Shown here: in pieces, positions 1-64,000 of the stretch | Position numbering within the stretch: position 1 is the stretch's first letter | Layout: each line of letters begins with the position of its first letter | Source: Sphingobium arseniciresistens | GTDB taxonomy: Bacteria; Pseudomonadota; Alphaproteobacteria; Sphingomonadales; Sphingomonadaceae | Direction of reading: 5' to 3' | Length of the DNA stretch: 64,000 bases | Assembly: GCA_029167225.1 (NCBI GenBank) | Contig: JARFNK010000019.1 | Coordinates: 40,749 to 104,748 of the forward strand | Program-made: the position numbers and the translations under genes | The notes under the pieces: model-generated | What the model was told of the DNA's origin: nothing | The model's database searches: none | The model's input: the letters and a program-made list of their open reading frames with translations, nothing else

Positions 1-295
1 TGGTCCCATCGCGTTCCACTGCTGTCAATCGGGTGCCTCTAAGTACCGTCTCGACCGCTTCAAGCGCAGTATAGGTCCCGTTGAGCGGTGGAGCTTGCCA
101 CCCCTTCACCGCTTCGGGGCGAAAGATGATTTCACGGCGGCTGGAACGCCCGATTGCGCGTAACGCGCCGTCAAGGTCCTGCCGACCGAGATTCCATTCA
201 AGCTTTTGTTCTGGTGCAGCTAACGCTGGTGTTGCCATGCCCATTAGCGCATACGCGAACATCGAACCGACCGGCCACCGTCCAAACTCTTTCAT
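1..295 (-). CDS. TonB-dependent receptor with STN signalling domain, N-terminal part (partial)
   Basis: Outer-membrane receptor of the FecA type, expected to import a ferric chelate and to signal to the FecR-type protein next to it. The ATG at 295-293 opens about 98 codons that run off the left edge. Residues 1-26 form a signal peptide (hydrophobic stretch, then TPALAA). Residues 30-98 match the secretin/TonB short N-terminal (STN) fold: LEWNLGRQDLDGALRAIGR, then EIIFRPEAVKG, then APPLNGTYTALEAVETVLRGTRL. Only transducing receptors carry this extra periplasmic domain, and the order sigma - fecR - receptor supports the call. Plug and barrel lie outside the window, so the substrate cannot be told. 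The start follows a GGGGG ribosome site that lies inside an inverted repeat. Confidence 0.85.
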   Translation of the reverse strand, partial: MKEFGRWPVGSMFAYALMGMATPALAAPEQKLEWNLGRQDLDGALRAIGRSSRREIIFRPEAVKGWQAPPLNGTYTALEAVETVLRGTRLTAVERDGT

Positions 296-351
296 CGTTG
301 CCCCCAACGTCATTCCGGCCTCGTTCGAGACCGGTTCCATTGGGGGCAACG
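296..351 (-). promoter_or_regulatory. Inverted repeat overlapping the receptor ribosome-binding site
   Basis: Two perfect 12-base arms, CGTTGCCCCCAA at 296-307 and TTGGGGGCAACG at 340-351, separated by 32 bases, fill the gap between the FecR-type gene and the receptor ATG at 295. In the minus-strand transcript the downstream arm contains the only good Shine-Dalgarno sequence (GGGGG) of the receptor. The hairpin could therefore hide the ribosome site, or act as a partial terminator or mRNA end that sets the regulator-to-receptor ratio. The role is inferred; the repeat itself is plain in the sequence. Confidence 0.6.
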
Positions 352-369
352 ACGAGCAAAGAGAGCCGA

Positions 370-1479
370 TTATGATGGCGGGCGACAATTTCCTTTTGGA
401 AGGGCAGGGCACCGTCGGGCCAGTGCAATCGAGTTAGGCCCACTAATGACTGCCAGCCCCAGTACGTCCCCCAGATTGCGTGCCAGTCGCGCGCTGTCCG
501 TGATACGGAAATTTCCCGAGACCCGAACATCATCTATATCGGGTGTTGCGCCCATCAAGGGAATGGCAGCATAGCGATTGGCCTCCGCGAACAGGTCTCC
601 CAGACGAACATTCCTATATTCCTTCAATCCGTCAGGCCATTCACTGTCATTGGCCTGTGCCTTGACGACGTCGAGGGCAAGGGGTGTCGGAGCGTTGCGC
701 AGTTCGACCTGCTGGCCTGGAGAGAGTCGAACCGTCGCTGGTGCACGCTCCGTTGCGGGGGCGTCTGTCGTGACGTCAACGGCTCCTCTCATTAATCGCA
801 CGACAATACGGTTGTCCGGGAAAAGGTTGACGTCAAAGATCGTCCCCCGTGCTGTCACTGTTCCGCGGCCGGCATAAACCGTAAAGGGCCGCCGCTCATG
901 AGCGACGGTGAAACGGGCGCGCCCGCGCAGCAAGCGAAGATTTCTTCGCTCGGCGTCAAAATCCACCAGTACCAGGCTGTTCGTATCGAGCGCGACGACA
1001 GAACCGTCATCGAGACGAAACGATCGGATTTCGCCAGTGGCTGTAGCAATTTTCAGTTGGGCAGGGCCATCGGATGTGCCAGGCGCCGAGCCTATGGCAA
1101 GCGAGGGGTGTTTAATATCATCACGCGGCGAACCTGCAGCCCATTGCGCAACAAGGGCAACGGCTCCGAGCATCGCCAGTATAAGCACCGCGCGTTTTTT
1201 CGTCTTGGACCGTGACAGGCTCTGCCGGATATCGTCGCCGGGCGCGGCATCGGAAGTGAAGGCGTCGTCCTCTGGCGGGTCCTTCAAACGCTTGCCGATG
1301 CTGTAGGCTTCTGCAATGCGGTTATAGGCGGCGCGGTGAAGCGCCCCGCGTGCCAGCCATGCTTCGAATGCCTTGCGTCTGACTTCTGCTTCCTCCGGGT
1401 TTCGCATGATAGCGAACCAGTCGGCTGCCTCTTCCCTGAGTTGTCCATGCTGACGCGGCGGATCTGTGTCTTCCATCAT
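370..1479 (-). CDS. FecR-family anti-sigma regulator
   Basis: Inner-membrane protein of 369 residues that should pass the receptor signal to the ECF sigma factor. The N-terminal cytoplasmic part has the FecR/PupR pattern (EEAADWFAIMRNPE, then FEAWLARGALHRAAYNRIAEAY, residues 15-60). One membrane segment follows at about 95-115 (KKRAVLILAMLGAVALVAQWA), then the periplasmic FecR domain (about 140-250, including GEIRSFRLDDGSVVALDTNS, RGRARFTVAHERRPFTVYAG and VTARGTIFDVNLF). The tail resembles an STN-type fold that meets the receptor. Length is normal (about 320-380). Its start overlaps the sigma stop by four bases, indicating translational coupling. Confidence 0.93.
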   Translation of the reverse strand: MMEDTDPPRQHGQLREEAADWFAIMRNPEEAEVRRKAFEAWLARGALHRAAYNRIAEAYSIGKRLKDPPEDDAFTSDAAPGDDIRQSLSRSKTKKRAVLILAMLGAVALVAQWAAGSPRDDIKHPSLAIGSAPGTSDGPAQLKIATATGEIRSFRLDDGSVVALDTNSLVLVDFDAERRNLRLLRGRARFTVAHERRPFTVYAGRGTVTARGTIFDVNLFPDNRIVVRLMRGAVDVTTDAPATERAPATVRLSPGQQVELRNAPTPLALDVVKAQANDSEWPDGLKEYRNVRLGDLFAEANRYAAIPLMGATPDIDDVRVSGNFRITDSARLARNLGDVLGLAVISGPNSIALARRCPALPKGNCRPPS

Positions 1480-2042
1480 TCCTGTTCCAGAGCTGCGTCG
1501 ATATGGGCAAGCGCGCGGGCGACATGATATTGCACAGTGGGGATTGAAATTCCCATGCTTTCCGCGATCTCGCGGTAGGTCAGTTCCTCCACCCGGTGAG
1601 CCAGGAATATCTCTCGCGTCCGTTGAGGTAGCTCTTCCAGGGCGCGCCTGTAAATCCGCATCACGTCTTCGGCCTCGATGCGTGCGGCCTGATCCGGCGC
1701 GACTGCCACTTCGAAGTCTTCGCCGATCGGCACATGAAACGCCAGGAGACGGGTCTCGAGGCGCTTGTACCGATCCAGCAGAAGATTTCGGGCGATGCGC
1801 TGGAGATAGGCTGCCGGTCGTGGAAGACTAGTCTTGGCCATGCAGCCAACCAGACGGGCAAAGGATTCCTGTACGAGATCACCGGCGTCATCCCGCGAGC
1901 GTAAGCGGCTTTGAAAATATCGCTGCAGCCGCGGCGCTTCGGTTTCGTAGATCTGTTGCACGTCCGCCATCCCGGCTCTTGGTTTTTTCTGAGCGACATC
2001 GTCTCTCAGGCCTTGTGGCAGATTGAAATTCTCAGACGACAT
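1476..2042 (-). CDS. ECF sigma-70 factor (FecI-type)
   Basis: Extracytoplasmic-function sigma factor of about 188 residues that would direct RNA polymerase to the receptor operon. Region 2 is visible as LQRYFQSRLRSRDDAGDLVQ with ESFARLV and RIARNLLLDRYKR; region 4 as LEELPQRTREIFLAHRVEEL followed by the helix-turn-helix YREIAESMGISIPTVQYHVARAL. I place the start at the ATG at 2042 because GAGGA lies 11 bases upstream; a GTG at 2060 or the ATG at 1970 (MADVQQIYE) are alternatives. It heads the sigma - FecR - receptor operon. Confidence 0.92.
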   Translation of the reverse strand: MSSENFNLPQGLRDDVAQKKPRAGMADVQQIYETEAPRLQRYFQSRLRSRDDAGDLVQESFARLVGCMAKTSLPRPAAYLQRIARNLLLDRYKRLETRLLAFHVPIGEDFEVAVAPDQAARIEAEDVMRIYRRALEELPQRTREIFLAHRVEELTYREIAESMGISIPTVQYHVARALAHIDAALEQE

Positions 2043-2538
2043 GAAATCACGGTTCCTCACGACGTGGCAGTGCCGTCCTTGCTAGTGCAAGGGAGAAGCG
2101 GTGTGAGGTGAGCCGAGTTGTCGCCCAACGACGCAACCGGCGCTCGACCCGTATGTCGAGCTTCGAGATACCTGACAGGATAATCCTGCGGGCGGCTGCC
2201 AGATTCCAGCCCGCATTGGTATTATGCCGTGAGAGCAGGACTCAATCAAGCTGCCGGTATTCTTATCCTATCGGTACATCTCCATCTCTAACTTGGATGC
2301 TCGGCATGACGCGATAAAATGTCTGAGGTTTTGAGTGGATTCCAATCGTTCGCAGGCATGAAAATTATCCGGCATCACAGGCCGCTTCCAACACAGCGAT
2401 GCATGTTCACCGCGCCCCATGCGGCGAATAAGGCCGGTAATTACCGCATAACCAGCAGGACCGGGAGATATCCCGGGAGTCGCTGTCGGATTTCAATCCG
2501 CAAGCAGCATTTGGACGGCATCAGGCATCGTATCGGCT
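2043..2538. other. Gene-free stretch upstream of the sigma factor
   Basis: About 500 bases between the nucleotidyltransferase-HEPN gene, which ends here, and the sigma factor, which starts here; both read leftward. The small open frames on the plus strand have no recognisable domains. The sigma operon promoter must lie here, but I see neither a convincing Fur box nor a clear -35/-10 pair. Confidence 0.5.
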
Positions 2539-3477
2539 TCACGGCTCCGCTTTTGCGTCCGTCTCCGCAGCAATTTTCAACTTCGCAATGCGTTCCGAAC
2601 AGACCTCATGCACGAGGGCGCCAAGTATCTCTATTCTTGTTTTGAGCCACTCGAGTTGTTCGGATGAAATCTCAAAATGTTTCGAATGCTGGCCTTTGCG
2701 ATAAGCGTCCTTCAGCTTCTGATACATGGCGCGGTCGGCATGCGTTGCACGGGGCCAGGCATCAAATAGCCGCCTATCGAGGCCTTCTGCCATGCCCCTG
2801 AGAAATACGATGTTCGTGCTGCGCGGAGCGTAGAAGGTGAATGTCGTCAAAACGCATCTGTAGAGTTTTTCAGTCGCTTGGTGAAAATCAAAAGCTGAGT
2901 CTTGATACCAGCCTCTTTCATAACCGATTTCAGCGAACGCAAAACGTCGCATCGCCCCGGGAAACAAATCTTCGAAATATTCCTTCGCCATAAGATACGA
3001 CTGTTCGGGCGTTTTGGGCTTAGGATTTGCGAGCGGCCGATCGTCGGACTGGTACAGGACCACACCATCCTTGGCGATCTCGGTGAACAAAAGCCGTCCA
3101 TGGGAAAGGCCGTCATTCACCTGCTGCAGCGTATGCACGATGAAGTTGACCGGCGTGCGGATGATCTTCTCAACCTGATGGGCGTCGAAGAGGCGTTGTT
3201 CCGTTGCTTCCCAATAGAGCGCGCCGTCCGTCAATTCCTTCTGGTTGACGATGACCAGGATATCGTAGTCCGACATGAACTGGTTTGCGTCGAAGGGCGC
3301 ATCGACCCAATCGCCCCTGGCATAAGAGCCGAACAGGATGATCTTGAGGATCCGGGCCGACTTGCGCCGGCCCGTCGCCTCCTGGGTCGCCTCACGGAAC
3401 CCCTGAAATAGCATCTCCACGACGCGGTCGAGCTCGCGCTGCTTGGCGCTCGGAAGATGATCGAGGTCGGTACGCAT
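2539..3477 (-). CDS. Nucleotidyltransferase fused to a HEPN domain
   Basis: A 312-residue fusion of the two modules that in MNT/HEPN toxin-antitoxin pairs are separate genes. The N-terminal half holds the polymerase-beta-type nucleotidyltransferase motif: GSYARGDW at about 52-59, then the metal-binding DYDILVIV. The C-terminal half (about 165-300) is helical and HEPN-like, with a basic R-x4-H-type segment, RKGQHSKHF, the position of the RNase motif in active HEPN proteins. In MNT/HEPN systems the transferase AMPylates the HEPN toxin; whether that happens within one chain here is inference. It is monocistronic, 43 bases from a PIN toxin gene. A role in phage defence or plasmid maintenance is plausible. 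Confidence 0.85.
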   Translation of the reverse strand: MRTDLDHLPSAKQRELDRVVEMLFQGFREATQEATGRRKSARILKIILFGSYARGDWVDAPFDANQFMSDYDILVIVNQKELTDGALYWEATEQRLFDAHQVEKIIRTPVNFIVHTLQQVNDGLSHGRLLFTEIAKDGVVLYQSDDRPLANPKPKTPEQSYLMAKEYFEDLFPGAMRRFAFAEIGYERGWYQDSAFDFHQATEKLYRCVLTTFTFYAPRSTNIVFLRGMAEGLDRRLFDAWPRATHADRAMYQKLKDAYRKGQHSKHFEISSEQLEWLKTRIEILGALVHEVCSERIAKLKIAAETDAKAEP

Positions 3478-3519
3478 CAGTTCAATCTCTCATCCCGCTT
3501 TCCATCAACCGACACCCAC

Positions 3520-3921
3520 TCATCGCGCCAGTTCCACCACTACACCGACGTCCAGCGCTTCCCATGCCCGGTCGGACGTCACCGCGGTCGCATTTCGGCA
3601 CAGCGCCAGAGCCAGGCAGGACCGGTCGCCAAGAGACAGGCCGATGTCGCGTGTTCCCGGGCGCAGCTTTCCGCCAACGTCAGCCTGATCACGATCAGCC
3701 GGCACAACGTCGATATCGAGTTCGGCCAGCATCATCTGCGCTTCAGCGGCATCTACCCCGTGATCGGTGAGCTTTGCCAACACCTCATGGTAGTTTACCA
3801 CCGACACCAGAGCACCGGTCAATCGCATTTCCACTTGGTCTGCGCCCGGTTCGCCAAACAGCAGGCACAGTAGGGCTGAGGCATCGAGAACATAAACGGC
3901 CTTTGCATCGACATCAGTCAC
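3520..3921 (-). CDS. PIN-domain toxin (VapC-type RNase)
   Basis: A 133-residue PIN-domain protein, probably a metal-dependent RNase toxin. The acidic residues are in the usual places: YVLDASALLCLL near the start, NYHEVLAKL in the middle, LGDRSCLALA and TSDRAW near the end. The gene overlaps the AbrB-type antitoxin by eight bases (3914-3921), with the antitoxin translated first, as expected for a type II pair. I start at the ATG at 3921; a start a few codons on, nearer YVLDASALL, cannot be excluded. Confidence 0.88.
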   Translation of the reverse strand: MTDVDAKAVYVLDASALLCLLFGEPGADQVEMRLTGALVSVVNYHEVLAKLTDHGVDAAEAQMMLAELDIDVVPADRDQADVGGKLRPGTRDIGLSLGDRSCLALALCRNATAVTSDRAWEALDVGVVVELAR

Positions 3922-4162
3922 GTGCCGCTTCGGCCCGTCGCTCAGCGATCAACTCCTCGGAAACAAGGCCCTCCTTGGGCGCAAATTCACGCAAACGCTC
4001 CTGCACTCGTCGAAGCGCGGAGCGGGCGGGGCGAATACGCACTTCGTCGCCATTGACCTCGAAAAGAACGGTATCCCCATTCTGCAGCCCAAGCGAACGG
4101 CGAATATCCGCAGGAAGAGCGATCCGGCCTCCCGCAATAACCTTGCCTCGCAAGATGGTCAT
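3914..4162 (-). CDS. AbrB/MazE-type antitoxin
   Basis: An 82-residue swapped-hairpin AbrB-family protein that should bind the PIN toxin and the promoter. The fold signature is GKVIAGGRIALPADIRRSLG followed by LQNGDTVLFEVNGDEVRIRP; the helical tail (RRVQERLREFAP to the end) is the toxin-binding part. I chose the ATG at 4162 because AbrB domains begin MTILRGKV-like. The same frame has no stop upstream, however, and runs back through a winged-helix-like segment to 4561, so a longer fused antitoxin is possible. No strong Shine-Dalgarno sequence was seen before 4162. Confidence 0.8.
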   Translation of the reverse strand: MTILRGKVIAGGRIALPADIRRSLGLQNGDTVLFEVNGDEVRIRPARSALRRVQERLREFAPKEGLVSEELIAERRAEAARD

Positions 4163-4561
4163 GTCACTTATGTCCTGAAGGGTACCAACCCGCTGATCGT
4201 ACCTCATCTTCATGATAGGCATCAAGTTGCCAGATTGTCCGGACGCACAGATTTCCGAACTCAGGCTGAGGCATTGCTCGATCAGCAAGTCGATCGCCTC
4301 TTCCAGAACCTGCTGCGTTGAATGTGCGAGCATGAGATCAGTGCATCGGCCGTCGACGGGATCGTCCTCGCGCACAACGGCCCCTAACTGCTCCAACCGG
4401 ACCGAGCGACGATGTGCTGTCGACGCTGCATGCTCGGGTGAGAAGCAAGCCGGGTATATTCTTTCTCCCTCGATCCCGGCGATATAGATTTCGAGCAAAT
4501 AAGCCAGATAGAGGCTCGACGACAGCTTCGTGCCCATCTTCCTGTTGAGGATGGTCATCAT
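4163..4561 (-). CDS. MarR-like winged-helix segment, in frame with the antitoxin
   Basis: From the ATG pair at 4561/4558 the frame encodes about 133 residues before it reaches the AbrB start without any stop. The centre looks like a MarR-type wing: TAHRRSVRLEQLGAVVREDD, then PVDGRCTDLMLA, which parallels the common S-x-R-x-L-x-x-L-x-x-x-G-x-x-x-R-x-x-D-P-x-D-x-R pattern, flanked by helices (LYLAYLLEIYIAG and QVLEEAIDLLIEQC). Similar small winged-helix proteins occur beside sphingomonad element genes. Either the stop was lost and the two genes are fused (about 215 residues), or the AbrB gene begins separately and this is a decaying regulator. No good ribosome site was found at 4561. Confidence 0.45.
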
Positions 4562-4736
4562 TTTTAGAAAGGTCCGACATGCCGTTGCCCGGCAGGCCGG
4601 AGTCCAGCCATCGTCTCCAGACTTCTCTCCCGATGCTATCGACGCAGAAAGCATGAGCGCCCTCCGGGCACGAGTTTGGGACGCAATCCGGGCCTGCTGC
4701 ACATGCAGGCTGCGCCAGTAAGGCAATTTGGGCCGG

Positions 4737-5405
4737 TCACAGATAACCTGCCTTTCGAAAGCTGGTCGTCCCATTGCGCGCCACCACCAGATGGTCATGG
4801 ACAACGACGTTCAGGCATCTGGCCGCTTTCGCGATCCTTTCCGTCAAATCGCGATCTGCCCGCGATGGCTTGGAACAGCCGGATGGATGATTATGGACCA
4901 GCAAAATCGCCGTTGCCTCCAGATCGAGGCAGCGCTTCAGAATTTCGCGGGGCCATGCATAGACGGCCGAGACCGTTCCCATGCCCAGCACCTCGTCTGC
5001 GATCAACTCATTGTTTGCGTTGAGGAACAACACCCGCAACTGTTCGATCGGCTCGTAGGCCATGCGGCCACGCAGATAGTCGAGCACAAGCTGATCGCTG
5101 GACAATATCGGACGCTGCATCAGTTGGCCGCGGAGCATCTGGGTCATGGCCCGTCTGAAGCAGAGGAAGGTTTGTTCAATCTCGATCGCGTCATCCAGCA
5201 GTTCGATCCGTTCTGCTGAACGTGCCGATATCGCTTCGCCGAGCGAGCCGAAGCGGGTAAAGAGGCGTTCCGAGAGTTCCCGCGCACGCGCGGGACAGGT
5301 TAGGCCGATCAGCTCTTCCAGGACTCGTCGACACCCAGGCGCGTCAGTCGCCTCCGGTGTCGCCAGGTCGCGATCACCAGTGCCAGTTGAGCAAGCCACC
5401 CCCAT
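4737..5405 (-). CDS. radC: RadC-family JAB-domain protein
   Basis: RadC-like protein with a C-terminal JAB/MPN metal-binding domain. The motif VHNHPSGCSKPSRADRDLT gives the HxHPSG...SxxD set; the leading part (LEELIGL, LFTRFGSLGEAIS) corresponds to the helical N-terminus of RadC. The protein is 222 residues if the ATG at 5405 is used, a normal RadC length, but this start lies inside the upstream membrane-protein gene, which ends at 5309. A CTG at 5321 or another near-cognate start just before LEELIGL is possible. Despite its old name the family is not a proven repair factor; it is frequent on plasmids and genomic islands. Confidence 0.85.
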   Translation of the reverse strand: MGVACSTGTGDRDLATPEATDAPGCRRVLEELIGLTCPARARELSERLFTRFGSLGEAISARSAERIELLDDAIEIEQTFLCFRRAMTQMLRGQLMQRPILSSDQLVLDYLRGRMAYEPIEQLRVLFLNANNELIADEVLGMGTVSAVYAWPREILKRCLDLEATAILLVHNHPSGCSKPSRADRDLTERIAKAARCLNVVVHDHLVVARNGTTSFRKAGYL

Positions 5406-5806
5406 AGCGCCAGCCCGTGCATATAGGCACGAGGAATCACTTCGGGCGCGATCGCGAGCGCAACATGGATGATGACTTCCGCGCCCAGTATCGAGGCGAT
5501 CCATATCGGCCAAAACCGGGTGCTGCGTACTGAAAGCCATAAGAAAATACCCATTATCGATATGTCGATGACAAGAATGCCGGCTTCGACATCCTGAAAG
5601 CGGGTAGCGAGGGGAGACGCCAGAAGAACCGTCAGGCTCGCACCTCCCAGAAGGGTGACCGCACCGATCTTCTCGGGCTGGTCACCCCTTCTAAATGCAT
5701 AGGCGCTGCTCAGAAGCAGAAATGCCAGGAACAGGGCTTGTCTCGTCATGATCCAAAGGAACGACAAATGCATTGGTTCGTCAATTTCCCCCGGCACATA
5801 CCTCAC
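5309..5806 (-). CDS. Four-helix membrane protein, unknown
   Basis: A 165-residue protein with about four hydrophobic segments: around 20-38 (RQALFLAFLLLSSAYAF), 50-66, 78-92 (GILVIDISIMGIFLWLSV), 98-118 and 130-147 (LALWGWLAQLALVIATW). The tail is basic (RHRRRLTRLG). I do not recognise a family. The ATG at 5806 overlaps the stop of the preceding gene (5803), suggesting coupling; an internal ATG at 5773 is an alternative. Its 3' end overlaps the RadC gene. Confidence 0.7.
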   Translation of the reverse strand: MRYVPGEIDEPMHLSFLWIMTRQALFLAFLLLSSAYAFRRGDQPEKIGAVTLLGGASLTVLLASPLATRFQDVEAGILVIDISIMGIFLWLSVRSTRFWPIWIASILGAEVIIHVALAIAPEVIPRAYMHGLALWGWLAQLALVIATWRHRRRLTRLGVDESWKS

Positions 5807-6147
5807 ACTGCACGAAGATGTTGTCCCTCGGGCCGGGTTCCCGCCGATGCTACCTTGAGTAGGTCGCCATAGCTGGTCTCCGGCAAGCCGATCGCATCAC
5901 TTGCCTGCTTGAGGTTGGCATGTGTGGTGACGATCTTCTGTCGGGTTTCGGCCATGAGCAGCATAGCCGATGCGGAACTCTGGATCGCATCCTGGCCGAT
6001 CATGGCCGAGAGGCGGGCGTCCAGCCGTGCAATGGGTAGTGCCGCGTTGAGTTCGGCGATGCGGGCGGCTGCAATATCGATGGCCTCTTCGGCGGCGAAC
6101 AGCCGTTCGGCTACATGCTTGGCGATGGATTGGCGTTGAGCGCGCAT
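5803..6147 (-). CDS. Small helical protein, unknown
   Basis: 114 residues, predicted almost wholly helical and rich in Ala, with no membrane segment or cysteine. It begins MRAQRQSIAKHVAERLFAAE and contains ARLDARLSAMIGQDA, which suggests a coiled-coil protein binding itself or a neighbour. It lies between the LuxR-type regulator gene and the membrane protein gene on the same strand and overlaps the latter by four bases, so the two are probably co-translated. A GGAG-rich stretch precedes the ATG (GAAGGAGAAACC). Function unknown. Confidence 0.7.
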   Translation of the reverse strand: MRAQRQSIAKHVAERLFAAEEAIDIAAARIAELNAALPIARLDARLSAMIGQDAIQSSASAMLLMAETRQKIVTTHANLKQASDAIGLPETSYGDLLKVASAGTRPEGQHLRAV

Positions 6148-6209
6148 GGTTTCTCCTTCCTGCTCCGCTCGGAGCAGGTCATGTCGATGGATTTTCCTGG
6201 AGTGCTGCT

Positions 6210-6761
6210 CTATTTTTCTACGAGACCGTTGAGCGCCAACAGCAAGGAAAAGCCGGCGCCTACGGCAAAAAGCAGCAATGTTGTGAGGATCGCGAAAACG
6301 ATCAGTATGAAAGGGCCACTCAGCTCATTACGGTGCCTCCCGGCTACGCGAAACGGCACAATGTCGAGCAAGGAAAAGCTTTGTTCGCGAACGCCATAGG
6401 GCTTTTGTTCATTCGCGAAAATTATCTCGCCTTCGCCTTGTACTGCATCGTCGTCCGCCTGGGTTTCGGTGACGCCAGTTGGCACGGGAGTCGGGTCATC
6501 GAAAATAACCATTGATTGGGGGGGTATGTTTTGCCCCCCCTTACGCGTTTCCCATTCCACGAAGAGTTGCGCCGATTTCCACTTCGACACATTGCCGAGC
6601 TGCCTGCGGATTTCCAGGATGTGATTGTTGACCGTGTTGGGCGAGATGCCCAAAGCACGCCCGATCTCTTTTGAGGAGCTGCCTTTAGCGGCCTCTCGCA
6701 GACAATCGCCCTTTCGAGGGCTGAGCCGCTCGAATATCTCTGAATAGTCGTTCTCGTTCAA
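6210..6761 (-). CDS. LuxR-type DNA-binding protein with a C-terminal membrane anchor
   Basis: A 183-residue protein whose N-terminal 65 residues are a LuxR/NarL helix-turn-helix: LSPRKGDCLREAAKGSSSKE, IGRALGISPNTVNNHILEIR and RQLG. No receiver or ligand-binding domain precedes it. The middle is an acidic linker and the C-terminus is one long hydrophobic segment (FILIVFAILTTLLLFAVGAG, about residues 150-176). This arrangement suggests a membrane-tethered regulator sensing an envelope signal or released by proteolysis; that is inference. It is transcribed away from the sigma-like gene at 7134 across a 372-base gap. Confidence 0.8.
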   Translation of the reverse strand: MNENDYSEIFERLSPRKGDCLREAAKGSSSKEIGRALGISPNTVNNHILEIRRQLGNVSKWKSAQLFVEWETRKGGQNIPPQSMVIFDDPTPVPTGVTETQADDDAVQGEGEIIFANEQKPYGVREQSFSLLDIVPFRVAGRHRNELSGPFILIVFAILTTLLLFAVGAGFSLLLALNGLVEK

Positions 6762-7133
6762 GGGTGGTTCCCTTTCGCCGATTTACGGCGATCGCAAGCT
6801 GCGTCCTCTCCCACCTTCTTCAATCAATCTGTTGGCAGCCTCCGAGCGCCTCCATTCTGTTTCAAGTGAAAATCTTTATAAAACATAGCTGCGCTGCATT
6901 CGGTTTGACAGATTATTTCGCAATTGGCTGGCGCACGGCTCGTGCGGTGTAAGCGTCGGCCAATCGAAGGATGGGGCGCACGCCGAACGATATGCAAGGT
7001 GGGTGGCTAGCGTTGTGCCCCGGGTTTGTCTGAAGAGGCAACGGGGTCGGAGGAGAACGATACTCGCACGACCATGGCTCGGAAAAGGGAAGCGGGGGGT
7101 GAGCAGGGGAGCTTCCGATAGGAACGAACCATC
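6762..7133. other. Divergent intergenic region
   Basis: 372 bases separating the leftward LuxR-type gene from the rightward sigma-like gene; promoters for both must lie here. It contains an imperfect inverted repeat, ATTGGCTGGCGC at 6923-6934 and GCGTCGGCCAAT at 6953-6964, that may be an operator. A TTGACA at 6904-6909 has no matching -10 element at 17 bases. No gene seen. Confidence 0.45.
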
Positions 7134-7619
7134 ATGCACAATTCTCAAATAGTTTCGCTGCTTCACGACCTTAGAGCCCATCTTCTCGGCCGGACCTGGT
7201 TGCGGTCCCGCCACAAGGCCGCTCCATTGCTTCGCCGTCTCGACGCTGTTGCAGATCAACTGAGCGGAGTCAGGCATCCGGCAATCGCAGTTGCGCGGGC
7301 GAGGTTGGAGGGCGCCCCTGTCCTGCGCATCGACATTGACGAGGCCCATGTCGAGGAGACCCCGCAGGGCGTGTGGGTCAGGGGATGGATCTGGGTAGAG
7401 CAGCAAGCCTTGCGATCCTGCGACGCGATGCAAGAGGCTAAATTCCGCAGTGCCCTTGCGGACCTGCCGCAACAAAGCCGCGTCATATACCTCGCTCATT
7501 GCATCGAAGGCCTCACCTATCCGGCGATAGCCGCCAAACTGGATCTCGACGTGGCTGACGTCCAGCACGAGTTGGCGGCGGCGCTTCTGGCACTATCGAT
7601 AGCTCTTGATGAGACATGA
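7134..7619 (+). CDS. Sigma-70 region-4-like helix-turn-helix protein
   Basis: 161 residues. The last 60 residues resemble sigma-factor region 4: FRSALADLPQQSRVIYLAHC, then IEGLTYPAIAAKLDLDVADV, then QHELAAALLAL, very close in pattern to the ECF region 4 at the left of this window. The first 95 residues show no region 2, so it is not a normal sigma factor; it could be a DNA-binding adapter or a sigma-derived regulator. It overlaps the Toprim gene by four bases (ATGA), so the two are translationally coupled. AGGA lies upstream of the ATG. Confidence 0.72.
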   Translation: MHNSQIVSLLHDLRAHLLGRTWLRSRHKAAPLLRRLDAVADQLSGVRHPAIAVARARLEGAPVLRIDIDEAHVEETPQGVWVRGWIWVEQQALRSCDAMQEAKFRSALADLPQQSRVIYLAHCIEGLTYPAIAAKLDLDVADVQHELAAALLALSIALDET

Positions 7620-8521
7620 ATGGTGCAACGTTTGAGCGTGCGACGATGAAAGCTGTCCAACTGGAGTTACAGGGGGCGAACCTGTGCCAGCGGCTGGGAG
7701 GGAAATGGCATAAGGATCGGGGACTATGCCTGTGCCCCGCCCATGATGACCACAGTCCCAGCCTTTCGATCCGGGTCGGCAGACGCGCGTTGCTGTTCAA
7801 ATGCTTCGCGGGCTGCGATACGCTGGACGTCTTGCGAGCGATCCGGCGTCTGCGCCTCCTGCTTCCTGATGGGCCCATATCGGTCCCATCGGACCATATC
7901 CATATCCCTCGAACGGGCGCCGGGCCGGCGCTGCGGACATGGGGTGCGTCCGCCCCACTCGCCGCGACACCCGCTGAAATCTATCTCGCCAATCGCCGGC
8001 TCAAGCCGCCCTGGCATGATCTGCGCTACAATGCGCGCACACCGCTCGGGCGGGGTAGGGCTGTAGCGTTCCGTCCAGCGTTGATCGCCGCGGTGCGCGA
8101 ACGGCGCCGGATCGTCGCTATCCACCGCACCTTCCTGGATCCCGCGACCGCCACGCGCGCAGGTGATCTTGCCGAACCACGCATGATGCTCGGGCGTCCC
8201 GGCCGTGGCGCGGTCCAGCTTATGCCCGCCGGGCGGGTCCTTGGCCTTGCAGAAGGTATAGAAACGGCGCTCGCCGCGATACGATTGCACCGGATTCCGG
8301 TCTGGGCGATCCTCGGGACAGAACGGGCTGGCCATATCCTGCTGCCCGATCGGCTCGAACGTCTCGTTCTGCTCTTCGACAGGGACGCGGCCGGCTGGAA
8401 GGCCAACCAACGCGCCCATCTCGCTTATCGCCGCCCTGGTCTGGAAATCATCAGCCCGTGGCCGTCGCTGCCGAACAATGATTGGGCGGATGTGCTGCAA
8501 ACTTTGCCGCACGCAACCTGA
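7616..8521 (+). CDS. Toprim/primase-like protein with zinc-finger N-terminus
   Basis: 301 residues. The N-terminus carries a CHC2-like primase zinc site: GKWHKDRGLCLCPAHDDHSP, then SLSIRVGRRALLFKCFAGC. The C-terminal half is a Toprim domain: LGLAEGIETALAAI (catalytic Glu) and LVLLFDRDAAGWKAN (DxD-type metal site), ending in the conserved NDWADVL. This is the architecture of plasmid and phage P4-type primases lacking the helicase part; it probably makes primers or processes DNA during element replication. A start 30 bases on (MKAVQLELQG at 7646) is possible, but the ATGA overlap favours 7616. Confidence 0.85.
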   Translation: MNGATFERATMKAVQLELQGANLCQRLGGKWHKDRGLCLCPAHDDHSPSLSIRVGRRALLFKCFAGCDTLDVLRAIRRLRLLLPDGPISVPSDHIHIPRTGAGPALRTWGASAPLAATPAEIYLANRRLKPPWHDLRYNARTPLGRGRAVAFRPALIAAVRERRRIVAIHRTFLDPATATRAGDLAEPRMMLGRPGRGAVQLMPAGRVLGLAEGIETALAAIRLHRIPVWAILGTERAGHILLPDRLERLVLLFDRDAAGWKANQRAHLAYRRPGLEIISPWPSLPNNDWADVLQTLPHAT

Positions 8522-8578
8522 CGGCGATAGGTGAGGAGACGCTACCCCGCCCATCACAGGGCAGGGCAGCGACGCCGA

Positions 8579-8854
8579 TCAGCCGTTCAGACGATCCTTG
8601 ACCGCCTTGGCGGGCGTGAATGTCAGCTTCTTCGAAGCCTTGATCGAAATGGTCTCGCCCGTTGCCGGATTGCGGCCGTCGCGCGCAGGTGTGTCCTTGA
8701 CCTTGAACTTGCCGAAGCCGTTCAGCGAAATCTCTTCCCCTTTGGCGGCCGCGTCGGCGATCGTCCCAAAGACCGCGTCGACAAGCTTGCGCGCATCGGC
8801 CTTGGTCAATCCATGAGACGTACCAAGTGCTTCGGCCAGTTCGGAATTGTTCAT
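8579..8854 (-). CDS. HU/IHF-family DNA-binding protein
   Basis: 91-residue histone-like protein. The family signature is NGFGKFKVKDTPARDGRNPATG, here read as NGFGKFKV, ARDGRNPATGE and IKASKKLTFTPAKAVKD; the N-terminus (MNNSELAEALGTSHGLTKAD) forms the dimer helices. The ATG at 8854 is chosen because AGGAGG ends six bases upstream; the ATG at 8860 directly abuts that sequence. The gene is convergent with the Toprim gene and may supply an element-specific chromatin protein acting with the ParB-like and MucR-like proteins. Confidence 0.95.
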   Translation of the reverse strand: MNNSELAEALGTSHGLTKADARKLVDAVFGTIADAAAKGEEISLNGFGKFKVKDTPARDGRNPATGETISIKASKKLTFTPAKAVKDRLNG

Positions 8855-8908
8855 AATCATCCTCCTGAAAATTGCGAAGCTAGCGTTCATAGCGCCGCGC
8901 CGGCCTGC

Positions 8909-9094
8909 CGTCACGGGCCAAACGGCAAGGGTAAAAAGGAGACGGGCGAGATAGCGAACCGCCAGCTCCGGCGAGCCCATTTGCATACCGGTCTAAAGGT
9001 GTTCAGCCCGTCGCGCCCATTTTCTCCTAAAGACTGGGCGGATGCATTCGAGGAAATGCAGGGCGCCAATGCGGAAACCTGTTCACAGCCGTGA
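8909..9094 (+). pseudogene. 3' remnant of a second Toprim/primase-like gene
   Basis: In one frame this stretch encodes NGKGKKETGEIANRQLRRAH, then LHTGLKVFSPSRPFSPKDWADAFEEM and a stop at 9094. It parallels the end of the Toprim protein at 7616-8521, which reads AHLAYRRPGLEIISPWPSLPN then NDWADVL, and the general Toprim tail pattern (L-x-x-x-G-L-x-V-x-x-P...DWAD). The upstream two thirds of such a gene are missing; the HU gene occupies that place on the other strand. I interpret it as a relic left by a rearrangement. There is no start codon of its own. Confidence 0.55.
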
Positions 9095-9230
9095 GCGCAC
9101 GAGCCCTTCCAGCGCTGACAATCTATATCGCCGGCGGTCCCGTCTCGTGCAGTCCCCGGCGCAGCGCAGCAAAAGGGAAGGGAGAGAGGATGGGCGGTTC
9201 GATGAGCGAGCCGCACCAATGGAGAAACCC

Positions 9231-11273
9231 ATGTCCCAGACTCCCATTCCCGTACCCGCTGCCAATCTCACCAAGTCACCCGTCAATGTCCGAAACCGCA
9301 GTGACGCGGACGCCGACGCGGAACTCGAAGCCAGCATCCTTGCCCATGGTCTCATCCAGAATCTGGTCGGCGTACCGGTTTCGCGCAAGAAGGGCCACTA
9401 CCGGATCACCGCCGGTGGTCGCCGCCTCGATGCCGTGCATCGCCTGATCGAAAAGGGAAGCCTGCCGGCCGATCACGCGATCCCCGTGCTGGTCCTCGAC
9501 AACGCCAAGAATGGCCGCGAAGTTAGCCTCGTTGAAAATTTCGAACGGCTTCCGATGGGACCGGGCGAGGAATGCCGTGCCTTCAGGGATATCATCGAGG
9601 TTGAAGGCAAGACAGCGGCTGACGTCGCCAAGCGGTTCGGGCTTACCGAACGCTTCGTGATGGGCCGTCTGCGTCTCGCCAACCTTGCCGAGCCGATCTT
9701 TGAGGCGCTCGAGAATGGCGAGATCACGCTCGATGTCGCCAAGGCCTACTGCACCACGGCTGACAGCGCGCGCCAGAAAGCGATCTGGGACATGCTCTCG
9801 GACAGCTATTGCGGCCATTCCGTCAGTGAGATCCGCCGCCGCATCAAGGACTATAGCTATCGGGGAAATGACCCCCGCGTCTTGCTGGTCGGCCGTGATG
9901 CTTACGCGGCCGCCGGCGGGCGGGTCGAGGACGCCGACCTCTATTCGAACGCGGACGACGAGCGCTGGATCGACACCCACATCGTTGACGAGCTCGCCAT
10001 GATGAAACTCGCCGCCGAAGCGGACATGCTGCGCGAGCGGGAAGGCTTTGCCGAGGTCCGTCCCGTCGCCAACACCCGCGTCCCCTATATGGATATCTAC
10101 GCCCTGACGCCCTTGCCGGTCGAGGCGCCAGCGCTCAGCAAGGAGCAGGAACAGCGCAGGGTCGAAATCGAGGACGAGCTGGCCGAACTGGAAGCGGAAC
10201 TCGAGGATGAAAGCTATGAGCCGGATGAAGAGGACCAGAATCACTACAACGCCCTCCAGACCGAGCTGTCGGCCATCGTCGAACGCGAGCCCATCGTCGA
10301 TGCCGAGCAGAAGGCAAGCGCGCTGGCCTATCTCGTGATCGGGCCGGACGGCCAGCCGCATATTCACCAGGAATTGTTTGTTGCGCCCGTCGGCACCGAT
10401 GAAGAAGGCGACGATGACGAGGATGGAAGCCTTGAGGATGGCGAAACCGACGGTGAAATTCTCGCCGACGAGGCCGGTGAGGACGAAGCGCGGAACAGCG
10501 GCCCGGTGATGAGCCAGCGCCTGCGCGAAATGCTGGCGATGATGAAAACCGAACTGCTGGCGGTCCATGTCGCCAGCAATCCCGCGTTCGCGCTGGATCT
10601 GGGCACCTTCATCATGGTCGACCGCGAATGCCGCTTTTCATCCTCCGAGATTCCGAGCGATCTCCGCGCCTCGGCGCCCGCCCGTCTCCTCGCGGATTTC
10701 AAGCCCGGGACGGCCGCTGCGGGGGAATGGCTGAAGCTCGATGAGGCGCTCGACCGAAGCTGGGTCAATCACCAGGCCATCACGGATCGCTACGACGCCT
10801 TCTGTGCGCTTTCCGATGAAGCGCGCGCAGCCTGGCTCAGCTGGGCGATCGCGCGCACGCTGCAGGCCGTCCCGATCGGCCGTCGCGAGGCGACCTTCCT
10901 CGATCACCTCGGAACGAAGCTCGGGATCGATGTCGCCGCCTGGTGGCGCCCGACCGCACTCACCTACTTCGACAAGCTGACCAAACCCGCCATTCTGAGC
11001 CTGTTCCAGGAGATCGGTGGACTGGAGCTGCAATCGCGCTACGCCGGTTCCAAGAAGCACGATCTTTCGGCTTCGGCCGAGCGGCTTTTCGGAGGCGACG
11101 TCATCATCGAACCCGAGATCAAGGAACGGGCGCTTGCATGGCTTCCGGAAGCCATGCGCTTTGGCCCGGCGGAAATCGCTGGTGAACCGGACGCGTCGGG
11201 GGACGATCACGACACGTCACCCGCTGGAATCGTCGACGCCGACAACGACGATCAGATCTCTCAGGCTGCCTGA
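9231..11273 (+). CDS. Large ParB/Spo0J-family protein
   Basis: 680 residues, about twice a usual ParB. The N-terminal nuclease-like ParB domain is clear (LEASILAHGLIQNLVGVPV, YRITAGGRRLDAVHRL, VSLVENFERLPMGPGEECRA), followed by the KorB-type helix-turn-helix (AADVAKRFGLTERFVMGRLR). The middle has a Glu/Asp-rich coiled-coil and linker (about 300-430, EDELAELEAELEDESYEPDE), and the C-terminus is a conserved element-specific domain. No ParA lies in the window, so it is probably not the plasmid partition protein but an accessory ParB-like DNA-binding or nuclease protein. The ATG at 9231 has GGAG six bases upstream; 9219 is an alternative. Confidence 0.88.
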   Translation: MSQTPIPVPAANLTKSPVNVRNRSDADADAELEASILAHGLIQNLVGVPVSRKKGHYRITAGGRRLDAVHRLIEKGSLPADHAIPVLVLDNAKNGREVSLVENFERLPMGPGEECRAFRDIIEVEGKTAADVAKRFGLTERFVMGRLRLANLAEPIFEALENGEITLDVAKAYCTTADSARQKAIWDMLSDSYCGHSVSEIRRRIKDYSYRGNDPRVLLVGRDAYAAAGGRVEDADLYSNADDERWIDTHIVDELAMMKLAAEADMLREREGFAEVRPVANTRVPYMDIYALTPLPVEAPALSKEQEQRRVEIEDELAELEAELEDESYEPDEEDQNHYNALQTELSAIVEREPIVDAEQKASALAYLVIGPDGQPHIHQELFVAPVGTDEEGDDDEDGSLEDGETDGEILADEAGEDEARNSGPVMSQRLREMLAMMKTELLAVHVASNPAFALDLGTFIMVDRECRFSSSEIPSDLRASAPARLLADFKPGTAAAGEWLKLDEALDRSWVNHQAITDRYDAFCALSDEARAAWLSWAIARTLQAVPIGRREATFLDHLGTKLGIDVAAWWRPTALTYFDKLTKPAILSLFQEIGGLELQSRYAGSKKHDLSASAERLFGGDVIIEPEIKERALAWLPEAMRFGPAEIAGEPDASGDDHDTSPAGIVDADNDDQISQAA

Positions 11274-11453
11274 TCGGACTTGGGGGGATGGGCTGCAGCT
11301 TGTCCCCCTGGCTTCGAGGTGAACTGCTTGCCAACGCCCTTGGCGCCATCATTGGCTGCTACGCGCCCTCTATGGCCATTCTCGGAATGAACCTGACGGC
11401 GAGGGCGTTCTGGCCAGTGAAATGCCGCGCTTCACTATCACGGCATCGCTGCT

Positions 11454-11472
11454 CGCCGGGACATGCCCGGCG
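11454..11472. terminator. Possible hairpin between convergent genes
   Basis: A perfect 7-base stem (CGCCGGG / CCCGGCG) with a 5-base loop lies between the ParB-like gene and the ParE-type gene, which converge here. Only a short, broken T-tract follows on the plus strand (CCCTTTCC), so termination is uncertain. Confidence 0.35.
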
Positions 11473-11479
11473 CCCTTTC

Positions 11480-11788
11480 CTACGACTCGTCGCTCAGCAG
11501 GCTCTCGTAATTCCTGCCGCCGTAGAAGATTCCGACTATGATCACCACCGCCTCTTCCACCGCAAAGGCGATCGTCACGCGGCGGCGCCAGCTGATCGTG
11601 CGTAGGCCGGGCCGCAGATCGTCGCGCATCGTGCCGCGACGGGGAAAATCGGTCAGCTCGCCGATATGTCCGACGATGCCATCGGTGAAGCGCTGCGCGA
11701 TGTCCGGCGACGCGGCAGCGGCGATATAGTCGTATATGGAATCGAGATGATCACGCGCTTCGGGTGTGAGGATAATGGAATGGGCCAC
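11480..11788 (-). CDS. parE: ParE/RelE-superfamily toxin
   Basis: 102-residue toxin. The family pattern is visible: IILTPEARDHLDSIYDYIAA at the start (A-x-x-D-L-x-x-I-x-x-Y-I), FPRRGTMRDDLRPGLRTISW in the middle and the final strand VVIIVGIFYGGRNYESLL. ParE members poison DNA gyrase and RelE members cut mRNA; the pairing with a CopG-like antitoxin favours ParE. It lies two bases downstream of the antitoxin gene, so the two form one transcript, and should act in element maintenance. Confidence 0.9.
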   Translation of the reverse strand: MAHSIILTPEARDHLDSIYDYIAAAASPDIAQRFTDGIVGHIGELTDFPRRGTMRDDLRPGLRTISWRRRVTIAFAVEEAVVIIVGIFYGGRNYESLLSDES

Positions 11789-11790
11789 GT

Positions 11791-12069
11791 TCAGCCGCGT
11801 TTGGCGGCCCGCTTGTGGCGTTCGGCGAGCCCGGCACGCACATCTTCAAGCGGAATCCCGCGCGACGGATCAGCCTTATAGGCATCATAGGCAGGGACGA
11901 CCTCGTTGCGCAGCCATTGCTCCACGGCGCGGTCCCGCGCCTGAAGCGCGCGCAGCCCGTCGCGAATGACTTCGCTCTCGCTGGCATATTCGCCCGACGC
12001 CACCTTGGCGCGGACCTGCGCCGCCATGTCGTTTGGCAGCGTTACGCTGAACTGTTGAGTCGTTCGCAT
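11791..12069 (-). CDS. parD: ParD/CopG-type antitoxin
   Basis: 92 residues with a ribbon-helix-helix N-terminus (FSVTLPNDMAAQVRAKVASG, then EYASESEVIRDGLRALQARD), typical of ParD, followed by an Arg/Asp-rich tail (PSRGIPLEDVRAGLAERHKR) that would wrap the toxin. It precedes the toxin gene by two bases. The dimer is expected to repress its own promoter in the adjacent 330-base region. GGAGTGCCCATCC precedes the ATG. Confidence 0.9.
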   Translation of the reverse strand: MRTTQQFSVTLPNDMAAQVRAKVASGEYASESEVIRDGLRALQARDRAVEQWLRNEVVPAYDAYKADPSRGIPLEDVRAGLAERHKRAAKRG

Positions 12070-12402
12070 GGATGGGCACTCCTTATGGATATGATTTAAT
12101 CCTATTCGCGCTCGCCTTCAAGATTGGTGGCAGCAGCGTCCCTGCGAACAGGCCGCGGGGCAATGCCGGGTTGGGGTTTGCTGCCCGCCGTCGCCCCATG
12201 GTCGGCCCCTAGTCACCATCACTCATTCCACACATCAGTCGAGTCGCAGCACGCCGCCTTCGCCCTCGCGCCTGAGGGACGTGTGCGCCGTCGAAACCGG
12301 TCGAAATCTCCGTCCCGGATCCGGCCGCGCAAATCGATGCACCCCAATGGAGGAGAGCGGGAAGGGGACAGGAGGATTGTCCTGTTGTCCCAAGAGGTGC
12401 CC
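12070..12402. other. Divergent promoter region and leader of the strawberry-notch gene
   Basis: 333 bases between the leftward ParD gene and the rightward helicase gene. The coding frame of the helicase is open across it but its composition is not protein-like, so I treat it as non-coding. Near its end ACAGGA-ggattg-TCCTGT at 12368-12385 forms a short hairpin just before the ribosome site AAGAGG. A ParD operator is expected but I could not identify it. Confidence 0.45.
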
Positions 12403-15400
12403 ATGAACTTGCCCCAACTTGCCCTGTCGCAGACCCGAGACAGCGCTGCATGCCTGTCTGACGTCGCCCGCTCCCTTTGCCACCGTTTGCGCAACGGCGC
12501 CGCCGTCAGTCGCCGGGACCTCAAGCGATTGATGACCGAGGCTTTCGGCGAGGACGATGCCGGTGGCCTCTGGTCGATGCGCGATGCTTATGACGCATTG
12601 GAAACCGCCCAGGTCCTGCTTCTCGCCGATCCGCAAAGCCCGCTCCTTGACGGCACGCCCGCTGAGATCTTCGAGCGCCTGCGGCAGTTCGAGCGCGGTT
12701 TGCCGACCCAGACCTACCGCTCGGAAAAGCAGGTCGATCTCCAGCAGTTCAGCACGCCGATCACCCTGGCCTGGCTCGTGGCCATGGCGGCGCGCTGTGG
12801 ACCCGACGACATATTGCTCGAACCCTCCGCCGGCACCGGCATGCTGGCGGTCCATGGCCTGCGGGCAGCCGCGCATCTGCTTCTCAACGAACATGATCCG
12901 ACCCGCGCCGACCTCCTGTCCCAAAATCTCGGTCAGATCGTCACCCGCCATGATGGCGAACATATCCATGATCTGTTGGTCAGTGAGCGGCAGCCGACGC
13001 TGGTGCTGATCAACCCGCCCTTCAGTCGCAGCACCGGACGCGGGATCGACCGCCATGCCGGCGCGCGCCATCTGCGCGCAGCGCTGGCCTGTCTCGCGCC
13101 GGGCGGGCGATGCGTCGCCATCATGCCGACCAGCTTCTCACCCGAGGGCTTGGCAGCGCTTGGCTACAATGCCGTCGCCGAGCTTGTGCCGCCCCGCGTC
13201 GAACTTACCATTTCGGGCAGTCCCTATACCAAGCATGGCACTGGGATCGATGTACGGTTGCTGGTCTTCGACAAGGGATGGACCGGCACGCCCAAGCGCC
13301 ACTTCGCCAGTAATATCGAAGCTGCGCTGCACCTCGTGCTTGCCATGCCCGATCGGCTCGATCCTGTAGAGCCGCCGCCGCTTGCCCCGCCGCCGGCGGT
13401 TGCTGCGCCCCGTTCACTTGTCTCCGCTGCCCAATCGCCCGCCATGCTCTTCGCGCGAATGAACGGTCAAAGGCTTGCGCCACCCTCGCGGATCGCCGCC
13501 ACGGCGGATGAGGCGCGACCGATCAGCTATGCCGCACACTGGACGCCGCTTGCGCCTGGGGAGACCGTAGGCATTTATTCCGCCTGGCGCCTCGCGCGCA
13601 TCGCCATCGAAAATGCCTCCCGGCATCCCGATGACCTGGTTGAATCCATCGCCATGGCTTCGGTGTCGCTTCCGGTGCCGCGCTACCAGCCCATGCTCCA
13701 GGACCGGGCGACCAGGGCGCTGTCCGAGGCGCAACTCGAAACCATCATCTACGCGGGCGAAGCGCATGAGCGCGATCTCACGGGGCGCTTCTCGGCCAAT
13801 CTGGCGGGCGATCGACTGATCGAGGACAGGGACGGCCAACTCTATCGCACCGGCTTCTTCATTGCCGACGGCACCGGGGTCGGCAAGGGCCGCGAGGCGG
13901 CCGGCATCATTCTTGACCAGTGGAACCGCGGCAATCGCCGCGCGATCTGGATTTCCATGGCCGACCTCATCGAAGACGCACGGCGCGACTGGACGGCACT
14001 GGGCGGCCTCGCCATCGATATCCAGCCGATCGCAAGTTTCCCTCTTGGCAAACCGATCACGATGGCAAACGGCATCGTCTTCCTGACCTATGCCGCCCTG
14101 CGATCCGCCCGTCATGATACGGCATCGCGCCTGCAGCAATTGCTGGATTGGACCGGCGAGGACTTTGTCGGCGTGATCGTCTTCGACGAATCCCATGCCA
14201 TGGCCCATGCCGGCGGAACGGAAACGGATTACGGGAAGGCTCAAGGGTCGGAACAGGGGCTGGCAGGCGTCCGGTTGCAAAATGCCCTGCCTCGGGCCCG
14301 CATTCTCTACATGTCCGCCACCGGCGCGGCCAGGCCCGAAAACCTCTCTTATGCCGTTCGCCTCGGCCTGTGGGGACCAGGCACGGCCTTTGTCACGCGC
14401 GACATGTTCATGAAGGCGATGGAGGAGGGCGGCATCGCGGCGCTTGAGGTCGTGTGTCGGGACCTCAAGGCGATGGGCCTCTATACCGCCCGGGCCCTAA
14501 GCTTCGCGGGCGTCGAATATGAGCCGCTCGAACATGTGCTGACACCCGACCAGATCGCGATCTACGACGCCTATGCGGATAGCTGGAGCATCATTCATCG
14601 CGGGCTTCGCGATGTGCTGGCCGAGATCGGCATCGTCGACCGAATATCGGGCAAGACGCAGAACGCGCGGGCTCGCGGATCGGCGCTCAGTTCCTTTGAA
14701 TCGGCCAAGTTAAGGTTCTTTTCCAGCCTTCTCGTGAGCCTCAAAATTCCCTCGCTCATCAAAGCGATCGAACAGGAACTGGCGTCGGACAACGTCGTAC
14801 TGGTGCAACTCGCGAGTACCGGTGAGGCCATCATGGATCGGCGGCTCTCGGAACTCTCCGCGCAAGAGAGGGCCATGTTGGATGTTCAGGTTTCGCCCAA
14901 AGAGACCCTTATCGACTATTTGAAGAATGCCTTTCCCATACGCCAGATGCGGGTCTTTCGTGCGGACGATGGCGCCGCGCGCGCCGAACCGATGATCGAT
15001 GCTGACGGTAATCCGGTGTTGTGCAGGCAGGCGATCTCCGCTCGAGACGCACTGATCGAGGATCTGTGCGCGCTCCCCGCAATTCCCACCGCGCTGGACG
15101 CCCTGATCGCGCATTTCGCACCCGACCGTGTCGCCGAGATCACCGGGCGCTCGCGGCGCATCGTGACCGATGCCACCGGAAAACAGAAAATCGAGAGGCG
15201 GGGCGCCCGCGCCAACGTCCTCGAAGTCCACGCCTTCCAGAATGGAAGCAAGCCGATCGCCGCCTTTTCGCTCGCGGGCAGTACCGGCCGCTCCATGCAT
15301 TCCGACCGGAACTGCCCGACCGCCCACCGTCGGCGTGCGCATTTCCTTCTTGAGCTGGGCTTCCGCATCCTTTCGGCCGTACAGGGCTTCGGGCGCAGTC

Positions 15401-16683
15401 ATCGCACCAATCAGATGACGGCGCCTGTCTATCGGCCGCTCACTACGAATTGCCGCGGCGAGCGCCGCTTCCTCAGCACCATCATCCGCGGTCTCGAAGC
15501 ATTGGGCGCCTTGACGAGAGGGCAGCGCCAGGCTGGATCGCAAAATCTCTTCGACCCTTCCGACAATCTGGAATCGGACTATGCGCGCGACGCACTCACG
15601 CAATGGTTCCACCTCCTCTACGAGGGCAAGCTGCGCAGTGTTTCGCTCGAGGCCTTTCATGAGATGACGGGACTTGAGCTGTGCGACGAGGGCGGGGAAC
15701 TGCTGGAACGCCTGCCTTCCATCCATCGCTGGCTCAACCGCATCCTGGCGCTGCGGATCGCCACTCAGAATAGTATATTCGAGGAGTTTCTGGGGCTGGT
15801 CGAGGATCGCGTCGAAGCGGCGCGCTCGGCGGGCACGCTGGATCTGGGTATCGAGACCATCCGCGCCGACCGCATGGACCTGCTGTCCAATCAACTCTTG
15901 CGCACCGATCCCGTGACCGGCGCCGAGACGCGGCTATTGCGCCTCGAACTGCACCGGCGGCCGCCGATCACCAGCTGGGCCATGCTTCAGCTTGAATGCA
16001 AGAATGCGGACGATATCGCCTGGCTTCGCAACGCCCGCTCCGGCCGTGTGGCACTGCGCGTGCCGACATGGCCGGGTCAGGATGAAGAGGGCAACTGGAT
16101 GGAGCGATGCTATCTTCTTCGCGCCACCGGCCAGTCCCGCATGGAGGTCGCAACACTGGCGGCCAGCCACTGGAGCGAGATCGACCGCGACACATTCCAG
16201 CACCTCTGGGAGCAGGAGGCGGCCGAAGCCGGCAAGAATCTTCTGGTCGAGACAATTACGCTCGCGACCGGGCTGCTATTGCCCGTCTGGAACAAGCTGC
16301 CCGAAGATGATGTGCGCGTGTGGCGGATCGACGATGGCGCAGGTACGTCGATCCTGGGACGTATCATCCATCCGGCCGCCATCGAACGGCTCGAAAGGGA
16401 ATTCGGACTAGATGGCGGCATTGCCCTTGGTCCTGAAGAAATCATCGCCGGCGCGCGTGCGGGCAGCGGCGTTCCGATCCCTGGACTTGGCACGGCAAGG
16501 CTCGCGCGCGTTTACGTCAACGACAGTCCCCGTCTCGAGATCCGGGACTATCGCCCCGAAGATCGGAACTGGCTGAAGGCCTCCGGCGCATTCAGCGAAG
16601 TGGTGCAGTTCAAAACCAGATTGTTCCTGCCGCCGGAGCGGGCGCGGGACATCCTTGCCAGGATCATTGCCGAGCGCCGCTGA
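12403..16683 (+). CDS. Strawberry-notch-type helicase with N-terminal DNA methylase-like domain
   Basis: 1426 residues. The N-terminal 300 form an N6-adenine methylase-like fold: LEPSAGTGMLAVHGLRAA at about 140 (motif I) and LVLINPPFSRSTG at about 200 (NPPF motif IV). Then comes an SF2 helicase of the strawberry-notch family: GTGVGKGREAAGIILDQW at about 490 (Walker A variant), VIVFDESHAMAHAGG at about 593 (DESH box), ILYMSATGAARPENL at about 634 and GFGRSHRTNQM near 996 (motif VI). The final 250 residues are of unknown fold. The family is characteristic of plasmids and phages; this version has both methylase motifs intact. The ATG at 12403 follows AAGAGG. Role in anti-restriction, DNA modification or transfer unknown. 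Confidence 0.9.
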   Translation: MNLPQLALSQTRDSAACLSDVARSLCHRLRNGAAVSRRDLKRLMTEAFGEDDAGGLWSMRDAYDALETAQVLLLADPQSPLLDGTPAEIFERLRQFERGLPTQTYRSEKQVDLQQFSTPITLAWLVAMAARCGPDDILLEPSAGTGMLAVHGLRAAAHLLLNEHDPTRADLLSQNLGQIVTRHDGEHIHDLLVSERQPTLVLINPPFSRSTGRGIDRHAGARHLRAALACLAPGGRCVAIMPTSFSPEGLAALGYNAVAELVPPRVELTISGSPYTKHGTGIDVRLLVFDKGWTGTPKRHFASNIEAALHLVLAMPDRLDPVEPPPLAPPPAVAAPRSLVSAAQSPAMLFARMNGQRLAPPSRIAATADEARPISYAAHWTPLAPGETVGIYSAWRLARIAIENASRHPDDLVESIAMASVSLPVPRYQPMLQDRATRALSEAQLETIIYAGEAHERDLTGRFSANLAGDRLIEDRDGQLYRTGFFIADGTGVGKGREAAGIILDQWNRGNRRAIWISMADLIEDARRDWTALGGLAIDIQPIASFPLGKPITMANGIVFLTYAALRSARHDTASRLQQLLDWTGEDFVGVIVFDESHAMAHAGGTETDYGKAQGSEQGLAGVRLQNALPRARILYMSATGAARPENLSYAVRLGLWGPGTAFVTRDMFMKAMEEGGIAALEVVCRDLKAMGLYTARALSFAGVEYEPLEHVLTPDQIAIYDAYADSWSIIHRGLRDVLAEIGIVDRISGKTQNARARGSALSSFESAKLRFFSSLLVSLKIPSLIKAIEQELASDNVVLVQLASTGEAIMDRRLSELSAQERAMLDVQVSPKETLIDYLKNAFPIRQMRVFRADDGAARAEPMIDADGNPVLCRQAISARDALIEDLCALPAIPTALDALIAHFAPDRVAEITGRSRRIVTDATGKQKIERRGARANVLEVHAFQNGSKPIAAFSLAGSTGRSMHSDRNCPTAHRRRAHFLLELGFRILSAVQGFGRSHRTNQMTAPVYRPLTTNCRGERRFLSTIIRGLEALGALTRGQRQAGSQNLFDPSDNLESDYARDALTQWFHLLYEGKLRSVSLEAFHEMTGLELCDEGGELLERLPSIHRWLNRILALRIATQNSIFEEFLGLVEDRVEAARSAGTLDLGIETIRADRMDLLSNQLLRTDPVTGAETRLLRLELHRRPPITSWAMLQLECKNADDIAWLRNARSGRVALRVPTWPGQDEEGNWMERCYLLRATGQSRMEVATLAASHWSEIDRDTFQHLWEQEAAEAGKNLLVETITLATGLLLPVWNKLPEDDVRVWRIDDGAGTSILGRIIHPAAIERLEREFGLDGGIALGPEEIIAGARAGSGVPIPGLGTARLARVYVNDSPRLEIRDYRPEDRNWLKASGAFSEVVQFKTRLFLPPERARDILARIIAERR

Positions 16684-16761
16684 TCCCGGCTTTCCCAAGT
16701 CCGTGAAGCGCCGGACAGAAGAAGTACGACCTGTTTCCTTACGCACTTCGCGGAAAGATCA

Positions 16762-17697
16762 TCATTCCGCCGGTGCCGGCACCTCCGCCTCGGCGCCGTC
16801 CTGTTCGACCGCCGCAGTGCGGGGCCGGGGCGCCTTCGGCTTCGTGGATGGAGTGGCCTTCACGGCTGAGGCTTTCGCACCGGCCTTCTTCTTGGCCGCC
16901 GGTTTTCCAGCCTCCGCTGTTGCCGGTGCGGCCGGAGCTTCCTCCGCCGGCGCCGGCGTCGGCGATTTCGCCTTCACCGACGCCTTCTTAACCGGCACCT
17001 TCTTCACAGCGGATTTCTTCGCGGCTGCTTTCTTGGTCACCGATTTTGCCGTCGCAGCGACCGCTTCGCCCTGCGCAGGCGCAGCTAGCGGCTCCGGCAT
17101 CGGCCCGGGTGCAGCGGTCCCGGCCTTGTCGCCGCCGGCAAGAGCAGCTCCGACACGGACGCGACGGGACTTTTTCTCTGGGGCAGGGGCCGCTTCGGCC
17201 ACGGGTGCGATCTCAGGCACAGCCGCGGTCGCCGCCGAAGATCCAGCCTCAGCCACTGGCGCTGCTTCGACTACGGACGCTTCGGCCGCCGACGTTGCAC
17301 CAACACGCCTCCCAAGCCCAAGCTGCTGGGCGACGGCGCGTCGATGCTCCGAATAGGCCGGCGCGACCATTGGATAATCCTTGGGAAGATTATAGCGTTC
17401 GCGATATTCCGCCGGTGTCAGACCGTTTGTCGCCAGATGCCGCTTCAGCGTCTTGTACGGCTTGCCGTCGAGCATGCTGATGATGTGCTCACGCGAGCTC
17501 AGGCTTTTGCGGATCGACACCGCCGGAGCATATTCGGGCGCTGCTGATGCCTCTACCGTGGCTTTCCGTTCCAGGGCGTCACGGGTCGCTCCAATGATCC
17601 CGGCAATGTCGCCCGCCGGCACCTGATTGTTCGAGAAATAGGCGCTCAATAACTGCACCGTCATTGCGGTGAAATCGGGCTGCTCGGTGTCGGCCAC
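16762..17697 (-). CDS. MucR/Ros-family regulator with histone-H1-like tail
   Basis: 311 residues. Residues 1-135 are a MucR-type regulator: FTAMTVQLLSAYFSNNQVPA, then VSIRKSLSSREHIISMLDGK, then LKRHLATNGLTPAEYRERYN and LPKDYPMVAPAYSEHRRAVA. The zinc-finger cysteine usually found before the DGK is replaced (IISMLDG). Residues 140-311 are a low-complexity Ala/Lys/Pro tail with repeated KKxAxKK units (TKKAAAKKSAVKKVPVKKAS), like the histone-H1-like tails of bacterial DNA compactors. The start is the GTG at 17697, seven bases after GGGAG and matching normal MucR N-termini; an ATG at 17724 lacks a ribosome site. Probably a nucleoid-type silencer for the element. Confidence 0.88.
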   Translation of the reverse strand: MADTEQPDFTAMTVQLLSAYFSNNQVPAGDIAGIIGATRDALERKATVEASAAPEYAPAVSIRKSLSSREHIISMLDGKPYKTLKRHLATNGLTPAEYRERYNLPKDYPMVAPAYSEHRRAVAQQLGLGRRVGATSAAEASVVEAAPVAEAGSSAATAAVPEIAPVAEAAPAPEKKSRRVRVGAALAGGDKAGTAAPGPMPEPLAAPAQGEAVAATAKSVTKKAAAKKSAVKKVPVKKASVKAKSPTPAPAEEAPAAPATAEAGKPAAKKKAGAKASAVKATPSTKPKAPRPRTAAVEQDGAEAEVPAPAE

Positions 17698-17889
17698 GGT
17701 AAACTCCCTGAATTGGAAGGCCATGAAGATGGCGGTGTGGGAAGAAGTTTGCGCCCGACAGCTAAACGGCAATCCGCTGCTCATGCAAGTGTCCCGTGCA
17801 TCACGTTCGCATAGGTCCGAAAATGGGGAGGGGAGCAAGAGGGGAAGATCAGGACCGATTGAAGGTCTTGTTTCCAGGAAAGGCGAACC

Positions 17890-18375
17890 ATGGCCGACCG
17901 CGTATCTGCCCACATCATGATCGGGGGCATGCTTGCCCGCTCCGGATATCCCGGGCTCATCCAGGCTATCGAGAAGGATAATCCCGCTATCGATTGGGAT
18001 GGCACGTCGTTCAATCCTTCAGATCTACCCATCGATACGCCCCTTGCACTGACGGATCATGACGTCGCCAATGGTCGTTTCGAAGAGATCGAACATGTCT
18101 GTCGCCGCCATGGTCTTCACTATGTTCGCTGGTCCGGCGGCTATCCCGGCAGCTTCCCGTCTGTTCGAATGCTCTACCTGGGCCATGGCGAACCAAAGCA
18201 AGTTCTGACAACCGAGGAGGACGAGCAGGTCTTCCCGATCGAACGCATCAGGGAGTTGGGAAGCATCGAGGCGCTCGAAACGGAATATCGGCTTGCTCGC
18301 ACTAACCCGCCCCCGCTGGTCCTGGTCGATGACGATTCCAGCGATCCCACTCTTTCGGAGATGGTCCATGGCTGA
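17890..18375 (+). CDS. Conserved element protein, unknown
   Basis: 161 residues, begins MADRVSAHIMIGGMLARSGY. I do not recognise a domain. The mid part, EEIEHVCRRHGLHYVRWSGG followed by YPGSFPSVRMLYLGHG, looks like a mixed alpha/beta fold, and the C-terminus is acidic. The start is supported by AGGAAAGG upstream. It overlaps the next gene by eight bases, so the two form an operon divergent from the MucR-like gene. Confidence 0.75.
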   Translation: MADRVSAHIMIGGMLARSGYPGLIQAIEKDNPAIDWDGTSFNPSDLPIDTPLALTDHDVANGRFEEIEHVCRRHGLHYVRWSGGYPGSFPSVRMLYLGHGEPKQVLTTEEDEQVFPIERIRELGSIEALETEYRLARTNPPPLVLVDDDSSDPTLSEMVHG

Positions 18376-19030
18376 TCATCATGTCCAGGGATCCTTCGCT
18401 TTTACCTGCACGGCAGCCGAAAGCGCGCTGATCGAGGAGGCATGGCAGCATGCTGCCGACCTGCTGGGTGACTTCACGCCCGGCGAACCGAGCGCGGAGT
18501 TTCTCGCCGCCTTCATGCCGACGGACCTCGCCAATCCGTTCAACGGCCTGCTCGCGATCTTCGATGATCCCGCCTTTCCCGATTTCGGCGCGGAGATCGA
18601 AATTGAGGGCGGCGCAGACTGTGTCGTCTCGATCTACGGCACCACGGACTTCCAGCCAGGCCCGATCGCCGAACTCATCCGCCGTTGTTGCCAGGAGAGC
18701 TTGAAGGCCAAACCCATTGGTTTCGACTGGAGCTATAGCTGCTCCCGTCCTCGTCGCGACAGCTTCGGGGGAGGATGGTGCGCGATATTCGCCGACCATG
18801 TCGAGTTCGGCACCACGCAGGAGCAACTGGCGCGACGACTGGCCAATTCCGTTACCCCGCCAATACCGTACGCGCCCGATCCATGGATCGACGACCCCGA
18901 CCACCCATCCGTCGACTGGGCAGCCGAGGTTCTGAATGGAGACACGCGTCTCGGCTATCTCGACTGGGCGCTCGCTCGCGCTAACGCAGGCGATAACGGC
19001 CACGCCCTGACTGCACCGCTGCCAGCCTGA
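18368..19030 (+). CDS. Conserved element protein, unknown
   Basis: 220 residues beginning MADHHVQGSFAFTCTAAESA. The sequence is acidic and rich in aromatic residues; the segment EIEGGADCVVSIYGTTDFQP and the following Cys pair (RRCCQ) with WSYSCSRPR may be structural or metal-binding. No known domain recognised. The ATG at 18368 overlaps the stop of the preceding gene (translational coupling), and the two probably act together. Confidence 0.75.
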   Translation: MADHHVQGSFAFTCTAAESALIEEAWQHAADLLGDFTPGEPSAEFLAAFMPTDLANPFNGLLAIFDDPAFPDFGAEIEIEGGADCVVSIYGTTDFQPGPIAELIRRCCQESLKAKPIGFDWSYSCSRPRRDSFGGGWCAIFADHVEFGTTQEQLARRLANSVTPPIPYAPDPWIDDPDHPSVDWAAEVLNGDTRLGYLDWALARANAGDNGHALTAPLPA

Positions 19031-19073
19031 CCGGCCCACTCCCCGAATTTTCTCGAAGCACAAGGACATTATC

Positions 19074-19778
19074 ATGACCGACGCCATCGCGCCGGGCGCA
19101 TCCACGCGCCTGTATAGCCAGACCGAACATGATGAACGCGGGAACTTCCATTATGAAGGCGACCTTTATCGTGCCGGTGAAGCGCTGCCGCCGCTTGCCT
19201 CGCGGATCGAACGCCATCTGGCCGGGCATTTCGCCACAACCACCTTCGCGATCCGCACCGAGAAATTTGCCGGGGGGCGCAAGGTCATCGCGGAGATCCT
19301 CGATACCCCGACCGACCTGACTGGCCGCGACGCGCAGAACGCCTTCATCGTCGAGATACGCGATCAGATGGAACGGTTCGGATTCACGAGGACGAATCCG
19401 CTGCAAGATTTCTGGTCATGCAGTTTCTATTGCGACGTGCGCATAGGCCAGGCCTATTGGGCGGCGTTGGCAAAACGTCAGGGTAGCCGCAATCCGGTCG
19501 ATACGGTGACATCGCTGGCGGCGTTCAAGAAGCAGATCAAGGCCGGTGACAGGCTGAAACTGATCGACGCGCCGGCCGGTCATCGCCTGCTTGGAACGAA
19601 CCGCGAGATCACGAAGGTGCGCTCGGGCGATCTGATCCTCGAAGGACGCTCCTATCTCAGCTTTCCCCGAGCGTCGGCTTTTGCCTGTGACGGCCGCCTG
19701 ATCCGGATCGCCATCGGCTCGGAATATGCTCCGGATGATCACCTGCTGTACGAGTGGACTCGCCAGTCCGCGGCCTGA
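19074..19778 (+). CDS. Conserved element protein, unknown
   Basis: 234 residues beginning MTDAIAPGASTRLYSQTEHD, 43 bases after the previous gene. The first 130 residues form an alpha/beta segment (FAGGRKVIAEILDTPTDL, then FIVEIRDQMERFGFTRTNPL); the last 80 (IKAGDRLKLIDAPAGHRLLG through ITKVRSGDLILEGRSYLSFP) look like an SH3-like beta-barrel. Such two-part proteins recur on sphingomonad elements, but I know no function. The ATG follows a weak AAGGA. Confidence 0.75.
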   Translation: MTDAIAPGASTRLYSQTEHDERGNFHYEGDLYRAGEALPPLASRIERHLAGHFATTTFAIRTEKFAGGRKVIAEILDTPTDLTGRDAQNAFIVEIRDQMERFGFTRTNPLQDFWSCSFYCDVRIGQAYWAALAKRQGSRNPVDTVTSLAAFKKQIKAGDRLKLIDAPAGHRLLGTNREITKVRSGDLILEGRSYLSFPRASAFACDGRLIRIAIGSEYAPDDHLLYEWTRQSAA

Positions 19779-19912
19779 GCAGAGCCAGATCTTCAGGGCA
19801 TGATCTCTGCAGACCGCCTGCAATCCCGGACAGCTGTAAAAACAAGGGTGTGGCAACCCCTGCGATCGCCGCGCGCTCCCGACTCCCCCTCATAACCGAC
19901 CCGGAGGCTCCG

Positions 19913-20731
19913 ATGCATGAGCCCTATCTCAAGGCGATGGCAGCGCTGCTCCGCCGCAGCCAGCCGCGCCATGACCTCTACACCGTTTTCGGTCACTGCA
20001 TGGAGGCGATGGCGCTCGCCATGGCCAACAGCGTCGATCTGCGCCAACGCGAGCCGCGCGAGGCTCGCTATCTCGATATTGTCGGCTGCTACCGGCCAGA
20101 TGTGCTCGATCTGTTTCCGCGAGTCCTCGCCGAACTGGTGCAGGCTCTCGAAGTCGGTCCAGGCGACGTGCTGGGCGCCCTGTTTCACGACCTTGAGCTT
20201 CACAACAAGGCGCGAGGGCAATTCTTCACGCCCTATACGCTCAGTCGTTTCATGGCCGAGGTAACTATCGGAAATCCGGAAAGCGTAAAGGCGATCATCG
20301 GCGATCATGGCTTCGTGACCGTCATGGAGCCGGCATGTGGCGCGGGGTCAATGGTCATCGCGCTCGCGCAAGCCATGAACGATCTCGGCATAAACTATCA
20401 GCGCCATCTTCACGTCACCGCGATCGATATCGACCCGCGCGCGATCCACATGGCCTATGTCCAGCTCTCGCTGCTGCATGTGCCGGCACATCTCATGGTC
20501 GGGAACTCACTTTCGGGCGAAACAGCCGAGCATTGGTACACGCCGGCCCATATTCTGGGTGGGTGGAACGCCCGGCTCGCCTGTCGACGACGCCATGAAC
20601 CCACTGGCGAAGCGCGTGTGCATGTTGTCGAAGCGCCACCCGCGCCAGTCCCGATGAGCCACCCGGTTCCACCGTTGTGCGAGCCGCGCTCCGCGCCGTC
20701 GGCCACGCCGCAACAACTGACCCTTTTCTGA
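19913..20731 (+). CDS. N6-adenine methyltransferase-like protein lacking the NPPY motif
   Basis: 272 residues resembling HsdM-type methylases: ALFHDLELHNKARGQFFTPY (the GQFFTP block), then VMEPACGAGSMVIALAQAM (SAM motif I) and VTAIDIDPRAIHMAYVQLSL (acidic loop). After AHLMVGNSLSGE, where catalytic NPPY/F should follow, the chain continues HWYTPAHILGGW and ends in a Pro-rich tail and PQQLTLF, a possible sliding-clamp (beta) binding peptide. It may bind SAM or DNA without methylating. GGAGG lies six bases before the ATG at 19913. Confidence 0.85.
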   Translation: MHEPYLKAMAALLRRSQPRHDLYTVFGHCMEAMALAMANSVDLRQREPREARYLDIVGCYRPDVLDLFPRVLAELVQALEVGPGDVLGALFHDLELHNKARGQFFTPYTLSRFMAEVTIGNPESVKAIIGDHGFVTVMEPACGAGSMVIALAQAMNDLGINYQRHLHVTAIDIDPRAIHMAYVQLSLLHVPAHLMVGNSLSGETAEHWYTPAHILGGWNARLACRRRHEPTGEARVHVVEAPPAPVPMSHPVPPLCEPRSAPSATPQQLTLF

Positions 20732-20763
20732 CCATCAAGGATTTCACATTGCAGGAGACCGGC

Positions 20764-21105
20764 ATGTTCCATCATGTCCATATCACCGCGCTCAGCCGAA
20801 CGCCGGCCGGGATGACAGTCATAACGCTGGCCATCTGCGGACCGCGCGGCGGCATGCGCGCCGTCGAGGATATTTCGCTCGAAGAAGCCGAGAAAATGGC
20901 GGCGCGGCTTCAGGTTGCGATCACTGCCGCGCGCGCCGGGCTCGGCACGGATCCGGCCGACGCCTTCGTCCAGGATGTCATCGCGCGGCTCGGCGACCCC
21001 GCTCTTGCTCTCGATCCCTCTTTCCGAAAATGGTGCGGCGCAAATCATGGCCTGCTAAGTGCTCGGGCGGCCGCGGAACGCTGGTGCTGCTGGCGCGTCG
21101 CCTGA
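20764..21105 (+). CDS. Small conserved protein, unknown
   Basis: 113 residues, begins MFHHVHITALSRTPAGMTVI. The N-terminal half is beta-rich (VITLAICGPRGGMRAVEDIS) and is followed by a helix (LEEAEKMAARLQVAITAARA). No known domain recognised. The ATG at 20764 has AGGAG six bases upstream. It lies between the methyltransferase-like gene and the TGT-like gene, ending five bases before the start of the latter, so the three are likely cotranscribed. Confidence 0.7.
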   Translation: MFHHVHITALSRTPAGMTVITLAICGPRGGMRAVEDISLEEAEKMAARLQVAITAARAGLGTDPADAFVQDVIARLGDPALALDPSFRKWCGANHGLLSARAAAERWCCWRVA

Positions 21106-21110
21106 GCCCT

Positions 21111-22070
21111 ATGGCGATCGAGATCATGGTAGGCCTGCCGCACCTGCGCGAGGGGCCGATATTGAACCGCGCCCGTGCCATGCAGGTGCCGACCCTTATC
21201 TCCGCGAATGCGCTGTCGCGCTGGAACCGCCGCAAGGGCTGGCCCGAATGGCACGGATGGCGCCTCGACCTGCTGAAAAATGCCGACGGATTGCCCAGCC
21301 TGTCATTGGACAGTGCCGGATTCGTGGCTTTATCCCATTATCGCGGATATCCTTGGGCGACCGAACAGTATCTCGATCTCGCCGCAAACTATCCGTTCCG
21401 CTGGTTCGCCAGCATGGACTATTGCGTCGAACCTGAAATCGCGCCCGATCGCGAAGAGGTACGGGACCGAATTTCGAGAACCATCCGGGTCAATCGCGAT
21501 TGCTGGCGCGGCGCGCATGACCGCGGCATTGCCCATCGGTTCATGCCGGTAGTGCAGGGCAGGGTTGCGGGCGACTATGAAAATTGCATCAAGGCGCTTG
21601 GCGATATCATCGATGCCGTACCTCTGATCGGTATCGGCTCGATGTGCCGAAGGCCCGTAGGCGGCAGTGATGGCGTGATCGCCATTTTCGAGCTGCCCGG
21701 GCTCGAACATCGCATCCAGACAGTCGACTTCCAGGCTTTCGGAATTGCCAGCAGGATCGAGGCGCGCCAGCGCGGCATCTCCAAGACAGACGCCCTCGTC
21801 GCCGATCATATGGAAAGTTGGACACGCCGCCAATATGCGCGGCCGACCCACGCACGCACACCCATACAGGGCGAACTGCCACTCGGCCCCGATGACCGCG
21901 CGCCACGCGATCCGTGGGAGGGGGCGATCGCACAGGCACGCGCCGAAATTCGGGCGCTGATCGAAGAGGCGCAACTTTCGCACGACGAAATTTCTGACGC
22001 CTGGATCGCGCAGTGGGCGGCCAATCTCTTTCAGGCCGAACCGCTTGTATCCTCGGCAAGCCCTCAATGA
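21111..22070 (+). CDS. TGT/DpdA-like TIM-barrel protein (DUF7221-type)
   Basis: 319 residues with the motif order of tRNA-guanine transglycosylases: LSLDSAGFVALSHYRGYPWA (TGT has DSGGFQ), WFASMDYCVEPEIA (a conserved Asp in an FASMDYC context), RFMPVVQGRVAGDYENCIKA (TGT VQGG) and VPLIGIGSMCRRP (TGT IGGL). The tRNA-recognition zinc site of true TGTs was not seen. DpdA proteins of this superfamily put 7-deazaguanine bases into DNA, which makes DNA base exchange a possible role; this is family-level inference. The start is the ATG at 21111; the C-terminus is a helical extension. It overlaps the next frame by four bases. Confidence 0.75.
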   Translation: MAIEIMVGLPHLREGPILNRARAMQVPTLISANALSRWNRRKGWPEWHGWRLDLLKNADGLPSLSLDSAGFVALSHYRGYPWATEQYLDLAANYPFRWFASMDYCVEPEIAPDREEVRDRISRTIRVNRDCWRGAHDRGIAHRFMPVVQGRVAGDYENCIKALGDIIDAVPLIGIGSMCRRPVGGSDGVIAIFELPGLEHRIQTVDFQAFGIASRIEARQRGISKTDALVADHMESWTRRQYARPTHARTPIQGELPLGPDDRAPRDPWEGAIAQARAEIRALIEEAQLSHDEISDAWIAQWAANLFQAEPLVSSASPQ

Positions 22071-22372
22071 TCCGCCACGGCGAAAGCATGAAACGGATCC
22101 TGCCCGGTCTATATGCGGGGAACGAGGTCAGGGCCGAGCGCCATCATCGCGGCTGGGCATGTCAGATGAAGTGCGGCCAGCTCGGTCGCCAACTCTGGTT
22201 TGAATATTCTCCGCACGGACTGTGGACCGCCATCGGCACCTAGCGCACCCTGGACACGGGACTCTGGGTGGCCGCGCGCCTTCGCGCCGGAACGCATTTC
22301 TGGGATGAAAGCTGCCAGACCGCCCGCCTATATGGTGAAGACGTCTATTCCATTCTGCGCGATGAGGCGTGA
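22067..22372 (+). pseudogene. Small conserved gene with an in-frame amber codon
   Basis: From the ATG at 22067 (overlapping the previous stop) or 22088 the frame reads KRILPGLYAGNEVRAERHHR, then LWFEYSPHGLWTAIGT, then a TAG at 22241-22243. The same frame continues with protein-like sequence, RTLDTGLWVAARLRAGTHFW, DESCQTARLYGEDVYSILRD and a TGA at 22370-22372. The two halves look like one protein of about 101 residues with a nonsense codon where Tyr or Gln would fit. Either it is a pseudogene or it is read through. No domain recognised. Confidence 0.6.
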
Positions 22373-22393
22373 CGCGAACAGGTGAACCACCGG

Positions 22394-22951
22394 TCAATAA
22401 AGAATGAGGCCCGTCCCCGGCATAAGTTGATCCAGAAAATCGAAATCGCGCCGGTTTCCCGTCAGCAGATCGCAGCCGGTCGCTGCAGCCTGAAGAAACA
22501 GCAGGGCATCGTTGAACAGCGCGATGGAATGCGGCTGACCGGAAAGGCGTGTTACCATTCCCGCGAGCATACCGGCTTCCCCGAACACGCGCGCCGAAGG
22601 TACGCTCAGGCGATGCTCGGGAATATCGTCGATTGTCCGCCCCAGCATCTTGAGAACAGACGCCGTGCGCTTGTCAGCCGGATCGAGCGCACCCATCAGA
22701 TGGGTCATTTCGCCAAGCGCCACGCTTGAATGGTTGACGATCCGGTTTTCGAGCAAGCGATCTACTTCGATCGGCGTCTTGCCCTGAAGCACGTCAATAT
22801 AGACACAAGTGTCGAGCAGGAGCTCCCGGCCGATGACTGTTGTCTTGCTGGCAAGCGGCAATTTCCCTTCGGGCCGCCGCGCCAATGTTGCTGCCGTCCG
22901 CTGCGGCCTGATCCTGCGCAGCGACGCCTTGCGGTCAAACCCCAAGCGCAA
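22394..22951 (-). CDS. PIN-domain protein, probable toxin
   Basis: 185 residues; after a basic N-terminal extension of about 45 residues it reads LLLDTCVYIDVLQGK (first PIN Asp), SSVALGEMTHLMGAL (Glu), FNDALLFLQAAATGCDLLTG (Asp) and NRRDFDFL (last Asp), so the four acidic residues of a PIN RNase are present. It starts inside the end of the antitoxin gene (17-base overlap). Probably the toxin of a VapBC-like pair, the second PIN system in this window and not closely similar to the one at 3520. Confidence 0.83.
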   Translation of the reverse strand: MRLGFDRKASLRRIRPQRTAATLARRPEGKLPLASKTTVIGRELLLDTCVYIDVLQGKTPIEVDRLLENRIVNHSSVALGEMTHLMGALDPADKRTASVLKMLGRTIDDIPEHRLSVPSARVFGEAGMLAGMVTRLSGQPHSIALFNDALLFLQAAATGCDLLTGNRRDFDFLDQLMPGTGLILY

Positions 22952-23207
22952 TATCCGAAGGAATCGAGCCCTTCCGGCCTACCAGCCTTGCCCCGAAATC
23001 ATCCTCGAGCGCTACTTTGGCAAGAGCATATTCGACGAGATCGGTTGTTGAGGCGATACCGCTGCGCATCTTGGCGCGATCGATGAGTTCACGCGGCACG
23101 CGTGCGCCAAGTGCGCTGTTCATGCCGGTCAGCAAGCCTGCCGCTTTTGCGGCGGCCACGACCGCTTCATGTCGCTGGGACAGATGATCTTCGTGCTTTG
23201 TCGCCAT
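22935..23207 (-). CDS. Probable antitoxin of the PIN pair
   Basis: 90 residues beginning MATKHEDHLSQRHEAVVAAA. The middle, LGARVPRELIDRAKMRSGIA followed by STTDLVEYALAKVALEDDFG, has the ribbon-helix-helix pattern of small antitoxins, and the end is basic and flexible. The ATG at 23207 is preceded by AAAGGAG at six bases. It is translated before the overlapping PIN gene, as expected for autoregulated pairs. Confidence 0.8.
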   Translation of the reverse strand: MATKHEDHLSQRHEAVVAAAKAAGLLTGMNSALGARVPRELIDRAKMRSGIASTTDLVEYALAKVALEDDFGARLVGRKGSIPSDIALGV

Positions 23208-23284
23208 CAGAAACTCCTTTGCGTTAAACATATACGCCGATATGTAAAACATGCAAGGCTTGACCGCAATGCTGTCGGCCAACC

Positions 23285-25015
23285 TCACTCTTGCAGACCA
23301 AGCCACAGAGCCGGGTAGGACGCGCATCGCCGCATCAATTCCACATGCGTTCCGCTGCCAACCAGTTTCCCTCCTTGCATGAAGAGAACCTGGTCGGCGC
23401 CCTTCGCTGTCGCCAGTCGATGGGTGATCATGATGAGCGTCGTCGCGTTGTTCGTCCTGCGCCGCAGCCTTGCGATCGCATCTGCCTCACTGCGCGGATC
23501 GAGCGCGGACGTGCTTTCATCCAGTATCAGGACCGGCACGTCGACCCCCGCCAACCGGGCAAGCTCCAGCTTCTGGATCTGGCCTCCCGACAGGCGCTCG
23601 CCCTGTTCTCCCAATTCCATATCGAAGTCGATCGGTCTTCCACTCTCATGGAAGCGCCAGACATGAAGCAATTCCTCGACGTCGCTGATCGGCTGGTTCG
23701 CCGGGGGATAGAGGATGTTCTCCCGCAGCGACCGATTGAACAGGCCGATGAACTGCGGTGCATACAATATATAGCGGTGACGCTCTCCCCAGGGAATCGT
23801 CGTAACATCGCCCCCTGCAATCTCGACTTTTCCCGAGGCAGGTGCGAGTACGCCGGCCAGAATTTGTGCAAGCGTGGATTTGCCCGAACCATTCGGGCCA
23901 ACAATCGCGACGAAGCGCCCCGACGCGATATGCAGCGAAATCCCGGCGAGAGCGGGCAGGCCATCACCATAGCTGAAGCTGATATTTTCGGCGGCGAGAT
24001 CGGCGTCGGCAAAGCGGTGTGGCTGCCGGCAACTCCGCGCGTCTTCGACATTCGTCAATGCCAGCACGTCGCGGATGTTCGCGACCGCGACGCCCGCCTG
24101 CGCCAGGATATAGCCCAGCGCGCTCAGCGGAACCGTCAGTCGAAAGGCGTAGGTTTGCAGCAGCACGAATTCGCCTGCCGTCATTCGGCCTTTGCCTACG
24201 TCGAGACCGGCCAGCATCAGCAGCGCCACAAGCCCAGCGCCGACAATGCAGAATTGCAGCGACGCCATGACGGTCAGCGAACGGTACATGCCCGCATGGA
24301 CGTGCCGCCTGGCGCTCAATGCCTTGCCCACATAGAGGAGTTCGCGATCGAGGGCGCCGTTGAAGATGACGCGGCGGGCATTGCGGACGATGTCGCCGAT
24401 CGTGCGGGACACATGCGATGCTGCCCCATTGGTCGCATCGGCATGCACACGGTGGCGTGCCGCCCCCATCCAGGTCGCCCCGAGAAATCCCAAAAGCGTA
24501 AGCCCGAGGATCAGGACATAGCGCGGTTCGATCAGGCTGGCGATCACAGCGAGACTGGCGAGAGCCTGCAGAAACACGGGTCCCAGCCGCCAAATCAATC
24601 CTTCCACGACCAGCGTCAGGCTATAGGGCAATCGCTCCAGCATGCCGGGGACGCGTCCGCTCCGGCTGTCGCGCGCTGCCGTGATTTGTGGCAGGGCGGC
24701 GGCAAGCGCATCGGTGGCGAGGCGTCGGCCCAGTGCATCGACCATAATCGCGGTGCATGAAAGCCTGGCCGTTTCTAGGATTGAGCCGCCCGCCCAGCAT
24801 CCCACGAACAGCAGGATGTACAACAATAATTGCACGGGCGGTCCCACTGGCCCGGCCAGCGTGTCGATCAGCAGCTTGAGCGCATAGGGCCCGGCAACAC
24901 CCATCGCGATCACAAGGGCTTCCAAGGCAAAAGCCTCTATCAGGCCCCGCCTGGCGCCGAGGTCCGCCGACACCATCAGCCGGATCAGCCGGACCAATAT
25001 ACCGAACGTCGTCAC
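23285..25015 (-). CDS. ABC exporter, fused membrane and ATPase domains
   Basis: 576 residues. The first 320 form a type IV ABC exporter membrane domain with six helices (for example VQLLLYILLFVGCWAGGSIL and ALASLAVIASLIEPRYVLIL). The ATPase half has Walker A VGPNGSGKST, a Q-loop region, signature LSGGQIQKLELARL, Walker B VPVLILDESTSAL and the H-loop MITHRLAT. It works as a dimer; the substrate is unknown. It stands alone between a toxin-antitoxin pair and a divergent DUF932 gene, with no peptide or maturation gene visible nearby. Confidence 0.92.
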   Translation of the reverse strand: MTTFGILVRLIRLMVSADLGARRGLIEAFALEALVIAMGVAGPYALKLLIDTLAGPVGPPVQLLLYILLFVGCWAGGSILETARLSCTAIMVDALGRRLATDALAAALPQITAARDSRSGRVPGMLERLPYSLTLVVEGLIWRLGPVFLQALASLAVIASLIEPRYVLILGLTLLGFLGATWMGAARHRVHADATNGAASHVSRTIGDIVRNARRVIFNGALDRELLYVGKALSARRHVHAGMYRSLTVMASLQFCIVGAGLVALLMLAGLDVGKGRMTAGEFVLLQTYAFRLTVPLSALGYILAQAGVAVANIRDVLALTNVEDARSCRQPHRFADADLAAENISFSYGDGLPALAGISLHIASGRFVAIVGPNGSGKSTLAQILAGVLAPASGKVEIAGGDVTTIPWGERHRYILYAPQFIGLFNRSLRENILYPPANQPISDVEELLHVWRFHESGRPIDFDMELGEQGERLSGGQIQKLELARLAGVDVPVLILDESTSALDPRSEADAIARLRRRTNNATTLIMITHRLATAKGADQVLFMQGGKLVGSGTHVELMRRCASYPALWLGLQE

Positions 25016-25205
25016 TGTAAGGACCTCCTGGCGATCGATGGATGAACCAGAAGGAGGGTTTGGAACGCGGCCTCTATCCTAGCGTCAAATCCGGGCGTTG
25101 CGAAGCCGGGATCGCGAGACGCAAGGAAAGGGGAAGGGAGGGGCGGGAATGTGACGGGAGACGTGGATCGGCCCGTCATTCCTCTATCTCAAGGAGATGG
25201 TTCCC

Positions 25206-26402
25206 ATGGCGACCCTTGCCCGCATGAACGAAACGCCCCCCATATCCGCCCCCTATCGCATCGATGTCTCGCGCGGCCGAATGAACAGCCGCGTGTCATC
25301 GGAATGGTTTTCACGCCCCGACGATGAGAAGTACCTCTCGCTGACCAGCCTCTATGATGCCGTGCGCGGCCGCGCGGACCGGGCGACCACGCGCATCGTC
25401 GAAAGCCGCGCGATCCGGGTCGAGGCGAAAAGCGACAATCCCGAGCGCCTGATGCTGATGGCGCCCGGCGATGATCGCCCGCTGGCGCCGACCAACTGGT
25501 CCTTCGGCCAGGTGGCGAGCCTTGTTGGGGCGCCGGCTTCCTATCTGCGCCAGCTTCCGGCCGCCCTTGCGGGCATCAACCTGCAGCATGGGCTCATGAC
25601 CCACCGCGGCGAGCAGGTCAAACTGCTGCAGACCGACAACGGCAGAACCGAACTGCGCGCTGCTACCGGCTCCGAATACGGGCGTATCTTCGACTGGGAA
25701 CTTGTCGAGGCGGTGATGGCCTTTGCCGGTGATGGCGTCGGCGATACGCGGTGGAAGGTCCCGGGCACAATCCAGTGGGGTAGTATGACCTACAACCCCT
25801 ATGTGGACATCACCAGGGAGACGACGACACTCTACGCCTCTGACAGGGATATTTTCCTGTTCCTTGTCGATGATACGCATCCGATCGAGGCAGGAAAACT
25901 GCCAAATGGCGATCCTGACCTGTACTTTCGCGGCTTCTATGCCTGGAACAGCGAGGTCGGCTCGAAAACCCTGGGCATCGCGACCTTTTACCTACGAGGC
26001 GTGTGCGCGAACAGATGCCTTTGGGGCGTCGAGAATTTCGAAGAGGTCAACATCCGTCACTCGAAATTCGCCGGTGCCCGGTTTGCCCATCAAGCGGCGC
26101 CAGCGCTCGAACATTTCGCGAACTCCTCGCCGTCGCATTTCATCTCCGGCATCAAGGCGGCCCGAGAGCGGATCGTCGCGCCCAAGGAGGAGGATCGCGA
26201 GCCTTTCCTGCGCAGGCGCGGCTTCTCGAAGGCGGAAACCACAAAGATCATTCAGACGGTGCTAGCCGAGGAAGGCCGGCCACCTGAATCCATCTATGAT
26301 TTCGTGCAGGGCATAACCGCGCTCGCCCGGTCGAAGCCCCATCAGGACAGCCGCCTCGAACTGGAAACCAAGGCCCGCAAGCTCCTCGAACAGGCGCTCT
26401 GA
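25206..26402 (+). CDS. DUF932 family plasmid/phage protein
   Basis: 398 residues. The family is recognised from SFGQVASLVGAPASYLRQLP, AATGSEYGRIFDWELVEAVM, SDRDIFLFLVDDTHPIEAG, FRGFYAWNSEVGSKTLGIAT and YLRGVCANRCLWGVENFEEV. DUF932 proteins are near-universal on conjugative plasmids and islands; their function is not established. I use the ATG at 25206, nine bases after AAGGAG; the ATG at 25197 abuts that site. It heads a long same-strand run of small element genes. Confidence 0.92.
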   Translation: MATLARMNETPPISAPYRIDVSRGRMNSRVSSEWFSRPDDEKYLSLTSLYDAVRGRADRATTRIVESRAIRVEAKSDNPERLMLMAPGDDRPLAPTNWSFGQVASLVGAPASYLRQLPAALAGINLQHGLMTHRGEQVKLLQTDNGRTELRAATGSEYGRIFDWELVEAVMAFAGDGVGDTRWKVPGTIQWGSMTYNPYVDITRETTTLYASDRDIFLFLVDDTHPIEAGKLPNGDPDLYFRGFYAWNSEVGSKTLGIATFYLRGVCANRCLWGVENFEEVNIRHSKFAGARFAHQAAPALEHFANSSPSHFISGIKAARERIVAPKEEDREPFLRRRGFSKAETTKIIQTVLAEEGRPPESIYDFVQGITALARSKPHQDSRLELETKARKLLEQAL

Positions 26403-26488
26403 CGTCTGGCCTTCCCCCGCTTCTCCCCTTTCTGGTGCGGCATCCTGGCCCAACGCCAGGATGCCCCTTGTCATGAAAGGATGCCCTC

Positions 26489-26701
26489 ATGCGTCCCCAA
26501 AAATCCGCTCCCTTCGAGGAATTTACCGTCGACGTCGCCTTTTTCAGTGGATCGGACCCTTTCGCCACCGAGACATATCGGATTCCGGCCGCGACATGGT
26601 TCAGCGCACAGCAGCAGGCGCTGCATATGTCGGTGAACAGCGTCTACGACAATGCACGCATTCCCGATCTGCGTCGCACCGCCACCGTCAGGCCAGCCTG
26701 A
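26489..26701 (+). CDS. Small conserved protein, unknown
   Basis: 70 residues, begins MRPQKSAPFEEFTVDVAFFS and contains YRIPAATWFSAQQQALHMSV. It looks like a small beta-alpha domain; no family recognised. It lies 87 bases after DUF932. AAAGGA precedes the ATG at a rather long distance (9 bases). Similar very short genes follow DUF932 on related elements, which supports its reality. Confidence 0.65.
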   Translation: MRPQKSAPFEEFTVDVAFFSGSDPFATETYRIPAATWFSAQQQALHMSVNSVYDNARIPDLRRTATVRPA

Positions 26702-26776
26702 CACAGCTCTGCGATCACGCCGGCTACTCCGCCGCATCATGCGTCGCAGTGGCCGGTCCCGACCAAGGAAATCATC

Positions 26777-27244
26777 ATGCAGGAACCCGACGATCGCATG
26801 TGGCGTGCGCTGCTCGATTTCCGCGCCCGTCATGGGCGGCGCTGGAAGGACGCGCTCAATCTCAAATGGATGAACGGCGATGATGAGCGTGAGCCAGATA
26901 GCGCATCGCTTCGTATGATCCGCAACCAGTTCGGGCCATCCTGGCTATGGGACTTACCGAAGCTTCGCCTCGATAATGCGGCGCGGCGCCTCGCCAATCT
27001 GGAAAAGCTTCCAGACATGTGCGCCTGTCCTCATCCGGAAACCGGCGGGACCATCGTCATCAAGCGCGGCGAGACCGGATATTGGCCGATGCCCTCGCTC
27101 ATCGCGGTCGATGCGCTCAATGCGAGTCTCAACGCGACGCCTGCCGCGATCGCAGCCATGCAGGCCGGCGCCATGTTCGGATGGCATGTCCGGGCGGCCG
27201 ATCCCGATCACTATGACGCGGCCGGCCGCAGATGTCATGACTGA
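26777..27244 (+). CDS. Conserved element protein, unknown
   Basis: 155 residues beginning MQEPDDRMWRALLDFRARHG. The first half, RRWKDALNLKWMNGDDEREP followed by SLRMIRNQFGPSWLWDL, resembles small conserved sphingomonad element proteins. A CxCPHPET segment (CACPHPETGG) may bind metal. It overlaps the next gene by eight bases, indicating coupled translation. No function can be assigned. Confidence 0.75.
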   Translation: MQEPDDRMWRALLDFRARHGRRWKDALNLKWMNGDDEREPDSASLRMIRNQFGPSWLWDLPKLRLDNAARRLANLEKLPDMCACPHPETGGTIVIKRGETGYWPMPSLIAVDALNASLNATPAAIAAMQAGAMFGWHVRAADPDHYDAAGRRCHD

Positions 27245-28499
27245 AGCCGCGACAGCCTTCGATCCCGCCGATGCGCGATGCTGGATCACGCGCGGCCGCC
27301 CTGAGCATCATGCAGAGCAACTGGCTCGCGCATGGGCTGACTTCCCGGATCTCCCGAATGACGCGCCAGCGCAGGACCGGATGGCTCGCATTCGTGAACG
27401 GGTCGCGGCGCTTCGTCCTCTCAACGACGCCATCCGCAAGGAAAGCGAACGTGAAAGGAAGTGCAGGAATTTCGCCTTCATCGAGCGCCGGATAGCCGCA
27501 GGCGGCGCCGACACGCGCGATCATTTCATCCTGCAGGCCCGGACCCGCCATGGTTATGACTGGGACGAGGCCGTTCAATATGCCGATGGCACTATCGCGG
27601 CCCTTTCAGGCTGGGAACCGCGACGATCCTGCCGTACCACGGGTGGCATCAACGGTGATCCTCTCGAGCGTGCCTACGCCCAGGGCTTTCGCGACGGGGG
27701 AGGCTGTTTCGACGACCCGTTCGACGCGGCAAGGCGTGCCTATGCCGCTGCGGCCGCGATGCCGTGTGAAGCACGCAACGACCCTGGCCAGCCGGTGTCC
27801 CGGCCGCTCCCAAGTAGTTGGCCTCTCCCCACGGACGCGCCGCGCCCTACGCGATGGTCGAGGCGCCTGCTGATCCTTGGCGCGAGTGCCGCGGCGGACA
27901 CCGGCCTCGACCTTCCTGCCATGCTCCAGTCCAGGCCCGGTCATCAGGCGATGACAGCCATTCTGGCCCTTCCCGGACAGGGATTTTGCCTATGGAATAG
28001 TCTGTACAACATCGAAACGGCGCGTGCGCACAGCCCATTGCCTGTCCTGCTCGCGGATATCGATCCTGATGATCTTCTGGTTGTCGCGGGCGGCGAGGAT
28101 CTCGACTGGATCGACCATCACGCCGAACTGTTTCCGTTATGCCGTACCATGGAGAGAACGCGAAACTCCGTCATCCAGCAGCGCGGCCAGCTGCGCGCGT
28201 GGCTCGATCGTGGGTTGCATGCCGGCGAAACCATGGCCGGCGGCCATATCTGCTGGACGAAGATCGCCCAGGGTCTCTCCGGCCGTCTGGGCGGATTCAC
28301 GGCCCGCTATGCCGGTCCCGCCCAGCCGCGCGGCCATCAAATTGTCGTCGAGTGCACAGATGGCACGTCCGCAACCGGCTTCATGACGCCGCTGGGCGAA
28401 CCGCTCAAGCTTGAAGCGATCATCTCCAACAAGGCCCATTTGCGCAAACATATGGCGGCAATGCTGCGCCGCTTCGCGTCAGCGGTCCCGCACTACTAA
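27237..28499 (+). CDS. Conserved element protein, unknown, about 420 residues
   Basis: The ATG at 27237 lies inside the end of the previous gene. The N-terminal half is helical and basic (RIRERVAALRPLNDAIRKES, HFILQARTRHGYDWDEAVQY) and contains an RAYAQGFRDGGG segment. The C-terminal half (from about 240) looks globular: LLILGASAAADTGLDLPAML, ILALPGQGFCLWNSLYNIET, DDLLVVAGGEDLDWIDHHAE. No known catalytic motif recognised. The protein is hydrophilic with no signal peptide. It sits in the DUF932-led operon. Confidence 0.75.
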   Translation: MTEAATAFDPADARCWITRGRPEHHAEQLARAWADFPDLPNDAPAQDRMARIRERVAALRPLNDAIRKESERERKCRNFAFIERRIAAGGADTRDHFILQARTRHGYDWDEAVQYADGTIAALSGWEPRRSCRTTGGINGDPLERAYAQGFRDGGGCFDDPFDAARRAYAAAAAMPCEARNDPGQPVSRPLPSSWPLPTDAPRPTRWSRRLLILGASAAADTGLDLPAMLQSRPGHQAMTAILALPGQGFCLWNSLYNIETARAHSPLPVLLADIDPDDLLVVAGGEDLDWIDHHAELFPLCRTMERTRNSVIQQRGQLRAWLDRGLHAGETMAGGHICWTKIAQGLSGRLGGFTARYAGPAQPRGHQIVVECTDGTSATGFMTPLGEPLKLEAIISNKAHLRKHMAAMLRRFASAVPHY

Positions 28500-28551
28500 C
28501 CTGTCCCGAGCGATGCGATGCCGGCTCGCATCAGGAGATTGGAAACCCATC

Positions 28552-28986
28552 ATGACCATTCCCACGACCAGCACGGCCCTCATTCAATCCAACATCGACA
28601 GGACGGGCCAACATATTTTCGCAATCTTCCCCGACGATGACACCGCGGGCTTCGCCTACACGATCGGCAACACCCGCCTGGGTCTCCCCGAACTGCTGAT
28701 CATCGGGAATTTCGCGCCGGTCCTGATGGCATCGGTTCTCAACGAAGTCGGTCGGCGTGTGCGCCAGACGGACCAGGTGCCGGACAAGGATATCGACATC
28801 GGCGGCGCCTACCCGATCCGTCCCCGCCTTGCCGGGGCGACGGCACGCAGCGCATTCACTATCCAGGTTGGGCGCTTTCTTGGCCATGAGGAATATGCCG
28901 TCGTCCAGCTCCTCCTGCCCGATCCGATGGGGCTGTATCCGGGCGAGGCGGGGTGCGACCCTCGTTACGACGTTCCCCGCCCATAA
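28552..28986 (+). CDS. DUF4262 family protein
   Basis: 144 residues. The family pattern is clear in HIFAIFPDDDTAGFAYTIGN followed by TRLGLPELLIIGNF, and again in the closing GRFLGHEEYAVVQLLLPDPM. DUF4262 proteins are small cytoplasmic proteins of unknown biochemical role, common on plasmids. The ATG at 28552 is preceded by AGGAG at about 13 bases and a closer GGAAA. Confidence 0.82.
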   Translation: MTIPTTSTALIQSNIDRTGQHIFAIFPDDDTAGFAYTIGNTRLGLPELLIIGNFAPVLMASVLNEVGRRVRQTDQVPDKDIDIGGAYPIRPRLAGATARSAFTIQVGRFLGHEEYAVVQLLLPDPMGLYPGEAGCDPRYDVPRP

Positions 28987-29011
28987 TGTCCTGCCCCTGA
29001 GGAACGCGGCC

Positions 29012-29245
29012 ATGCGCCCGAACGCGAAAGGCCCAAATAGGAAACTAGGCCAGCAAAACCGGTTGTCCCTGATCGTCAGGCAAGCCGGATATCCCGATAT
29101 CATGGTGGAAACGCTCGCAGATGCATCGCGCCGCTATTGCGGACGCCGCGACCAGACTGGTCTTGGCGCCAGCACCTTCCCGGAAGCCACACTCGTCCGC
29201 GAGGGCATCGTCGTCGGCCGCATCAGCTACAATGGCCGTATCTGA
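29012..29245 (+). CDS. Small conserved protein, unknown
   Basis: 77 residues beginning MRPNAKGPNRKLGQQNRLSL. The core VRQAGYPDIMVETLADASRR ends with VREGIVVGRISYNGRI, a short beta unit. No family recognised. GAGGA lies 8 bases before the ATG, and the gene follows DUF4262 by 25 bases. Confidence 0.6.
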   Translation: MRPNAKGPNRKLGQQNRLSLIVRQAGYPDIMVETLADASRRYCGRRDQTGLGASTFPEATLVREGIVVGRISYNGRI

Positions 29246-29458
29246 CATCCCATCCCGTGGCGACCTGGTGACAAGCCGATCTACGACAATGCAGCTTGTC
29301 ATGGCGATGAGGCAGAGGACTGACATCCGCTTCAGCCCAATCCGGCCCATTTTTCCAGGATATTTAAACCGCCTTCGCGACCGAGCTACGGAGCAAAGGG
29401 GGAAGGGAGCGTGCGTGAAACCGTGAGCAGCATTGCGCACGCATAAGGGAAATTCCCG

Positions 29459-29920
29459 ATGGATATGATCACCTGCAGGACCCGCGTCAGCGGGCAGGCT
29501 CCGCTATTCAGCTATCGGGTTCTCGTCCCGCTGGACGAGCTTGCTCCCCATCGTCGGCATCGTGTCGTCATTCTTCATGTACCGACACCAGCCGGACGGC
29601 TGCCCTGTACCCGGCTCGCCGACGTGCTGGCGCCAGGCCGCTGGTTCGAACGCTATCTCGCCATGCAGTGCGGACTGGCCGCGCGGCTCAACCTCGTGTC
29701 GCGCCGTGTCGAGGCCATCATCCTGCAAGCCATTTTCCCTGAAATGACCGCGCGTCTCGTTCCGCCGATGCTTCTGCTCGACCATGAGCCTGGCGAAGCC
29801 CGCCATCGCGTCTCCGGCATCGATCTCAATGCTGCCTTCGATAGCCTTGCACCCAGGATCGAAACGCTGACGGCCACCGATCTCGGCCTTTGTCTCAACG
29901 ATCACCGCCGCGCAGCTTGA
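29459..29920 (+). CDS. Conserved element protein, unknown
   Basis: 153 residues, begins MDMITCRTRVSGQAPLFSYR. It reads as a compact alpha/beta protein with LAPHRRHRVVILHVPTPAGR, a DVLAPGRWFERYLAMQCGLA helix and a second beta-rich half (MTARLVPPMLLLDHEPGEAR). No motif recognised. It is preceded by 214 bases without a gene and lies 15 bases before the DUF5983-like gene, so they are probably cotranscribed. Confidence 0.7.
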   Translation: MDMITCRTRVSGQAPLFSYRVLVPLDELAPHRRHRVVILHVPTPAGRLPCTRLADVLAPGRWFERYLAMQCGLAARLNLVSRRVEAIILQAIFPEMTARLVPPMLLLDHEPGEARHRVSGIDLNAAFDSLAPRIETLTATDLGLCLNDHRRAA

Positions 29921-29935
29921 ACCAGGATTGAGCCC

Positions 29936-31018
29936 ATGACCAGCTATGCCCTCTTCCATCTCGAAATCGCCGCCTGCCTTTGGGAAGCGGTCCTGATCTT
30001 GCGTGACCGGCCCGCCGCCGATCCCGATGGGCTCGAACGCGCCCTGGCCATCCGCGGGACGTTCGACAAGCTTGGGGCTGAGACCCTGCGTCCCATCATA
30101 CTCAGCTGGACCGCTACCGTCGAACGGGCATGGCGGCACGTCGATGACGATTGCCCCTTTGGTCTCGACTGGGCCTATATCGGCCGATGGCTGGCCCAAA
30201 GCGTCGACTGGTCCCCGCCGCACTACCCGGTCCTGCGTTCCGATGCGGCTGGGCAGGATGCTGAACAGGCTTGGGCTACCGGCATCGGGAAAGAGCCATC
30301 GTCGGGACCGACAGATATCGCCAGCCGCGAGGATCATCTCGCCCTGCTGGTGCGGGCACGCTCGGCCATCCAATATCCCGATGACCTCGCACACCGTGCG
30401 CGCAGCGAACTGATCGCGGCAATCCGCGGTGCCGAGGACCGAATCGAACGATCACCCTTGCCTTGGCCGGTCCACCTTCATGCCGCTGCTATCGAGCACC
30501 GCTATGGCACCAATATCCATGCCGCGATCGATGAGGCCACGCTGGACGCGGAAATCGCCGCCTGGTGCCGCGAGTGGTGGAAAGAAACCGGGGACGAGCG
30601 CGATCCCGCCACGCTGGACGATGAGACCGTGATTGCGGTCTATTTCGACGGGCATCCGTCGGATGGATGCGCCAGGGACCAGCTGCAGGTCGTGCCATCA
30701 CTGCCCAAGGCAAGCGTCGCTTCGAAATCGGTGGAAACGGGACGCTATTGCGTGCTCTCGACCGCGCATCTGACGGTCCAGACCGCCGGTCTTCTCGATG
30801 GCTGGGCATCCTGGCCGCCGACCGAGCGGCCGATCGATATCGCCGCCTCCGTCTATGGCTGGTTCGTGCCCACCCGTTCGCTCGAGGAAGCGCGCCAGGC
30901 GCAACTGCCGGCAGACCTGCTGCGCGTGATGGCGTTCGGCCGCACCCGAGGCTTCCAGTTCCTGCTCCTAGATTGTGACGCGGATACCGTCGATGATCTG
31001 CCGGTCCACGATTGGTAA
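29936..31018 (+). CDS. Multi-part protein with C-terminal DUF5983-like domain
   Basis: 360 residues in at least two modules. The N-terminal 230 are helical (YALFHLEIAACLWEAVLILR; ERAWRHVDDDCPFGLDWAYI) with an aromatic-rich segment AAWCREWWKETGDER. The last 90 residues match the DUF5983 pattern: YCVLSTAHLTVQTAGLLDGW, IDIAASVYGWFVPTRSLEEA, ADLLRVMAFGRTRGFQFLLL and the final DW. DUF5983 occurs on plasmids and islands with unknown function. The gene converges on the DUF6880-like gene with only 21 bases between. Confidence 0.75.
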   Translation: MTSYALFHLEIAACLWEAVLILRDRPAADPDGLERALAIRGTFDKLGAETLRPIILSWTATVERAWRHVDDDCPFGLDWAYIGRWLAQSVDWSPPHYPVLRSDAAGQDAEQAWATGIGKEPSSGPTDIASREDHLALLVRARSAIQYPDDLAHRARSELIAAIRGAEDRIERSPLPWPVHLHAAAIEHRYGTNIHAAIDEATLDAEIAAWCREWWKETGDERDPATLDDETVIAVYFDGHPSDGCARDQLQVVPSLPKASVASKSVETGRYCVLSTAHLTVQTAGLLDGWASWPPTERPIDIAASVYGWFVPTRSLEEARQAQLPADLLRVMAFGRTRGFQFLLLDCDADTVDDLPVHDW

Positions 31019-31039
31019 ACTTTGCCAGGCATCATGCCG

Positions 31040-32431
31040 TCAGGTTGGAATCTGGCTCCAAAAGCCGATTTTGCGCCCATGGCTCCGGCGCAGAAGATCA
31101 GTCCAGTCGATATGGTCCAAGATATCCGCTCCGGCATCAATGCTGTCTGCGAGCTTGCCGGCAGCGACGAAATCCCGCACGGCATAAGCATAATATTTCG
31201 AGGCGCCACGATCGAGAACGCCAGTGACCAGCTGCCGGTAGAGCAGGGTGGCGCCGACCGGATCGCTAGGCGAGAGAGCCTCGGCACAGGGTCGCAGGAT
31301 GTCATAGGCCCGCCCATCCAGCTGATCGATCCGAGCTCGGACCAGTTGGCCGGCGCGCTTCAGATCCGGCCACTCCACGAGAAAGGCGAGGGCGGGGACG
31401 CCGGGATCGAACGCCATTGCCTGATCAAGGGCCTGCTGCTCCGCGTCGAAGTCCTCGAAATCAGGCAGGTTCTTGAGCCAGTCACGCAAGGCCTGGCTAT
31501 CCAGCCAGCGATCGAAGATTGCCTTGCGCTGCGCCTGCGCGTCTTCCCTGCGGCCCAGGGCGCCGAGGGCCTGCAACTTGAGGTCGGCAAGCTCACGCTC
31601 GTTATGCCCGCGCTCGGTCGGCGCTTCGATCCAGCCGAGTGCCTCTTCGCAGCGTCCATGTGCGATCAGCCGTTCGGCCACTTTCGCATTGAGCAGCGCG
31701 TTACGTCGATCAGGATCGACCGTGGCGATGTAGGCGTCAACATCATCATCCAGGTCGGCGAGTTTGGGGAGGAGCCAGCCGGCCTTATAGTCGAAACGCC
31801 TCCGCTCCGCATCGGGCAACGATGCCTGCCGCTCCAGCAGCATATGTCGAAGCGCCGCCCGGCCCTCCATGCCCAGCGCAGGCGAAGCGGCTTCCGGCAA
31901 CTCATCGAACACGCCATAGCCGTCACTCTCGATCAGCGTCAGAATGTCGCCTGCCAGCACGTTGGGTTCCGGCGCGTCCACGCGGCACCAGAGTTTTCCC
32001 AGATCCTCGCCGCCCCGCCGGAACACATCACCGAGCGCACCGCTGCTGTCATCTGCGCGTTCGAATACAGGTTCGGCGAGACTGAGAAAAAGGCGCATCA
32101 ACTCGATGGCGTCGTGCGGCGAGGTTTCGGCAAGTGGCCCCGTTATGCCGACGCGCAACTGGTCGAGTTCCTGGGCGAGCGGCCGCACCTTGTCCCACTC
32201 GATAAAACTGCGCGAGCGGCGGATGGTCTTCAGGCGCTTGCCAATCTCACGCGCCAATGCGCCGCTGTCATCCCTGGCCGCCATCTCCATCCGCGCTGCA
32301 CGCGCGAAAATGGGATCGGTCTCGGCCTGGTTCAGCACAAGCCGCGCCAGCCGGGCAGCGCCAAGGCTCTCCAGATTTTCGAGCGTCAGCTTCGATGAAC
32401 TGCGCGTAGCCTTAGCGTGCGACGCCATCAA
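31040..32431 (-). CDS. DUF6880-like helical repeat protein
   Basis: 463 residues, almost all helical, resembling a TPR-like solenoid: LTLENLESLGAARLARLVLN at the start, AKVAERLIAHGRCEEALGWI, ELADLKLQALGALGRREDAQ, AQRKAIFDRWLDSQALRDWL, and DPVGATLLYRQLVTGVLDRG near the end. The SWIM-zinc-finger-linked family now called DUF6880 has this pattern. Likely a protein-protein scaffold; partner unknown. The ATG at 32431 overlaps the stop of the small upstream gene. Opposite in direction to its surroundings. Confidence 0.75.
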   Translation of the reverse strand: MMASHAKATRSSSKLTLENLESLGAARLARLVLNQAETDPIFARAARMEMAARDDSGALAREIGKRLKTIRRSRSFIEWDKVRPLAQELDQLRVGITGPLAETSPHDAIELMRLFLSLAEPVFERADDSSGALGDVFRRGGEDLGKLWCRVDAPEPNVLAGDILTLIESDGYGVFDELPEAASPALGMEGRAALRHMLLERQASLPDAERRRFDYKAGWLLPKLADLDDDVDAYIATVDPDRRNALLNAKVAERLIAHGRCEEALGWIEAPTERGHNERELADLKLQALGALGRREDAQAQRKAIFDRWLDSQALRDWLKNLPDFEDFDAEQQALDQAMAFDPGVPALAFLVEWPDLKRAGQLVRARIDQLDGRAYDILRPCAEALSPSDPVGATLLYRQLVTGVLDRGASKYYAYAVRDFVAAGKLADSIDAGADILDHIDWTDLLRRSHGRKIGFWSQIPT

Positions 32432-32604
32432 CCGGCGTCTTTCCCTGCGGCGCTCCCGCCAGCGATCAGAGGCATCAGCATCGCGTGGAGCGAGTCTTCC
32501 GCACGCGCTCGACGTGAAGCGTCTGTGGAAGCAAGATCGCGGCGTATCCAGTCGGGCAAGCGGCGAAGCAGGTCGTTCAGTTTCGAATCCGCAGAATCAG
32601 GCAT
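32428..32604 (-). CDS. Small conserved protein (DUF6771-like)
   Basis: 58 residues: MPDSADSKLNDLLRRLPDWI, RRDLASTDASRRARAEDSLH, AMLMPLI. A short amphipathic helical protein similar in pattern to the small sphingomonad family DUF6771 (assignment from memory). AGAGG lies six bases before the ATG, and its stop overlaps the next start (ATGA), supporting a real two-gene operon with the helical repeat protein. Confidence 0.6.
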   Translation of the reverse strand: MPDSADSKLNDLLRRLPDWIRRDLASTDASRRARAEDSLHAMLMPLIAGGSAAGKDAG

Positions 32605-32861
32605 GCCCGCCTCTTTGCCGCAGCATCGGGCATCTGAAAACCGGAACATGCATCTGCCCACCATGCAATCCGACCGGAGGGGAGGGGGCGGAAGCGAGAG
32701 TGCATCGGGACAGCCCGATAGGCGGATCGCCACGTGGTTGGATGCCGGGCGTGTTGGGACGACGGCAAACGGCACTCGGTGTTCGATGCCGCCGTCGACG
32801 CCGGTGGTGTCAGTCACGCCTCGCTGGCCGCAATGCGCCTTGGAACAATGGAGAACAATGC

Positions 32862-33704
32862 ATGACCATTCCATCCGGCGTAGCCGGCGACATCGTCACC
32901 CATGTCGCGCTCAGCAGCCTCGAACGCTCGGCCTTGCAGGTCGCTCTTTTCGCTCCCGCATCCATTGCGTCGATCCGGGGCGGCGCGCGGCTCAACTTGG
33001 TTGACGCTGACGACAGCGGCACGCTCAAACATGTCGTCGCCCTGGGCGATTATCTCGATGCGCTCTGGCGCGCTGTGGCGCCCGCCATTGTCCAAGCTTC
33101 GGCTCGCGCATCTGCAACGGTCACGCTGGCCAATCTCTACGCGTTCCGCGCCGTTCCCGATCCGCAGCAGCGTGCCTGCTTCATCGCGCTAACACCCGCC
33201 GAACTGGAAGCGGCCCTCGAGGCCGACTATCCTGATGCGCTGGACCGGCGTGACGCCATCGGCGCGCGCATCCATTCTATGTATCAGTTACGCTGGTTCA
33301 ACGATATCGTCGCCTTCCTGCCACCCGACACGCTATCGCAAAGCGGATGGCGGGCTGCCGCACAGCAGATCGACCAGCCGGAAGGCCCTTGCTGGGCGCC
33401 TGAGCTTCTGCTGCGCCGCCGTTCGCTCTTCCACGATCCGAAACTGGACCGCGCGTCTGCGCTGATCCGGGAAATCGAGGCTTCGCTCGGGATACCATGC
33501 GAGGCGCCTTTTGGAGGCGGGCAAGATTTCCAGGCCTATCGAGCTGGCCTGTTCAGCCAGGTGATGGCTGACCCGTGCGCCCTTGGAATCCTCCACGATG
33601 ACGGTGATCGCCAGTTCGCTGTCGTGACCGATGCCCTGGAAGCGGCCGGTCATGACTGGCGCAATGCTGGACCCATCATTCTTCCGGCAGCGATCGCCGC
33701 CTGA
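32862..33704 (+). CDS. Conserved element protein, unknown
   Basis: 280 residues beginning MTIPSGVAGDIVTHVALSSL. The segment LERSALQVALFAPASIASIR is typical of element proteins from this group; later AIGARIHSMYQLRWFNDIVA and CEAPFGGGQDFQAYRAGLFS. No motif known to me. The ATG at 32862 has GGAG eight bases upstream. It opens a rightward operon leading to the HerA-like ATPase. Confidence 0.75.
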   Translation: MTIPSGVAGDIVTHVALSSLERSALQVALFAPASIASIRGGARLNLVDADDSGTLKHVVALGDYLDALWRAVAPAIVQASARASATVTLANLYAFRAVPDPQQRACFIALTPAELEAALEADYPDALDRRDAIGARIHSMYQLRWFNDIVAFLPPDTLSQSGWRAAAQQIDQPEGPCWAPELLLRRRSLFHDPKLDRASALIREIEASLGIPCEAPFGGGQDFQAYRAGLFSQVMADPCALGILHDDGDRQFAVVTDALEAAGHDWRNAGPIILPAAIAA

Positions 33705-33764
33705 ATTCCCAACCACATTCAACATCAACGCCCGTCTTCGTTGGCCGGTGAAGGAGCATAGCCG

Positions 33765-34967
33765 ATGACCATTCCCATCAGCAATTTCACACGCGACGCC
33801 CGCGTCCCGCTCGGCCATTGCTCAACCGGCCCCCTGGAACTGGATCTCGGCAAGCTGATGTCGGGCCGCTGTCTCATCCAGGGATCATCCGGCGCGGGCA
33901 AAAGCCAGACACTGCGCCGGATCATCGAGGAAGCTTTCGACTATCTCACGACCATCATCGTAGACCCGGAGGGAGAGTTCGCCAATCTCGCCGGGCATAT
34001 CGGCGCCACGACCGTTATCGCGCGCGATTATGCCAATGACGGTCTTACCGCCCTTGCGCTCCGCACGCGCCAGCACCGCATTGCACTGCACCTTGATCTC
34101 ACCGATCTTGAACCCGATCACCGGATCGAGAAGGCCGCCGCCTTTTTCGCAGGCCTCCTCTCCGCCCAACGCGAACATTGGGCGCATACGGTGCTGGTAT
34201 GCATCGACGAAGCGCATCTGCTCGCACCGCATATGGCGGCGTCCGCTCGCGACGCGGAAACGCGCCGTTTGGGCGTTGCCACGTTGACCGACATGTGCGC
34301 ACGGGGTCGCAAGCGCGGTATCGGCACAATCATTGCCACACAGCGCCTCGCGAAACTCGCCAGTTCGGTGGTCTCGGAACTGCATAATCATCTGATCGGC
34401 CTCAATGTGTTCGACCGCGATGTTGCGCGCGCCGCCGACCTGCTCGGGTTCGGCAGCGATCAGGCAGCGTTGCTGCGCCTGCTTCCACCCGGCGAGTTCT
34501 TCGCCTTCGGTCCCGCGCTGGCCGCCACGCCTGTGCTCGCGAAAATCGATCCGACGATTACACCGCATATCGGCCGCACGCCCGATCTGGTGGCCGCGGC
34601 CGACCTCGGCCCGGACGAGAGCCGCACCCTCCTCGACCTTGAAAACCTGCGCGAGGTCGCGCCGACCAGGACCAGCCATGCCGCCATGCGGGGGCAGCGT
34701 GCGCTCGACGCCTTTCTGCTCGACCCTGCCGCTCCCGCCGCCGCGCGCATTGTAGGGGCCTTGGGCAACATAGCGCCCAATGCCACCACGGCCGACGATC
34801 TTGCGCGCCATCTCGCGCTACCCGCAAACGACGTGGACGCCGGGCTGGATCTGCTGGCTGCCATCGGCGCGTCCGACACGATGCCGCGGGGGGATACGCG
34901 TATTGCGCGTCTGTCGGCCCGGTTGCGCCTGCGCGTCGTCGATACGCCCGTCGTCGGCCTGGTCTGA
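33765..34967 (+). CDS. HerA/FtsK-like ATPase (DUF87-type)
   Basis: 400 residues. Walker A is CLIQGSSGAGKSQTLRRIIE (about 37-56), Walker B VLVCIDEAHLLAP (about 144-156), and the helicase-type sensor GRKRGIGTIIATQRLAKLAS with VVSELHNHLIGLNVFDRD. This is the pattern of HerA-type DNA-pumping ATPases and of VirB4/TraD relatives, but without membrane helices, so it is a soluble hexameric translocase candidate. The C-terminal 120 residues (DPAAPAAARIVGALGNIAP, LARHLALPANDVDAGLDLL) look like a winged-helix domain. It sits 12 bases before the Myb-repeat gene, suggesting the two act together. Confidence 0.88.
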   Translation: MTIPISNFTRDARVPLGHCSTGPLELDLGKLMSGRCLIQGSSGAGKSQTLRRIIEEAFDYLTTIIVDPEGEFANLAGHIGATTVIARDYANDGLTALALRTRQHRIALHLDLTDLEPDHRIEKAAAFFAGLLSAQREHWAHTVLVCIDEAHLLAPHMAASARDAETRRLGVATLTDMCARGRKRGIGTIIATQRLAKLASSVVSELHNHLIGLNVFDRDVARAADLLGFGSDQAALLRLLPPGEFFAFGPALAATPVLAKIDPTITPHIGRTPDLVAAADLGPDESRTLLDLENLREVAPTRTSHAAMRGQRALDAFLLDPAAPAAARIVGALGNIAPNATTADDLARHLALPANDVDAGLDLLAAIGASDTMPRGDTRIARLSARLRLRVVDTPVVGLV

Positions 34968-34979
34968 GAGGCGCGCACC

Positions 34980-36263
34980 ATGACCCAGAACAGCATCGAT
35001 CTCGATGCCGATATCGTCGAACTGACACCCTTTGTCCCCGAAACGGAAACCGTCCCAACCGCGCCGCTTGCGGAGCTGGCTTTTCGCGCGGACGCTTGGC
35101 TGCCCGATGAGACAAGTCGCCTGCGCGCCGCCTTTGCCGAAGATCGCACGATCGACGAGATCGCCGCCATGCTCGGCAGGCCCCGGGCAGGTGTCGCCAC
35201 GCGTATCCATGACCTTGGCCTGCGCCGTAACTCGCGGCGATCCTGGAGCGACTGGGACGACGAGGAAATGGCGCGCTGCTATGCACACGTCCCGACGGCA
35301 ACACTGGCTGCCCGGCTTGGCCGGGGCGTGAGCGCCCTTTATGCCCGCGCACGCCTGCTGGGCCTGTCCGAGCCCGGGTCCCCGCCCTATAGTGGATGGG
35401 AAGATGCGCAACTTTGCGCCGGCTATGAACAGGGCGTTCCCGTCGCGCAGATTTCCAGCCTCATCGGGCGGCCGCTAAGCGGTGTCGTATCGCGCGCATC
35501 GGTGCTGGGCCTGCGTCATGCCTGCCAGCCGGACGATTGGAGCGACGCGGAAATGACGCGTGCGCTTACGCTCGCCGCCACGGGCGCGCGCTATATGGCC
35601 ATTGCCCGGATGCTGGCCCACGAAGGCTTTCCCAAGCGCAACAGCCGCAGCCTGGGGCAGCGCCTGCGCATGCTCGGCTATGGACGAGGCTGGGGACGTG
35701 CGTGGATCTCGGAAGAGGATGATCTGCTCCGCCATGCCTATGCGACGGGCGCGAGTCTCACGCCGCTGCGAGAAAGGCTGGGCCGTTCGTCTCATTCCAT
35801 CCGATGGCGCGCTGAAGCGCTGAAGCTTCGCGGCACCCATGTCCGCTGCGACGGATTTCGGCAGGGGCCGGTCTGGACCGCTGAGGAAGAAGCGAGCCTT
35901 CGCGCCGATTATGGCAAAATCCCGACGCGCGAGATCGCCGAGGCATTGGGGCGCGGGCTTCGCGCTGTGCTCTACCGCGCCAACCATCTGGGCCTCGTCC
36001 ACGGGTTCATGCGCCCATTCAGCAGCGATGAAGACCGGGGTATCCGCAGCGCCTGGCTCCATGGCGTTTCGATGGTCGATGTCGCCCAGGCGCTTGGCCG
36101 CGATCCAGCGGTTATCGGCAAACATGCGGCGCGTATCGGCTACCGGTTCAATGATCCGGCAAGGCCCAGCCGGGGACCGCGAACGCGCCGGGCAAGCCGC
36201 GCGCCGGTGACGCTGGACAGTCTCCTCGCTCTCGATCCTCCCGATCTGCCGATCTCGGCCTGA
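34980..36263 (+). CDS. Protein of about seven tandem Myb/SANT-like (GcrA-like) helix-turn-helix repeats
   Basis: 427 residues, of which about 36-400 are repeated units of about 50 residues: each starts with Trp or Ser then an acidic pair (WSDWDDEEMARCYAHVPTAT, WTAEEEASLRADYGKIPTRE, FSSDEDRGIRSAWLHGVSMV), has I/L-A-x-x-L-G-R in the middle, and closes with V-x-x-R-A-x-x-L-G-L. I count units near residues 40, 88, 137, 181, 240, 296 and 348; the fourth and fifth are the most divergent. This looks like serial DNA readers. The acidic N-terminus (DLDADIVELTPF) precedes them. No enzyme motif. It follows the HerA-like ATPase by 12 bases. Confidence 0.8.
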   Translation: MTQNSIDLDADIVELTPFVPETETVPTAPLAELAFRADAWLPDETSRLRAAFAEDRTIDEIAAMLGRPRAGVATRIHDLGLRRNSRRSWSDWDDEEMARCYAHVPTATLAARLGRGVSALYARARLLGLSEPGSPPYSGWEDAQLCAGYEQGVPVAQISSLIGRPLSGVVSRASVLGLRHACQPDDWSDAEMTRALTLAATGARYMAIARMLAHEGFPKRNSRSLGQRLRMLGYGRGWGRAWISEEDDLLRHAYATGASLTPLRERLGRSSHSIRWRAEALKLRGTHVRCDGFRQGPVWTAEEEASLRADYGKIPTREIAEALGRGLRAVLYRANHLGLVHGFMRPFSSDEDRGIRSAWLHGVSMVDVAQALGRDPAVIGKHAARIGYRFNDPARPSRGPRTRRASRAPVTLDSLLALDPPDLPISA

Positions 36264-36302
36264 TTGATTTCCATTCCCGGTCAGCTCCCTCCGGAGGTTC
36301 CC

Positions 36303-36509
36303 ATGGCTCTGCCAGTCCCGCCCGCTTGCCTCTCACCGCTCAGAAGCCAGTTATCCTCCTTCGATCGAGCCTATCGCATTGCGCTGAACCTGCGGCGCGC
36401 CACCGGCGTTCCTCATTATGTCGTGGACGGCATCGCGCCTTTCCAGGCCTATCGCGTCACGACCCGTCCGCCGCCATGGCCCGACCGTTGGCTGGCGAAG
36501 GTCGCATGA
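36303..36509 (+). CDS. Small conserved protein, unknown
   Basis: 68 residues: MALPVPPACLSPLRSQLSSF, then YRIALNLRRATGVPHYVVDG, then AYRVTTRPP. The YVVDGIAPFQAYRV motif recurs in small sphingomonad element proteins, function unknown. GGAGG lies five bases before the ATG. It overlaps the PP-loop gene by four bases (ATGA), so they are coupled; it may be a partner of that enzyme. Confidence 0.68.
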   Translation: MALPVPPACLSPLRSQLSSFDRAYRIALNLRRATGVPHYVVDGIAPFQAYRVTTRPPPWPDRWLAKVA

Positions 36510-37456
36510 GCGCGAGCAGGCGTGCGCCCGTCGTCGCGGCATGGGGCGCGGGCACCAATTCGACCGCGATGATCATCGAACTCGTTCGGCGCGGCGAAAT
36601 CCCTGACATGACGTTGCCGGCCGCGATGCCCGAGCAGCCACATACGCGCAGGCTTATCCCTGTCTTCCGGCAATGGATGGACGATCATGGTGTTCCCAAC
36701 GAGATCGTTGAATATCAGGCCCGGTTCTTCAAGCATTGGCCGCCCTATACGTCGCTGCTCGATGCTTGCCTGACAAATGGCACATTGCCGTCGATCAGCT
36801 TCGGCCAGCATAGCTGTAGTGCCCGTCATAAAATCTCGCCGCAGGACAAATGGGTCAAAGCCTGGCCTCCGGCACAGCATGCCTGGGCGAACGGGCGCAA
36901 GGTCACCCGCCTAATCGGGTACGACTGTTCTACGCGCGATAATCAGCGCTACGCCCACCGAGAAGGTCACGTTTCGGATCTCTACGAATATAGATACCCG
37001 CTTCGGGAGTGGGGCTTCACCCGCGAGGATTGCGAGGGCATCATAGCTGAAGAGGGCTTGCCCCCATTCCATAAATCTTCCTGCTTCTTCTGCGGAGCGA
37101 TGCAGATTTTAGAGGTTCGTGCGCTGCCGCGCGAGGAGTTGCGCCTCATCGTTCTGCTTGAAGCGCGGGCCGCGCCGCGGCTTCGAACCGTGGAAGGGCT
37201 GTGGCGCAGATCGACGAAAAAGCGCCCCGGATCGATGACCGCGTTCATCCGCAACGAGCGATTGCTCGATGCCGGCGAGATCGATGCGATCATTGCCAAC
37301 GCGCCCCTCGATCTTCTCGAGTTCCAGAGGGCCGCCGCGGTCGTCCCGACCGAGCATCGACTACATATCCAGATATGGATCGAACGCTTCAATGCGGGGT
37401 TGGCATATTCTTCAGATACTGCCAACGATCCGGACGACGTCCGAGATGTGGGCTGA
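36506..37456 (+). CDS. PP-loop ATPase of the PAPS-reductase type
   Basis: 316 residues. The PP-loop is VVAAWGAGTNSTAMIIELVR, a variant of SGGxDS seen in phage and plasmid PAPS-reductase-like proteins. Later blocks are LPSISFGQHSCSARHKISPQ (the CT-x-x-x-K-x-x-P-like region) and FHKSSCFFCGAMQ (paired cysteines, metal or thiol chemistry). Members adenylate or transfer sulfur, including DndC in DNA phosphorothioation, but no other Dnd genes lie here, so the substrate is open. It may act on DNA or nucleotides of the element. Start at 36506 overlaps the preceding small gene. Confidence 0.8.
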   Translation: MSASRRAPVVAAWGAGTNSTAMIIELVRRGEIPDMTLPAAMPEQPHTRRLIPVFRQWMDDHGVPNEIVEYQARFFKHWPPYTSLLDACLTNGTLPSISFGQHSCSARHKISPQDKWVKAWPPAQHAWANGRKVTRLIGYDCSTRDNQRYAHREGHVSDLYEYRYPLREWGFTREDCEGIIAEEGLPPFHKSSCFFCGAMQILEVRALPREELRLIVLLEARAAPRLRTVEGLWRRSTKKRPGSMTAFIRNERLLDAGEIDAIIANAPLDLLEFQRAAAVVPTEHRLHIQIWIERFNAGLAYSSDTANDPDDVRDVG

Positions 37457-37651
37457 CGTGACGATCCCGATCTTTTGCTGGCGGGAAACGGTGCATTTCA
37501 ACGAATTGGCTATGCCTGACGGCTGGCATGATCGGCTTGAAGGCTGTCATTTGCGTTGAAATTATTGTATCCTTCAACCTGGCAGCATTTGGACGCGCCG
37601 ACTGCACTATCTCGATTGAGGGAACAGGCTGAAACATGGGGATGACCACCG

Positions 37652-37852
37652 ATGTCTGACGCGCGGCAAGCGAGCCTTTTTCCCGAAGATGATCTGCCAT
37701 CGACCCGTCGAGGTGCGTCCGCCCGCCACGATGGTGAATTTCACGCCGAGCCGGAAAGCCGGCCCGCCTCAATTCAGCTTGTGCTTCGACGCCATGGGAG
37801 ACTTGGGAACTGGGTAAAAAGCGTGCAGCAAAGGCTTTCCCGTTGGGTATGA
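37652..37852 (+). CDS. Short open frame, doubtful
   Basis: 66 residues: MSDARQASLFPEDDLPSTRR at the start and LVLRRHGRLGNWVKSVQQRL near the end. The QASLFPEDDLP part is a possible clamp-binding-type peptide and could be a remnant or a small real protein. No ribosome site is evident (ACCACCG before the ATG). I keep it at low confidence because the 200 bases before it hold nothing else. Confidence 0.35.
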   Translation: MSDARQASLFPEDDLPSTRRGASARHDGEFHAEPESRPASIQLVLRRHGRLGNWVKSVQQRLSRWV

Positions 37853-37907
37853 GTTTTCCATCTCCCGATGGGTCTTTCTGACGATCTCGCGATAAGCCGA
37901 CATCTTT

Positions 37908-38372
37908 ATGCATGGGCTGTCGGACCCTGCCGATGTGCTGCTGATCGATGTTTCCCCGGCCTTTGCGTCTACCAGCCTACCGCTCGGACGCTATTATCCC
38001 GTAATCCTGGAGACCATTGAGGAGCGGCAGGAGTTCGAGGCCTTCCTCCAGGCAGATCGGCCCGCGCCGATCGTGCCCGATCTGCTCGATCGCAGAGCGT
38101 CCGCGCTCACCGCCATCGATATCGTCTTCGCGCTCTTCGATCCCGCCATCGCGGGCTGGCCCTGGCTTCTTCTCTGCCATTGGCCCGCCGATCATGTCGG
38201 GCTGGCGGCAGGTCAGGGCGATATGTTCGCGCGCGGCGCCTACACCATCGAGATATTCCCAGATTCCGCCGCGCGGGCCGCCGCCATCAGCCAGACGCTC
38301 ACGATACTGGCGACGCACGAGTGTGTGCAGATCGTTCCGGTCACAACCACAACGCCAGCCGGAACCGCCTGA
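37908..38372 (+). CDS. Conserved element protein, unknown
   Basis: 154 residues beginning MHGLSDPADVLLIDVSPAFA. Mixed alpha/beta: LGRYYPVILETIEERQEFEA, LTAIDIVFALFDPAIAGWPW, LLLCHWPADHVGLAAGQGDM and a Thr-rich end. No domain recognised. The codon usage and ordered hydrophobic pattern suggest a real protein; the ribosome site is poor, so the start may be slightly different. Confidence 0.6.
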   Translation: MHGLSDPADVLLIDVSPAFASTSLPLGRYYPVILETIEERQEFEAFLQADRPAPIVPDLLDRRASALTAIDIVFALFDPAIAGWPWLLLCHWPADHVGLAAGQGDMFARGAYTIEIFPDSAARAAAISQTLTILATHECVQIVPVTTTTPAGTA

Positions 38373-38698
38373 TCCTGCGACGCGCCCCGCTACAGGCACT
38401 GCGGCGACCGTAGCGCCAGCGCGGCTACCGCCACGCCTCCAGCGTCGCTCCCCAGCCCACTTTCGGCCCGCACCGACCTCGCCCCGGCTCCTCGCCATGT
38501 CGCGGTGTCGCGCGGAGTTGTGGGCGGGGCGCGGCGTTGCGTGTCGGGCATGCGGGGTGGCGTTGCGCCAGAGGCAGCGGGAGTGCCGGGGCGGCAAGCG
38601 GGCGGTGTGTGGGGCCAGGGCGGGATACAGAGGAGAGAAGGACCGGTGAGGGAGTCGCCGGAAAATGGATTTCGAGCGACATTTGAAAGGTCAAGACG
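38373..38698. other. Gene-free GC-rich stretch before DUF736
   Basis: 326 bases with no supported gene. It holds GTAGC-gccagcgcg-GCTAC at about 38410-38428, a weak inverted repeat. The DUF736 promoter and leader should be here, but no clear -35/-10 pair was found. Confidence 0.45.
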
Positions 38699-39169
38699 AT
38701 GAACATCGGCGAAATCTTCAATCAGAACGGCCGCCTGACGGGCTCGATCGCCACCCGCACGATCGATCTCCCCCGCATCGGGCTGCGCAAGGTCATGAGT
38801 GAGAATGAGAAGGCGCCCGTCTTCGAGATCCTCGCGCTTAATGTCGCGCGTCGCTGGGTCCAGGTCGGCGCACTGTGGGAGGCCGCGTCCAAGCGTACCG
38901 GTGAGGTATTCCTTGCCGGCAACATCGACGACCCCAGCCTGCCCGAACCGCTGCCGATCGCGCTCTTCCCGGCCGATCATGGCGGATACATGGTCGCTTG
39001 GCGCCGGGACACCATGCGCTCCGATTTCGGCGGCGGCATGGGAACCAGCCGCACCAACTATGACGATCGCGGTCCGCGCGATCAGGGCGGCTTTGGCGAC
39101 AGCACCGCAGGTGCCGACGGCGAACTGACCGGCGCTGGTGCGCCGTTCGGCGAGGAGGACCCGTTCTGA
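38699..39169 (+). CDS. DUF736 family protein
   Basis: 156 residues. The N-terminal 105 match DUF736: MNIGEIFNQNGRLTGSIATR, KAPVFEILALNVARRWVQVG and EVFLAGNIDDPSLPEPLPIA. The last 50 residues are a Gly/Asp-rich disordered tail (NYDDRGPRDQGGFGDSTAGA). DUF736 proteins are a hallmark of conjugative elements in Alphaproteobacteria, function unknown. AAAGG lies eight bases before the ATG, and a strong intrinsic terminator follows. Confidence 0.9.
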   Translation: MNIGEIFNQNGRLTGSIATRTIDLPRIGLRKVMSENEKAPVFEILALNVARRWVQVGALWEAASKRTGEVFLAGNIDDPSLPEPLPIALFPADHGGYMVAWRRDTMRSDFGGGMGTSRTNYDDRGPRDQGGFGDSTAGADGELTGAGAPFGEEDPF

Positions 39170-39185
39170 TCACCGGTTGATCGAA

Positions 39186-39235
39186 CAAGTCCCGGGCCGG
39201 GGAGGCGTCAGGCTTCCCCGGCCCTTGTCTTTTCT
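39186..39235 (+). terminator. Intrinsic terminator after DUF736
   Basis: Stem GGGCCGGGGA (39194-39203) with TCCCCGGCCC (39215-39224), 11-base loop, followed by a T-rich run TTGTCTTTTCT. Flanking CAAG and CTTG extend the pairing. Confidence 0.85.
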
Positions 39236-39255
39236 CTTGTCTGAGGAGGCAGCCC

Positions 39256-39534
39256 ATGCCGCTCCCTTCGTTGCACGACCTCGCCCCCTTGGCCGATCTC
39301 TCCGCGCTCTGCGCCGCGATCATCGCCAGTCCTGCTATCCGGGACATGCTTTCGCCGCCGTTTCCCGCGGCTCATATTCCGGAAATCCCGGCCGGGATCA
39401 CCTGCGGCGAGATCATCGCGGCCATTTATGACCTGCTCGAGGGCACGCCCTTTGCCCCGCATGCCGCTGAAATCGTTGGGGCCGTCCTTACGCGCTCGGT
39501 CGCTTTCGGCGGCATCCGGGCGAGCATGCACTGA
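39256..39534 (+). CDS. Stand-alone copy of the N-terminal domain of the DUF2493 proteins downstream
   Basis: 92 residues: LADLSALCAAIIASPAIRDM, a Pro-rich link, then CGEIIAAIYDLLEGTPFAPH and AAEIVGAVLTRSVAFGG. The pattern D-L-x-A-L...P...I-x-A-I-x-D-L-L-x-x-T...A-x-E-I repeats that of residues 10-95 of the next protein (FADLPALFAEMTATPEFQRT and VIATIFDLLTDTRLDALAPE), so it looks like the first domain without the SLOG domain. GAGGAGG precedes the ATG, and the gene has its own terminator, so it is probably a deliberate short paralogue. Confidence 0.65.
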   Translation: MPLPSLHDLAPLADLSALCAAIIASPAIRDMLSPPFPAAHIPEIPAGITCGEIIAAIYDLLEGTPFAPHAAEIVGAVLTRSVAFGGIRASMH

Positions 39535-39546
39535 TCCGACGGGGGC

Positions 39547-39574
39547 GGGACGCCATCGCGTCTCGTCCCTTTTT
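39547..39574 (+). terminator. Intrinsic terminator
   Basis: GGGACG at 39547-39552 pairs with CGTCCC at 39564-39569 across an 11-base loop, followed by TTTTT. It lies directly before the ribosome site of the next gene. Confidence 0.75.
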
Positions 39575-39600
39575 CTTGCCCATCACGAAGGAGAAGTCCC

Positions 39601-40611
39601 GTGACCCAAGACCGTTCGCGCAGCATCAGCCGCTTCGCAGACCTGCCGGCGTTGTTCGCCGAGATGACGGCAACGCCGGAGTTCCAACGCACCTTTGGCG
39701 ATCCCATCCCGCTTTCGATCATCAGTCCCGGGGATGAACCGGGCGAGCATGACATGCCTGAACCGCTTCATGCCCAGGCGGATTGCGCCGGGGTGATCGC
39801 CACCATCTTCGACCTCCTGACCGACACTCGCCTCGATGCGCTCGCGCCCGAGATCGCGTGGGGCATGGTCAACAGCTTCCATTTTGTTGCCGGCAAGCTC
39901 GAACGACAGGAAGACATGCTGTCCGACGAACTGCGCGACATGATCCGCCGGACGGAGCCTTCCGAGGTATTCAATACCGAACTGGAGGAGAAGCAGCTGC
40001 TGTGTCAGTCGCTGACCGAACAGCGCGAGGCGGTAGAGTGCATGCGCGACTATGCCGCCGAAACTTTCCGTGCGCTATCGGGTCGCCCATGGTCTCCGGC
40101 GCGCGGATCACGCGTATCCAAGGTGGCGACCGCCACGCAAGTGTCGATACAGGATTTCCTGCGCGCGCGCGAGCTTGCGACACGCGAGCGGTACCGCCCC
40201 CGAGGACCGATCGTCATCGCCTCGGGCCATGCGGAATGGCATGACTGGCAACTCCTCTGGGACCGGCTCGATACTATCCTCGAGCGCATCCCGCACATGA
40301 CGCTGGTGACGACCGCGCAGCGCAAGGGTTTTGATGCGATCGTCGCCTCATGGGCAGGTAGTCGCGACGTGCAACTCGTGACCTATTCGTTGACGGGTTC
40401 GGGGCGCGGTGCACCCTTTGCCCGCAATCGCAAGCTGGTGGACTTGAAGCCTGTCGAAGCCCTGCTGGGCGAGGGATCAGGTATTCAGGCCAACCTGTAT
40501 CAGGCCCTGCGTAAGGCAGACGTCCCGATCCATGCGTTCCGCAAAGCGGATCAGGCTCCGGTCGAAAAGGTCGCTCCACCGCAACGGGGTCGGTTACGTC
40601 GGGCGGCGTAA
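39601..40611 (+). CDS. DUF2493 (SLOG) family protein, copy 1
   Basis: 336 residues from a GTG that follows AAGGAG by seven bases. The N-terminal helical domain (to about 190: VIATIFDLLTDTRLDALAPE, EAVECMRDYAAETFRALSGR) precedes a DUF2493/SLOG Rossmann domain: RPRGPIVIASGHAEWHDWQL, MTLVTTAQRKGFDAIVASWA, VQLVTYSLTGSGRGAPFARN and LKPVEALLGEG. SLOG domains bind nucleotides or their derivatives and often sense or produce signals, including in defence systems. It is a close paralogue of the gene at 41022. A strong terminator follows. Confidence 0.85.
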   Translation: MTQDRSRSISRFADLPALFAEMTATPEFQRTFGDPIPLSIISPGDEPGEHDMPEPLHAQADCAGVIATIFDLLTDTRLDALAPEIAWGMVNSFHFVAGKLERQEDMLSDELRDMIRRTEPSEVFNTELEEKQLLCQSLTEQREAVECMRDYAAETFRALSGRPWSPARGSRVSKVATATQVSIQDFLRARELATRERYRPRGPIVIASGHAEWHDWQLLWDRLDTILERIPHMTLVTTAQRKGFDAIVASWAGSRDVQLVTYSLTGSGRGAPFARNRKLVDLKPVEALLGEGSGIQANLYQALRKADVPIHAFRKADQAPVEKVAPPQRGRLRRAA

Positions 40612-40634
40612 CTTCTGCAAACAATCATCCTGTC

Positions 40635-40665
40635 GGGGACGGCGCTACGCGCGGTCCCCTTTTTT
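40635..40665 (+). terminator. Intrinsic terminator after DUF2493 copy 1
   Basis: GGGGAC (40635-40640) pairs with GTCCCC (40654-40659), with a partly pairing GC-rich loop, followed by six T. Confidence 0.9.
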
Positions 40666-40744
40666 ATGCTGGAGATGCTGGTTGCGGTGATGAGGTCAAA
40701 GGTTGGCAGTGCTCCCCCGCGAGGCGGGCGCCTGGAGGCACCCA

Positions 40745-40781
40745 TTTGCGAATCAGGGGCATCGAGCCCCAGATTCGCAAA
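40745..40781. repeat. Near-perfect 16-base inverted repeat
   Basis: TTTGCGAATCAGGGGC at 40745-40760 and GCCCCAGATTCGCAAA at 40766-40781 with a 5-base loop; one mismatch. No T-run follows on either strand. It stands in the 410-base gap between the DUF2493 copies and could be a protein-binding or RNA structure site. Confidence 0.7.
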
Positions 40782-40854
40782 GCCTCTTCTCTCTCTCAAG
40801 AATTCCAATGATGGCACGGGACCGCGTCGGCCTCAAGGACGACGGGGCCCCACC

Positions 40855-40916
40855 ATTTTTCTGGGCGGGTCGGGCGTCGCGTCTCTTTTGCGATGACAGT
40901 GGCCGCCCAGAAAAAT
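40855..40916. repeat. Perfect 14-base inverted repeat with inner pairing
   Basis: ATTTTTCTGGGCGG at 40855-40868 and CCGCCCAGAAAAAT at 40903-40916; the 34-base loop has an inner pairing (CGTCGC with GCGATG). A third pair, CCCCCAT near 40925 and ATGGGGG near 40990, surrounds CGCCGGCTTCGCCGG. Together the leader of the downstream DUF2493 gene can form a large fold. Confidence 0.7.
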
Positions 40917-41021
40917 CGTGACCCCCATCGCCGGCTTCGCCGGTCGCTGCGCGATCCTTGACCCCGCCGCTCGAAGCCCGTGCCCAATGGGGGACCTCTT
41001 TCGTTTCAAAAGGAGGTTCAC

Positions 41022-42002
41022 ATGACGAAGATCAACCGCAGCGTCCGCCCATTCACCGACATCGCCGAATTCATCGCGCAGGAGACAGCGGCCGCCGCCG
41101 ACGATTTCCACGCCGCCTTCGCTTCCAATCTCGAGGGCATCCGCATCGGGCGCGATGAGGAGGAGATGGCGACCGACATGCCCGATCCTAGGGAAGCGCA
41201 GCTCGCCGTCGAACTCATTGTCACGACGCTCTTCGACGTGCTGCGGGACAGCCGGTTGCAGCCTGCCGCCGAACGTCTCGCATGGGGGATCGTCAACAGT
41301 TTCCATCATGTCGCCGACCAGTGGGCGGGCCAAGCCGACAAGGCGACGCGCGATGTGCAGGACCTGCTACAGCGCGCCGACGGCAGCGAAATCCACGCCG
41401 TCGAACTCGAGCAGGCGCGCGACAATCTCGAATTTCTCGACGAAGCCACCGACGCCCTGCGGTGCATGCGCGACCATGCCGCCGACGTCTTCCACACCGA
41501 AACCGGACGGCCGTGGTCCGCGCCGAAGGGGTCGCTGGTGTCGAGCAAGCGCACTGCCTCGGTTATCGCCGCCACCGATTTCCTTGCCGCCCGCCGCCAG
41601 CGCCGCACCGACGCACACAACCCGCAAGGACCCATCGTGATCTTCTCAGGCGGGGCCGACACGTGGTTCGACAAGCGCCTCATCTGGGGGAAGCTCGACG
41701 AAGCGAAAGCGCGAAACCCGATGATGCTGCTGGCGACCACCGCACAGGACAAGGGGTGCGACGCCATGGCCGCAGCGTGGGCAGCCTCCCGCAAGGTGAA
41801 GCTCATCACATTCCGCCTCAGCGCAAAGCTGGGCAAGCGGGCGGGGTTCGTGCGCAACGAGCAGATGGTGGGCCTCCGACCCGTCGAAGCGCTGGTCTGC
41901 GAAGGGTCGGGACTGCAATCCCACCTCGCGCGTCTCGTCAAGGAGAAGCGTATCCCGGCGCGGTTCGTCAGGCTCAGCGATCAGGAATGGGAAGCGCAAT
42001 GA
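41022..42002 (+). CDS. DUF2493 (SLOG) family protein, copy 2
   Basis: 326 residues, parallel to copy 1 along its length: FTDIAEFIAQETAAAADDFH, ELIVTTLFDVLRDSRLQPAA, EATDALRCMRDHAADVFHTE, then the SLOG domain GPIVIFSGGADTWFDKRLIW, MMLLATTAQDKGCDAMAAAW, VKLITFRLSAKLGKRAGFVR and VGLRPVEALVCEG. AGGAGG precedes the ATG by six bases. The nucleotide-binding loop differs between copies (FSGGADT here, ASGHAEW in copy 1), which suggests different ligands. A terminator follows. Confidence 0.85.
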   Translation: MTKINRSVRPFTDIAEFIAQETAAAADDFHAAFASNLEGIRIGRDEEEMATDMPDPREAQLAVELIVTTLFDVLRDSRLQPAAERLAWGIVNSFHHVADQWAGQADKATRDVQDLLQRADGSEIHAVELEQARDNLEFLDEATDALRCMRDHAADVFHTETGRPWSAPKGSLVSSKRTASVIAATDFLAARRQRRTDAHNPQGPIVIFSGGADTWFDKRLIWGKLDEAKARNPMMLLATTAQDKGCDAMAAAWAASRKVKLITFRLSAKLGKRAGFVRNEQMVGLRPVEALVCEGSGLQSHLARLVKEKRIPARFVRLSDQEWEAQ

Positions 42003-42011
42003 GCTTGCCAA

Positions 42012-42050
42012 GAGGATCGGTCCGGTTCGCCGGGCCGGTCCTCATTTCTT
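42012..42050 (+). terminator. Intrinsic terminator after DUF2493 copy 2
   Basis: GAGGATCGGTCCGG pairs with CCGGGCCGGTCCTC (two G-U pairs) across a TTCG loop, followed by ATTTCTTT. Confidence 0.8.
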
Positions 42051-42080
42051 TCTTCGCGTGTAGCACTCGCCCCCGCTCAG

Positions 42081-42186
42081 GGACCCGCAGGCGGGTCCGT
42101 CGCGGGGCCGATGCGGAACCGCCAGGGCGGTCCCGGCCTCCTGCGCGCGGCTTCGCCGTGCTCGTCGCAGGGACACCCTTCGGGTG
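42081..42186. repeat. Cluster of four short hairpins
   Basis: GGACCCGC-AG-GCGGGTCC (42081-42098), ACCGCC-AG-GGCGGT (42118-42131), CGGC-TTC-GCCG (42148-42158) and CACCC-TTC-GGGTG (42174-42186), in the leader of the SLOG-like gene at 42284. Two have AG loops and two have TTC loops. No gene lies here. They may form a structured 5' leader; the role is unknown. Confidence 0.55.
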
Positions 42187-42283
42187 CGGTTTCGGCGGGG
42201 ATGGTTGAGGCGGCAAGGTCCGGTTTCGCCGCACAGAGGAGAGGAGGGTGGGGACATTTGGTTCATTCGAGGAGATTAAAGCC

Positions 42284-42796
42284 ATGTCCAAGGATATCCC
42301 TTCACACCTCTCCGGTTCGGCCGTCTTCATTTCAGGATCACTGTCCATTACCGGACTCCCCGAGCCTGTCACCGAGCGTATCGGCGGTATCGTCGAGCGC
42401 GCGCTTCCTGTCCTGATCGGGGATGCGCGCGGCGCGGATCGGGCAGTTCAACGCTACCTCTCGGACCGCGATGTCGATGCCGTCACGGTCTATTGCTCCG
42501 GCGAGGGACCACGCAACAATGTAGGCGAATGGCCGGTTCGGAACATTCCCTCATCCGCGAGAAAAGGCACTGCCGCCTACCACGCCCCGAAGGATGCGGC
42601 CATGGCGCAAGATGCGTCCTGCGGGTTCGTGATCTGGGACGGTCGCAGTCGGGGAAGCCTCGCCAATATCCACCGACTGGCAGCGCGCCGGTGCTTCATT
42701 CTCATCTGGTTTGGACCCGAAGAGCGGTTCGTCACGCTCCGATCGGATTCCGACAGGGACAGCTTTCTCGAGGCACATCCCTGCCGGAATCTGTGA
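42284..42796 (+). CDS. SLOG-like protein
   Basis: 170 residues: SGSAVFISGSLSITGLPEPV (Rossmann first strand and loop), ALPVLIGDARGADRAVQRYL (GDARGAD, the common SLOG/DUF2493 nucleotide-loop motif), AVTVYCSGEGPRNNVGEWPV, and AMAQDASCGFVIWDGRSRGS. The single-domain layout differs from the two-domain copies upstream. Family members bind nucleotides and may act as signal sensors or nucleotide hydrolases. AGGAGA precedes the ATG at 42284. Convergent with the small leftward gene at 42812. Confidence 0.78.
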   Translation: MSKDIPSHLSGSAVFISGSLSITGLPEPVTERIGGIVERALPVLIGDARGADRAVQRYLSDRDVDAVTVYCSGEGPRNNVGEWPVRNIPSSARKGTAAYHAPKDAAMAQDASCGFVIWDGRSRGSLANIHRLAARRCFILIWFGPEERFVTLRSDSDRDSFLEAHPCRNL

Positions 42797-42811
42797 TTGC
42801 CTGCGGCGCAA

Positions 42812-43054
42812 TCAGGTCGCAGCAGGCAATCCCCTGAGCGCCGTGAGCGCAGCACTGCCGCCAACCCGGATCGCCTGCGTGAGAAGCTCACGGAAGTCCT
42901 TTTCCGTGAGCCTTTCCACCGGCATCTCCGCTATCGTTACGGCATATTTACCTCGTAAGGCACGACGCGCGTTTTCCAGCTCATCGCTGATCTTGCGCTG
43001 ACGTGCTTCCAGATCGGCGAGCCGATCCCGTTCCGTCATCTTCGGCATTTCCAT
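42812..43054 (-). CDS. Small coiled-coil protein (TraD/DUF6437-like)
   Basis: 80 residues: MEMPKMTERDRLADLEARQR and KISDELENARRALRGKYAVT form a coiled coil, and LTEKDFRELLTQAIRVGGSA a terminal helix. It resembles the short TraD/TraC-type proteins beside relaxase genes on alphaproteobacterial elements, now partly called DUF6437 (from memory). No relaxase lies in the window, so the transfer role is uncertain. A second possible start is MTERDRLADLE. Confidence 0.65.
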   Translation of the reverse strand: MEMPKMTERDRLADLEARQRKISDELENARRALRGKYAVTIAEMPVERLTEKDFRELLTQAIRVGGSAALTALRGLPAAT

Positions 43055-43245
43055 CGTCCTTCCCCGATGGCCTGCCCGTCACCTGTAACTGTGCCACATT
43101 GACGGACCAGCGCAAGCTGGGATTGCCGCTTCCTGCGGAAACGGCGGGGCGTCACGCCTGGCTACTCCTTTCGATCTTCCACCGATCCATTCCGTCCACC
43201 GGCCCGCGGTGCCTGTCGCCTGCGGTCCCGTCCAAGGAGGCTTCC

Positions 43246-43593
43246 ATGCTTGCCATCGAACCCGATTACGACCGTTTCGTCGAAACCCATGAACCTCAAT
43301 ATTTCCATGCGCAGGCGAGAGGATTCGCGCTCATCCGCAAGATCGAGCGACACCTCAAGAGCGCCAATTCCTACGCTGGCCAGTATTACGGCTACACCGA
43401 TCACGAGACCGGCGATGTCGTGATTACCGGCGAGTGCGACGAGGAATACGAAGCCGAATGGAACAAGGCTTCGGAGCTTGCCCGCATGGCCGCCCGCTCC
43501 AATGCGTATTGGATTATTCGGGCGCAGGGCCGGGACGACGAGGCGGCGATGCTCATCCATGAAGCGTACGCGCAAGCCGCCGGGCAAGGCTAA
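43246..43593 (+). CDS. Conserved element protein, unknown
   Basis: 115 residues beginning MLAIEPDYDRFVETHEPQYF. Acidic with a helix-rich centre: ARGFALIRKIERHLKSANSY then YYGYTDHETGDVVITGECDE. No domain recognised. AAGGAGG lies five bases before the ATG, and a strong terminator follows. Confidence 0.7.
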   Translation: MLAIEPDYDRFVETHEPQYFHAQARGFALIRKIERHLKSANSYAGQYYGYTDHETGDVVITGECDEEYEAEWNKASELARMAARSNAYWIIRAQGRDDEAAMLIHEAYAQAAGQG

Positions 43594-43602
43594 TTGCACC
43601 TC

Positions 43603-43634
43603 GGGATCGGGCCTGACGCCCGGTCCCTTTTTTT
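43603..43634 (+). terminator. Intrinsic terminator
   Basis: GGGATCGGGC pairs with GCCCGGTCCC (one G-U) across a 5-base loop, followed by seven T. Confidence 0.92.
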
Positions 43635-43655
43635 GTATTTGGGGAGACCCCACCC

Positions 43656-43835
43656 ATGATCGACATTCCTCAAACCATCATGCCGATGCGCTCTGTAGAT
43701 TTGCAGCAAGAGTGCCCCGCGCCTGCCGGTGCGAGGCTGCGCAGCGCGAGCGCGCTGCGTAAGGCGGGACGCACGGCGCGAGGCCGTTTTGTAATGGACC
43801 CTACGCACGGGTGCTGCGGGCGCATTAGCTTGTAA
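43656..43835 (+). CDS. Short open frame, doubtful
   Basis: 59 residues: MIDIPQTIMPMRSVDLQQEC then PAPAGARLRSASALRKAGRT and RFVMDPTHGCCGRISL. It follows a GGGGAG sequence at eight bases. The composition is basic with three Cys, not obviously a domain. It could be a real small protein, but nothing else supports it. The rest of the 43594-44071 gap holds the terminator and the direct repeats listed separately. Confidence 0.3.
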   Translation: MIDIPQTIMPMRSVDLQQECPAPAGARLRSASALRKAGRTARGRFVMDPTHGCCGRISL

Positions 43836-43853
43836 AAACAAGGATATATGGCC

Positions 43854-43970
43854 GTGATACGCGTCTTACGCCGATCCAGAAGGCTGTAGTACGCGGACCA
43901 CGACGCCGACGAAGGCAGTCCTATCCCGTTGAGTTACCTTGAAATATCTTGTGGTACGCGTCATACGCGG
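43854..43970. repeat. Three GTRRTACGCG direct repeats
   Basis: GTGATACGCG at 43854, GTAGTACGCG at 43886 and GTGGTACGCG at 43951: starts 32 and 65 bases apart, i.e. a period near 32.4 bases (about three helical turns) with the third period skipped. Copies 1 and 3 extend to 20 bases with 17 matches (GTGATACGCGTCTTACGCCG and GTGGTACGCGTCATACGCGG). They lie in the 240 bases before the gene at 44072 and could be an operator, a partition site or an iteron remnant. Confidence 0.55.
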
Positions 43971-44071
43971 TTTCAGGATCTGTTCGACCGCCACCTTCAT
44001 CAAAAAGGCTGGACTCGCTGCTGCATGCCCGAAATCATGGTCTCCTCGCTCCAGCACGAAGGACATCACCC

Positions 44072-44398
44072 ATGGCTGAGTTGAACGAGGAGTACATCAG
44101 CGAACTTCGTCGGGCGGTGGTCAAGGCCATCTGCGAAGTATCGGCGGAAAGGCAACAATCCAATGCGGCGGGGAAGGGCGACACCCTTTATATCGGCTCG
44201 GCCGAAGTTTGTCAGATGCTCACGCTTCTCCTGACTGAATTTCTGGAAGGGGTCCCCGATCTCGATACGCCCGGCAATGTTCGGCGTATGGCGGACATCG
44301 TGGCCAAAAAGATCAGATTGGGGATCGGCGAGATCCGGCGGCACCGCCAGGAGACAGGCGGAGAACCGTTGCCGTCGATCATCATCAGAGGCAACTGA
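44072..44398 (+). CDS. Small conserved protein, unknown
   Basis: 108 residues: MAELNEEYISELRRAVVKAI, GSAEVCQMLTLLLTEFLEGV, VRRMADIVAKKIRLGIGEIR. All helical, perhaps dimerising. No family recognised. AAGGA lies before the ATG at 44072, about 8 bases away. It is convergent with the HNH nuclease gene and ends 30 bases before it. The repeats upstream may be its regulatory site. Confidence 0.65.
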   Translation: MAELNEEYISELRRAVVKAICEVSAERQQSNAAGKGDTLYIGSAEVCQMLTLLLTEFLEGVPDLDTPGNVRRMADIVAKKIRLGIGEIRRHRQETGGEPLPSIIIRGN

Positions 44399-44428
44399 CC
44401 CTCACAATCCGGCCCGATTTCCTGTCGT

Positions 44429-45268
44429 TCACAGAAATGCCGGCAAATCCTCGTTCGTTAAATAATCGATTAGGGCCGGATTGCGTGTGACCGCGTCGTA
44501 GAAGAGGTGGTGCCAGCTATTGGCGGTGGGATGTGCATGCCCCTCCTGCCACGCCGCGATGTTGTCGACGACGACAAGTCCCTTTGATCGCATCTTGCTG
44601 ACATTTCGCAACAGGCGGCGATGCTCGTTTCGGAAGAAGCGGATGTAGCGTCGCGCAACCTCGAGCTCCCGAATATGCGTGGTCACCAGCGCCGTCTCTT
44701 CGGCGGTCAAGTCGGGATGGGGCGTCAGGCTGAAGGTCGGCGTCGCAAAGGGCGCGGCGATTTCCAGCTGCAAAATCTGGGGCAGCGAGAAGGCGTCGAA
44801 ATAGGGATGGATGAAAAAGCGCGGGGACACGGCGTTCCCGGTTTTTTCCTTCTTCCGTCGCTGGCAAGGATCGCACATTGGGGTCAGATTGGCTGGCGTG
44901 ATCGCGAATTGGGGATAGCGCCCCTTTGGCAGATAGTGGTCCAGCGTTTCCGGGGGTGTGGGGCTACCGCACGCCGGACAGATGTCGAGGTCGTGATCTC
45001 GAAGGGCCTCGAGCATGGCGCCCTGCGCCGAACCCTCGGCGGGGTGGCTATAGAGGTTCTTGAACGCCCCTCCCTTAGCTTCGGCAGCGGGCCAGGTCTG
45101 CACCTGCGCCGGGGACCCTCCATGGGCGATATACACGCCAACCCGCACCTTCCACTCGGCGGCGATCAATTGGAAGAAACTCTTGTTAGGTTCCTTGGTC
45201 CGCTCCGCCACGACCGCATCGATCAACGCGAGGCAGTCGGCGCCCGGCACGGGCAAAAGCATTACCAT
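44429..45268 (-). CDS. HNH endonuclease, PtuB-like partner of the AAA ATPase
   Basis: 279 residues. The HNH site is CPACGSPTPPETLDHYLPKG followed by RYPQFAITPANLTPMCDPC and QRRKKEKTG: two CxxC pairs holding zinc around D-H and N-x-x-P motifs, as in PtuB-type and retron-linked HNH nucleases. The first 120 residues (DCLALIDAVVAERTKEPNKS, EWKVRVGVYIAHGGSPAQVQ) have an unknown fold; the last 100 are helical (EVARRYIRFFRNEHRRLLRN). The gene starts within the ATPase stop (ATGGTAATG), so translation is coupled; ATG 45268 or 45262 may be used. It probably cuts invading nucleic acid when the ATPase is triggered. Confidence 0.82.
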   Translation of the reverse strand: MVMLLPVPGADCLALIDAVVAERTKEPNKSFFQLIAAEWKVRVGVYIAHGGSPAQVQTWPAAEAKGGAFKNLYSHPAEGSAQGAMLEALRDHDLDICPACGSPTPPETLDHYLPKGRYPQFAITPANLTPMCDPCQRRKKEKTGNAVSPRFFIHPYFDAFSLPQILQLEIAAPFATPTFSLTPHPDLTAEETALVTTHIRELEVARRYIRFFRNEHRRLLRNVSKMRSKGLVVVDNIAAWQEGHAHPTANSWHHLFYDAVTRNPALIDYLTNEDLPAFL

Positions 45269-46971
45269 CCTTCGCGCTCCATCCCTTGAATCTGGATGGC
45301 GAGTTCCTCGTTGATATCCTTGCCGAGGGCCTCGATCAGGGCTTCGGCGGACCCCAGTTCCTCGAGCTTCTCGGTTATCCATCGCTCGAAAGGCTTCGAC
45401 GCTTCGCTGTCGCCGAACACATAGGAACTGATCCTTTGCATGTCGCCACCAAAGGTCTGAAAGGGCGGTGTCCGAATCGACAACCCGTCCTTTGTCCGCG
45501 CCATCACATGCACGCAGTCGGTGGGAATTTCTCGCACGGTGACCAGCGAATGGGTGGCCAGCAGCGCCTTGGAATTGAACCGGTCGAGGATGGTCTTGAG
45601 CATATCGATGAACTGGATTTCCAGTGTCGGATGCAGAAACAGCTCCGGTTCGTCGATCAGGATCAGGCTATCGCGGCGGATTGCGCCCAGGATATTGATG
45701 ACAATAAAGGAGAACAGTTTCTGGCCCGAGCTCAGTTCAACCATCTCGCCGTCGTGGAAGAAGGTCACGCCATCGGCGGCATTGAGTGCATCGCGGATTT
45801 TGTCGATCTTCAGTTCCTCGATCCGGTCGGAACTGATCGGCACATATCGCTCCCCGTCGACGTCGAACGCGAGATCGTCGAGAAGCCCCGCATCGCTGTA
45901 AAGCCGGCTGGCTCTACCGTCCGGGACGCCGATGTTGACGGTGGCGTAATCGAACGCAAAGGCCGTGCGAAGAACCTTTTCAACGGTCGCCAACTTGTTC
46001 GCCCAGTTGCGCAAGCCCTTGTAGCGCAGATCATCCGTCAGGCAGTCCAGCAGAGATGCGGCGGCGTTCTTCTTGGGCGCCTGGTGGGTAAGCGATATTC
46101 CGCCAAGCTTCCCTTTTGTCCTGCTGATCGAACGCCCGCGAAAGCCGAAATACCGGTAGACTTCCTTATCCTGAAGCTCGTGCGCCTCCAGGTCCACCGG
46201 AAAACGCTCGAAGGGGCTGTAGGAGACGACGACGATCTGACTGAGGTTTGGCTTTTCGACAAATCCGATGTCACGCTCGTCCTTTTTGCGACCGTCGTCG
46301 AGCCAATCCTGCACCAATTGATGCAGGAGTTGTGATTTGCCGACTCCATTGGGACCGATCAGTACGTTAACGCTATGGGGCAGCAACCCGCGCTGGCTGA
46401 ACTTCAAATTGAGTGTGGAAAGCGCGCCGTACACGTCGTTGAAGCGGAAGCCCAGGTCGAGCACCGCCATCGAGGCCGCAGCGAAAATCTTCCATCCGTC
46501 CAGATAGGATTTGATCTCACCGCGCTCGCGCTGGAGGGATTTACGGAAGGCCTGGGTATCGATCAACGCAAGCGCGTCGGGATCTTGCTCTACATAAACA
46601 AGGTAGCTTGCGTCTCGCAATTGCTGGGCTGCCTGCTTTGCCGCTGCCTCGCCAAGACGGTCGCGCAATTGCTCATAAAAACTGATCTCACCCGGCAGTG
46701 ACAGATACCGCGTGCCCGGTATCGGAAAAATTCCGTTCCACCCTTCCTCGCGCAGCTTATCGAGCTCGCGTTCGCTGGAATCGGCGCCCTCCAGCATCAA
46801 TTTCAGATTTCCCAGTTCGAGCCTTTTGCCCTCGATGCGGCAAGTCGTGGCGAACGTGGTCTTGTTGCCATAATCATCCCAATTGTCCGCGAGCAACTCC
46901 AGGACATCGCCCTCCATGTCGGGAGCAGGGGTAACCCGTCGGCTCTTGCGGCCGAGATATACGATCTTCAT
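45262..46971 (-). CDS. AAA (SMC/OLD-like) ATPase with N-terminal extension, PtuA-like
   Basis: 569 residues. After about 210 residues of unknown fold (MKIVYLGRKSRRVTPAPDME; LPGEISFYEQLRDRLGEAAA) comes an ABC-type ATPase: Walker A NVLIGPNGVGKSQLLHQLVQ, signature-like VELSSGQKLFSFIVINIL, Walker B LILIDEPELFLHPTLEIQF and the H-loop ALLATHSLVTVREIP. There is no Toprim domain, which separates it from OLD nucleases; the nuclease is supplied by the overlapping HNH gene, the Septu arrangement. The N-terminal part is longer than I expect for PtuA and may be a sensor. The ATG at 46971 follows GGGG by six bases; 46983 is possible. Confidence 0.85.
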   Translation of the reverse strand: MKIVYLGRKSRRVTPAPDMEGDVLELLADNWDDYGNKTTFATTCRIEGKRLELGNLKLMLEGADSSERELDKLREEGWNGIFPIPGTRYLSLPGEISFYEQLRDRLGEAAAKQAAQQLRDASYLVYVEQDPDALALIDTQAFRKSLQRERGEIKSYLDGWKIFAAASMAVLDLGFRFNDVYGALSTLNLKFSQRGLLPHSVNVLIGPNGVGKSQLLHQLVQDWLDDGRKKDERDIGFVEKPNLSQIVVVSYSPFERFPVDLEAHELQDKEVYRYFGFRGRSISRTKGKLGGISLTHQAPKKNAAASLLDCLTDDLRYKGLRNWANKLATVEKVLRTAFAFDYATVNIGVPDGRASRLYSDAGLLDDLAFDVDGERYVPISSDRIEELKIDKIRDALNAADGVTFFHDGEMVELSSGQKLFSFIVINILGAIRRDSLILIDEPELFLHPTLEIQFIDMLKTILDRFNSKALLATHSLVTVREIPTDCVHVMARTKDGLSIRTPPFQTFGGDMQRISSYVFGDSEASKPFERWITEKLEELGSAEALIEALGKDINEELAIQIQGMEREGW

Positions 46972-47038
46972 TGCATGCCCCATCCCATAGTATCTCAGGC
47001 ATCGATTTATCCGACCCGGTCATTATGCCGGAGCGCTC

Positions 47039-47671
47039 TTATAAGGCTTGCGCCTGTCGGAGCAGGTCGATCGCGGCTTCTCTCGTCACGATCCCCGTGT
47101 AGCGCGCAATATTGCCGCAAAACCCTCCCACTCGCCCTTCGCGCTCAACTTGCGCGACCAGAGGGACCTGCGCGATCGATCCGTCTGCATGGATCACACT
47201 CGCCTCTGCCGTGATCCGGACCCTGTTCTTGCAGATGGTCGCCAGGTCACTCTTTCCCATGCAGCGCAGAACGGTCGAGCCCGACAGGAGGCGCAGCGTG
47301 ACCGACGGTTTACCAGTTGACGCGGCTTTTCCATCCGCTGCCCCGTTCGCGACCGTCACCAAATCTTGGAGCAACACGGAGACCGGGTTCTCGATGTGAT
47401 ACGCCTGGCAGTAGTTGCTGGCGACGATGACGCGGTGATCCGCGGCCGACGTCGCCTCCAGAGCGATAGCGGCGCCGCCGGCCGCGGGTGCGTGCGAGAA
47501 AGGTCCTGGAATGCCTTGATCGGCGGCGGCAGCCTCAATAGCTGTGAGGTCGCTCAAATACTCAACGCTGCGAGCCCCGACTGAACTGGGCAAACAGACG
47601 CCCAGCAAGGCGACCGCAACTATGCCGGCTGCGCGAAGCGGCACGGCATAACGACGTGCGGGAGGCAGCAT
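47039..47671 (-). CDS. Exported small protein, unknown
   Basis: 210 residues with a signal peptide (AAGIVAVALLGVCLPSSVGA, cleaved near GARS). The mature part has four Cys, for example VASNYCQAYH, VLRCMGKSDLATICKNRV and GFCGNIARYT, likely disulfide-bonded, so it is periplasmic or secreted. No domain recognised. It begins four bases after the preceding gene and probably forms a two-gene unit with it, downstream of the HlyC-type gene of the RTX locus. Confidence 0.75.
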   Translation of the reverse strand: MLPPARRYAVPLRAAGIVAVALLGVCLPSSVGARSVEYLSDLTAIEAAAADQGIPGPFSHAPAAGGAAIALEATSAADHRVIVASNYCQAYHIENPVSVLLQDLVTVANGAADGKAASTGKPSVTLRLLSGSTVLRCMGKSDLATICKNRVRITAEASVIHADGSIAQVPLVAQVEREGRVGGFCGNIARYTGIVTREAAIDLLRQAQAL

Positions 47672-47675
47672 GCGA

Positions 47676-48383
47676 TCAGGCTCCCATTTTGGTTGAAGTG
47701 ATCACGCTTGCCTTTTCGCTGGCGACCTTTTCGTCAGCTTTTAGCCGCTTCTTCCAGTCCTTTTTGGTGCTTCCGGTCAGGATGCGCGAGCTCTCAAGTG
47801 CGAATTCCTCGACCAGCTTCTCTCGCACACCCGAGCCCCGCATCGCCAACCCGGCAAGGCCCCCATGGGAATTGACGACCTGGACGTAGAAGTTGCCGAT
47901 CTGCTGCTGCGTGACGGGATCGAGCACCACGACTTCTCCGGAAAGCTCGTCACTGCTCCCAAGCAGCAGGGCCATGCCCGCATTGGCGGTCTTGATGTTC
48001 TCGATCGTGATACGCAGGTTGACCGCCTTGCCACCACGCTCCTGCGTGAGCCCCCATTTCCGGGTAACGTCACGCATCACAAATGGCATCATAGACGAGA
48101 AGGGCAGGGTTGCGTACTGGTCCTGGCTAGGCACCTGGCCGGACGGATCATAGGTAGCCAGGCCCGCCTCGCTCCGCTTCTCGCCAGCCTTCGCGTCCAG
48201 TTCCGTCATCTTGGCGGTGGCAGTGTCGGCGAGGACAACTTCGACCTGATCGACATAGTTCTTGTCGACGATCTCGGGCGGCAATTGCTCGATAACGGTG
48301 CGTTGCCTGGCAACGGCCGGATTAAACGACGCGGGCATGACCACAGCAACGGCAAGTGCCGCCGCAAGCAGAGACTTCTTCAC
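47676..48383 (-). CDS. Exported protein, unknown
   Basis: 235 residues from a GTG that follows GGGGG by six bases. Signal peptide: KKSLLAAALAVAVVMPASFN with cleavage near AVARQ. The mature protein contains VDQVEVVLADTATAKMTELD, a mixed segment with ITIENIKTANAGMALLLGSS, DELSGEVVVLDPVTQQQIGN and a Lys-rich end. It resembles small outer-membrane or periplasmic proteins of unknown role. It precedes the Cys-containing exported protein by four bases. Part of the RTX locus by position. Confidence 0.75.
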   Translation of the reverse strand: MKKSLLAAALAVAVVMPASFNPAVARQRTVIEQLPPEIVDKNYVDQVEVVLADTATAKMTELDAKAGEKRSEAGLATYDPSGQVPSQDQYATLPFSSMMPFVMRDVTRKWGLTQERGGKAVNLRITIENIKTANAGMALLLGSSDELSGEVVVLDPVTQQQIGNFYVQVVNSHGGLAGLAMRGSGVREKLVEEFALESSRILTGSTKKDWKKRLKADEKVASEKASVITSTKMGA

Positions 48384-48488
48384 TATGTACCCCCAAATGA
48401 AACAAAATTTGCCCCGCCCGCCTGTGAGGCCGTCCAGTCGATGACGGCTTTCGGGTAGCGACCGGAGATATGAGTTGAATACAGGACA

Positions 48489-48512
48489 AGCACTCTCCGA
48501 AAGTCGAGTGCT
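48489..48512 (-). terminator. Possible terminator after the acyltransferase gene
   Basis: AGCACTC and GAGTGCT form a 7-base stem with a 10-base loop 10 bases downstream of the HlyC-type stop. Only TTGTCCTGT follows on the minus strand, so termination is moderate at best. Confidence 0.4.
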
Positions 48513-48522
48513 CAACCCTCGA

Positions 48523-49032
48523 CTACCGCGCAGCCTCTTCGACAGCCTGGCGCAAGCGGTCCCCGGCATCCGCAGACACGATCTGAACCGTCCTTTTGCC
48601 GGTGGCTGGATCGGTCTGATGGAAGCGGAATTCCTGGCCCTTGAGCGGGCCACTGATCAGATCGGCAATCATGATCTCCCGCTGCTTGTTCTCCGCATTT
48701 GCGAACGGCGCGATCAGGTCAACCAGCCAGATCTGGTCGCCGCCTTTCCATTCATCAAGGCTCAGCCGGTTCTCCGGTTCGACCATGCCTTTGTCGAGCT
48801 TGGCCGCTGCTGTGGGCGAACATTTCGCCCACAGCGCAAGTCCCACCGGCTGCTGGCCGTCGCGGAACATGTAGAACTGCTCATGCAGGAGCGCTGGCAT
48901 GAGCAGCCACTCGATGTCGGCAATACTGAAACTCCGGTGCAGGGGAGACTGCGTGAGGAGCCAGGTCATTTCCCCGAGGAAATGGCTGACGGTCAATGGC
49001 GCAGCAGTGGTGGTATCCTGTTTCGTATTCAT
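48523..49032 (-). CDS. HlyC-type RTX toxin-activating lysine acyltransferase
   Basis: 169 residues. HlyC family features: LGEMTWLLTQSPLHRSFSIA near the start (the conserved His), IEWLLMPALLHEQFYMFRDG, QPVGLALWAKCSPTAAAKLD, then GGDQIWLVDLIAPFANAENK (catalytic-type Asp) and GQEFRFHQTDPATGK near the end. The enzyme uses acyl-ACP to acylate lysines of an RTX protein. It lies 24 bases after the giant RTX gene and on the same strand; normally hlyC precedes hlyA, so the order is reversed. No type I secretion genes are seen in the window. Confidence 0.88.
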   Translation of the reverse strand: MNTKQDTTTAAPLTVSHFLGEMTWLLTQSPLHRSFSIADIEWLLMPALLHEQFYMFRDGQQPVGLALWAKCSPTAAAKLDKGMVEPENRLSLDEWKGGDQIWLVDLIAPFANAENKQREIMIADLISGPLKGQEFRFHQTDPATGKRTVQIVSADAGDRLRQAVEEAAR

Positions 49033-49056
49033 CTTGGGTCCAGTTCTCGTTCGGCC

Positions 49057-52000
49057 TCAGGCAGCCGAAGCCGTTAGCATATCATAGCTGTGGAATTGAT
49101 CGACGAGCTTCCCGGTCAATGCACCATCGCCTCCATTGGCGCCGAAGGTACTCATGGCCTGGGCAAGTCGGGCTGCAGCCTGCGTCGCTCCGGTATGTGT
49201 CGAGGAGGGATCGAACGCGAGTGCGACATTGCCGATCGTCGCGGTGACGCCATTGTCCTTCGTATAGATCGCAGTCGTGAGCGGTAGGTTACGACCGATT
49301 TTCGCGGTCTCGCCGATGGTCGTGCTCGCCAGCGATATCTCCTTGATGCCGAGATCGGCAAGGCCATGAAGTTCGCCTTCCTCAGAGACGCCGTTATGGT
49401 TTGCATCCTGCCAGACCTTAAGATCACCGAACCGGGCATCCGTCGCGTTGATCTTTCCGTCCTTGTTGGCATCGAGCACGCCCAGCCCATCCCAGGCACT
49501 CTTGGCATTTTCCTTCTCGGCAAGGAATGAGATTTCGGAGGCATGGGTGATCACACCGTCGCCGTTGCGATCAATGACCAGCATCCCGTCATCGTCAGCG
49601 ACCCACCCGGTATCGTCAGCGATGTCATCGCCATCCATGTCGAATTTCGCGTCGGTCTTGCTGCGCTTGCGCGCTTCGAGCCCATCCCCATCGACATCGA
49701 CGAGGATCGTGGACAACATGCCCACCTTCGTGTTGTCGAGCTCGATGATGGCAGCCGGCCCGATGAGACCTGCGGACGCCGCGATGGCCCCTGCCGCGTC
49801 GCGCGGAATAATATGGGCGCCGTCGGAGGCTCCTGTCACCCGGAAGCGTTTTGCTTTTCCAGCCCATTCTCCGGTCTTGTATTCCGGATCGACCAGCGCC
49901 GAAAGGGCCTTGAACGCGAGGCCGACGTCGAGCAGCGTTCCCGAAGTGCCGTTGTCCAAGGTATAGGCCGAACGGTTATAGGTGATGTTTTGCCCAGCGG
50001 CAGTCGCCTCGCCGGTAGCCGTGCCCTGCAACGCAAACGAGTTGAGCCCAGCTTCAGTGAGGCTCAGCAGTTCACCGGCATCACTTGTACCGTTGCTGTT
50101 GCGGTCGAACCAGAGCTTGAACTCGACAAAGCGGGCATCTCCCGCGTCGAGCAGACCGTTGGCGTTGGTGTCGAAGGCGGCAAGGCCTTCAAGGTCCGTC
50201 TTCGCGCCCTGCTTATCCTGAAGGAACGAGATTTCCTTGATGTCGTCGATGACGCCATTTCCGTTGCGCTCAAGGACAAGGAAGGCATCATCGCTCTCGA
50301 TCCACCCGGTCTTGTCCGCGACGCCATCACCGTTCATGTCGAAGCGGGTCAGGCTTTCGGCGAGCGACACAAGTGATTTTCCATCGCCATCGAAATCCAG
50401 GACGATGGGGGCGGCAATGCTGGAAGGTTGAACCGGTTGTTCCGGCCCATCCTGGGGAGCATCGCTTCCGGGTTGGTCGACGTCGTCCCCATCCAAAACA
50501 GCGGCCGGAACGTCCTGGCTTCCGCCGGTAACGGTCTGGCCACTTTCCGGGCCGCCGTCCGTTGACGGCGACGCAGCGGTCTCGGTCTGTGTCGGCGGGC
50601 TTGCCTCAGGCGAGGCGTCTGGATCTTCGCTATCGGCAACCGGATCGAAGGAGAGGATCACGTCGGCCAGATCGCGTGCCGTTCCATCGGCGAGCAGATA
50701 GTCCGATGTTGCCGTGACGATGTTGCCGGTTTGGCCAAGATCGTTACCCGTTTCATGCATGGTCAGGTTGATCTGTACGATACCTGCCTCGGTCAGGGAT
50801 TTGAGTTCACCTGTATCGCTGACGCCGTTCTGGTTCGCATCTTGCCAGATGAGGAACTCGCCGAAGCGCGCGTCACCGGCGTCGAGCAATCCATTCTCGT
50901 TGCTGTCAAATGCGCGCAGACCTTCAAGGTCGGTCAGGGCATTGACGGCATCATTGATGAAGCTGACCTCCGAGATATCGTCGATCGCGCCATTGGCATT
51001 GCGGTCAAGCGCGAGGAAGCCGTCATCCGCAGCCACCCATCCCGTTCGATCGGCAGCACCATCGCTATCCATATCGAAAGACACGCTCGAAGTCGCGTAG
51101 TCCACCAGTTCGATCCCGTCTCCATCAAGGTCGAGAACGATCGGAGGCACGCTTGAACTGCGACGCATGAATGTGACGGAGAAAGGTACGACCGTCGTAC
51201 GGCCCGTGTTGTCCGTGATATTTAGGTTGAATGTCACCTCCACACTAGTGGTCACGCGAACGCCGTTGATCTTGGTGCCGCCCTCCCATTCGCCCCCATT
51301 GCCTTCTCCGGGCGTCGAGAATGAGATATTCCCTGCTGCGTTGACCGAGATCATCGGATACCCCGATGCGTCGATTTCCGAGCCACCGCCCGAAGTCGTA
51401 TTGAACGGACGGGCTGCCCAGCTGGAAATGCTGTATGTCAGCGGCGACCCCTCCGGATCAGAGGCGATAGCCTGAATGATACTGCCACCGTTACGCTGGG
51501 CGGATACCCAATAGGTGGCGTTGTTCTTGAAGATGATTGGGCCATCACTGCCATTGTACGTCTTATAGGACGACTGGAACACGGGATATTCAGGCGCATC
51601 GCGAATGGTCGCCGTGAAGTTGGCGGTGAAATTGTAATTTCCATTCGTGGGATCGACGGCGCGGATCTGAAGCACCTGTGTTGCCAGCGAGGTATCCCGA
51701 ACCGCGACCGTGGTTTCGATCGGTTCCGGCCCCCAGCCGTAGTCGACCCACTCCGTCACGGTCTCGTAGCGCGTGGTCAACGCCTCATAATCGGCGGAGC
51801 CGGTTTTGAATACGAGCTTGCCGTCGGACGTGATCTCCCAAATCCCAGATTGCGTCGAGCCATCAGCGAAGCTCCACTGCATATTTTTCTGCTCGGGGTC
51901 CCGAAGCATCAGATTGCGCAGGTTGAACTGCTCATGGAAGGGCTGCAATCCACTTGCTTCGTCAGTGGCGCCGGAAGCGCTGACCAGCGCATGCGGCTCG

Positions 52001-55000
52001 TTGATGTCTCCCATCTGGATCCAGTAGTTCGCCGCAGTCTCGCGGAATCCAGCATTATTCTGATTGTCCCTGGCCCGAATGACGTAGTTCCGGCCGGTCT
52101 CGCCCGCGGTATCGAAGTCGAGCGCCGCATTGACGCGAACCGCACCTGTCACATTATCGATCGCATAGCGGCCGTCCCAGGTGGAGGCCGAATAGTTCGT
52201 GCCGTCCCAGAACCAGTAGCGTTGCTGGCTGAACGCCGTCGCGCCGCTGTCAGGGTCGCTCGCGTTCACGGTGTCGAAGACGGTTCCGACTGCCGTGTTC
52301 TCATTGATGACGTTGAGAGTACGGCCAGTCAAAGCGTTCTGCTCATTCTTGTCTTCGATGTAGACCGAGTAGCTGAACGGCGAGGACTCGGCACCGGAGG
52401 CATCGCGCGCGACCAGCGTCAGCGTCGCGACCCGGGCCTCCTTGATACCGTCACCGTCGGTATCGAAGTTCATGTTCGCGCTGGTCCCGAACTGGCCCAT
52501 ATTGGCGCGTAGCCAATCGGACGTGAAGTTCACGCCGGGCGAGAAGGCGATGTGGTTGTTCGAGAAGGTCTGGAACCATCCGTTCTCGTTACCGCCCACG
52601 ATATAGAGTTGGGGCGCCACGCCGTCCGGGTCGGCCATGGTGAAGCGGGCGATCAGATTGCCGGCATGCGGGCTATCGCCGCCCACTGTCTCGGAAAAGA
52701 CGTTCGATGCCTCCAGCACAAGATTATTGGGCTTCTCGTTCACGTCGGAGATGAAGACCTGAACGAGGGTCGGCGCCGAAACCGCACCGCTGCTGTCGAC
52801 TGCCTCTACCGACACGTTCGCTATGTGCGCTTCGAGGCGTCCATCGCCGCTCCAGTCATTGATGCCGTAGCCTGCCGCACGCAGGGCTTCGTAATCGTAC
52901 GAAACACCTGTGGCAAAGCGGATCTGGTTGCCGACGATCGTGAACCAGTTTCCGGGGTTCCCGTCGGTCGCAAAGCGCAGTGTCGACGTAGTGCCATCGG
53001 GATCGCTCAGCGCAAGGGTGGCGACGGTCTTGCCAGCCACCGCTGGGTTTGCTCCCAACCCGGTTTCGTCAAAGAATGACCAGACCGTCGCGCCTCCTCC
53101 CGGCGCATTGGGCGTTTCATTGACGTTGGTGAGCGGCACGACGATTTGCTTGTCGTAATATTGTCCGGCAGCATCGAACACACGAACGGTGATGGTGTTG
53201 GCCGCGTCGCGACCGTTTGCCTCATAGTCGAGGTTCGCGCCGCCATTGGCGACAAGTAAGCGGCTCGTGTTTGCCGTGTCGAGGACGTAGCGACCGCCTG
53301 CGTTGTTGATGAGCTGGAAGCTCGTGGGCGCCGCAATTCCCTCGGCCGTGTCGGGATCGATGCCCGTGAGGGTCCCAACGAATGTTCCGTTTGCAGCGTT
53401 TTCCGCGATGGAGCCGCTGAGCGTGATATTTGTAGGCTTGCCGTTCACGACCACGGCGAGGTTTGACCATGCCGATGTCCGCGTCGAGGTGCCGTCCTTT
53501 GTCTGGACGGCAAAACTGAGAGCGGCGTTTTCATAACGTCCAGCAGGGACCGCCATGCGCAAACCAGTGAGTTGCGCTGACGTCAGTCGCCACCATCCGG
53601 AGGTGGCTTCCCAGATCCCGACCGCTGCACCTGCAGCATTGACCAGCGAGTATCCGCTGGGCAGGCCCTTGACGAGAACATCGACAGTTTCCGAACCATC
53701 GGTATCAGGCGTGATAGCCGCCACGGATATGGCAATGTTTGCGCCGGCAGTACCGCCGGCGCTCGCAAGCGTCGAGAAGCTGCCATTGTCCGCCGTCGGC
53801 GCGATACTGAGTGCGATGCCGCCAAGGTCGTTGGCCGTGCGTGTCGTTCCCCGGATCTTCGCCTGCAACTGCAGGGGAAGCGTGCCGCCCGGCAACAAAT
53901 GCGTGCTGGCGTTGGGCGCCAACGTCAGGGTCACGGTGCGGTTTCCTGCCGCGTCAGGCGTGCCGTAATTGACGCCGGTCACGTAGCTGGCAAGGTTATA
54001 GCCACCCAACGCGGTCAGCGTGAGGTCGATGCTGCTCGCCGGGATGGCGATGCCGAGTCCCTGCAGATCCTCGTACCAGGCGCGCGTGGCAAAGCTGATC
54101 GTGGTCGTTCCGTTGTCGAGCGCTTCAGTCGCGCTGAGCGAGACGGTATCGCTGATCTTGGGAGGGCTCAGGCGTCCCCAATAGTCCTCCATGCCGTTGG
54201 CAAAGGCGATGTTAGTCGCGCGAAGAGTGTCCATCTGGTCCTGCGTCGTCGGACGGTTCAGGGCAGGTATCCCAGCCATAAGCGTAACGAGTGCATCCAC
54301 ATTCACCGGCAGGGTAGCCCTGTCGGTGCCATCGGAGATCAGATCGATCTTGAAATAGTTTGCCGGCAGATTTCGGTCGGGAAGCGTGAACCAGTTCTCC
54401 ACCGTCACCGTGCCCTCGGCCCCGGCTTGGCCGAGCAGCGTCAGGCGCAGGTGATTGCCCGTTCCGCTCGGTTGGCCCTGGTCGTCCACCCGGTCGAACC
54501 AGATGTCCGTGTAGGTCACTGAACTGTCCAGGGCGACGTGATCGAAATTGTCTCCGCTCGCATCGAAATTCTTGATGCGATCGTTGCCCTGGTTTCGGCC
54601 GATGAAATAGGTGTCGTTGTCGGCGCCGCCGATCAGGACATCATTACCGGCGCCCCCATCGAGATAGTCGTCTCCGGCCTCGGCATCGAGCGTATCGTCT
54701 CCCGCGCCGCCAATGAGGAAGTCATTCCCAGCGCCGCCCTTGATCGTGTCGTTGCCTGCGCCGCCCCTCAAGACATCCGCGCCGAGCGAGCCGATCAGGT
54801 TGTCCGCCTGGTTCGAACCTTCGACAAGTTCGATTCCGCTCAGCACATCGCCCTCGGCTTGTCCGCCGGTACCCGTTCCGGCAGCAAGGTTGACGCTCAC
54901 CGCCGTGGTGGATGCTGCGTAGGTCACGCCGTCGAAACCGGCACCGCCGGTCAGTTGGTCGGCACCGTCGCCGCCTTCGAGATAATCATCTCCATCGCCG

Positions 55001-58000
55001 CCATTGATGATGTCCGCGCCCACGCCCCCTGCAAGGCCAACGGTCGTGAAACCGCGCCATGCATCTGTGCCCGTGGCACGAACACCCTCATTCCCAAGTC
55101 CGCCTGCCAGAGTGTCGTTGCCCAGACCGCCATCGAGCGTGTCGTTGCCGTCACCGCCGGTCAGGCTGTCATCGCCAGCCTCGCCGAAAAGCTTGTCGTC
55201 TCCGGTATCGCCCAGCAGCGTATCGTTACCATCGCCGCCATAAAGGGTGTCATCGCCGTCGCCGCCTTCGAGCTGGTCGTTTCCGGCGAGCCCTGACAGG
55301 GTGTCATTTCCGGCAAGGCCGCGCAGGATATCGCGGTTCTGCTGCCCCGTGCGGGTATCCGCGTTCGCCGTACCGTCCACTATGTCATCGACATTGGTGA
55401 TAGCGAAAGTGAAGCTCTGGTCGAACGTGAGCGGCGCCGAGGACTTGTCCGTAGCCCGGACCTTGAGGATGATCGATGCGCCGTCGGTTTCATAATCAAG
55501 GCTCTTATCGGCCAGGAGCACCAACTGATTGCTGGCGTTGACTGCAAAGCGCGTACTGACGGTCGTCGCACTGTTCTCATAGACAGCATAGGTCTGCTGG
55601 CCGGCCAACTGGCTTGCAAGGTCGGGATCGGTGGTGCTGAGCGTGCCGAGGACCACGGCGGGACGTGCGATCCCGGCAGCAAGGCGGTCGCGTTCAGCGA
55701 TCGAAGCAGCGGGGCTGGCAAGAGCGATCGCCGTCTGGCGCTGGTTCACATCCTCTAGCCTGACGGTGAAGGTGACGGCGGCGGAAGACAGGGCACCGTC
55801 TGAAGCATAGACCTTTCCGGTCAGCGTCACTTCGCCGAGACCGTCCCCGTCGCTATCCGTGACCGTAAATCCGGCGCCTACCAGCGCTTCGAAATCCGGT
55901 TCCACCGCGAACTGAACGTCTGTGCCGGAAATCTTGAAGCGGTTGCCTGGGTTGCCCGTGCCATCGGCGACAAACACAATGGACGGATTGGGGGCGCCAT
56001 CCGGATCGCTGGTGGTGAAGCGTGCAACCAGGCCGGAGACATTCGACGTGTTCGTTCCAGCGACATATTCGCTGACGGTGCCAGCCGATGTCGATAGAAC
56101 AGGCGTATTGGGCGCCTCGTTGACGTTGGTCACCGTTACGGTGAACGCTGTCTCCGAATAGGCGCCCTTGCTGTCCGTAGCGCGCACGCGAATCGTATGG
56201 GACGCGGCTGCTTCCCGGTTGAGCAGCGTCGCGTTGAGAACACGCAATTCGCCGTTCGAAGCAATGACGAACCGGCCGCCGGCATTGTCGGTCAGCGTAT
56301 AGGCGACAGGATCGCCTTCCACATCGACCGATGTGAAGGTGCCGATAAGGTTGTTATTTGCCGTCGTGCTTCCAGGCGCGCTCTCTGCAATTTGCAGCGC
56401 AGCGCCGTTGACGACTGCAATCGCGCGTGGCGCATCGTTTACTGCCGTGATCGTCACGTTGACACGTAGCGCCACCGATTGCCCGTCGGCATCTGTAGCG
56501 ATCACGACGAAGCTATCCTCGCCATTAGCGTCCGCAAATGGCGTATAGGTGAGGGCGCCGGTCGCGGCGTTGAAGCTGGTGATCAAGCCCTGGCTGGGAC
56601 CCTTTGCCGGATCGAGAGCATAGGATGTCAGATTCTGATCGTGATCGACCACACCGTAGCTACCGTTGATGGCGATCGAGGCATCTTCCGCCAGAGTTAC
56701 CGCCCGCGGCGTCGCTGGGCCGGTCGGCGCGGCCTTGGAACCTGCATGCCAAAAGCTTGCCATCTTCCCGACGATGTCCGCCGGCATCGCCGTCGGTGTG
56801 ACGGCCGGAGTTGTGGTCGTCGCGGTCATCGCCGTAACAAGGCTGAGGCTGTCGGGATGATCGAGGAAGATCACGTGGGTCGTGGTCTGGATCGCCCGGA
56901 CCTTGCTCTGGCCGCTTGTCAGGAAGAAACCGACGACCGTGATGTTGGCGTCCGAGCCAATCACTGCGATGCGCAGGTCGTTACCGACGCGGGTCAGCCA
57001 CAACTCGTTGTACGCGACACTTTCATCGAAGGTGATGGTGTTGATGCCGCTGGTATCCGTGAGGGTGTCCGTGCCCGCATACCGATCGAAGGCGTAGGTA
57101 TCATTCCCGGCGCCGCCGTTCAGGGTATCATTGCCGCGCCCGCCCTCGAGCGTATCGTCGCCGGCATCGCCGACGAAACTGTCGTTCCCTTCACCGCCAA
57201 CAAGAATATCGTTGCCGGCGCCGCCATTGAGGGCGTCGTTGCCAAGGCCGCCCGAAAGCGTGTCGTCCTCGGTTTGGCCAAAGAGCTGGTCATCACCGTC
57301 ACCGCCGTCGAGCACGTCATTCTGCGCGCCGCCGTAGAGCTTGTCCGCTCCGAGACCACCCGAGATCGAATCCGCGCCATCCTCACCGTAGAGGTTGTCG
57401 TTGCCGTCGTCCCCGCTCAGAACATCGTCGCCCGCGCCGCCATACAGGGTGTCGGTGCCGGCAAGGCCGAAGAGCTTGTTATCCGCTGCGTCGCCGGTGA
57501 TGGCGTCGTTGTAAGCCGAACCCACGACATTCTCGATGCCGATGAGCGTGTCGCCGAGCGCGTCCGAACCATCGATGCTCGTCTGGGCGCCGGTCAGCTT
57601 GAGGTCGATCGTGACCGCCGCCGCCGAACGCACATATCGCGCCGTGTCGCCGGCATCGGTCGAAGCCGCGCTGGCGCTGTTGGCCCCGCCGTTCAGCGTA
57701 TCCGCGCCGAGGCCACCTTCCAGTGTATCGTCGCCTTCTCCGCCGAGCAGAGTGTCATCGCCCGCATAGCCAACCAGGACATCGTCTCCAGCCCCCCCGT
57801 TCAGACTGTCGTTGAAGGCTCCAAATCGCCCGACAAGCAGATTGTCGGCTGCCGTGCCTGCGAGCGTGGTATCGCTTGTCGCCAGGAGAATGCTGGCCAG
57901 CGACACAGACATGCCATCGGCGAACTTGAGCGTTTCCACCGCGCTGTTCGCGAGCTTCTGTCCCTTGATCGTCACCTGCGAGGTGGCAAGGCCGCCCACG

Positions 58001-61000
58001 CTGATGATGAGATCATTGCCGCTCCAGGCGAAGCTGAGGTCATTGAGGCTGATGTTCGGGCCGAACTCCAGTTCGTCGTCGCCTCCGCTTACGGAGGCAT
58101 CGAAGCGCTGACGAGTGACCTGTTGCAGGTTTGTGCGCGCAAAGCCGCCCAGCCAGCCAGCCTGGGCATAGGCTGACGGAGCCGGCGCAGCTGGGGTGGC
58201 TCCGGGTGCATAAAGATAGGTGGCGTTGTCATAGACAACGGTCCCGTCCGCAGCTTGAATCTGCAAACGCCAATAGCGATTGCCCGACGTCGCTTCGACA
58301 GCCCCGGTGGCGGCCCAGGACTTGATAGAAAAACCAGCGCCGAGCGTAGCCGCCGCGGTCACCGCTTCTTCAATGACAAAGCCGCCTTCGATAATGACGT
58401 CGGCGCCGTCGCCTGCGTTCCAGACATAGGTGTCATCGCCGGTATTGCCAGCAAGCTCATCGTTGCCCTTGCCGCCGGTCAGTTCATTCTGGCCGCTATC
58501 GCCACCGATGATGTCGGCGCCGCCGCCACCGATAACATTCTCGATCGAATAATATTCGTCACCTGCCGCATCGCCTGTGTTGGTGTGCGATGCGGAGAGT
58601 TGGACACGCACCGCCGCCGAGGTGGACGCGTAGCTCGCGGCATCCAGACCGGCTCCGCCGACCAGGATATCCTTGCCCGCACCGCCGTCGAGAGCGTCAT
58701 CACCTGTGCCGCCGTAGAGCACATCGTCGCCGGCCTCGCCCTTCAGCGTATCGAAACCGCTATTGCCGGCGAGGATATCATTGCCTCCGCCGCCGGCGAT
58801 CAGATCATCCCCTGCGGCGCCTGTGATCCAGTCGGCAATCGCCGTGCCCGCGAGCGGCGCGCTGGCAGTCCCATCCGCAGCGTCGGTGCCTGCCTTCAAG
58901 ACCATCTTCGCCGGATCGATGTCGAGCACGCCGGTCTGGTAGAACGCCAGCTTCTCGATGCTGCCGGGCGCGAGGAACCAGTCCTTGATCGTGACACTGT
59001 CGGCAACGAGCGAGCTATCCGAAACCTCGTCGCTCTCCTTGCTGACGAGAAGGACGAGATCGTTCGATCCGGCAGGACGCTGCAGGATCACGTCCTGCAG
59101 GTTGATGCCAGGTGCAAATTCGATCGTATCGGTTCCGGAGTTGGCGGTGATGACCGCGTCCGCAGGAGGTGCAAAGACCTTGAGCGTACTGGTTGCGCTG
59201 TCGAAGTCGTAACGCCCGACCCACTGGAAATCGGGCTCGTCAGCGGTCCCGACATTCTTGCGCAGCACCGCGCCGCCAGGGCCCGTGACGATGCCGGTCG
59301 TGGCATTATAGCTGAACGCGGAATTCCATGCGCCGGCGACCCAGACTGTCTGCCAGTAATTGGCGAAATCGTCGAAGACCATATCGCGGCCGTCGCCGCG
59401 CGCGAACTTGAAGGTGTCGTTGCCAGCGCCGCCAACCACGACGTCGCCATCGCCGGTTCCGCCCGAGACGATATCATTGCCCGCGCCGCCATAGATGTCG
59501 TCGGCTCCGGCGTCGCCCGTGATCGCGTCTATCTCGGCGTCGCCCAGCAACTGGTCATTGCCGAGGCCACCGATCAGCAGATCCTTACCGGCATCACCCA
59601 GGATCATGTCATTGCCGGTGCCGCCATTGCCGACATCGTCACCCGCGAGAAGGAAGATCTTGTCGTCGCCCGCATCGCCTGCAATGAAATCATTGCCTTG
59701 CGTGCCGATCAGCACATCATTACCCGACCCACCCGCGATGAAGCTTGTGGTGTCGCCGATGCGGATTTCGTTGCCGTCGGCAAATTTGAGCCATTCGACA
59801 CGCTTGTAGGGGTTGGAGAACCAGTCCTTGACCGTGATAACGGTGCTGGTCGCACTCTCGACGGTGCCGACTGTCTGCATGAGGGTAATCAGCAGGTCAT
59901 TGCCGGGCGCGGTTGCCGTACCAGAACGCTTGAGGCGAACGTCGCCGATGTCGATCCCGGCATCGAATACGATGGCGTCCTCGCCGCCCTCCACGGTTCC
60001 TGAGGACACACCCGCAGAAGCGCCGACCCAATCCGGACGCAAGGCGCCTGCCTGCCCCGGAGAGGTCTTCCAATTCTCTATGGCAGTCAGGCGTTGAGCC
60101 ATTCCATCGGCGCTGGTGTTGGTCAGCGCCGCTTCCGTGCTGGCCTCATCGATGATGTCCGCGCCATCCCCGCGCCGGACGACATATTGGTCGGAGCCGG
60201 TGCCGCCCTTGAGGCTGTCGCCATTGCCGGCTCCGCCGACAAGGACGTCATCACCTGCGCCGCCGAGCAGGGTGTCAGTACCTTCGCCGCCTTCGAGCCA
60301 ATCGGAACCTTCGCGGCCCGTGAGCGTGTCGTTGCCCGCTCCGCCATTCAGGTAATTGCCATCGCCGCCGAGCGATCCGGCTGCGGTCGAACCCGCATTC
60401 AGCGTATCGTTGCCGTCACCGCCGAGCAACCAGTCGTCGAGACGGCCGCCGTAGATGATGTCGTCACCGGTCCCACCGAAGATGTTGTCGCCAAGGTTCG
60501 ACGCGTAGATGGTGTCGTTGCCTGCGCCGCCATCGACCGTTGCGGCAATCGGGATATCGAGGACGCGGCGGTCACTCGTCGCAAAACCGACGGTGGTCGA
60601 TGCCGCCATCGTACGCGAGCGCGAGACGGTGAAGATCGCCTTGCCCGAGCTTTCGTCGACGACCACGCTGTCGATCCAGACCAGCGGCTCGGTTCCTGCG
60701 CCATCGACGATCGTGCCGGTTCCCGTCACCGGCTGCGTGCCGTTGGCGAGGGCGGATGCGCCTGCAACGACGGTAGCCTGCAGTTTGAATTTTTCGTTAC
60801 CCTCGATGTTGAGGAACTGCGGCTTGCCGTTGCCGGGGGTGACGACCTCTCCATTGGCTACGACTGGAGCCACATAATCCGGGTTCGCGACGTTGTCCGA
60901 TATAACGGCTGTACGCACAAACAGCTGTGTGGCGCCGACAGCGAACGTCGCGCTTGTGGCGTTCGTCCAGGTCGTGCCGTTGGTGGAGACCTGAATATTG

Positions 61001-63933
61001 GTTGCACCAGTGCTGCCGAAATCGACGCCACCGCCGGTCGCCTTATCGGCGAGAAGGGCAAGATTGACGGTGACCGCGCTTGTGGCCGCTTTCGACAGCG
61101 ACAGGCGGAATACCGCGTAGCCGTCCCCTTCCCATGCATAGCTGTCGCCAACCATCAAGGTCGGGAGGGCAGCGGTTCCGTCGATGACGGTTGCCGTCGC
61201 TGAGCCCCCCATGATCTGCATGTCTGGGGCATTGGAAAGCGAAGCGCCAAAGGTCTCAGTAGCTTCCGCAAGCGCGTCAACCGTGATATTGACCTGCACC
61301 GTGGTGCGCAAAGCCGTTGCTGCGAACGTGAGTGTTGCGGTCTTCGTCGTGAAATCCGTGCCGCTCGCGGCAATGTCATTGTTCAAATGGCCGTTGACTG
61401 TAAAACCGCGCTGGTCGGCGAAATCGCCGTTACGAAGGTTGATCGTGTTATTGGCGCCATCGGCTTCGATCGTGGTCTGACCCGCGATATCGATCGAGTC
61501 GCCGAGCTCATAGTCGCCGATGCCGATCTTTCGGCTCACCTGGCCGCTCGCCGGATCGTAATCGAACCCGAAATCGACATCGGCTGCGGTGATCTTGGCT
61601 TCCTCGATGAGGAAATCGAATCCGCCGAACCAATCGCTCGCGGCACGTCTGGTTAGGCCCAGCTCCTGCGCGCGGGCGAGCGTGATGAGCGTCTCGATCG
61701 CAAATGCACTGTCTGGCTCGGCTGCCACCAGCGCATTGATCACGCTCGAATTGGCGAGGTAGCTCTCATATTGCTGCGCGGAGGCTATATTGCCCAGAAG
61801 TACGCTACTGTCGAAGTTTCGCGGATCAAACCCGCCGATATCCAATGAGTTGTAAAGCGCGCGCTTCACATAAATATCGCCTCCGGCGATCTGGAAGTCG
61901 GGATCGGTCAACCCTTGATGAACGCCATAGCCGATCAGCCGTGTCGCTGCATCCTTGCCCGAGAATTTCTGCGTGATCGCATCGCTGTCGCGCGTCGAAG
62001 AGGGCTTGTAGACGAAGGCGCTCTTACGCATACCGTAATTTCCGGACTGCACGGCCCCAGCGTTGAGTAAGGTGCCCCCGGTCGCCGACAGCACGGCGTT
62101 GAACGTCTCGGAAACAGCAGACGCCACGCTGCGGGCGGCGTCCTTCGATCCGCCTTTCTTCGACCATACATTGGCTACTACAAACTTCTGCTGCTCAGCA
62201 TCCCAAGCGGAATCCGCCCCTGAACGCGGGGTGCCGCCGAAGATCGAGCCGATCAAGCCACCGATGATGAAGCCGGCAAATGCGCCGATGGCCGCACCAA
62301 CAGGACCAGCCAGAAGCGTGCCTGCCTTGGCCAACTCCGACATCGCCAAGGTGCCAAGCGCTGAGCCGATGGCTGAGCCAATCTGTCCACCTACCGTATC
62401 GAAGGAAACTATTTCTGACGCGAGCTTTGCGCCCAAAAAACCGCCAACGACATTACCAAGATCGGCGAACTCAAGGCCTTCGAATACTGCTTCGCCACCT
62501 GCAATGTTGCCAACTATCTGGCCGATCGTATAGCCAGCCGAACTGTTGGCAAGCTCGCCCGCAAAGCCGTCAAGCCCAATCGCGTTCACCAGTTCCGCGG
62601 TCAGGAACGATGAAATGGCGCCAAGGCCTGCCGACTTGAGATTGGCGAGAAACTCTTGTCCAACCGCCTCAAAACCGCCGTCCAAGGCATCGCCTAGGGA
62701 CTTGCCGCCGACAGCCCGATCAAGCGTGTCGCCCAGATTGTCACCGAGCGTTTTCAAGGCAGCCGACGCAATGACCCCAGTTAGAGCGTCTCCGTTGGCA
62801 AGTCGATACCCGAGCTGCGCACCGATTATTCCACCCGCATTCGCAAAATCGAGGCCAAGGAACGTCTGCCCGTTGAAATCTGTAGCGATCAACCTGCCAT
62901 CCGGCAAAAAGCGTCGGACGACGTTCAAGTCATCATTGCCCGAAATGGCCGCGTCGATGTAGTTATTCCCTTCATCATCCTGCTTGATGATGAAACGGGT
63001 TTCTTGCCCTTCTCGATCCGTATAATAGGGCTTCCCGCGAATGATCGTTACGTCAAAGCCTTCTGGCACAAACGCCCCGGTCTCTGGGTCTCGATAGGAC
63101 GTCAGAGATGCCGGTCTCCGATCGGCTCTGGTGCCCACAATGAGCGAGCCATCTGGTTGCCGCTTGGCTTCGACGACAATTTCTTCAGCCTCATCTTCGG
63201 TAACGTCCAAATGTTGCGCTATCGCCGCAATCGCATCTGGCCGTGCGGTTGGGTCAGAAATGATTGCTGCCTGATTGTTTGCGCTCGCTCTCAATGAGCG
63301 GATGTAAATATCCATCCCATGAGCCGTTATGAAACCAAAATTATCTCTATAATCAATTCCGTCATCAAGATAGTTGGCTGCAGGACCCGCAAGCCTATAG
63401 CCCGTTGAATCGGAGTACAGTGGGACTCCATCGCTATCATTACGGAAATGAACAAAACCGGCAAAATCCTCGATGCGATCCAGTTCTGTAACAATATCAG
63501 AGAAACCTGCGACATTTCCATTTGGAAATAGATGATTGAAACCTACACCAAACGAGCCAAAGGTATTTGATGTTACAATTCGAGAACTCAATCCTTGCAA
63601 GGATGCATCGGCGCGCAAAAGCTGCACCATCTGCCCACCGGCCGAATGGCCATTTAGGTCAAACCTCGCGGTAGAATATTGATTCATCAATCCGAACACA
63701 AAAGTCTGAATATCGGCATACATCGCACCGTTTCCGCCAGTCAGCGCAGTTTGTATGTCCGTCTGCGGCAACTCTTGGTAAGCGAACGAATGATCGTTTA
63801 CGCCTGCAATGCCGACGATAATTGTGCCTGTTTGGATGTTCTGAAAGGCGACGGCATCACCGCCTGCAACGCCAGGTCCGCGCGATGTCGAGGCAATGAA
63901 GCGGTAATTATTCGTGAAATTGGTTAGCCCGGC
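49057..63933 (-). CDS. Giant RTX protein with lipase-like N-terminus (5' end probably lost)
   Basis: About 4960 residues. The in-frame sequence opens at 63933, directly after a TAA at 63934-63936. The first apparent start, a TTG at 63771, lies inside coding-like sequence, so the real N-terminus is probably lost. The N-terminus looks like a lipase or alpha/beta hydrolase (LNGHSAGGQM, Ser codon near 63645). Then a Gly-rich hydrophobic part (62850-62200), Calx-beta-like modules (61500-60650), five blocks of GGxGxDxLx calcium repeats, cadherin/Ig-like repeats (56750-55400 and 53450-51180), and three EF-hand-like units at the C-terminus. Such proteins are secreted by type I systems and act as adhesins, toxins or hydrolases. 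Its own acylase gene follows by 24 bases. Confidence 0.88.
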   Translation of the reverse strand, partial: AGLTNFTNNYRFIASTSRGPGVAGGDAVAFQNIQTGTIIVGIAGVNDHSFAYQELPQTDIQTALTGGNGAMYADIQTFVFGLMNQYSTARFDLNGHSAGGQMVQLLRADASLQGLSSRIVTSNTFGSFGVGFNHLFPNGNVAGFSDIVTELDRIEDFAGFVHFRNDSDGVPLYSDSTGYRLAGPAANYLDDGIDYRDNFGFITAHGMDIYIRSLRASANNQAAIISDPTARPDAIAAIAQHLDVTEDEAEEIVVEAKRQPDGSLIVGTRADRRPASLTSYRDPETGAFVPEGFDVTIIRGKPYYTDREGQETRFIIKQDDEGNNYIDAAISGNDDLNVVRRFLPDGRLIATDFNGQTFLGLDFANAGGIIGAQLGYRLANGDALTGVIASAALKTLGDNLGDTLDRAVGGKSLGDALDGGFEAVGQEFLANLKSAGLGAISSFLTAELVNAIGLDGFAGELANSSAGYTIGQIVGNIAGGEAVFEGLEFADLGNVVGGFLGAKLASEIVSFDTVGGQIGSAIGSALGTLAMSELAKAGTLLAGPVGAAIGAFAGFIIGGLIGSIFGGTPRSGADSAWDAEQQKFVVANVWSKKGGSKDAARSVASAVSETFNAVLSATGGTLLNAGAVQSGNYGMRKSAFVYKPSSTRDSDAITQKFSGKDAATRLIGYGVHQGLTDPDFQIAGGDIYVKRALYNSLDIGGFDPRNFDSSVLLGNIASAQQYESYLANSSVINALVAAEPDSAFAIETLITLARAQELGLTRRAASDWFGGFDFLIEEAKITAADVDFGFDYDPASGQVSRKIGIGDYELGDSIDIAGQTTIEADGANNTINLRNGDFADQRGFTVNGHLNNDIAASGTDFTTKTATLTFAATALRTTVQVNITVDALAEATETFGASLSNAPDMQIMGGSATATVIDGTAALPTLMVGDSYAWEGDGYAVFRLSLSKAATSAVTVNLALLADKATGGGVDFGSTGATNIQVSTNGTTWTNATSATFAVGATQLFVRTAVISDNVANPDYVAPVVANGEVVTPGNGKPQFLNIEGNEKFKLQATVVAGASALANGTQPVTGTGTIVDGAGTEPLVWIDSVVVDESSGKAIFTVSRSRTMAASTTVGFATSDRRVLDIPIAATVDGGAGNDTIYASNLGDNIFGGTGDDIIYGGRLDDWLLGGDGNDTLNAGSTAAGSLGGDGNYLNGGAGNDTLTGREGSDWLEGGEGTDTLLGGAGDDVLVGGAGNGDSLKGGTGSDQYVVRRGDGADIIDEASTEAALTNTSADGMAQRLTAIENWKTSPGQAGALRPDWVGASAGVSSGTVEGGEDAIVFDAGIDIGDVRLKRSGTATAPGNDLLITLMQTVGTVESATSTVITVKDWFSNPYKRVEWLKFADGNEIRIGDTTSFIAGGSGNDVLIGTQGNDFIAGDAGDDKIFLLAGDDVGNGGTGNDMILGDAGKDLLIGGLGNDQLLGDAEIDAITGDAGADDIYGGAGNDIVSGGTGDGDVVVGGAGNDTFKFARGDGRDMVFDDFANYWQTVWVAGAWNSAFSYNATTGIVTGPGGAVLRKNVGTADEPDFQWVGRYDFDSATSTLKVFAPPADAVITANSGTDTIEFAPGINLQDVILQRPAGSNDLVLLVSKESDEVSDSSLVADSVTIKDWFLAPGSIEKLAFYQTGVLDIDPAKMVLKAGTDAADGTASAPLAGTAIADWITGAAGDDLIAGGGGNDILAGNSGFDTLKGEAGDDVLYGGTGDDALDGGAGKDILVGGAGLDAASYASTSAAVRVQLSASHTNTGDAAGDEYYSIENVIGGGGADIIGGDSGQNELTGGKGNDELAGNTGDDTYVWNAGDGADVIIEGGFVIEEAVTAAATLGAGFSIKSWAATGAVEATSGNRYWRLQIQAADGTVVYDNATYLYAPGATPAAPAPSAYAQAGWLGGFARTNLQQVTRQRFDASVSGGDDELEFGPNISLNDLSFAWSGNDLIISVGGLATSQVTIKGQKLANSAVETLKFADGMSVSLASILLATSDTTLAGTAADNLLVGRFGAFNDSLNGGAGDDVLVGYAGDDTLLGGEGDDTLEGGLGADTLNGGANSASAASTDAGDTARYVRSAAAVTIDLKLTGAQTSIDGSDALGDTLIGIENVVGSAYNDAITGDAADNKLFGLAGTDTLYGGAGDDVLSGDDGNDNLYGEDGADSISGGLGADKLYGGAQNDVLDGGDGDDQLFGQTEDDTLSGGLGNDALNGGAGNDILVGGEGNDSFVGDAGDDTLEGGRGNDTLNGGAGNDTYAFDRYAGTDTLTDTSGINTITFDESVAYNELWLTRVGNDLRIAVIGSDANITVVGFFLTSGQSKVRAIQTTTHVIFLDHPDSLSLVTAMTATTTTPAVTPTAMPADIVGKMASFWHAGSKAAPTGPATPRAVTLAEDASIAINGSYGVVDHDQNLTSYALDPAKGPSQGLITSFNAATGALTYTPFADANGEDSFVVIATDADGQSVALRVNVTITAVNDAPRAIAVVNGAALQIAESAPGSTTANNNLIGTFTSVDVEGDPVAYTLTDNAGGRFVIASNGELRVLNATLLNREAAASHTIRVRATDSKGAYSETAFTVTVTNVNEAPNTPVLSTSAGTVSEYVAGTNTSNVSGLVARFTTSDPDGAPNPSIVFVADGTGNPGNRFKISGTDVQFAVEPDFEALVGAGFTVTDSDGDGLGEVTLTGKVYASDGALSSAAVTFTVRLEDVNQRQTAIALASPAASIAERDRLAAGIARPAVVLGTLSTTDPDLASQLAGQQTYAVYENSATTVSTRFAVNASNQLVLLADKSLDYETDGASIILKVRATDKSSAPLTFDQSFTFAITNVDDIVDGTANADTRTGQQNRDILRGLAGNDTLSGLAGNDQLEGGDGDDTLYGGDGNDTLLGDTGDDKLFGEAGDDSLTGGDGNDTLDGGLGNDTLAGGLGNEGVRATGTDAWRGFTTVGLAGGVGADIINGGDGDDYLEGGDGADQLTGGAGFDGVTYAASTTAVSVNLAAGTGTGGQAEGDVLSGIELVEGSNQADNLIGSLGADVLRGGAGNDTIKGGAGNDFLIGGAGDDTLDAEAGDDYLDGGAGNDVLIGGADNDTYFIGRNQGNDRIKNFDASGDNFDHVALDSSVTYTDIWFDRVDDQGQPSGTGNHLRLTLLGQAGAEGTVTVENWFTLPDRNLPANYFKIDLISDGTDRATLPVNVDALVTLMAGIPALNRPTTQDQMDTLRATNIAFANGMEDYWGRLSPPKISDTVSLSATEALDNGTTTISFATRAWYEDLQGLGIAIPASSIDLTLTALGGYNLASYVTGVNYGTPDAAGNRTVTLTLAPNASTHLLPGGTLPLQLQAKIRGTTRTANDLGGIALSIAPTADNGSFSTLASAGGTAGANIAISVAAITPDTDGSETVDVLVKGLPSGYSLVNAAGAAVGIWEATSGWWRLTSAQLTGLRMAVPAGRYENAALSFAVQTKDGTSTRTSAWSNLAVVVNGKPTNITLSGSIAENAANGTFVGTLTGIDPDTAEGIAAPTSFQLINNAGGRYVLDTANTSRLLVANGGANLDYEANGRDAANTITVRVFDAAGQYYDKQIVVPLTNVNETPNAPGGGATVWSFFDETGLGANPAVAGKTVATLALSDPDGTTSTLRFATDGNPGNWFTIVGNQIRFATGVSYDYEALRAAGYGINDWSGDGRLEAHIANVSVEAVDSSGAVSAPTLVQVFISDVNEKPNNLVLEASNVFSETVGGDSPHAGNLIARFTMADPDGVAPQLYIVGGNENGWFQTFSNNHIAFSPGVNFTSDWLRANMGQFGTSANMNFDTDGDGIKEARVATLTLVARDASGAESSPFSYSVYIEDKNEQNALTGRTLNVINENTAVGTVFDTVNASDPDSGATAFSQQRYWFWDGTNYSASTWDGRYAIDNVTGAVRVNAALDFDTAGETGRNYVIRARDNQNNAGFRETAANYWIQMGDINEPHALVSASGATDEASGLQPFHEQFNLRNLMLRDPEQKNMQWSFADGSTQSGIWEITSDGKLVFKTGSADYEALTTRYETVTEWVDYGWGPEPIETTVAVRDTSLATQVLQIRAVDPTNGNYNFTANFTATIRDAPEYPVFQSSYKTYNGSDGPIIFKNNATYWVSAQRNGGSIIQAIASDPEGSPLTYSISSWAARPFNTTSGGGSEIDASGYPMISVNAAGNISFSTPGEGNGGEWEGGTKINGVRVTTSVEVTFNLNITDNTGRTTVVPFSVTFMRRSSSVPPIVLDLDGDGIELVDYATSSVSFDMDSDGAADRTGWVAADDGFLALDRNANGAIDDISEVSFINDAVNALTDLEGLRAFDSNENGLLDAGDARFGEFLIWQDANQNGVSDTGELKSLTEAGIVQINLTMHETGNDLGQTGNIVTATSDYLLADGTARDLADVILSFDPVADSEDPDASPEASPPTQTETAASPSTDGGPESGQTVTGGSQDVPAAVLDGDDVDQPGSDAPQDGPEQPVQPSSIAAPIVLDFDGDGKSLVSLAESLTRFDMNGDGVADKTGWIESDDAFLVLERNGNGVIDDIKEISFLQDKQGAKTDLEGLAAFDTNANGLLDAGDARFVEFKLWFDRNSNGTSDAGELLSLTEAGLNSFALQGTATGEATAAGQNITYNRSAYTLDNGTSGTLLDVGLAFKALSALVDPEYKTGEWAGKAKRFRVTGASDGAHIIPRDAAGAIAASAGLIGPAAIIELDNTKVGMLSTILVDVDGDGLEARKRSKTDAKFDMDGDDIADDTGWVADDDGMLVIDRNGDGVITHASEISFLAEKENAKSAWDGLGVLDANKDGKINATDARFGDLKVWQDANHNGVSEEGELHGLADLGIKEISLASTTIGETAKIGRNLPLTTAIYTKDNGVTATIGNVALAFDPSSTHTGATQAAARLAQAMSTFGANGGDGALTGKLVDQFHSYDMLTASAA
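49205..51155 (-). repeat. Three C-terminal EF-hand-like units of the RTX protein
   Basis: Three tandem units about 510 bases long begin near 51150, 50415 and 49720. Each reads L-D-x-D-G-D-G, then a DMxxDGxADxTGW segment, a DxFLxLxRNxNGxIDD loop, a GLxAFDxNxNGLLDAGDARF loop and a WxDxNxNGxSDxGEL loop. The loops with D-x-D-x-N/D-G look like calcium sites. Units 1 and 2 are separated by an acidic Pro/Ser linker (about 50640-50420). Confidence 0.8.
54590..55350 (-). repeat. RTX nonapeptide block, most C-terminal of five
   Basis: Repeated GGxGxDxL-type units, for example LAGNDTLSGLAGNDQLEGGD and GDDTLYGGDGNDTLLGDTG, typical of calcium-folded beta-rolls. Confidence 0.85.
57050..57810 (-). repeat. 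RTX nonapeptide block
   Basis: Long run of GGxGxDxL units (GGAGDDVLVGYAGDDTLLGG; GGEGNDSFVGDAGDDTLEGG) followed by an NDTYAFDRYAGTD closing segment, as at the ends of calcium beta-rolls. Confidence 0.85.
58430..58830 (-). repeat. RTX nonapeptide block
   Basis: Units such as GGGGNDILAGNSGFDTLKGE and GDDVLYGGTGDDALDGGAGK. It ends with NTGDDTYVWNAGDG, the usual capping motif. Confidence 0.85.
59400..59750 (-). repeat. RTX nonapeptide block
   Basis: Units such as GGSGNDVLIGTQGNDFIAGD and GNDQLLGDAEIDAITGDAGA, with the capping NDTFKFARGDGRD. Confidence 0.85.
60150..60540 (-). repeat. RTX nonapeptide block, most N-terminal of five
   Basis: Units such as GGAGNDTIYASNLGDNIFGG and GTGDDIIYGGRLDDWLLGGD; the end is capped by SDQYVVRRGDGAD. 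Confidence 0.85.
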
Positions 63934-64000
63934 TTATTCATCGGGCTCAGTCAGCAGGGTTGGCGGGAGTGGTGTAAGCGATTGCTTTGATGTAGGAAAA
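63934..64000 (-). other. Junction at the 5' end of the RTX gene
   Basis: The RTX frame meets TAA at 63936-63934; upstream it reads SKQSLTPLPPTLLTEPDE, unrelated in style. In another frame the minus strand encodes FSYIKAIAYTTPANPAD and stops at 63949-63947, perhaps the end of another gene. A 6-base inverted repeat AGCCCG / CGGGCT (63926-63947) sits at the junction. This suggests an insertion or rearrangement endpoint; the left 10 bases of the repeat overlap the RTX frame. Confidence 0.4.

Follow-up and report, generated by a model that had tools for sequence, protein, structure and literature searches.

Does the overlapping ATPase-HNH gene pair in a 64,000-nucleotide stretch of a Sphingobium arseniciresistens contig (hereafter the window, meaning the whole stretch of DNA analysed) form a divergent Septu-like defence system, and does the long region ahead of the Walker A motif of its ATPase define a new sensor subtype, as the original prediction had it? 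The genes and their junction are as follows:

44429..45268, minus strand: gene for the HNH protein, 279 aa (PDC-M01B / Ea31-like / PtuB-like), with its start ATG at 45268 or 45262
45262..46971, minus strand: gene for the ATPase, 569 aa (PDC-M01A / Ea59-like / PtuA-like)
45260..45268, minus strand: overlap ATGGTAATG coupling the ATPase and HNH genes, with the ATPase stop TAA (45262-45264) inside

The overlap and the ATPase-then-HNH order and coupling, as in ptuA-ptuB, were confirmed on the minus strand, and the start methionine of the ATPase is the same as in its nearest relative (L033) in the alignment. A single copy was found in the assembly (contig C32; 6.6 Mb, 120 contigs, contamination estimate 6%). 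Promoter-like sites for the pair numbered 0, versus 1.2 in shuffled sequences.

Both proteins were assigned by profile to one catalogued family. The best PADLOC match of the ATPase is the PDC-M01A model PDLC04238 (E 1.4e-241, 801 bits, residues 1-569 on model positions 1-564), and the HNH protein matches the PDC-M01B model PDLC04270 over residues 1-278 (E 7.9e-106, 351.5 bits). At these full-length E-values the assignment of both proteins is far beyond chance. The best Septu model for the ATPase, PtuA1 PDLC00282, follows well behind (141.7 bits, E 7.9e-42), and no PtuB model stands among the best 25 of the 44 PADLOC families matched by the HNH protein. The latter also matches no NCBIfam family at E ≤ 1 and is therefore, unlike Septu PtuB, not a TIGR02646 protein; its Pfam HNH match falls below the cut-off. 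The two proteins thus match PDC-M01 end to end, are adjacent and overlap, and no difference from that system was found: judged by sequence, the window pair is a further example of a catalogued candidate system. PDC-M01 is described as an unpublished candidate in the passages retrieved from a 2025 study of the Bacillus cereus group, where 41 PDC-M01 calls coincide with Septu among 343 duplicated pairs (PMC11811056), and it appears as a list entry, a prediction, in those retrieved from PMC11758030. Our literature search turned up no PDC-M01 member that had been put through a defence assay, the system being named there only as a prediction.

Are the catalytic parts intact? The following motifs were placed using an alignment of 61 ATPase sequences and, for the HNH protein, using HNH alignments and a residue comparison with PtuB:

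46333..46356, minus strand: Walker A GPNGVGKS, ATPase residues 206-213
45721..45735, minus strand: ABC signature LSSGQ, residues 413-417
45649..45666, minus strand: Walker B LILIDE, residues 436-441
45550..45552, minus strand: H-loop histidine H474
44852..44980, minus strand: zinc/HNH core C97..C100..D110-H111..N127..C132..C135..K139 of the HNH protein

ATPase residues G206, G211, K212, S414, G416, D440, E441 and H474 are invariant in 61/61 aligned sequences, bearing out the statement that the four motifs are intact, and C97, C100, H111, N127, C132 and C135 of the HNH protein are invariant in 57 (members of these two sets and of the set of 48 N-terminal sequences used below were picked for near full-length coverage). 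Pfam places AAA_21 and AAA_15 on the ATPase above cut-off and no Toprim family at E ≤ 1, in agreement with the claim that it has no Toprim domain. It thereby differs from OLD and Gabija GajA, which carry a C-terminal Toprim nuclease, and has an ABC/SMC-type core in common with PARIS AriA and other AAA_15/OLD-type ATPases. In a structure search with the whole ATPase, residues 170-568 adopt the PtuA fold and the top Foldseek matches are the PtuA proteins of type I-A retrons (Ec78/Eco7 and Ec83); in a viral structure library, generic ATPases were among the matches listed. The PtuB fold takes in the entire HNH protein (structure match over residues 2-264), retron I-A PtuB is a near-best Foldseek match, and the catalytic residues are conserved with PtuB. 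The HNH protein had been credited with an additional N-terminal 120 residues. An extra stretch does exist, but its length was overstated: the first zinc cysteine stands at C97, compared with a position near residue 35 in the PtuB chains of retrons, and the HNH histidine is H111 versus H75 in a published Septu PtuB (retrieved passages of PMC13096335), leaving about 36-60 residues, and the PtuB fold match begins as early as residue 2.

How does the pair then relate to Septu? With Septu type I it shares the PtuA and PtuB folds, the gene order, the coupling and the conserved catalytic residues, and this part of the "divergent Septu-like" label holds; what does not hold is the closest affiliation, the best PADLOC match being PDC-M01 and not PtuA. 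Trees place the pair likewise. In an AAA-core tree built without the N-terminal domain (28 of 60 relatives plus 6 others; L137, a canonical PtuA in two pieces, was left out), 35 family members fall on one side with an SH-aLRT support of 89 and 8 canonical PtuA on another with 95; this tree is quick and has long branches, and its deep order is therefore unsure. In the HNH tree (26 of 56 relatives, 4 others and 4 canonical PtuB, without L133-L137), 31 family members stand apart from the 4 canonical PtuB with a support of 99, again with long branches. The comparison with PtuA and PtuB that had been proposed as a check hence sets the family on separate branches from Septu in both trees. Both trees also pair the window protein with a copy from a Rhizobium leguminosarum plasmid (97 for the ATPase, 98 for the HNH protein), and this couple lies inside a set with copies from viral contigs (96 in each).

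The second part of the question concerns the region upstream of Walker A:

46468..46971, minus strand: N-terminal family-wide domain, ATPase residues 1-168, with a DxWxD[Y/F]-like motif at residues 29-34

The window ATPase has 205 residues before Walker A, close to the roughly 210 originally counted; the 61 aligned sequences have 149-229 (median 197), against 26-32 in eight canonical PtuA found via the PtuB family TIGR02646 (one of the eight, L138, is cut by its locus start) and about 80-90 in the PtuA of type I-A retrons. The domain is common to the family, being present in 61/61 relatives, a set selected for near full-length coverage, and D33, Y99 and R148 do not vary across 48 sequences; its profile gave no match in loci L131-L139, the canonical PtuA set. 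The PADLOC PtuA1 model PDLC00282 contains it, as the window ATPase does: 44 of 48 N-terminal fragments match this model, at positions 1-152 among the matches listed. The extension does set the window ATPase apart from canonical PtuA, yet it is family-wide, and a "new subtype" is therefore unsupported. No Pfam family was hit by more than 1 of the 48 members (E ≤ 0.1). PDB sequences gave nothing below E 0.045, and the Foldseek matches of the whole ATPase model hardly cover residues 1-157. Of 398 genomes searched with the domain alone, 9 gave a match, and the proteins checked among them were family ATPases or fragments thereof.

We also looked at the domain in other contexts and at its rate of change. 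The PADLOC PDC-S34 model (416 positions) matches it in 29 of 48 members, in 7 of the 10 fragments inspected at model positions of about 300-415, and the front of PDC-S34 proteins is a HAD hydrolase (4/4 scanned). PDC-S34 matches occur in 16/200, 1/6 and 4/118 genomes (the set of 118 counts the 1 again), and because none of the matches found in those sets passed model position 300, a fusion of the domain behind a HAD hydrolase is suggested by the model only; in the PDC-S34 search loci (L149-L160 and L168) the domain gave nothing better than E 0.84. What looked like a separate domain gene in Streptomyces (L164, L167) is in fact two pieces out of frame with each other, a case of decay and not of a three-gene system; L167 has a shortened HNH gene beside an IS3 element. 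The idea of the domain as a fast-evolving sensor was also dropped. In every one of 110 pairs whose AAA identity lies at 50-97%, the domain shows lower conservation than the AAA part (mean 0.46 versus 0.57), but the flanks of the HNH protein have changed further still (0.33 and 0.35; the pairs are not independent), and the domain is thus not the fastest-evolving part. With the AAA part allowed for, N-terminal and HNH distances show a partial correlation of only 0.11 (AAA 0.48), so that nothing indicates that the domain touches the nuclease.

Is the pair a stable unit? A scan of IMG/VR with the window ATPase sequence alone gave no match, while the family profile recovered 96 relatives among 187 pattern matches; of the 80 kept, 77 score above 150 bits and the rest are other AAA ATPases, and 11 relatives are 37-49% identical in the best segment. 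The genome contig scan gave at least 14 matches, of which 8 of those listed exceed 150 bits, the others again being other AAA ATPases. Among 90 distinct ATPase loci above 150 bits (L001-L130, window included, 14 identical ORFs having been removed beforehand), the HNH gene is adjacent and on the same strand in 84, and in the remaining 6 the DNA ends 0-3 bases past the ATPase gene. An HNH match was present in the locus for 3 of 25 weaker ATPase ORFs. Likewise 84 of the 90 ORFs match the family profile from within its first 60 positions, the exceptions being three cut by the locus end (L090, L098, L104), one fragment (L113) and two that are divergent or differently started (L114, L025). ATPase-body and HNH distances correlate across 55 loci with a rank r of 0.79, a value that none of 500 permutations reached, as fits a unit inherited together.

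The distribution is patchy. At the order level 30/147 genomes match PDLC04238 at E ≤ 0.001, of which 4 pass 1e-10, and at the class level 8/385 match at E ≤ 1e-10, the window's own genome being included each time. In 14 control genomes the models PDLC04238, PDLC04235, PDLC00282 and PDLC04264 match 9, 10, 5 and 5 at E ≤ 0.001, and PDLC04238 matches 0/14 at E ≤ 1e-10; at the looser threshold the ATPase models match via the common AAA core, and therefore only strong, long matches were used. A further PtuA1 model, PDLC00283, gave zero matches in 289 genomes and zero in the control genomes also, so that this negative carries no weight.

When phages were searched with a relative's N-terminal domain, Ea59 of phage lambda emerged, 64% identical to it over 154 residues. 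The lambda genes are (NC_001416):

25396-26973: ea59, annotated as an AAA family ATPase
24509-25399: ea31, annotated as an HNH endonuclease

They overlap by 4 bases and lie in the b region beside int. Ea59 scores 667 bits on the PDC-M01A model PDLC04235 and 610 bits on PtuA1 PDLC00282, and Ea31 scores 220 bits on the PDC-M01B model PDLC04264. These profile scores make lambda Ea59-Ea31 a full PDC-M01 member, the best-known one in the family, and one that the original prediction had missed. Like the window pair it has overlapping genes and the same domain layout, N-terminal domain included; unlike it, it belongs to a different subclade in the trees, and identity between the two is low (21% over 569 columns, full length, E 3e-25, for the ATPases; 23% over 180 columns, E 1e-13, for the HNH proteins). 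DNA near-identical to the lambda pair occurs in 91/5426 E. coli genomes, 68 of which have at least 80% of the pair, and several of those listed are laboratory strains; DE3 retains a truncated ea59 only. A literature search covering titles, abstract openings and some passages found no function for Ea59 or Ea31, no published link to Septu and no exclusion by ea59/ea31, and the retrieved passages of PMC10695390, PMC3224144, PMC6207430, PMC12455587 and PMC13119297 name no function for them.

Carriage on phages raises the question of whether the pair serves the mobile element itself, its HNH nuclease being loaded by the ATPase and working on the DNA of its carrier in replication, packaging or repair. 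Phage HNH proteins often serve packaging. Neighbourhoods were sampled at five viral loci (10 proteins): one pair lies between tail tape-measure and minor tail genes (L055), another lies about 1.3 kb downstream of a J-like tail gene (L051), two have genes for a phage-family DNA polymerase, a ParB-like protein and an HNH protein nearby (L052, L067), and the neighbours of the fifth (L056) yielded only a family of unknown function. The positions among tail genes and, in lambda, beside int speak for such a service, but CRISPRi shows ea59 and ea31 to be dispensable for the growth of lambda (retrieved passages of PMC10695390), and both have been deleted from a working lambda prophage (retrieved passages of PMC13119297). 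Together with the patchy distribution and with nearest solved folds that are those of PtuA and PtuB, this makes service to the element unlikely. The variation in neighbours among the five loci would also suit a selfish cassette, in which a homing-type HNH nuclease travels with an ATPase helper. HNH proteins are frequent as free-standing homing nucleases in phages; here, however, the PtuB fold extends over the entire HNH protein, which has the ATPase as its partner at every locus where downstream DNA is present, and we regard a selfish cassette as very improbable.

What surrounds the pair in the window? Positions 25094-44401 are related to the Sphingobium plasmid pBSY17_1 (5 pieces, 82% identity, 36% of a 25-kb query covered), on which the next genes past the match encode a CopG regulator, a type IV coupling protein and a MobF relaxase. 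This match stops at 44401, close to the HNH gene end at 44429, which puts the pair at the border of a plasmid-type backbone. Its G+C content is about 57-61%, that of the backbone at 38-43 kb 63-67% and that of the downstream DNA 59-61%. The mobile-element setting recognised at the outset is therefore borne out, by the end of the pBSY17_1-related DNA and by relatives on phages and plasmids. The ATPase matches 106 plasmid records by tblastn, and in 24 the match spans 80% or more of the query; the nearest is the R. leguminosarum plasmid (57%). The HNH protein matches 68 records. Carriage of this kind, at the end of a plasmid-type backbone, could point to a competition or maintenance system that keeps other plasmids out or penalises cells for losing the plasmid, phage defence being a secondary effect. 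Against it, no antitoxin-like small gene was seen travelling with the pair in an unsystematic look, and the pair is common on phage contigs, where plasmid maintenance hardly fits; we consider a maintenance role quite improbable.

We therefore return to defence. The observed grounds are the gene order and coupling, the intact motifs, the PtuA and PtuB folds, the constant pairing at the loci analysed, the agreeing trees and the carriage by phages and plasmids. The window pair is probably a PDC-M01 member on a sister branch of Septu PtuAB that works as an ATPase-gated nuclease acting against invaders. Gating is what the homology to PtuAB leads one to expect of the window pair. In the passages retrieved from PMC13096335, one Septu system depends on its Walker residues as well as on H-N-H, and its target after infection is tRNA-Tyr, which it cleaves; those from PMC11555353 report that Retron-Eco7 PtuAB degrades tRNA-Tyr and is restrained by the reverse transcriptase (RT) and msDNA, and that another Septu acts on nicked DNA; and those from a review state that msDNA keeps Ec83 PtuAB inactive and describe a 6:2 complex for Septu (PMC12948488). 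Nucleic acid targets vary among Septu and retron PtuAB. By analogy with Septu, the ATPase would oligomerise and hold the HNH protein, it would license the cleavage of nucleic acid (phage DNA or host tRNA) during infection, and this cleavage would stop the invader or the infected cell. Type I-A retrons differ from the window pair in their reverse transcriptase: no reverse-transcriptase (RVT) family was matched by any of 20 ORFs selected from the 23-49 kb interval (Pfam, E ≤ 0.01). With none among these ORFs, restraint or trigger may come from the proteins themselves or from the host, and the N-terminal domain is the obvious candidate. Going by its anatomy, it could be a built-in restraint or trigger, in the role that RT-msDNA has in retron PtuAB; that it is a sensor is a guess. 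More tentatively, and with the balance of our judgement leaning against it, the family might be a separate, widespread PtuAB-type class in which a sensor or brake of about 160 N-terminal residues is carried in cis, lambda Ea59-Ea31 being an unrecognised superinfection-exclusion or host-defence system in the lysogen.

The chief value of the locus is that the same two-gene unit is lambda ea59-ea31, for which the literature search found no function. Lysogens with and without ea59-ea31 are easy to make, and the link to lambda thus offers a simple laboratory test. If protection were seen, it would provide a validated PDC-M01 member, explain part of the lambda b region, and supply a model for the control of a PtuAB nuclease without a retron.

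The following genes neighbour the studied ATPase-HNH pair in the window:
39601-40611, plus strand: YspA-type SLOG (YAcAr, PF10686) gene, first of two in tandem, within the plasmid-type backbone
41025-42002, plus strand: second gene of this tandem
48526-49032, minus strand: HlyC-type acyltransferase gene
49057-63771, minus strand: very long RTX-like ORF (4904 aa), adjoining the acyltransferase gene

On the Sphingobium plasmid pBSY17_1, the place matching that of the SLOG tandem holds two DUF2493 genes.

Elsewhere, a PDC-M01-type copy has decayed on two related Streptomyces plasmids (L164, 2968-5337, and L167): its AAA part and N-terminal domain lie in different frames and, in L167, an IS3 element adjoins the shortened HNH gene. 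On the viral contig L066, which also carries a relative of the pair, the HNH gene is followed at a distance of about 0.3 kb by a second AAA ATPase ORF (4641-6239; a weak match, 27 bits).

The N-terminal domain of the PDC-M01A family also appears to occur in the PADLOC model of the single-gene defence candidate PDC-S34 (PDLC05000), at positions ~300-415, after a HAD hydrolase; no protein fusing the two was found in the genomes searched.

PDC-M01 includes phage lambda ea59-ea31 as a full-length member (NC_001416, 24509-26973), and Ea59 also scores 610 bits with a PADLOC Septu PtuA model. In DE3, ea59 is present only as a truncated copy. When compared with the PDC-M01A models, PDLC00282, which is filed under Septu PtuA1, was seen to have the PDC-M01A layout, including the N-terminal domain. 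The Septu and PDC-M01 sets of PADLOC therefore overlap.
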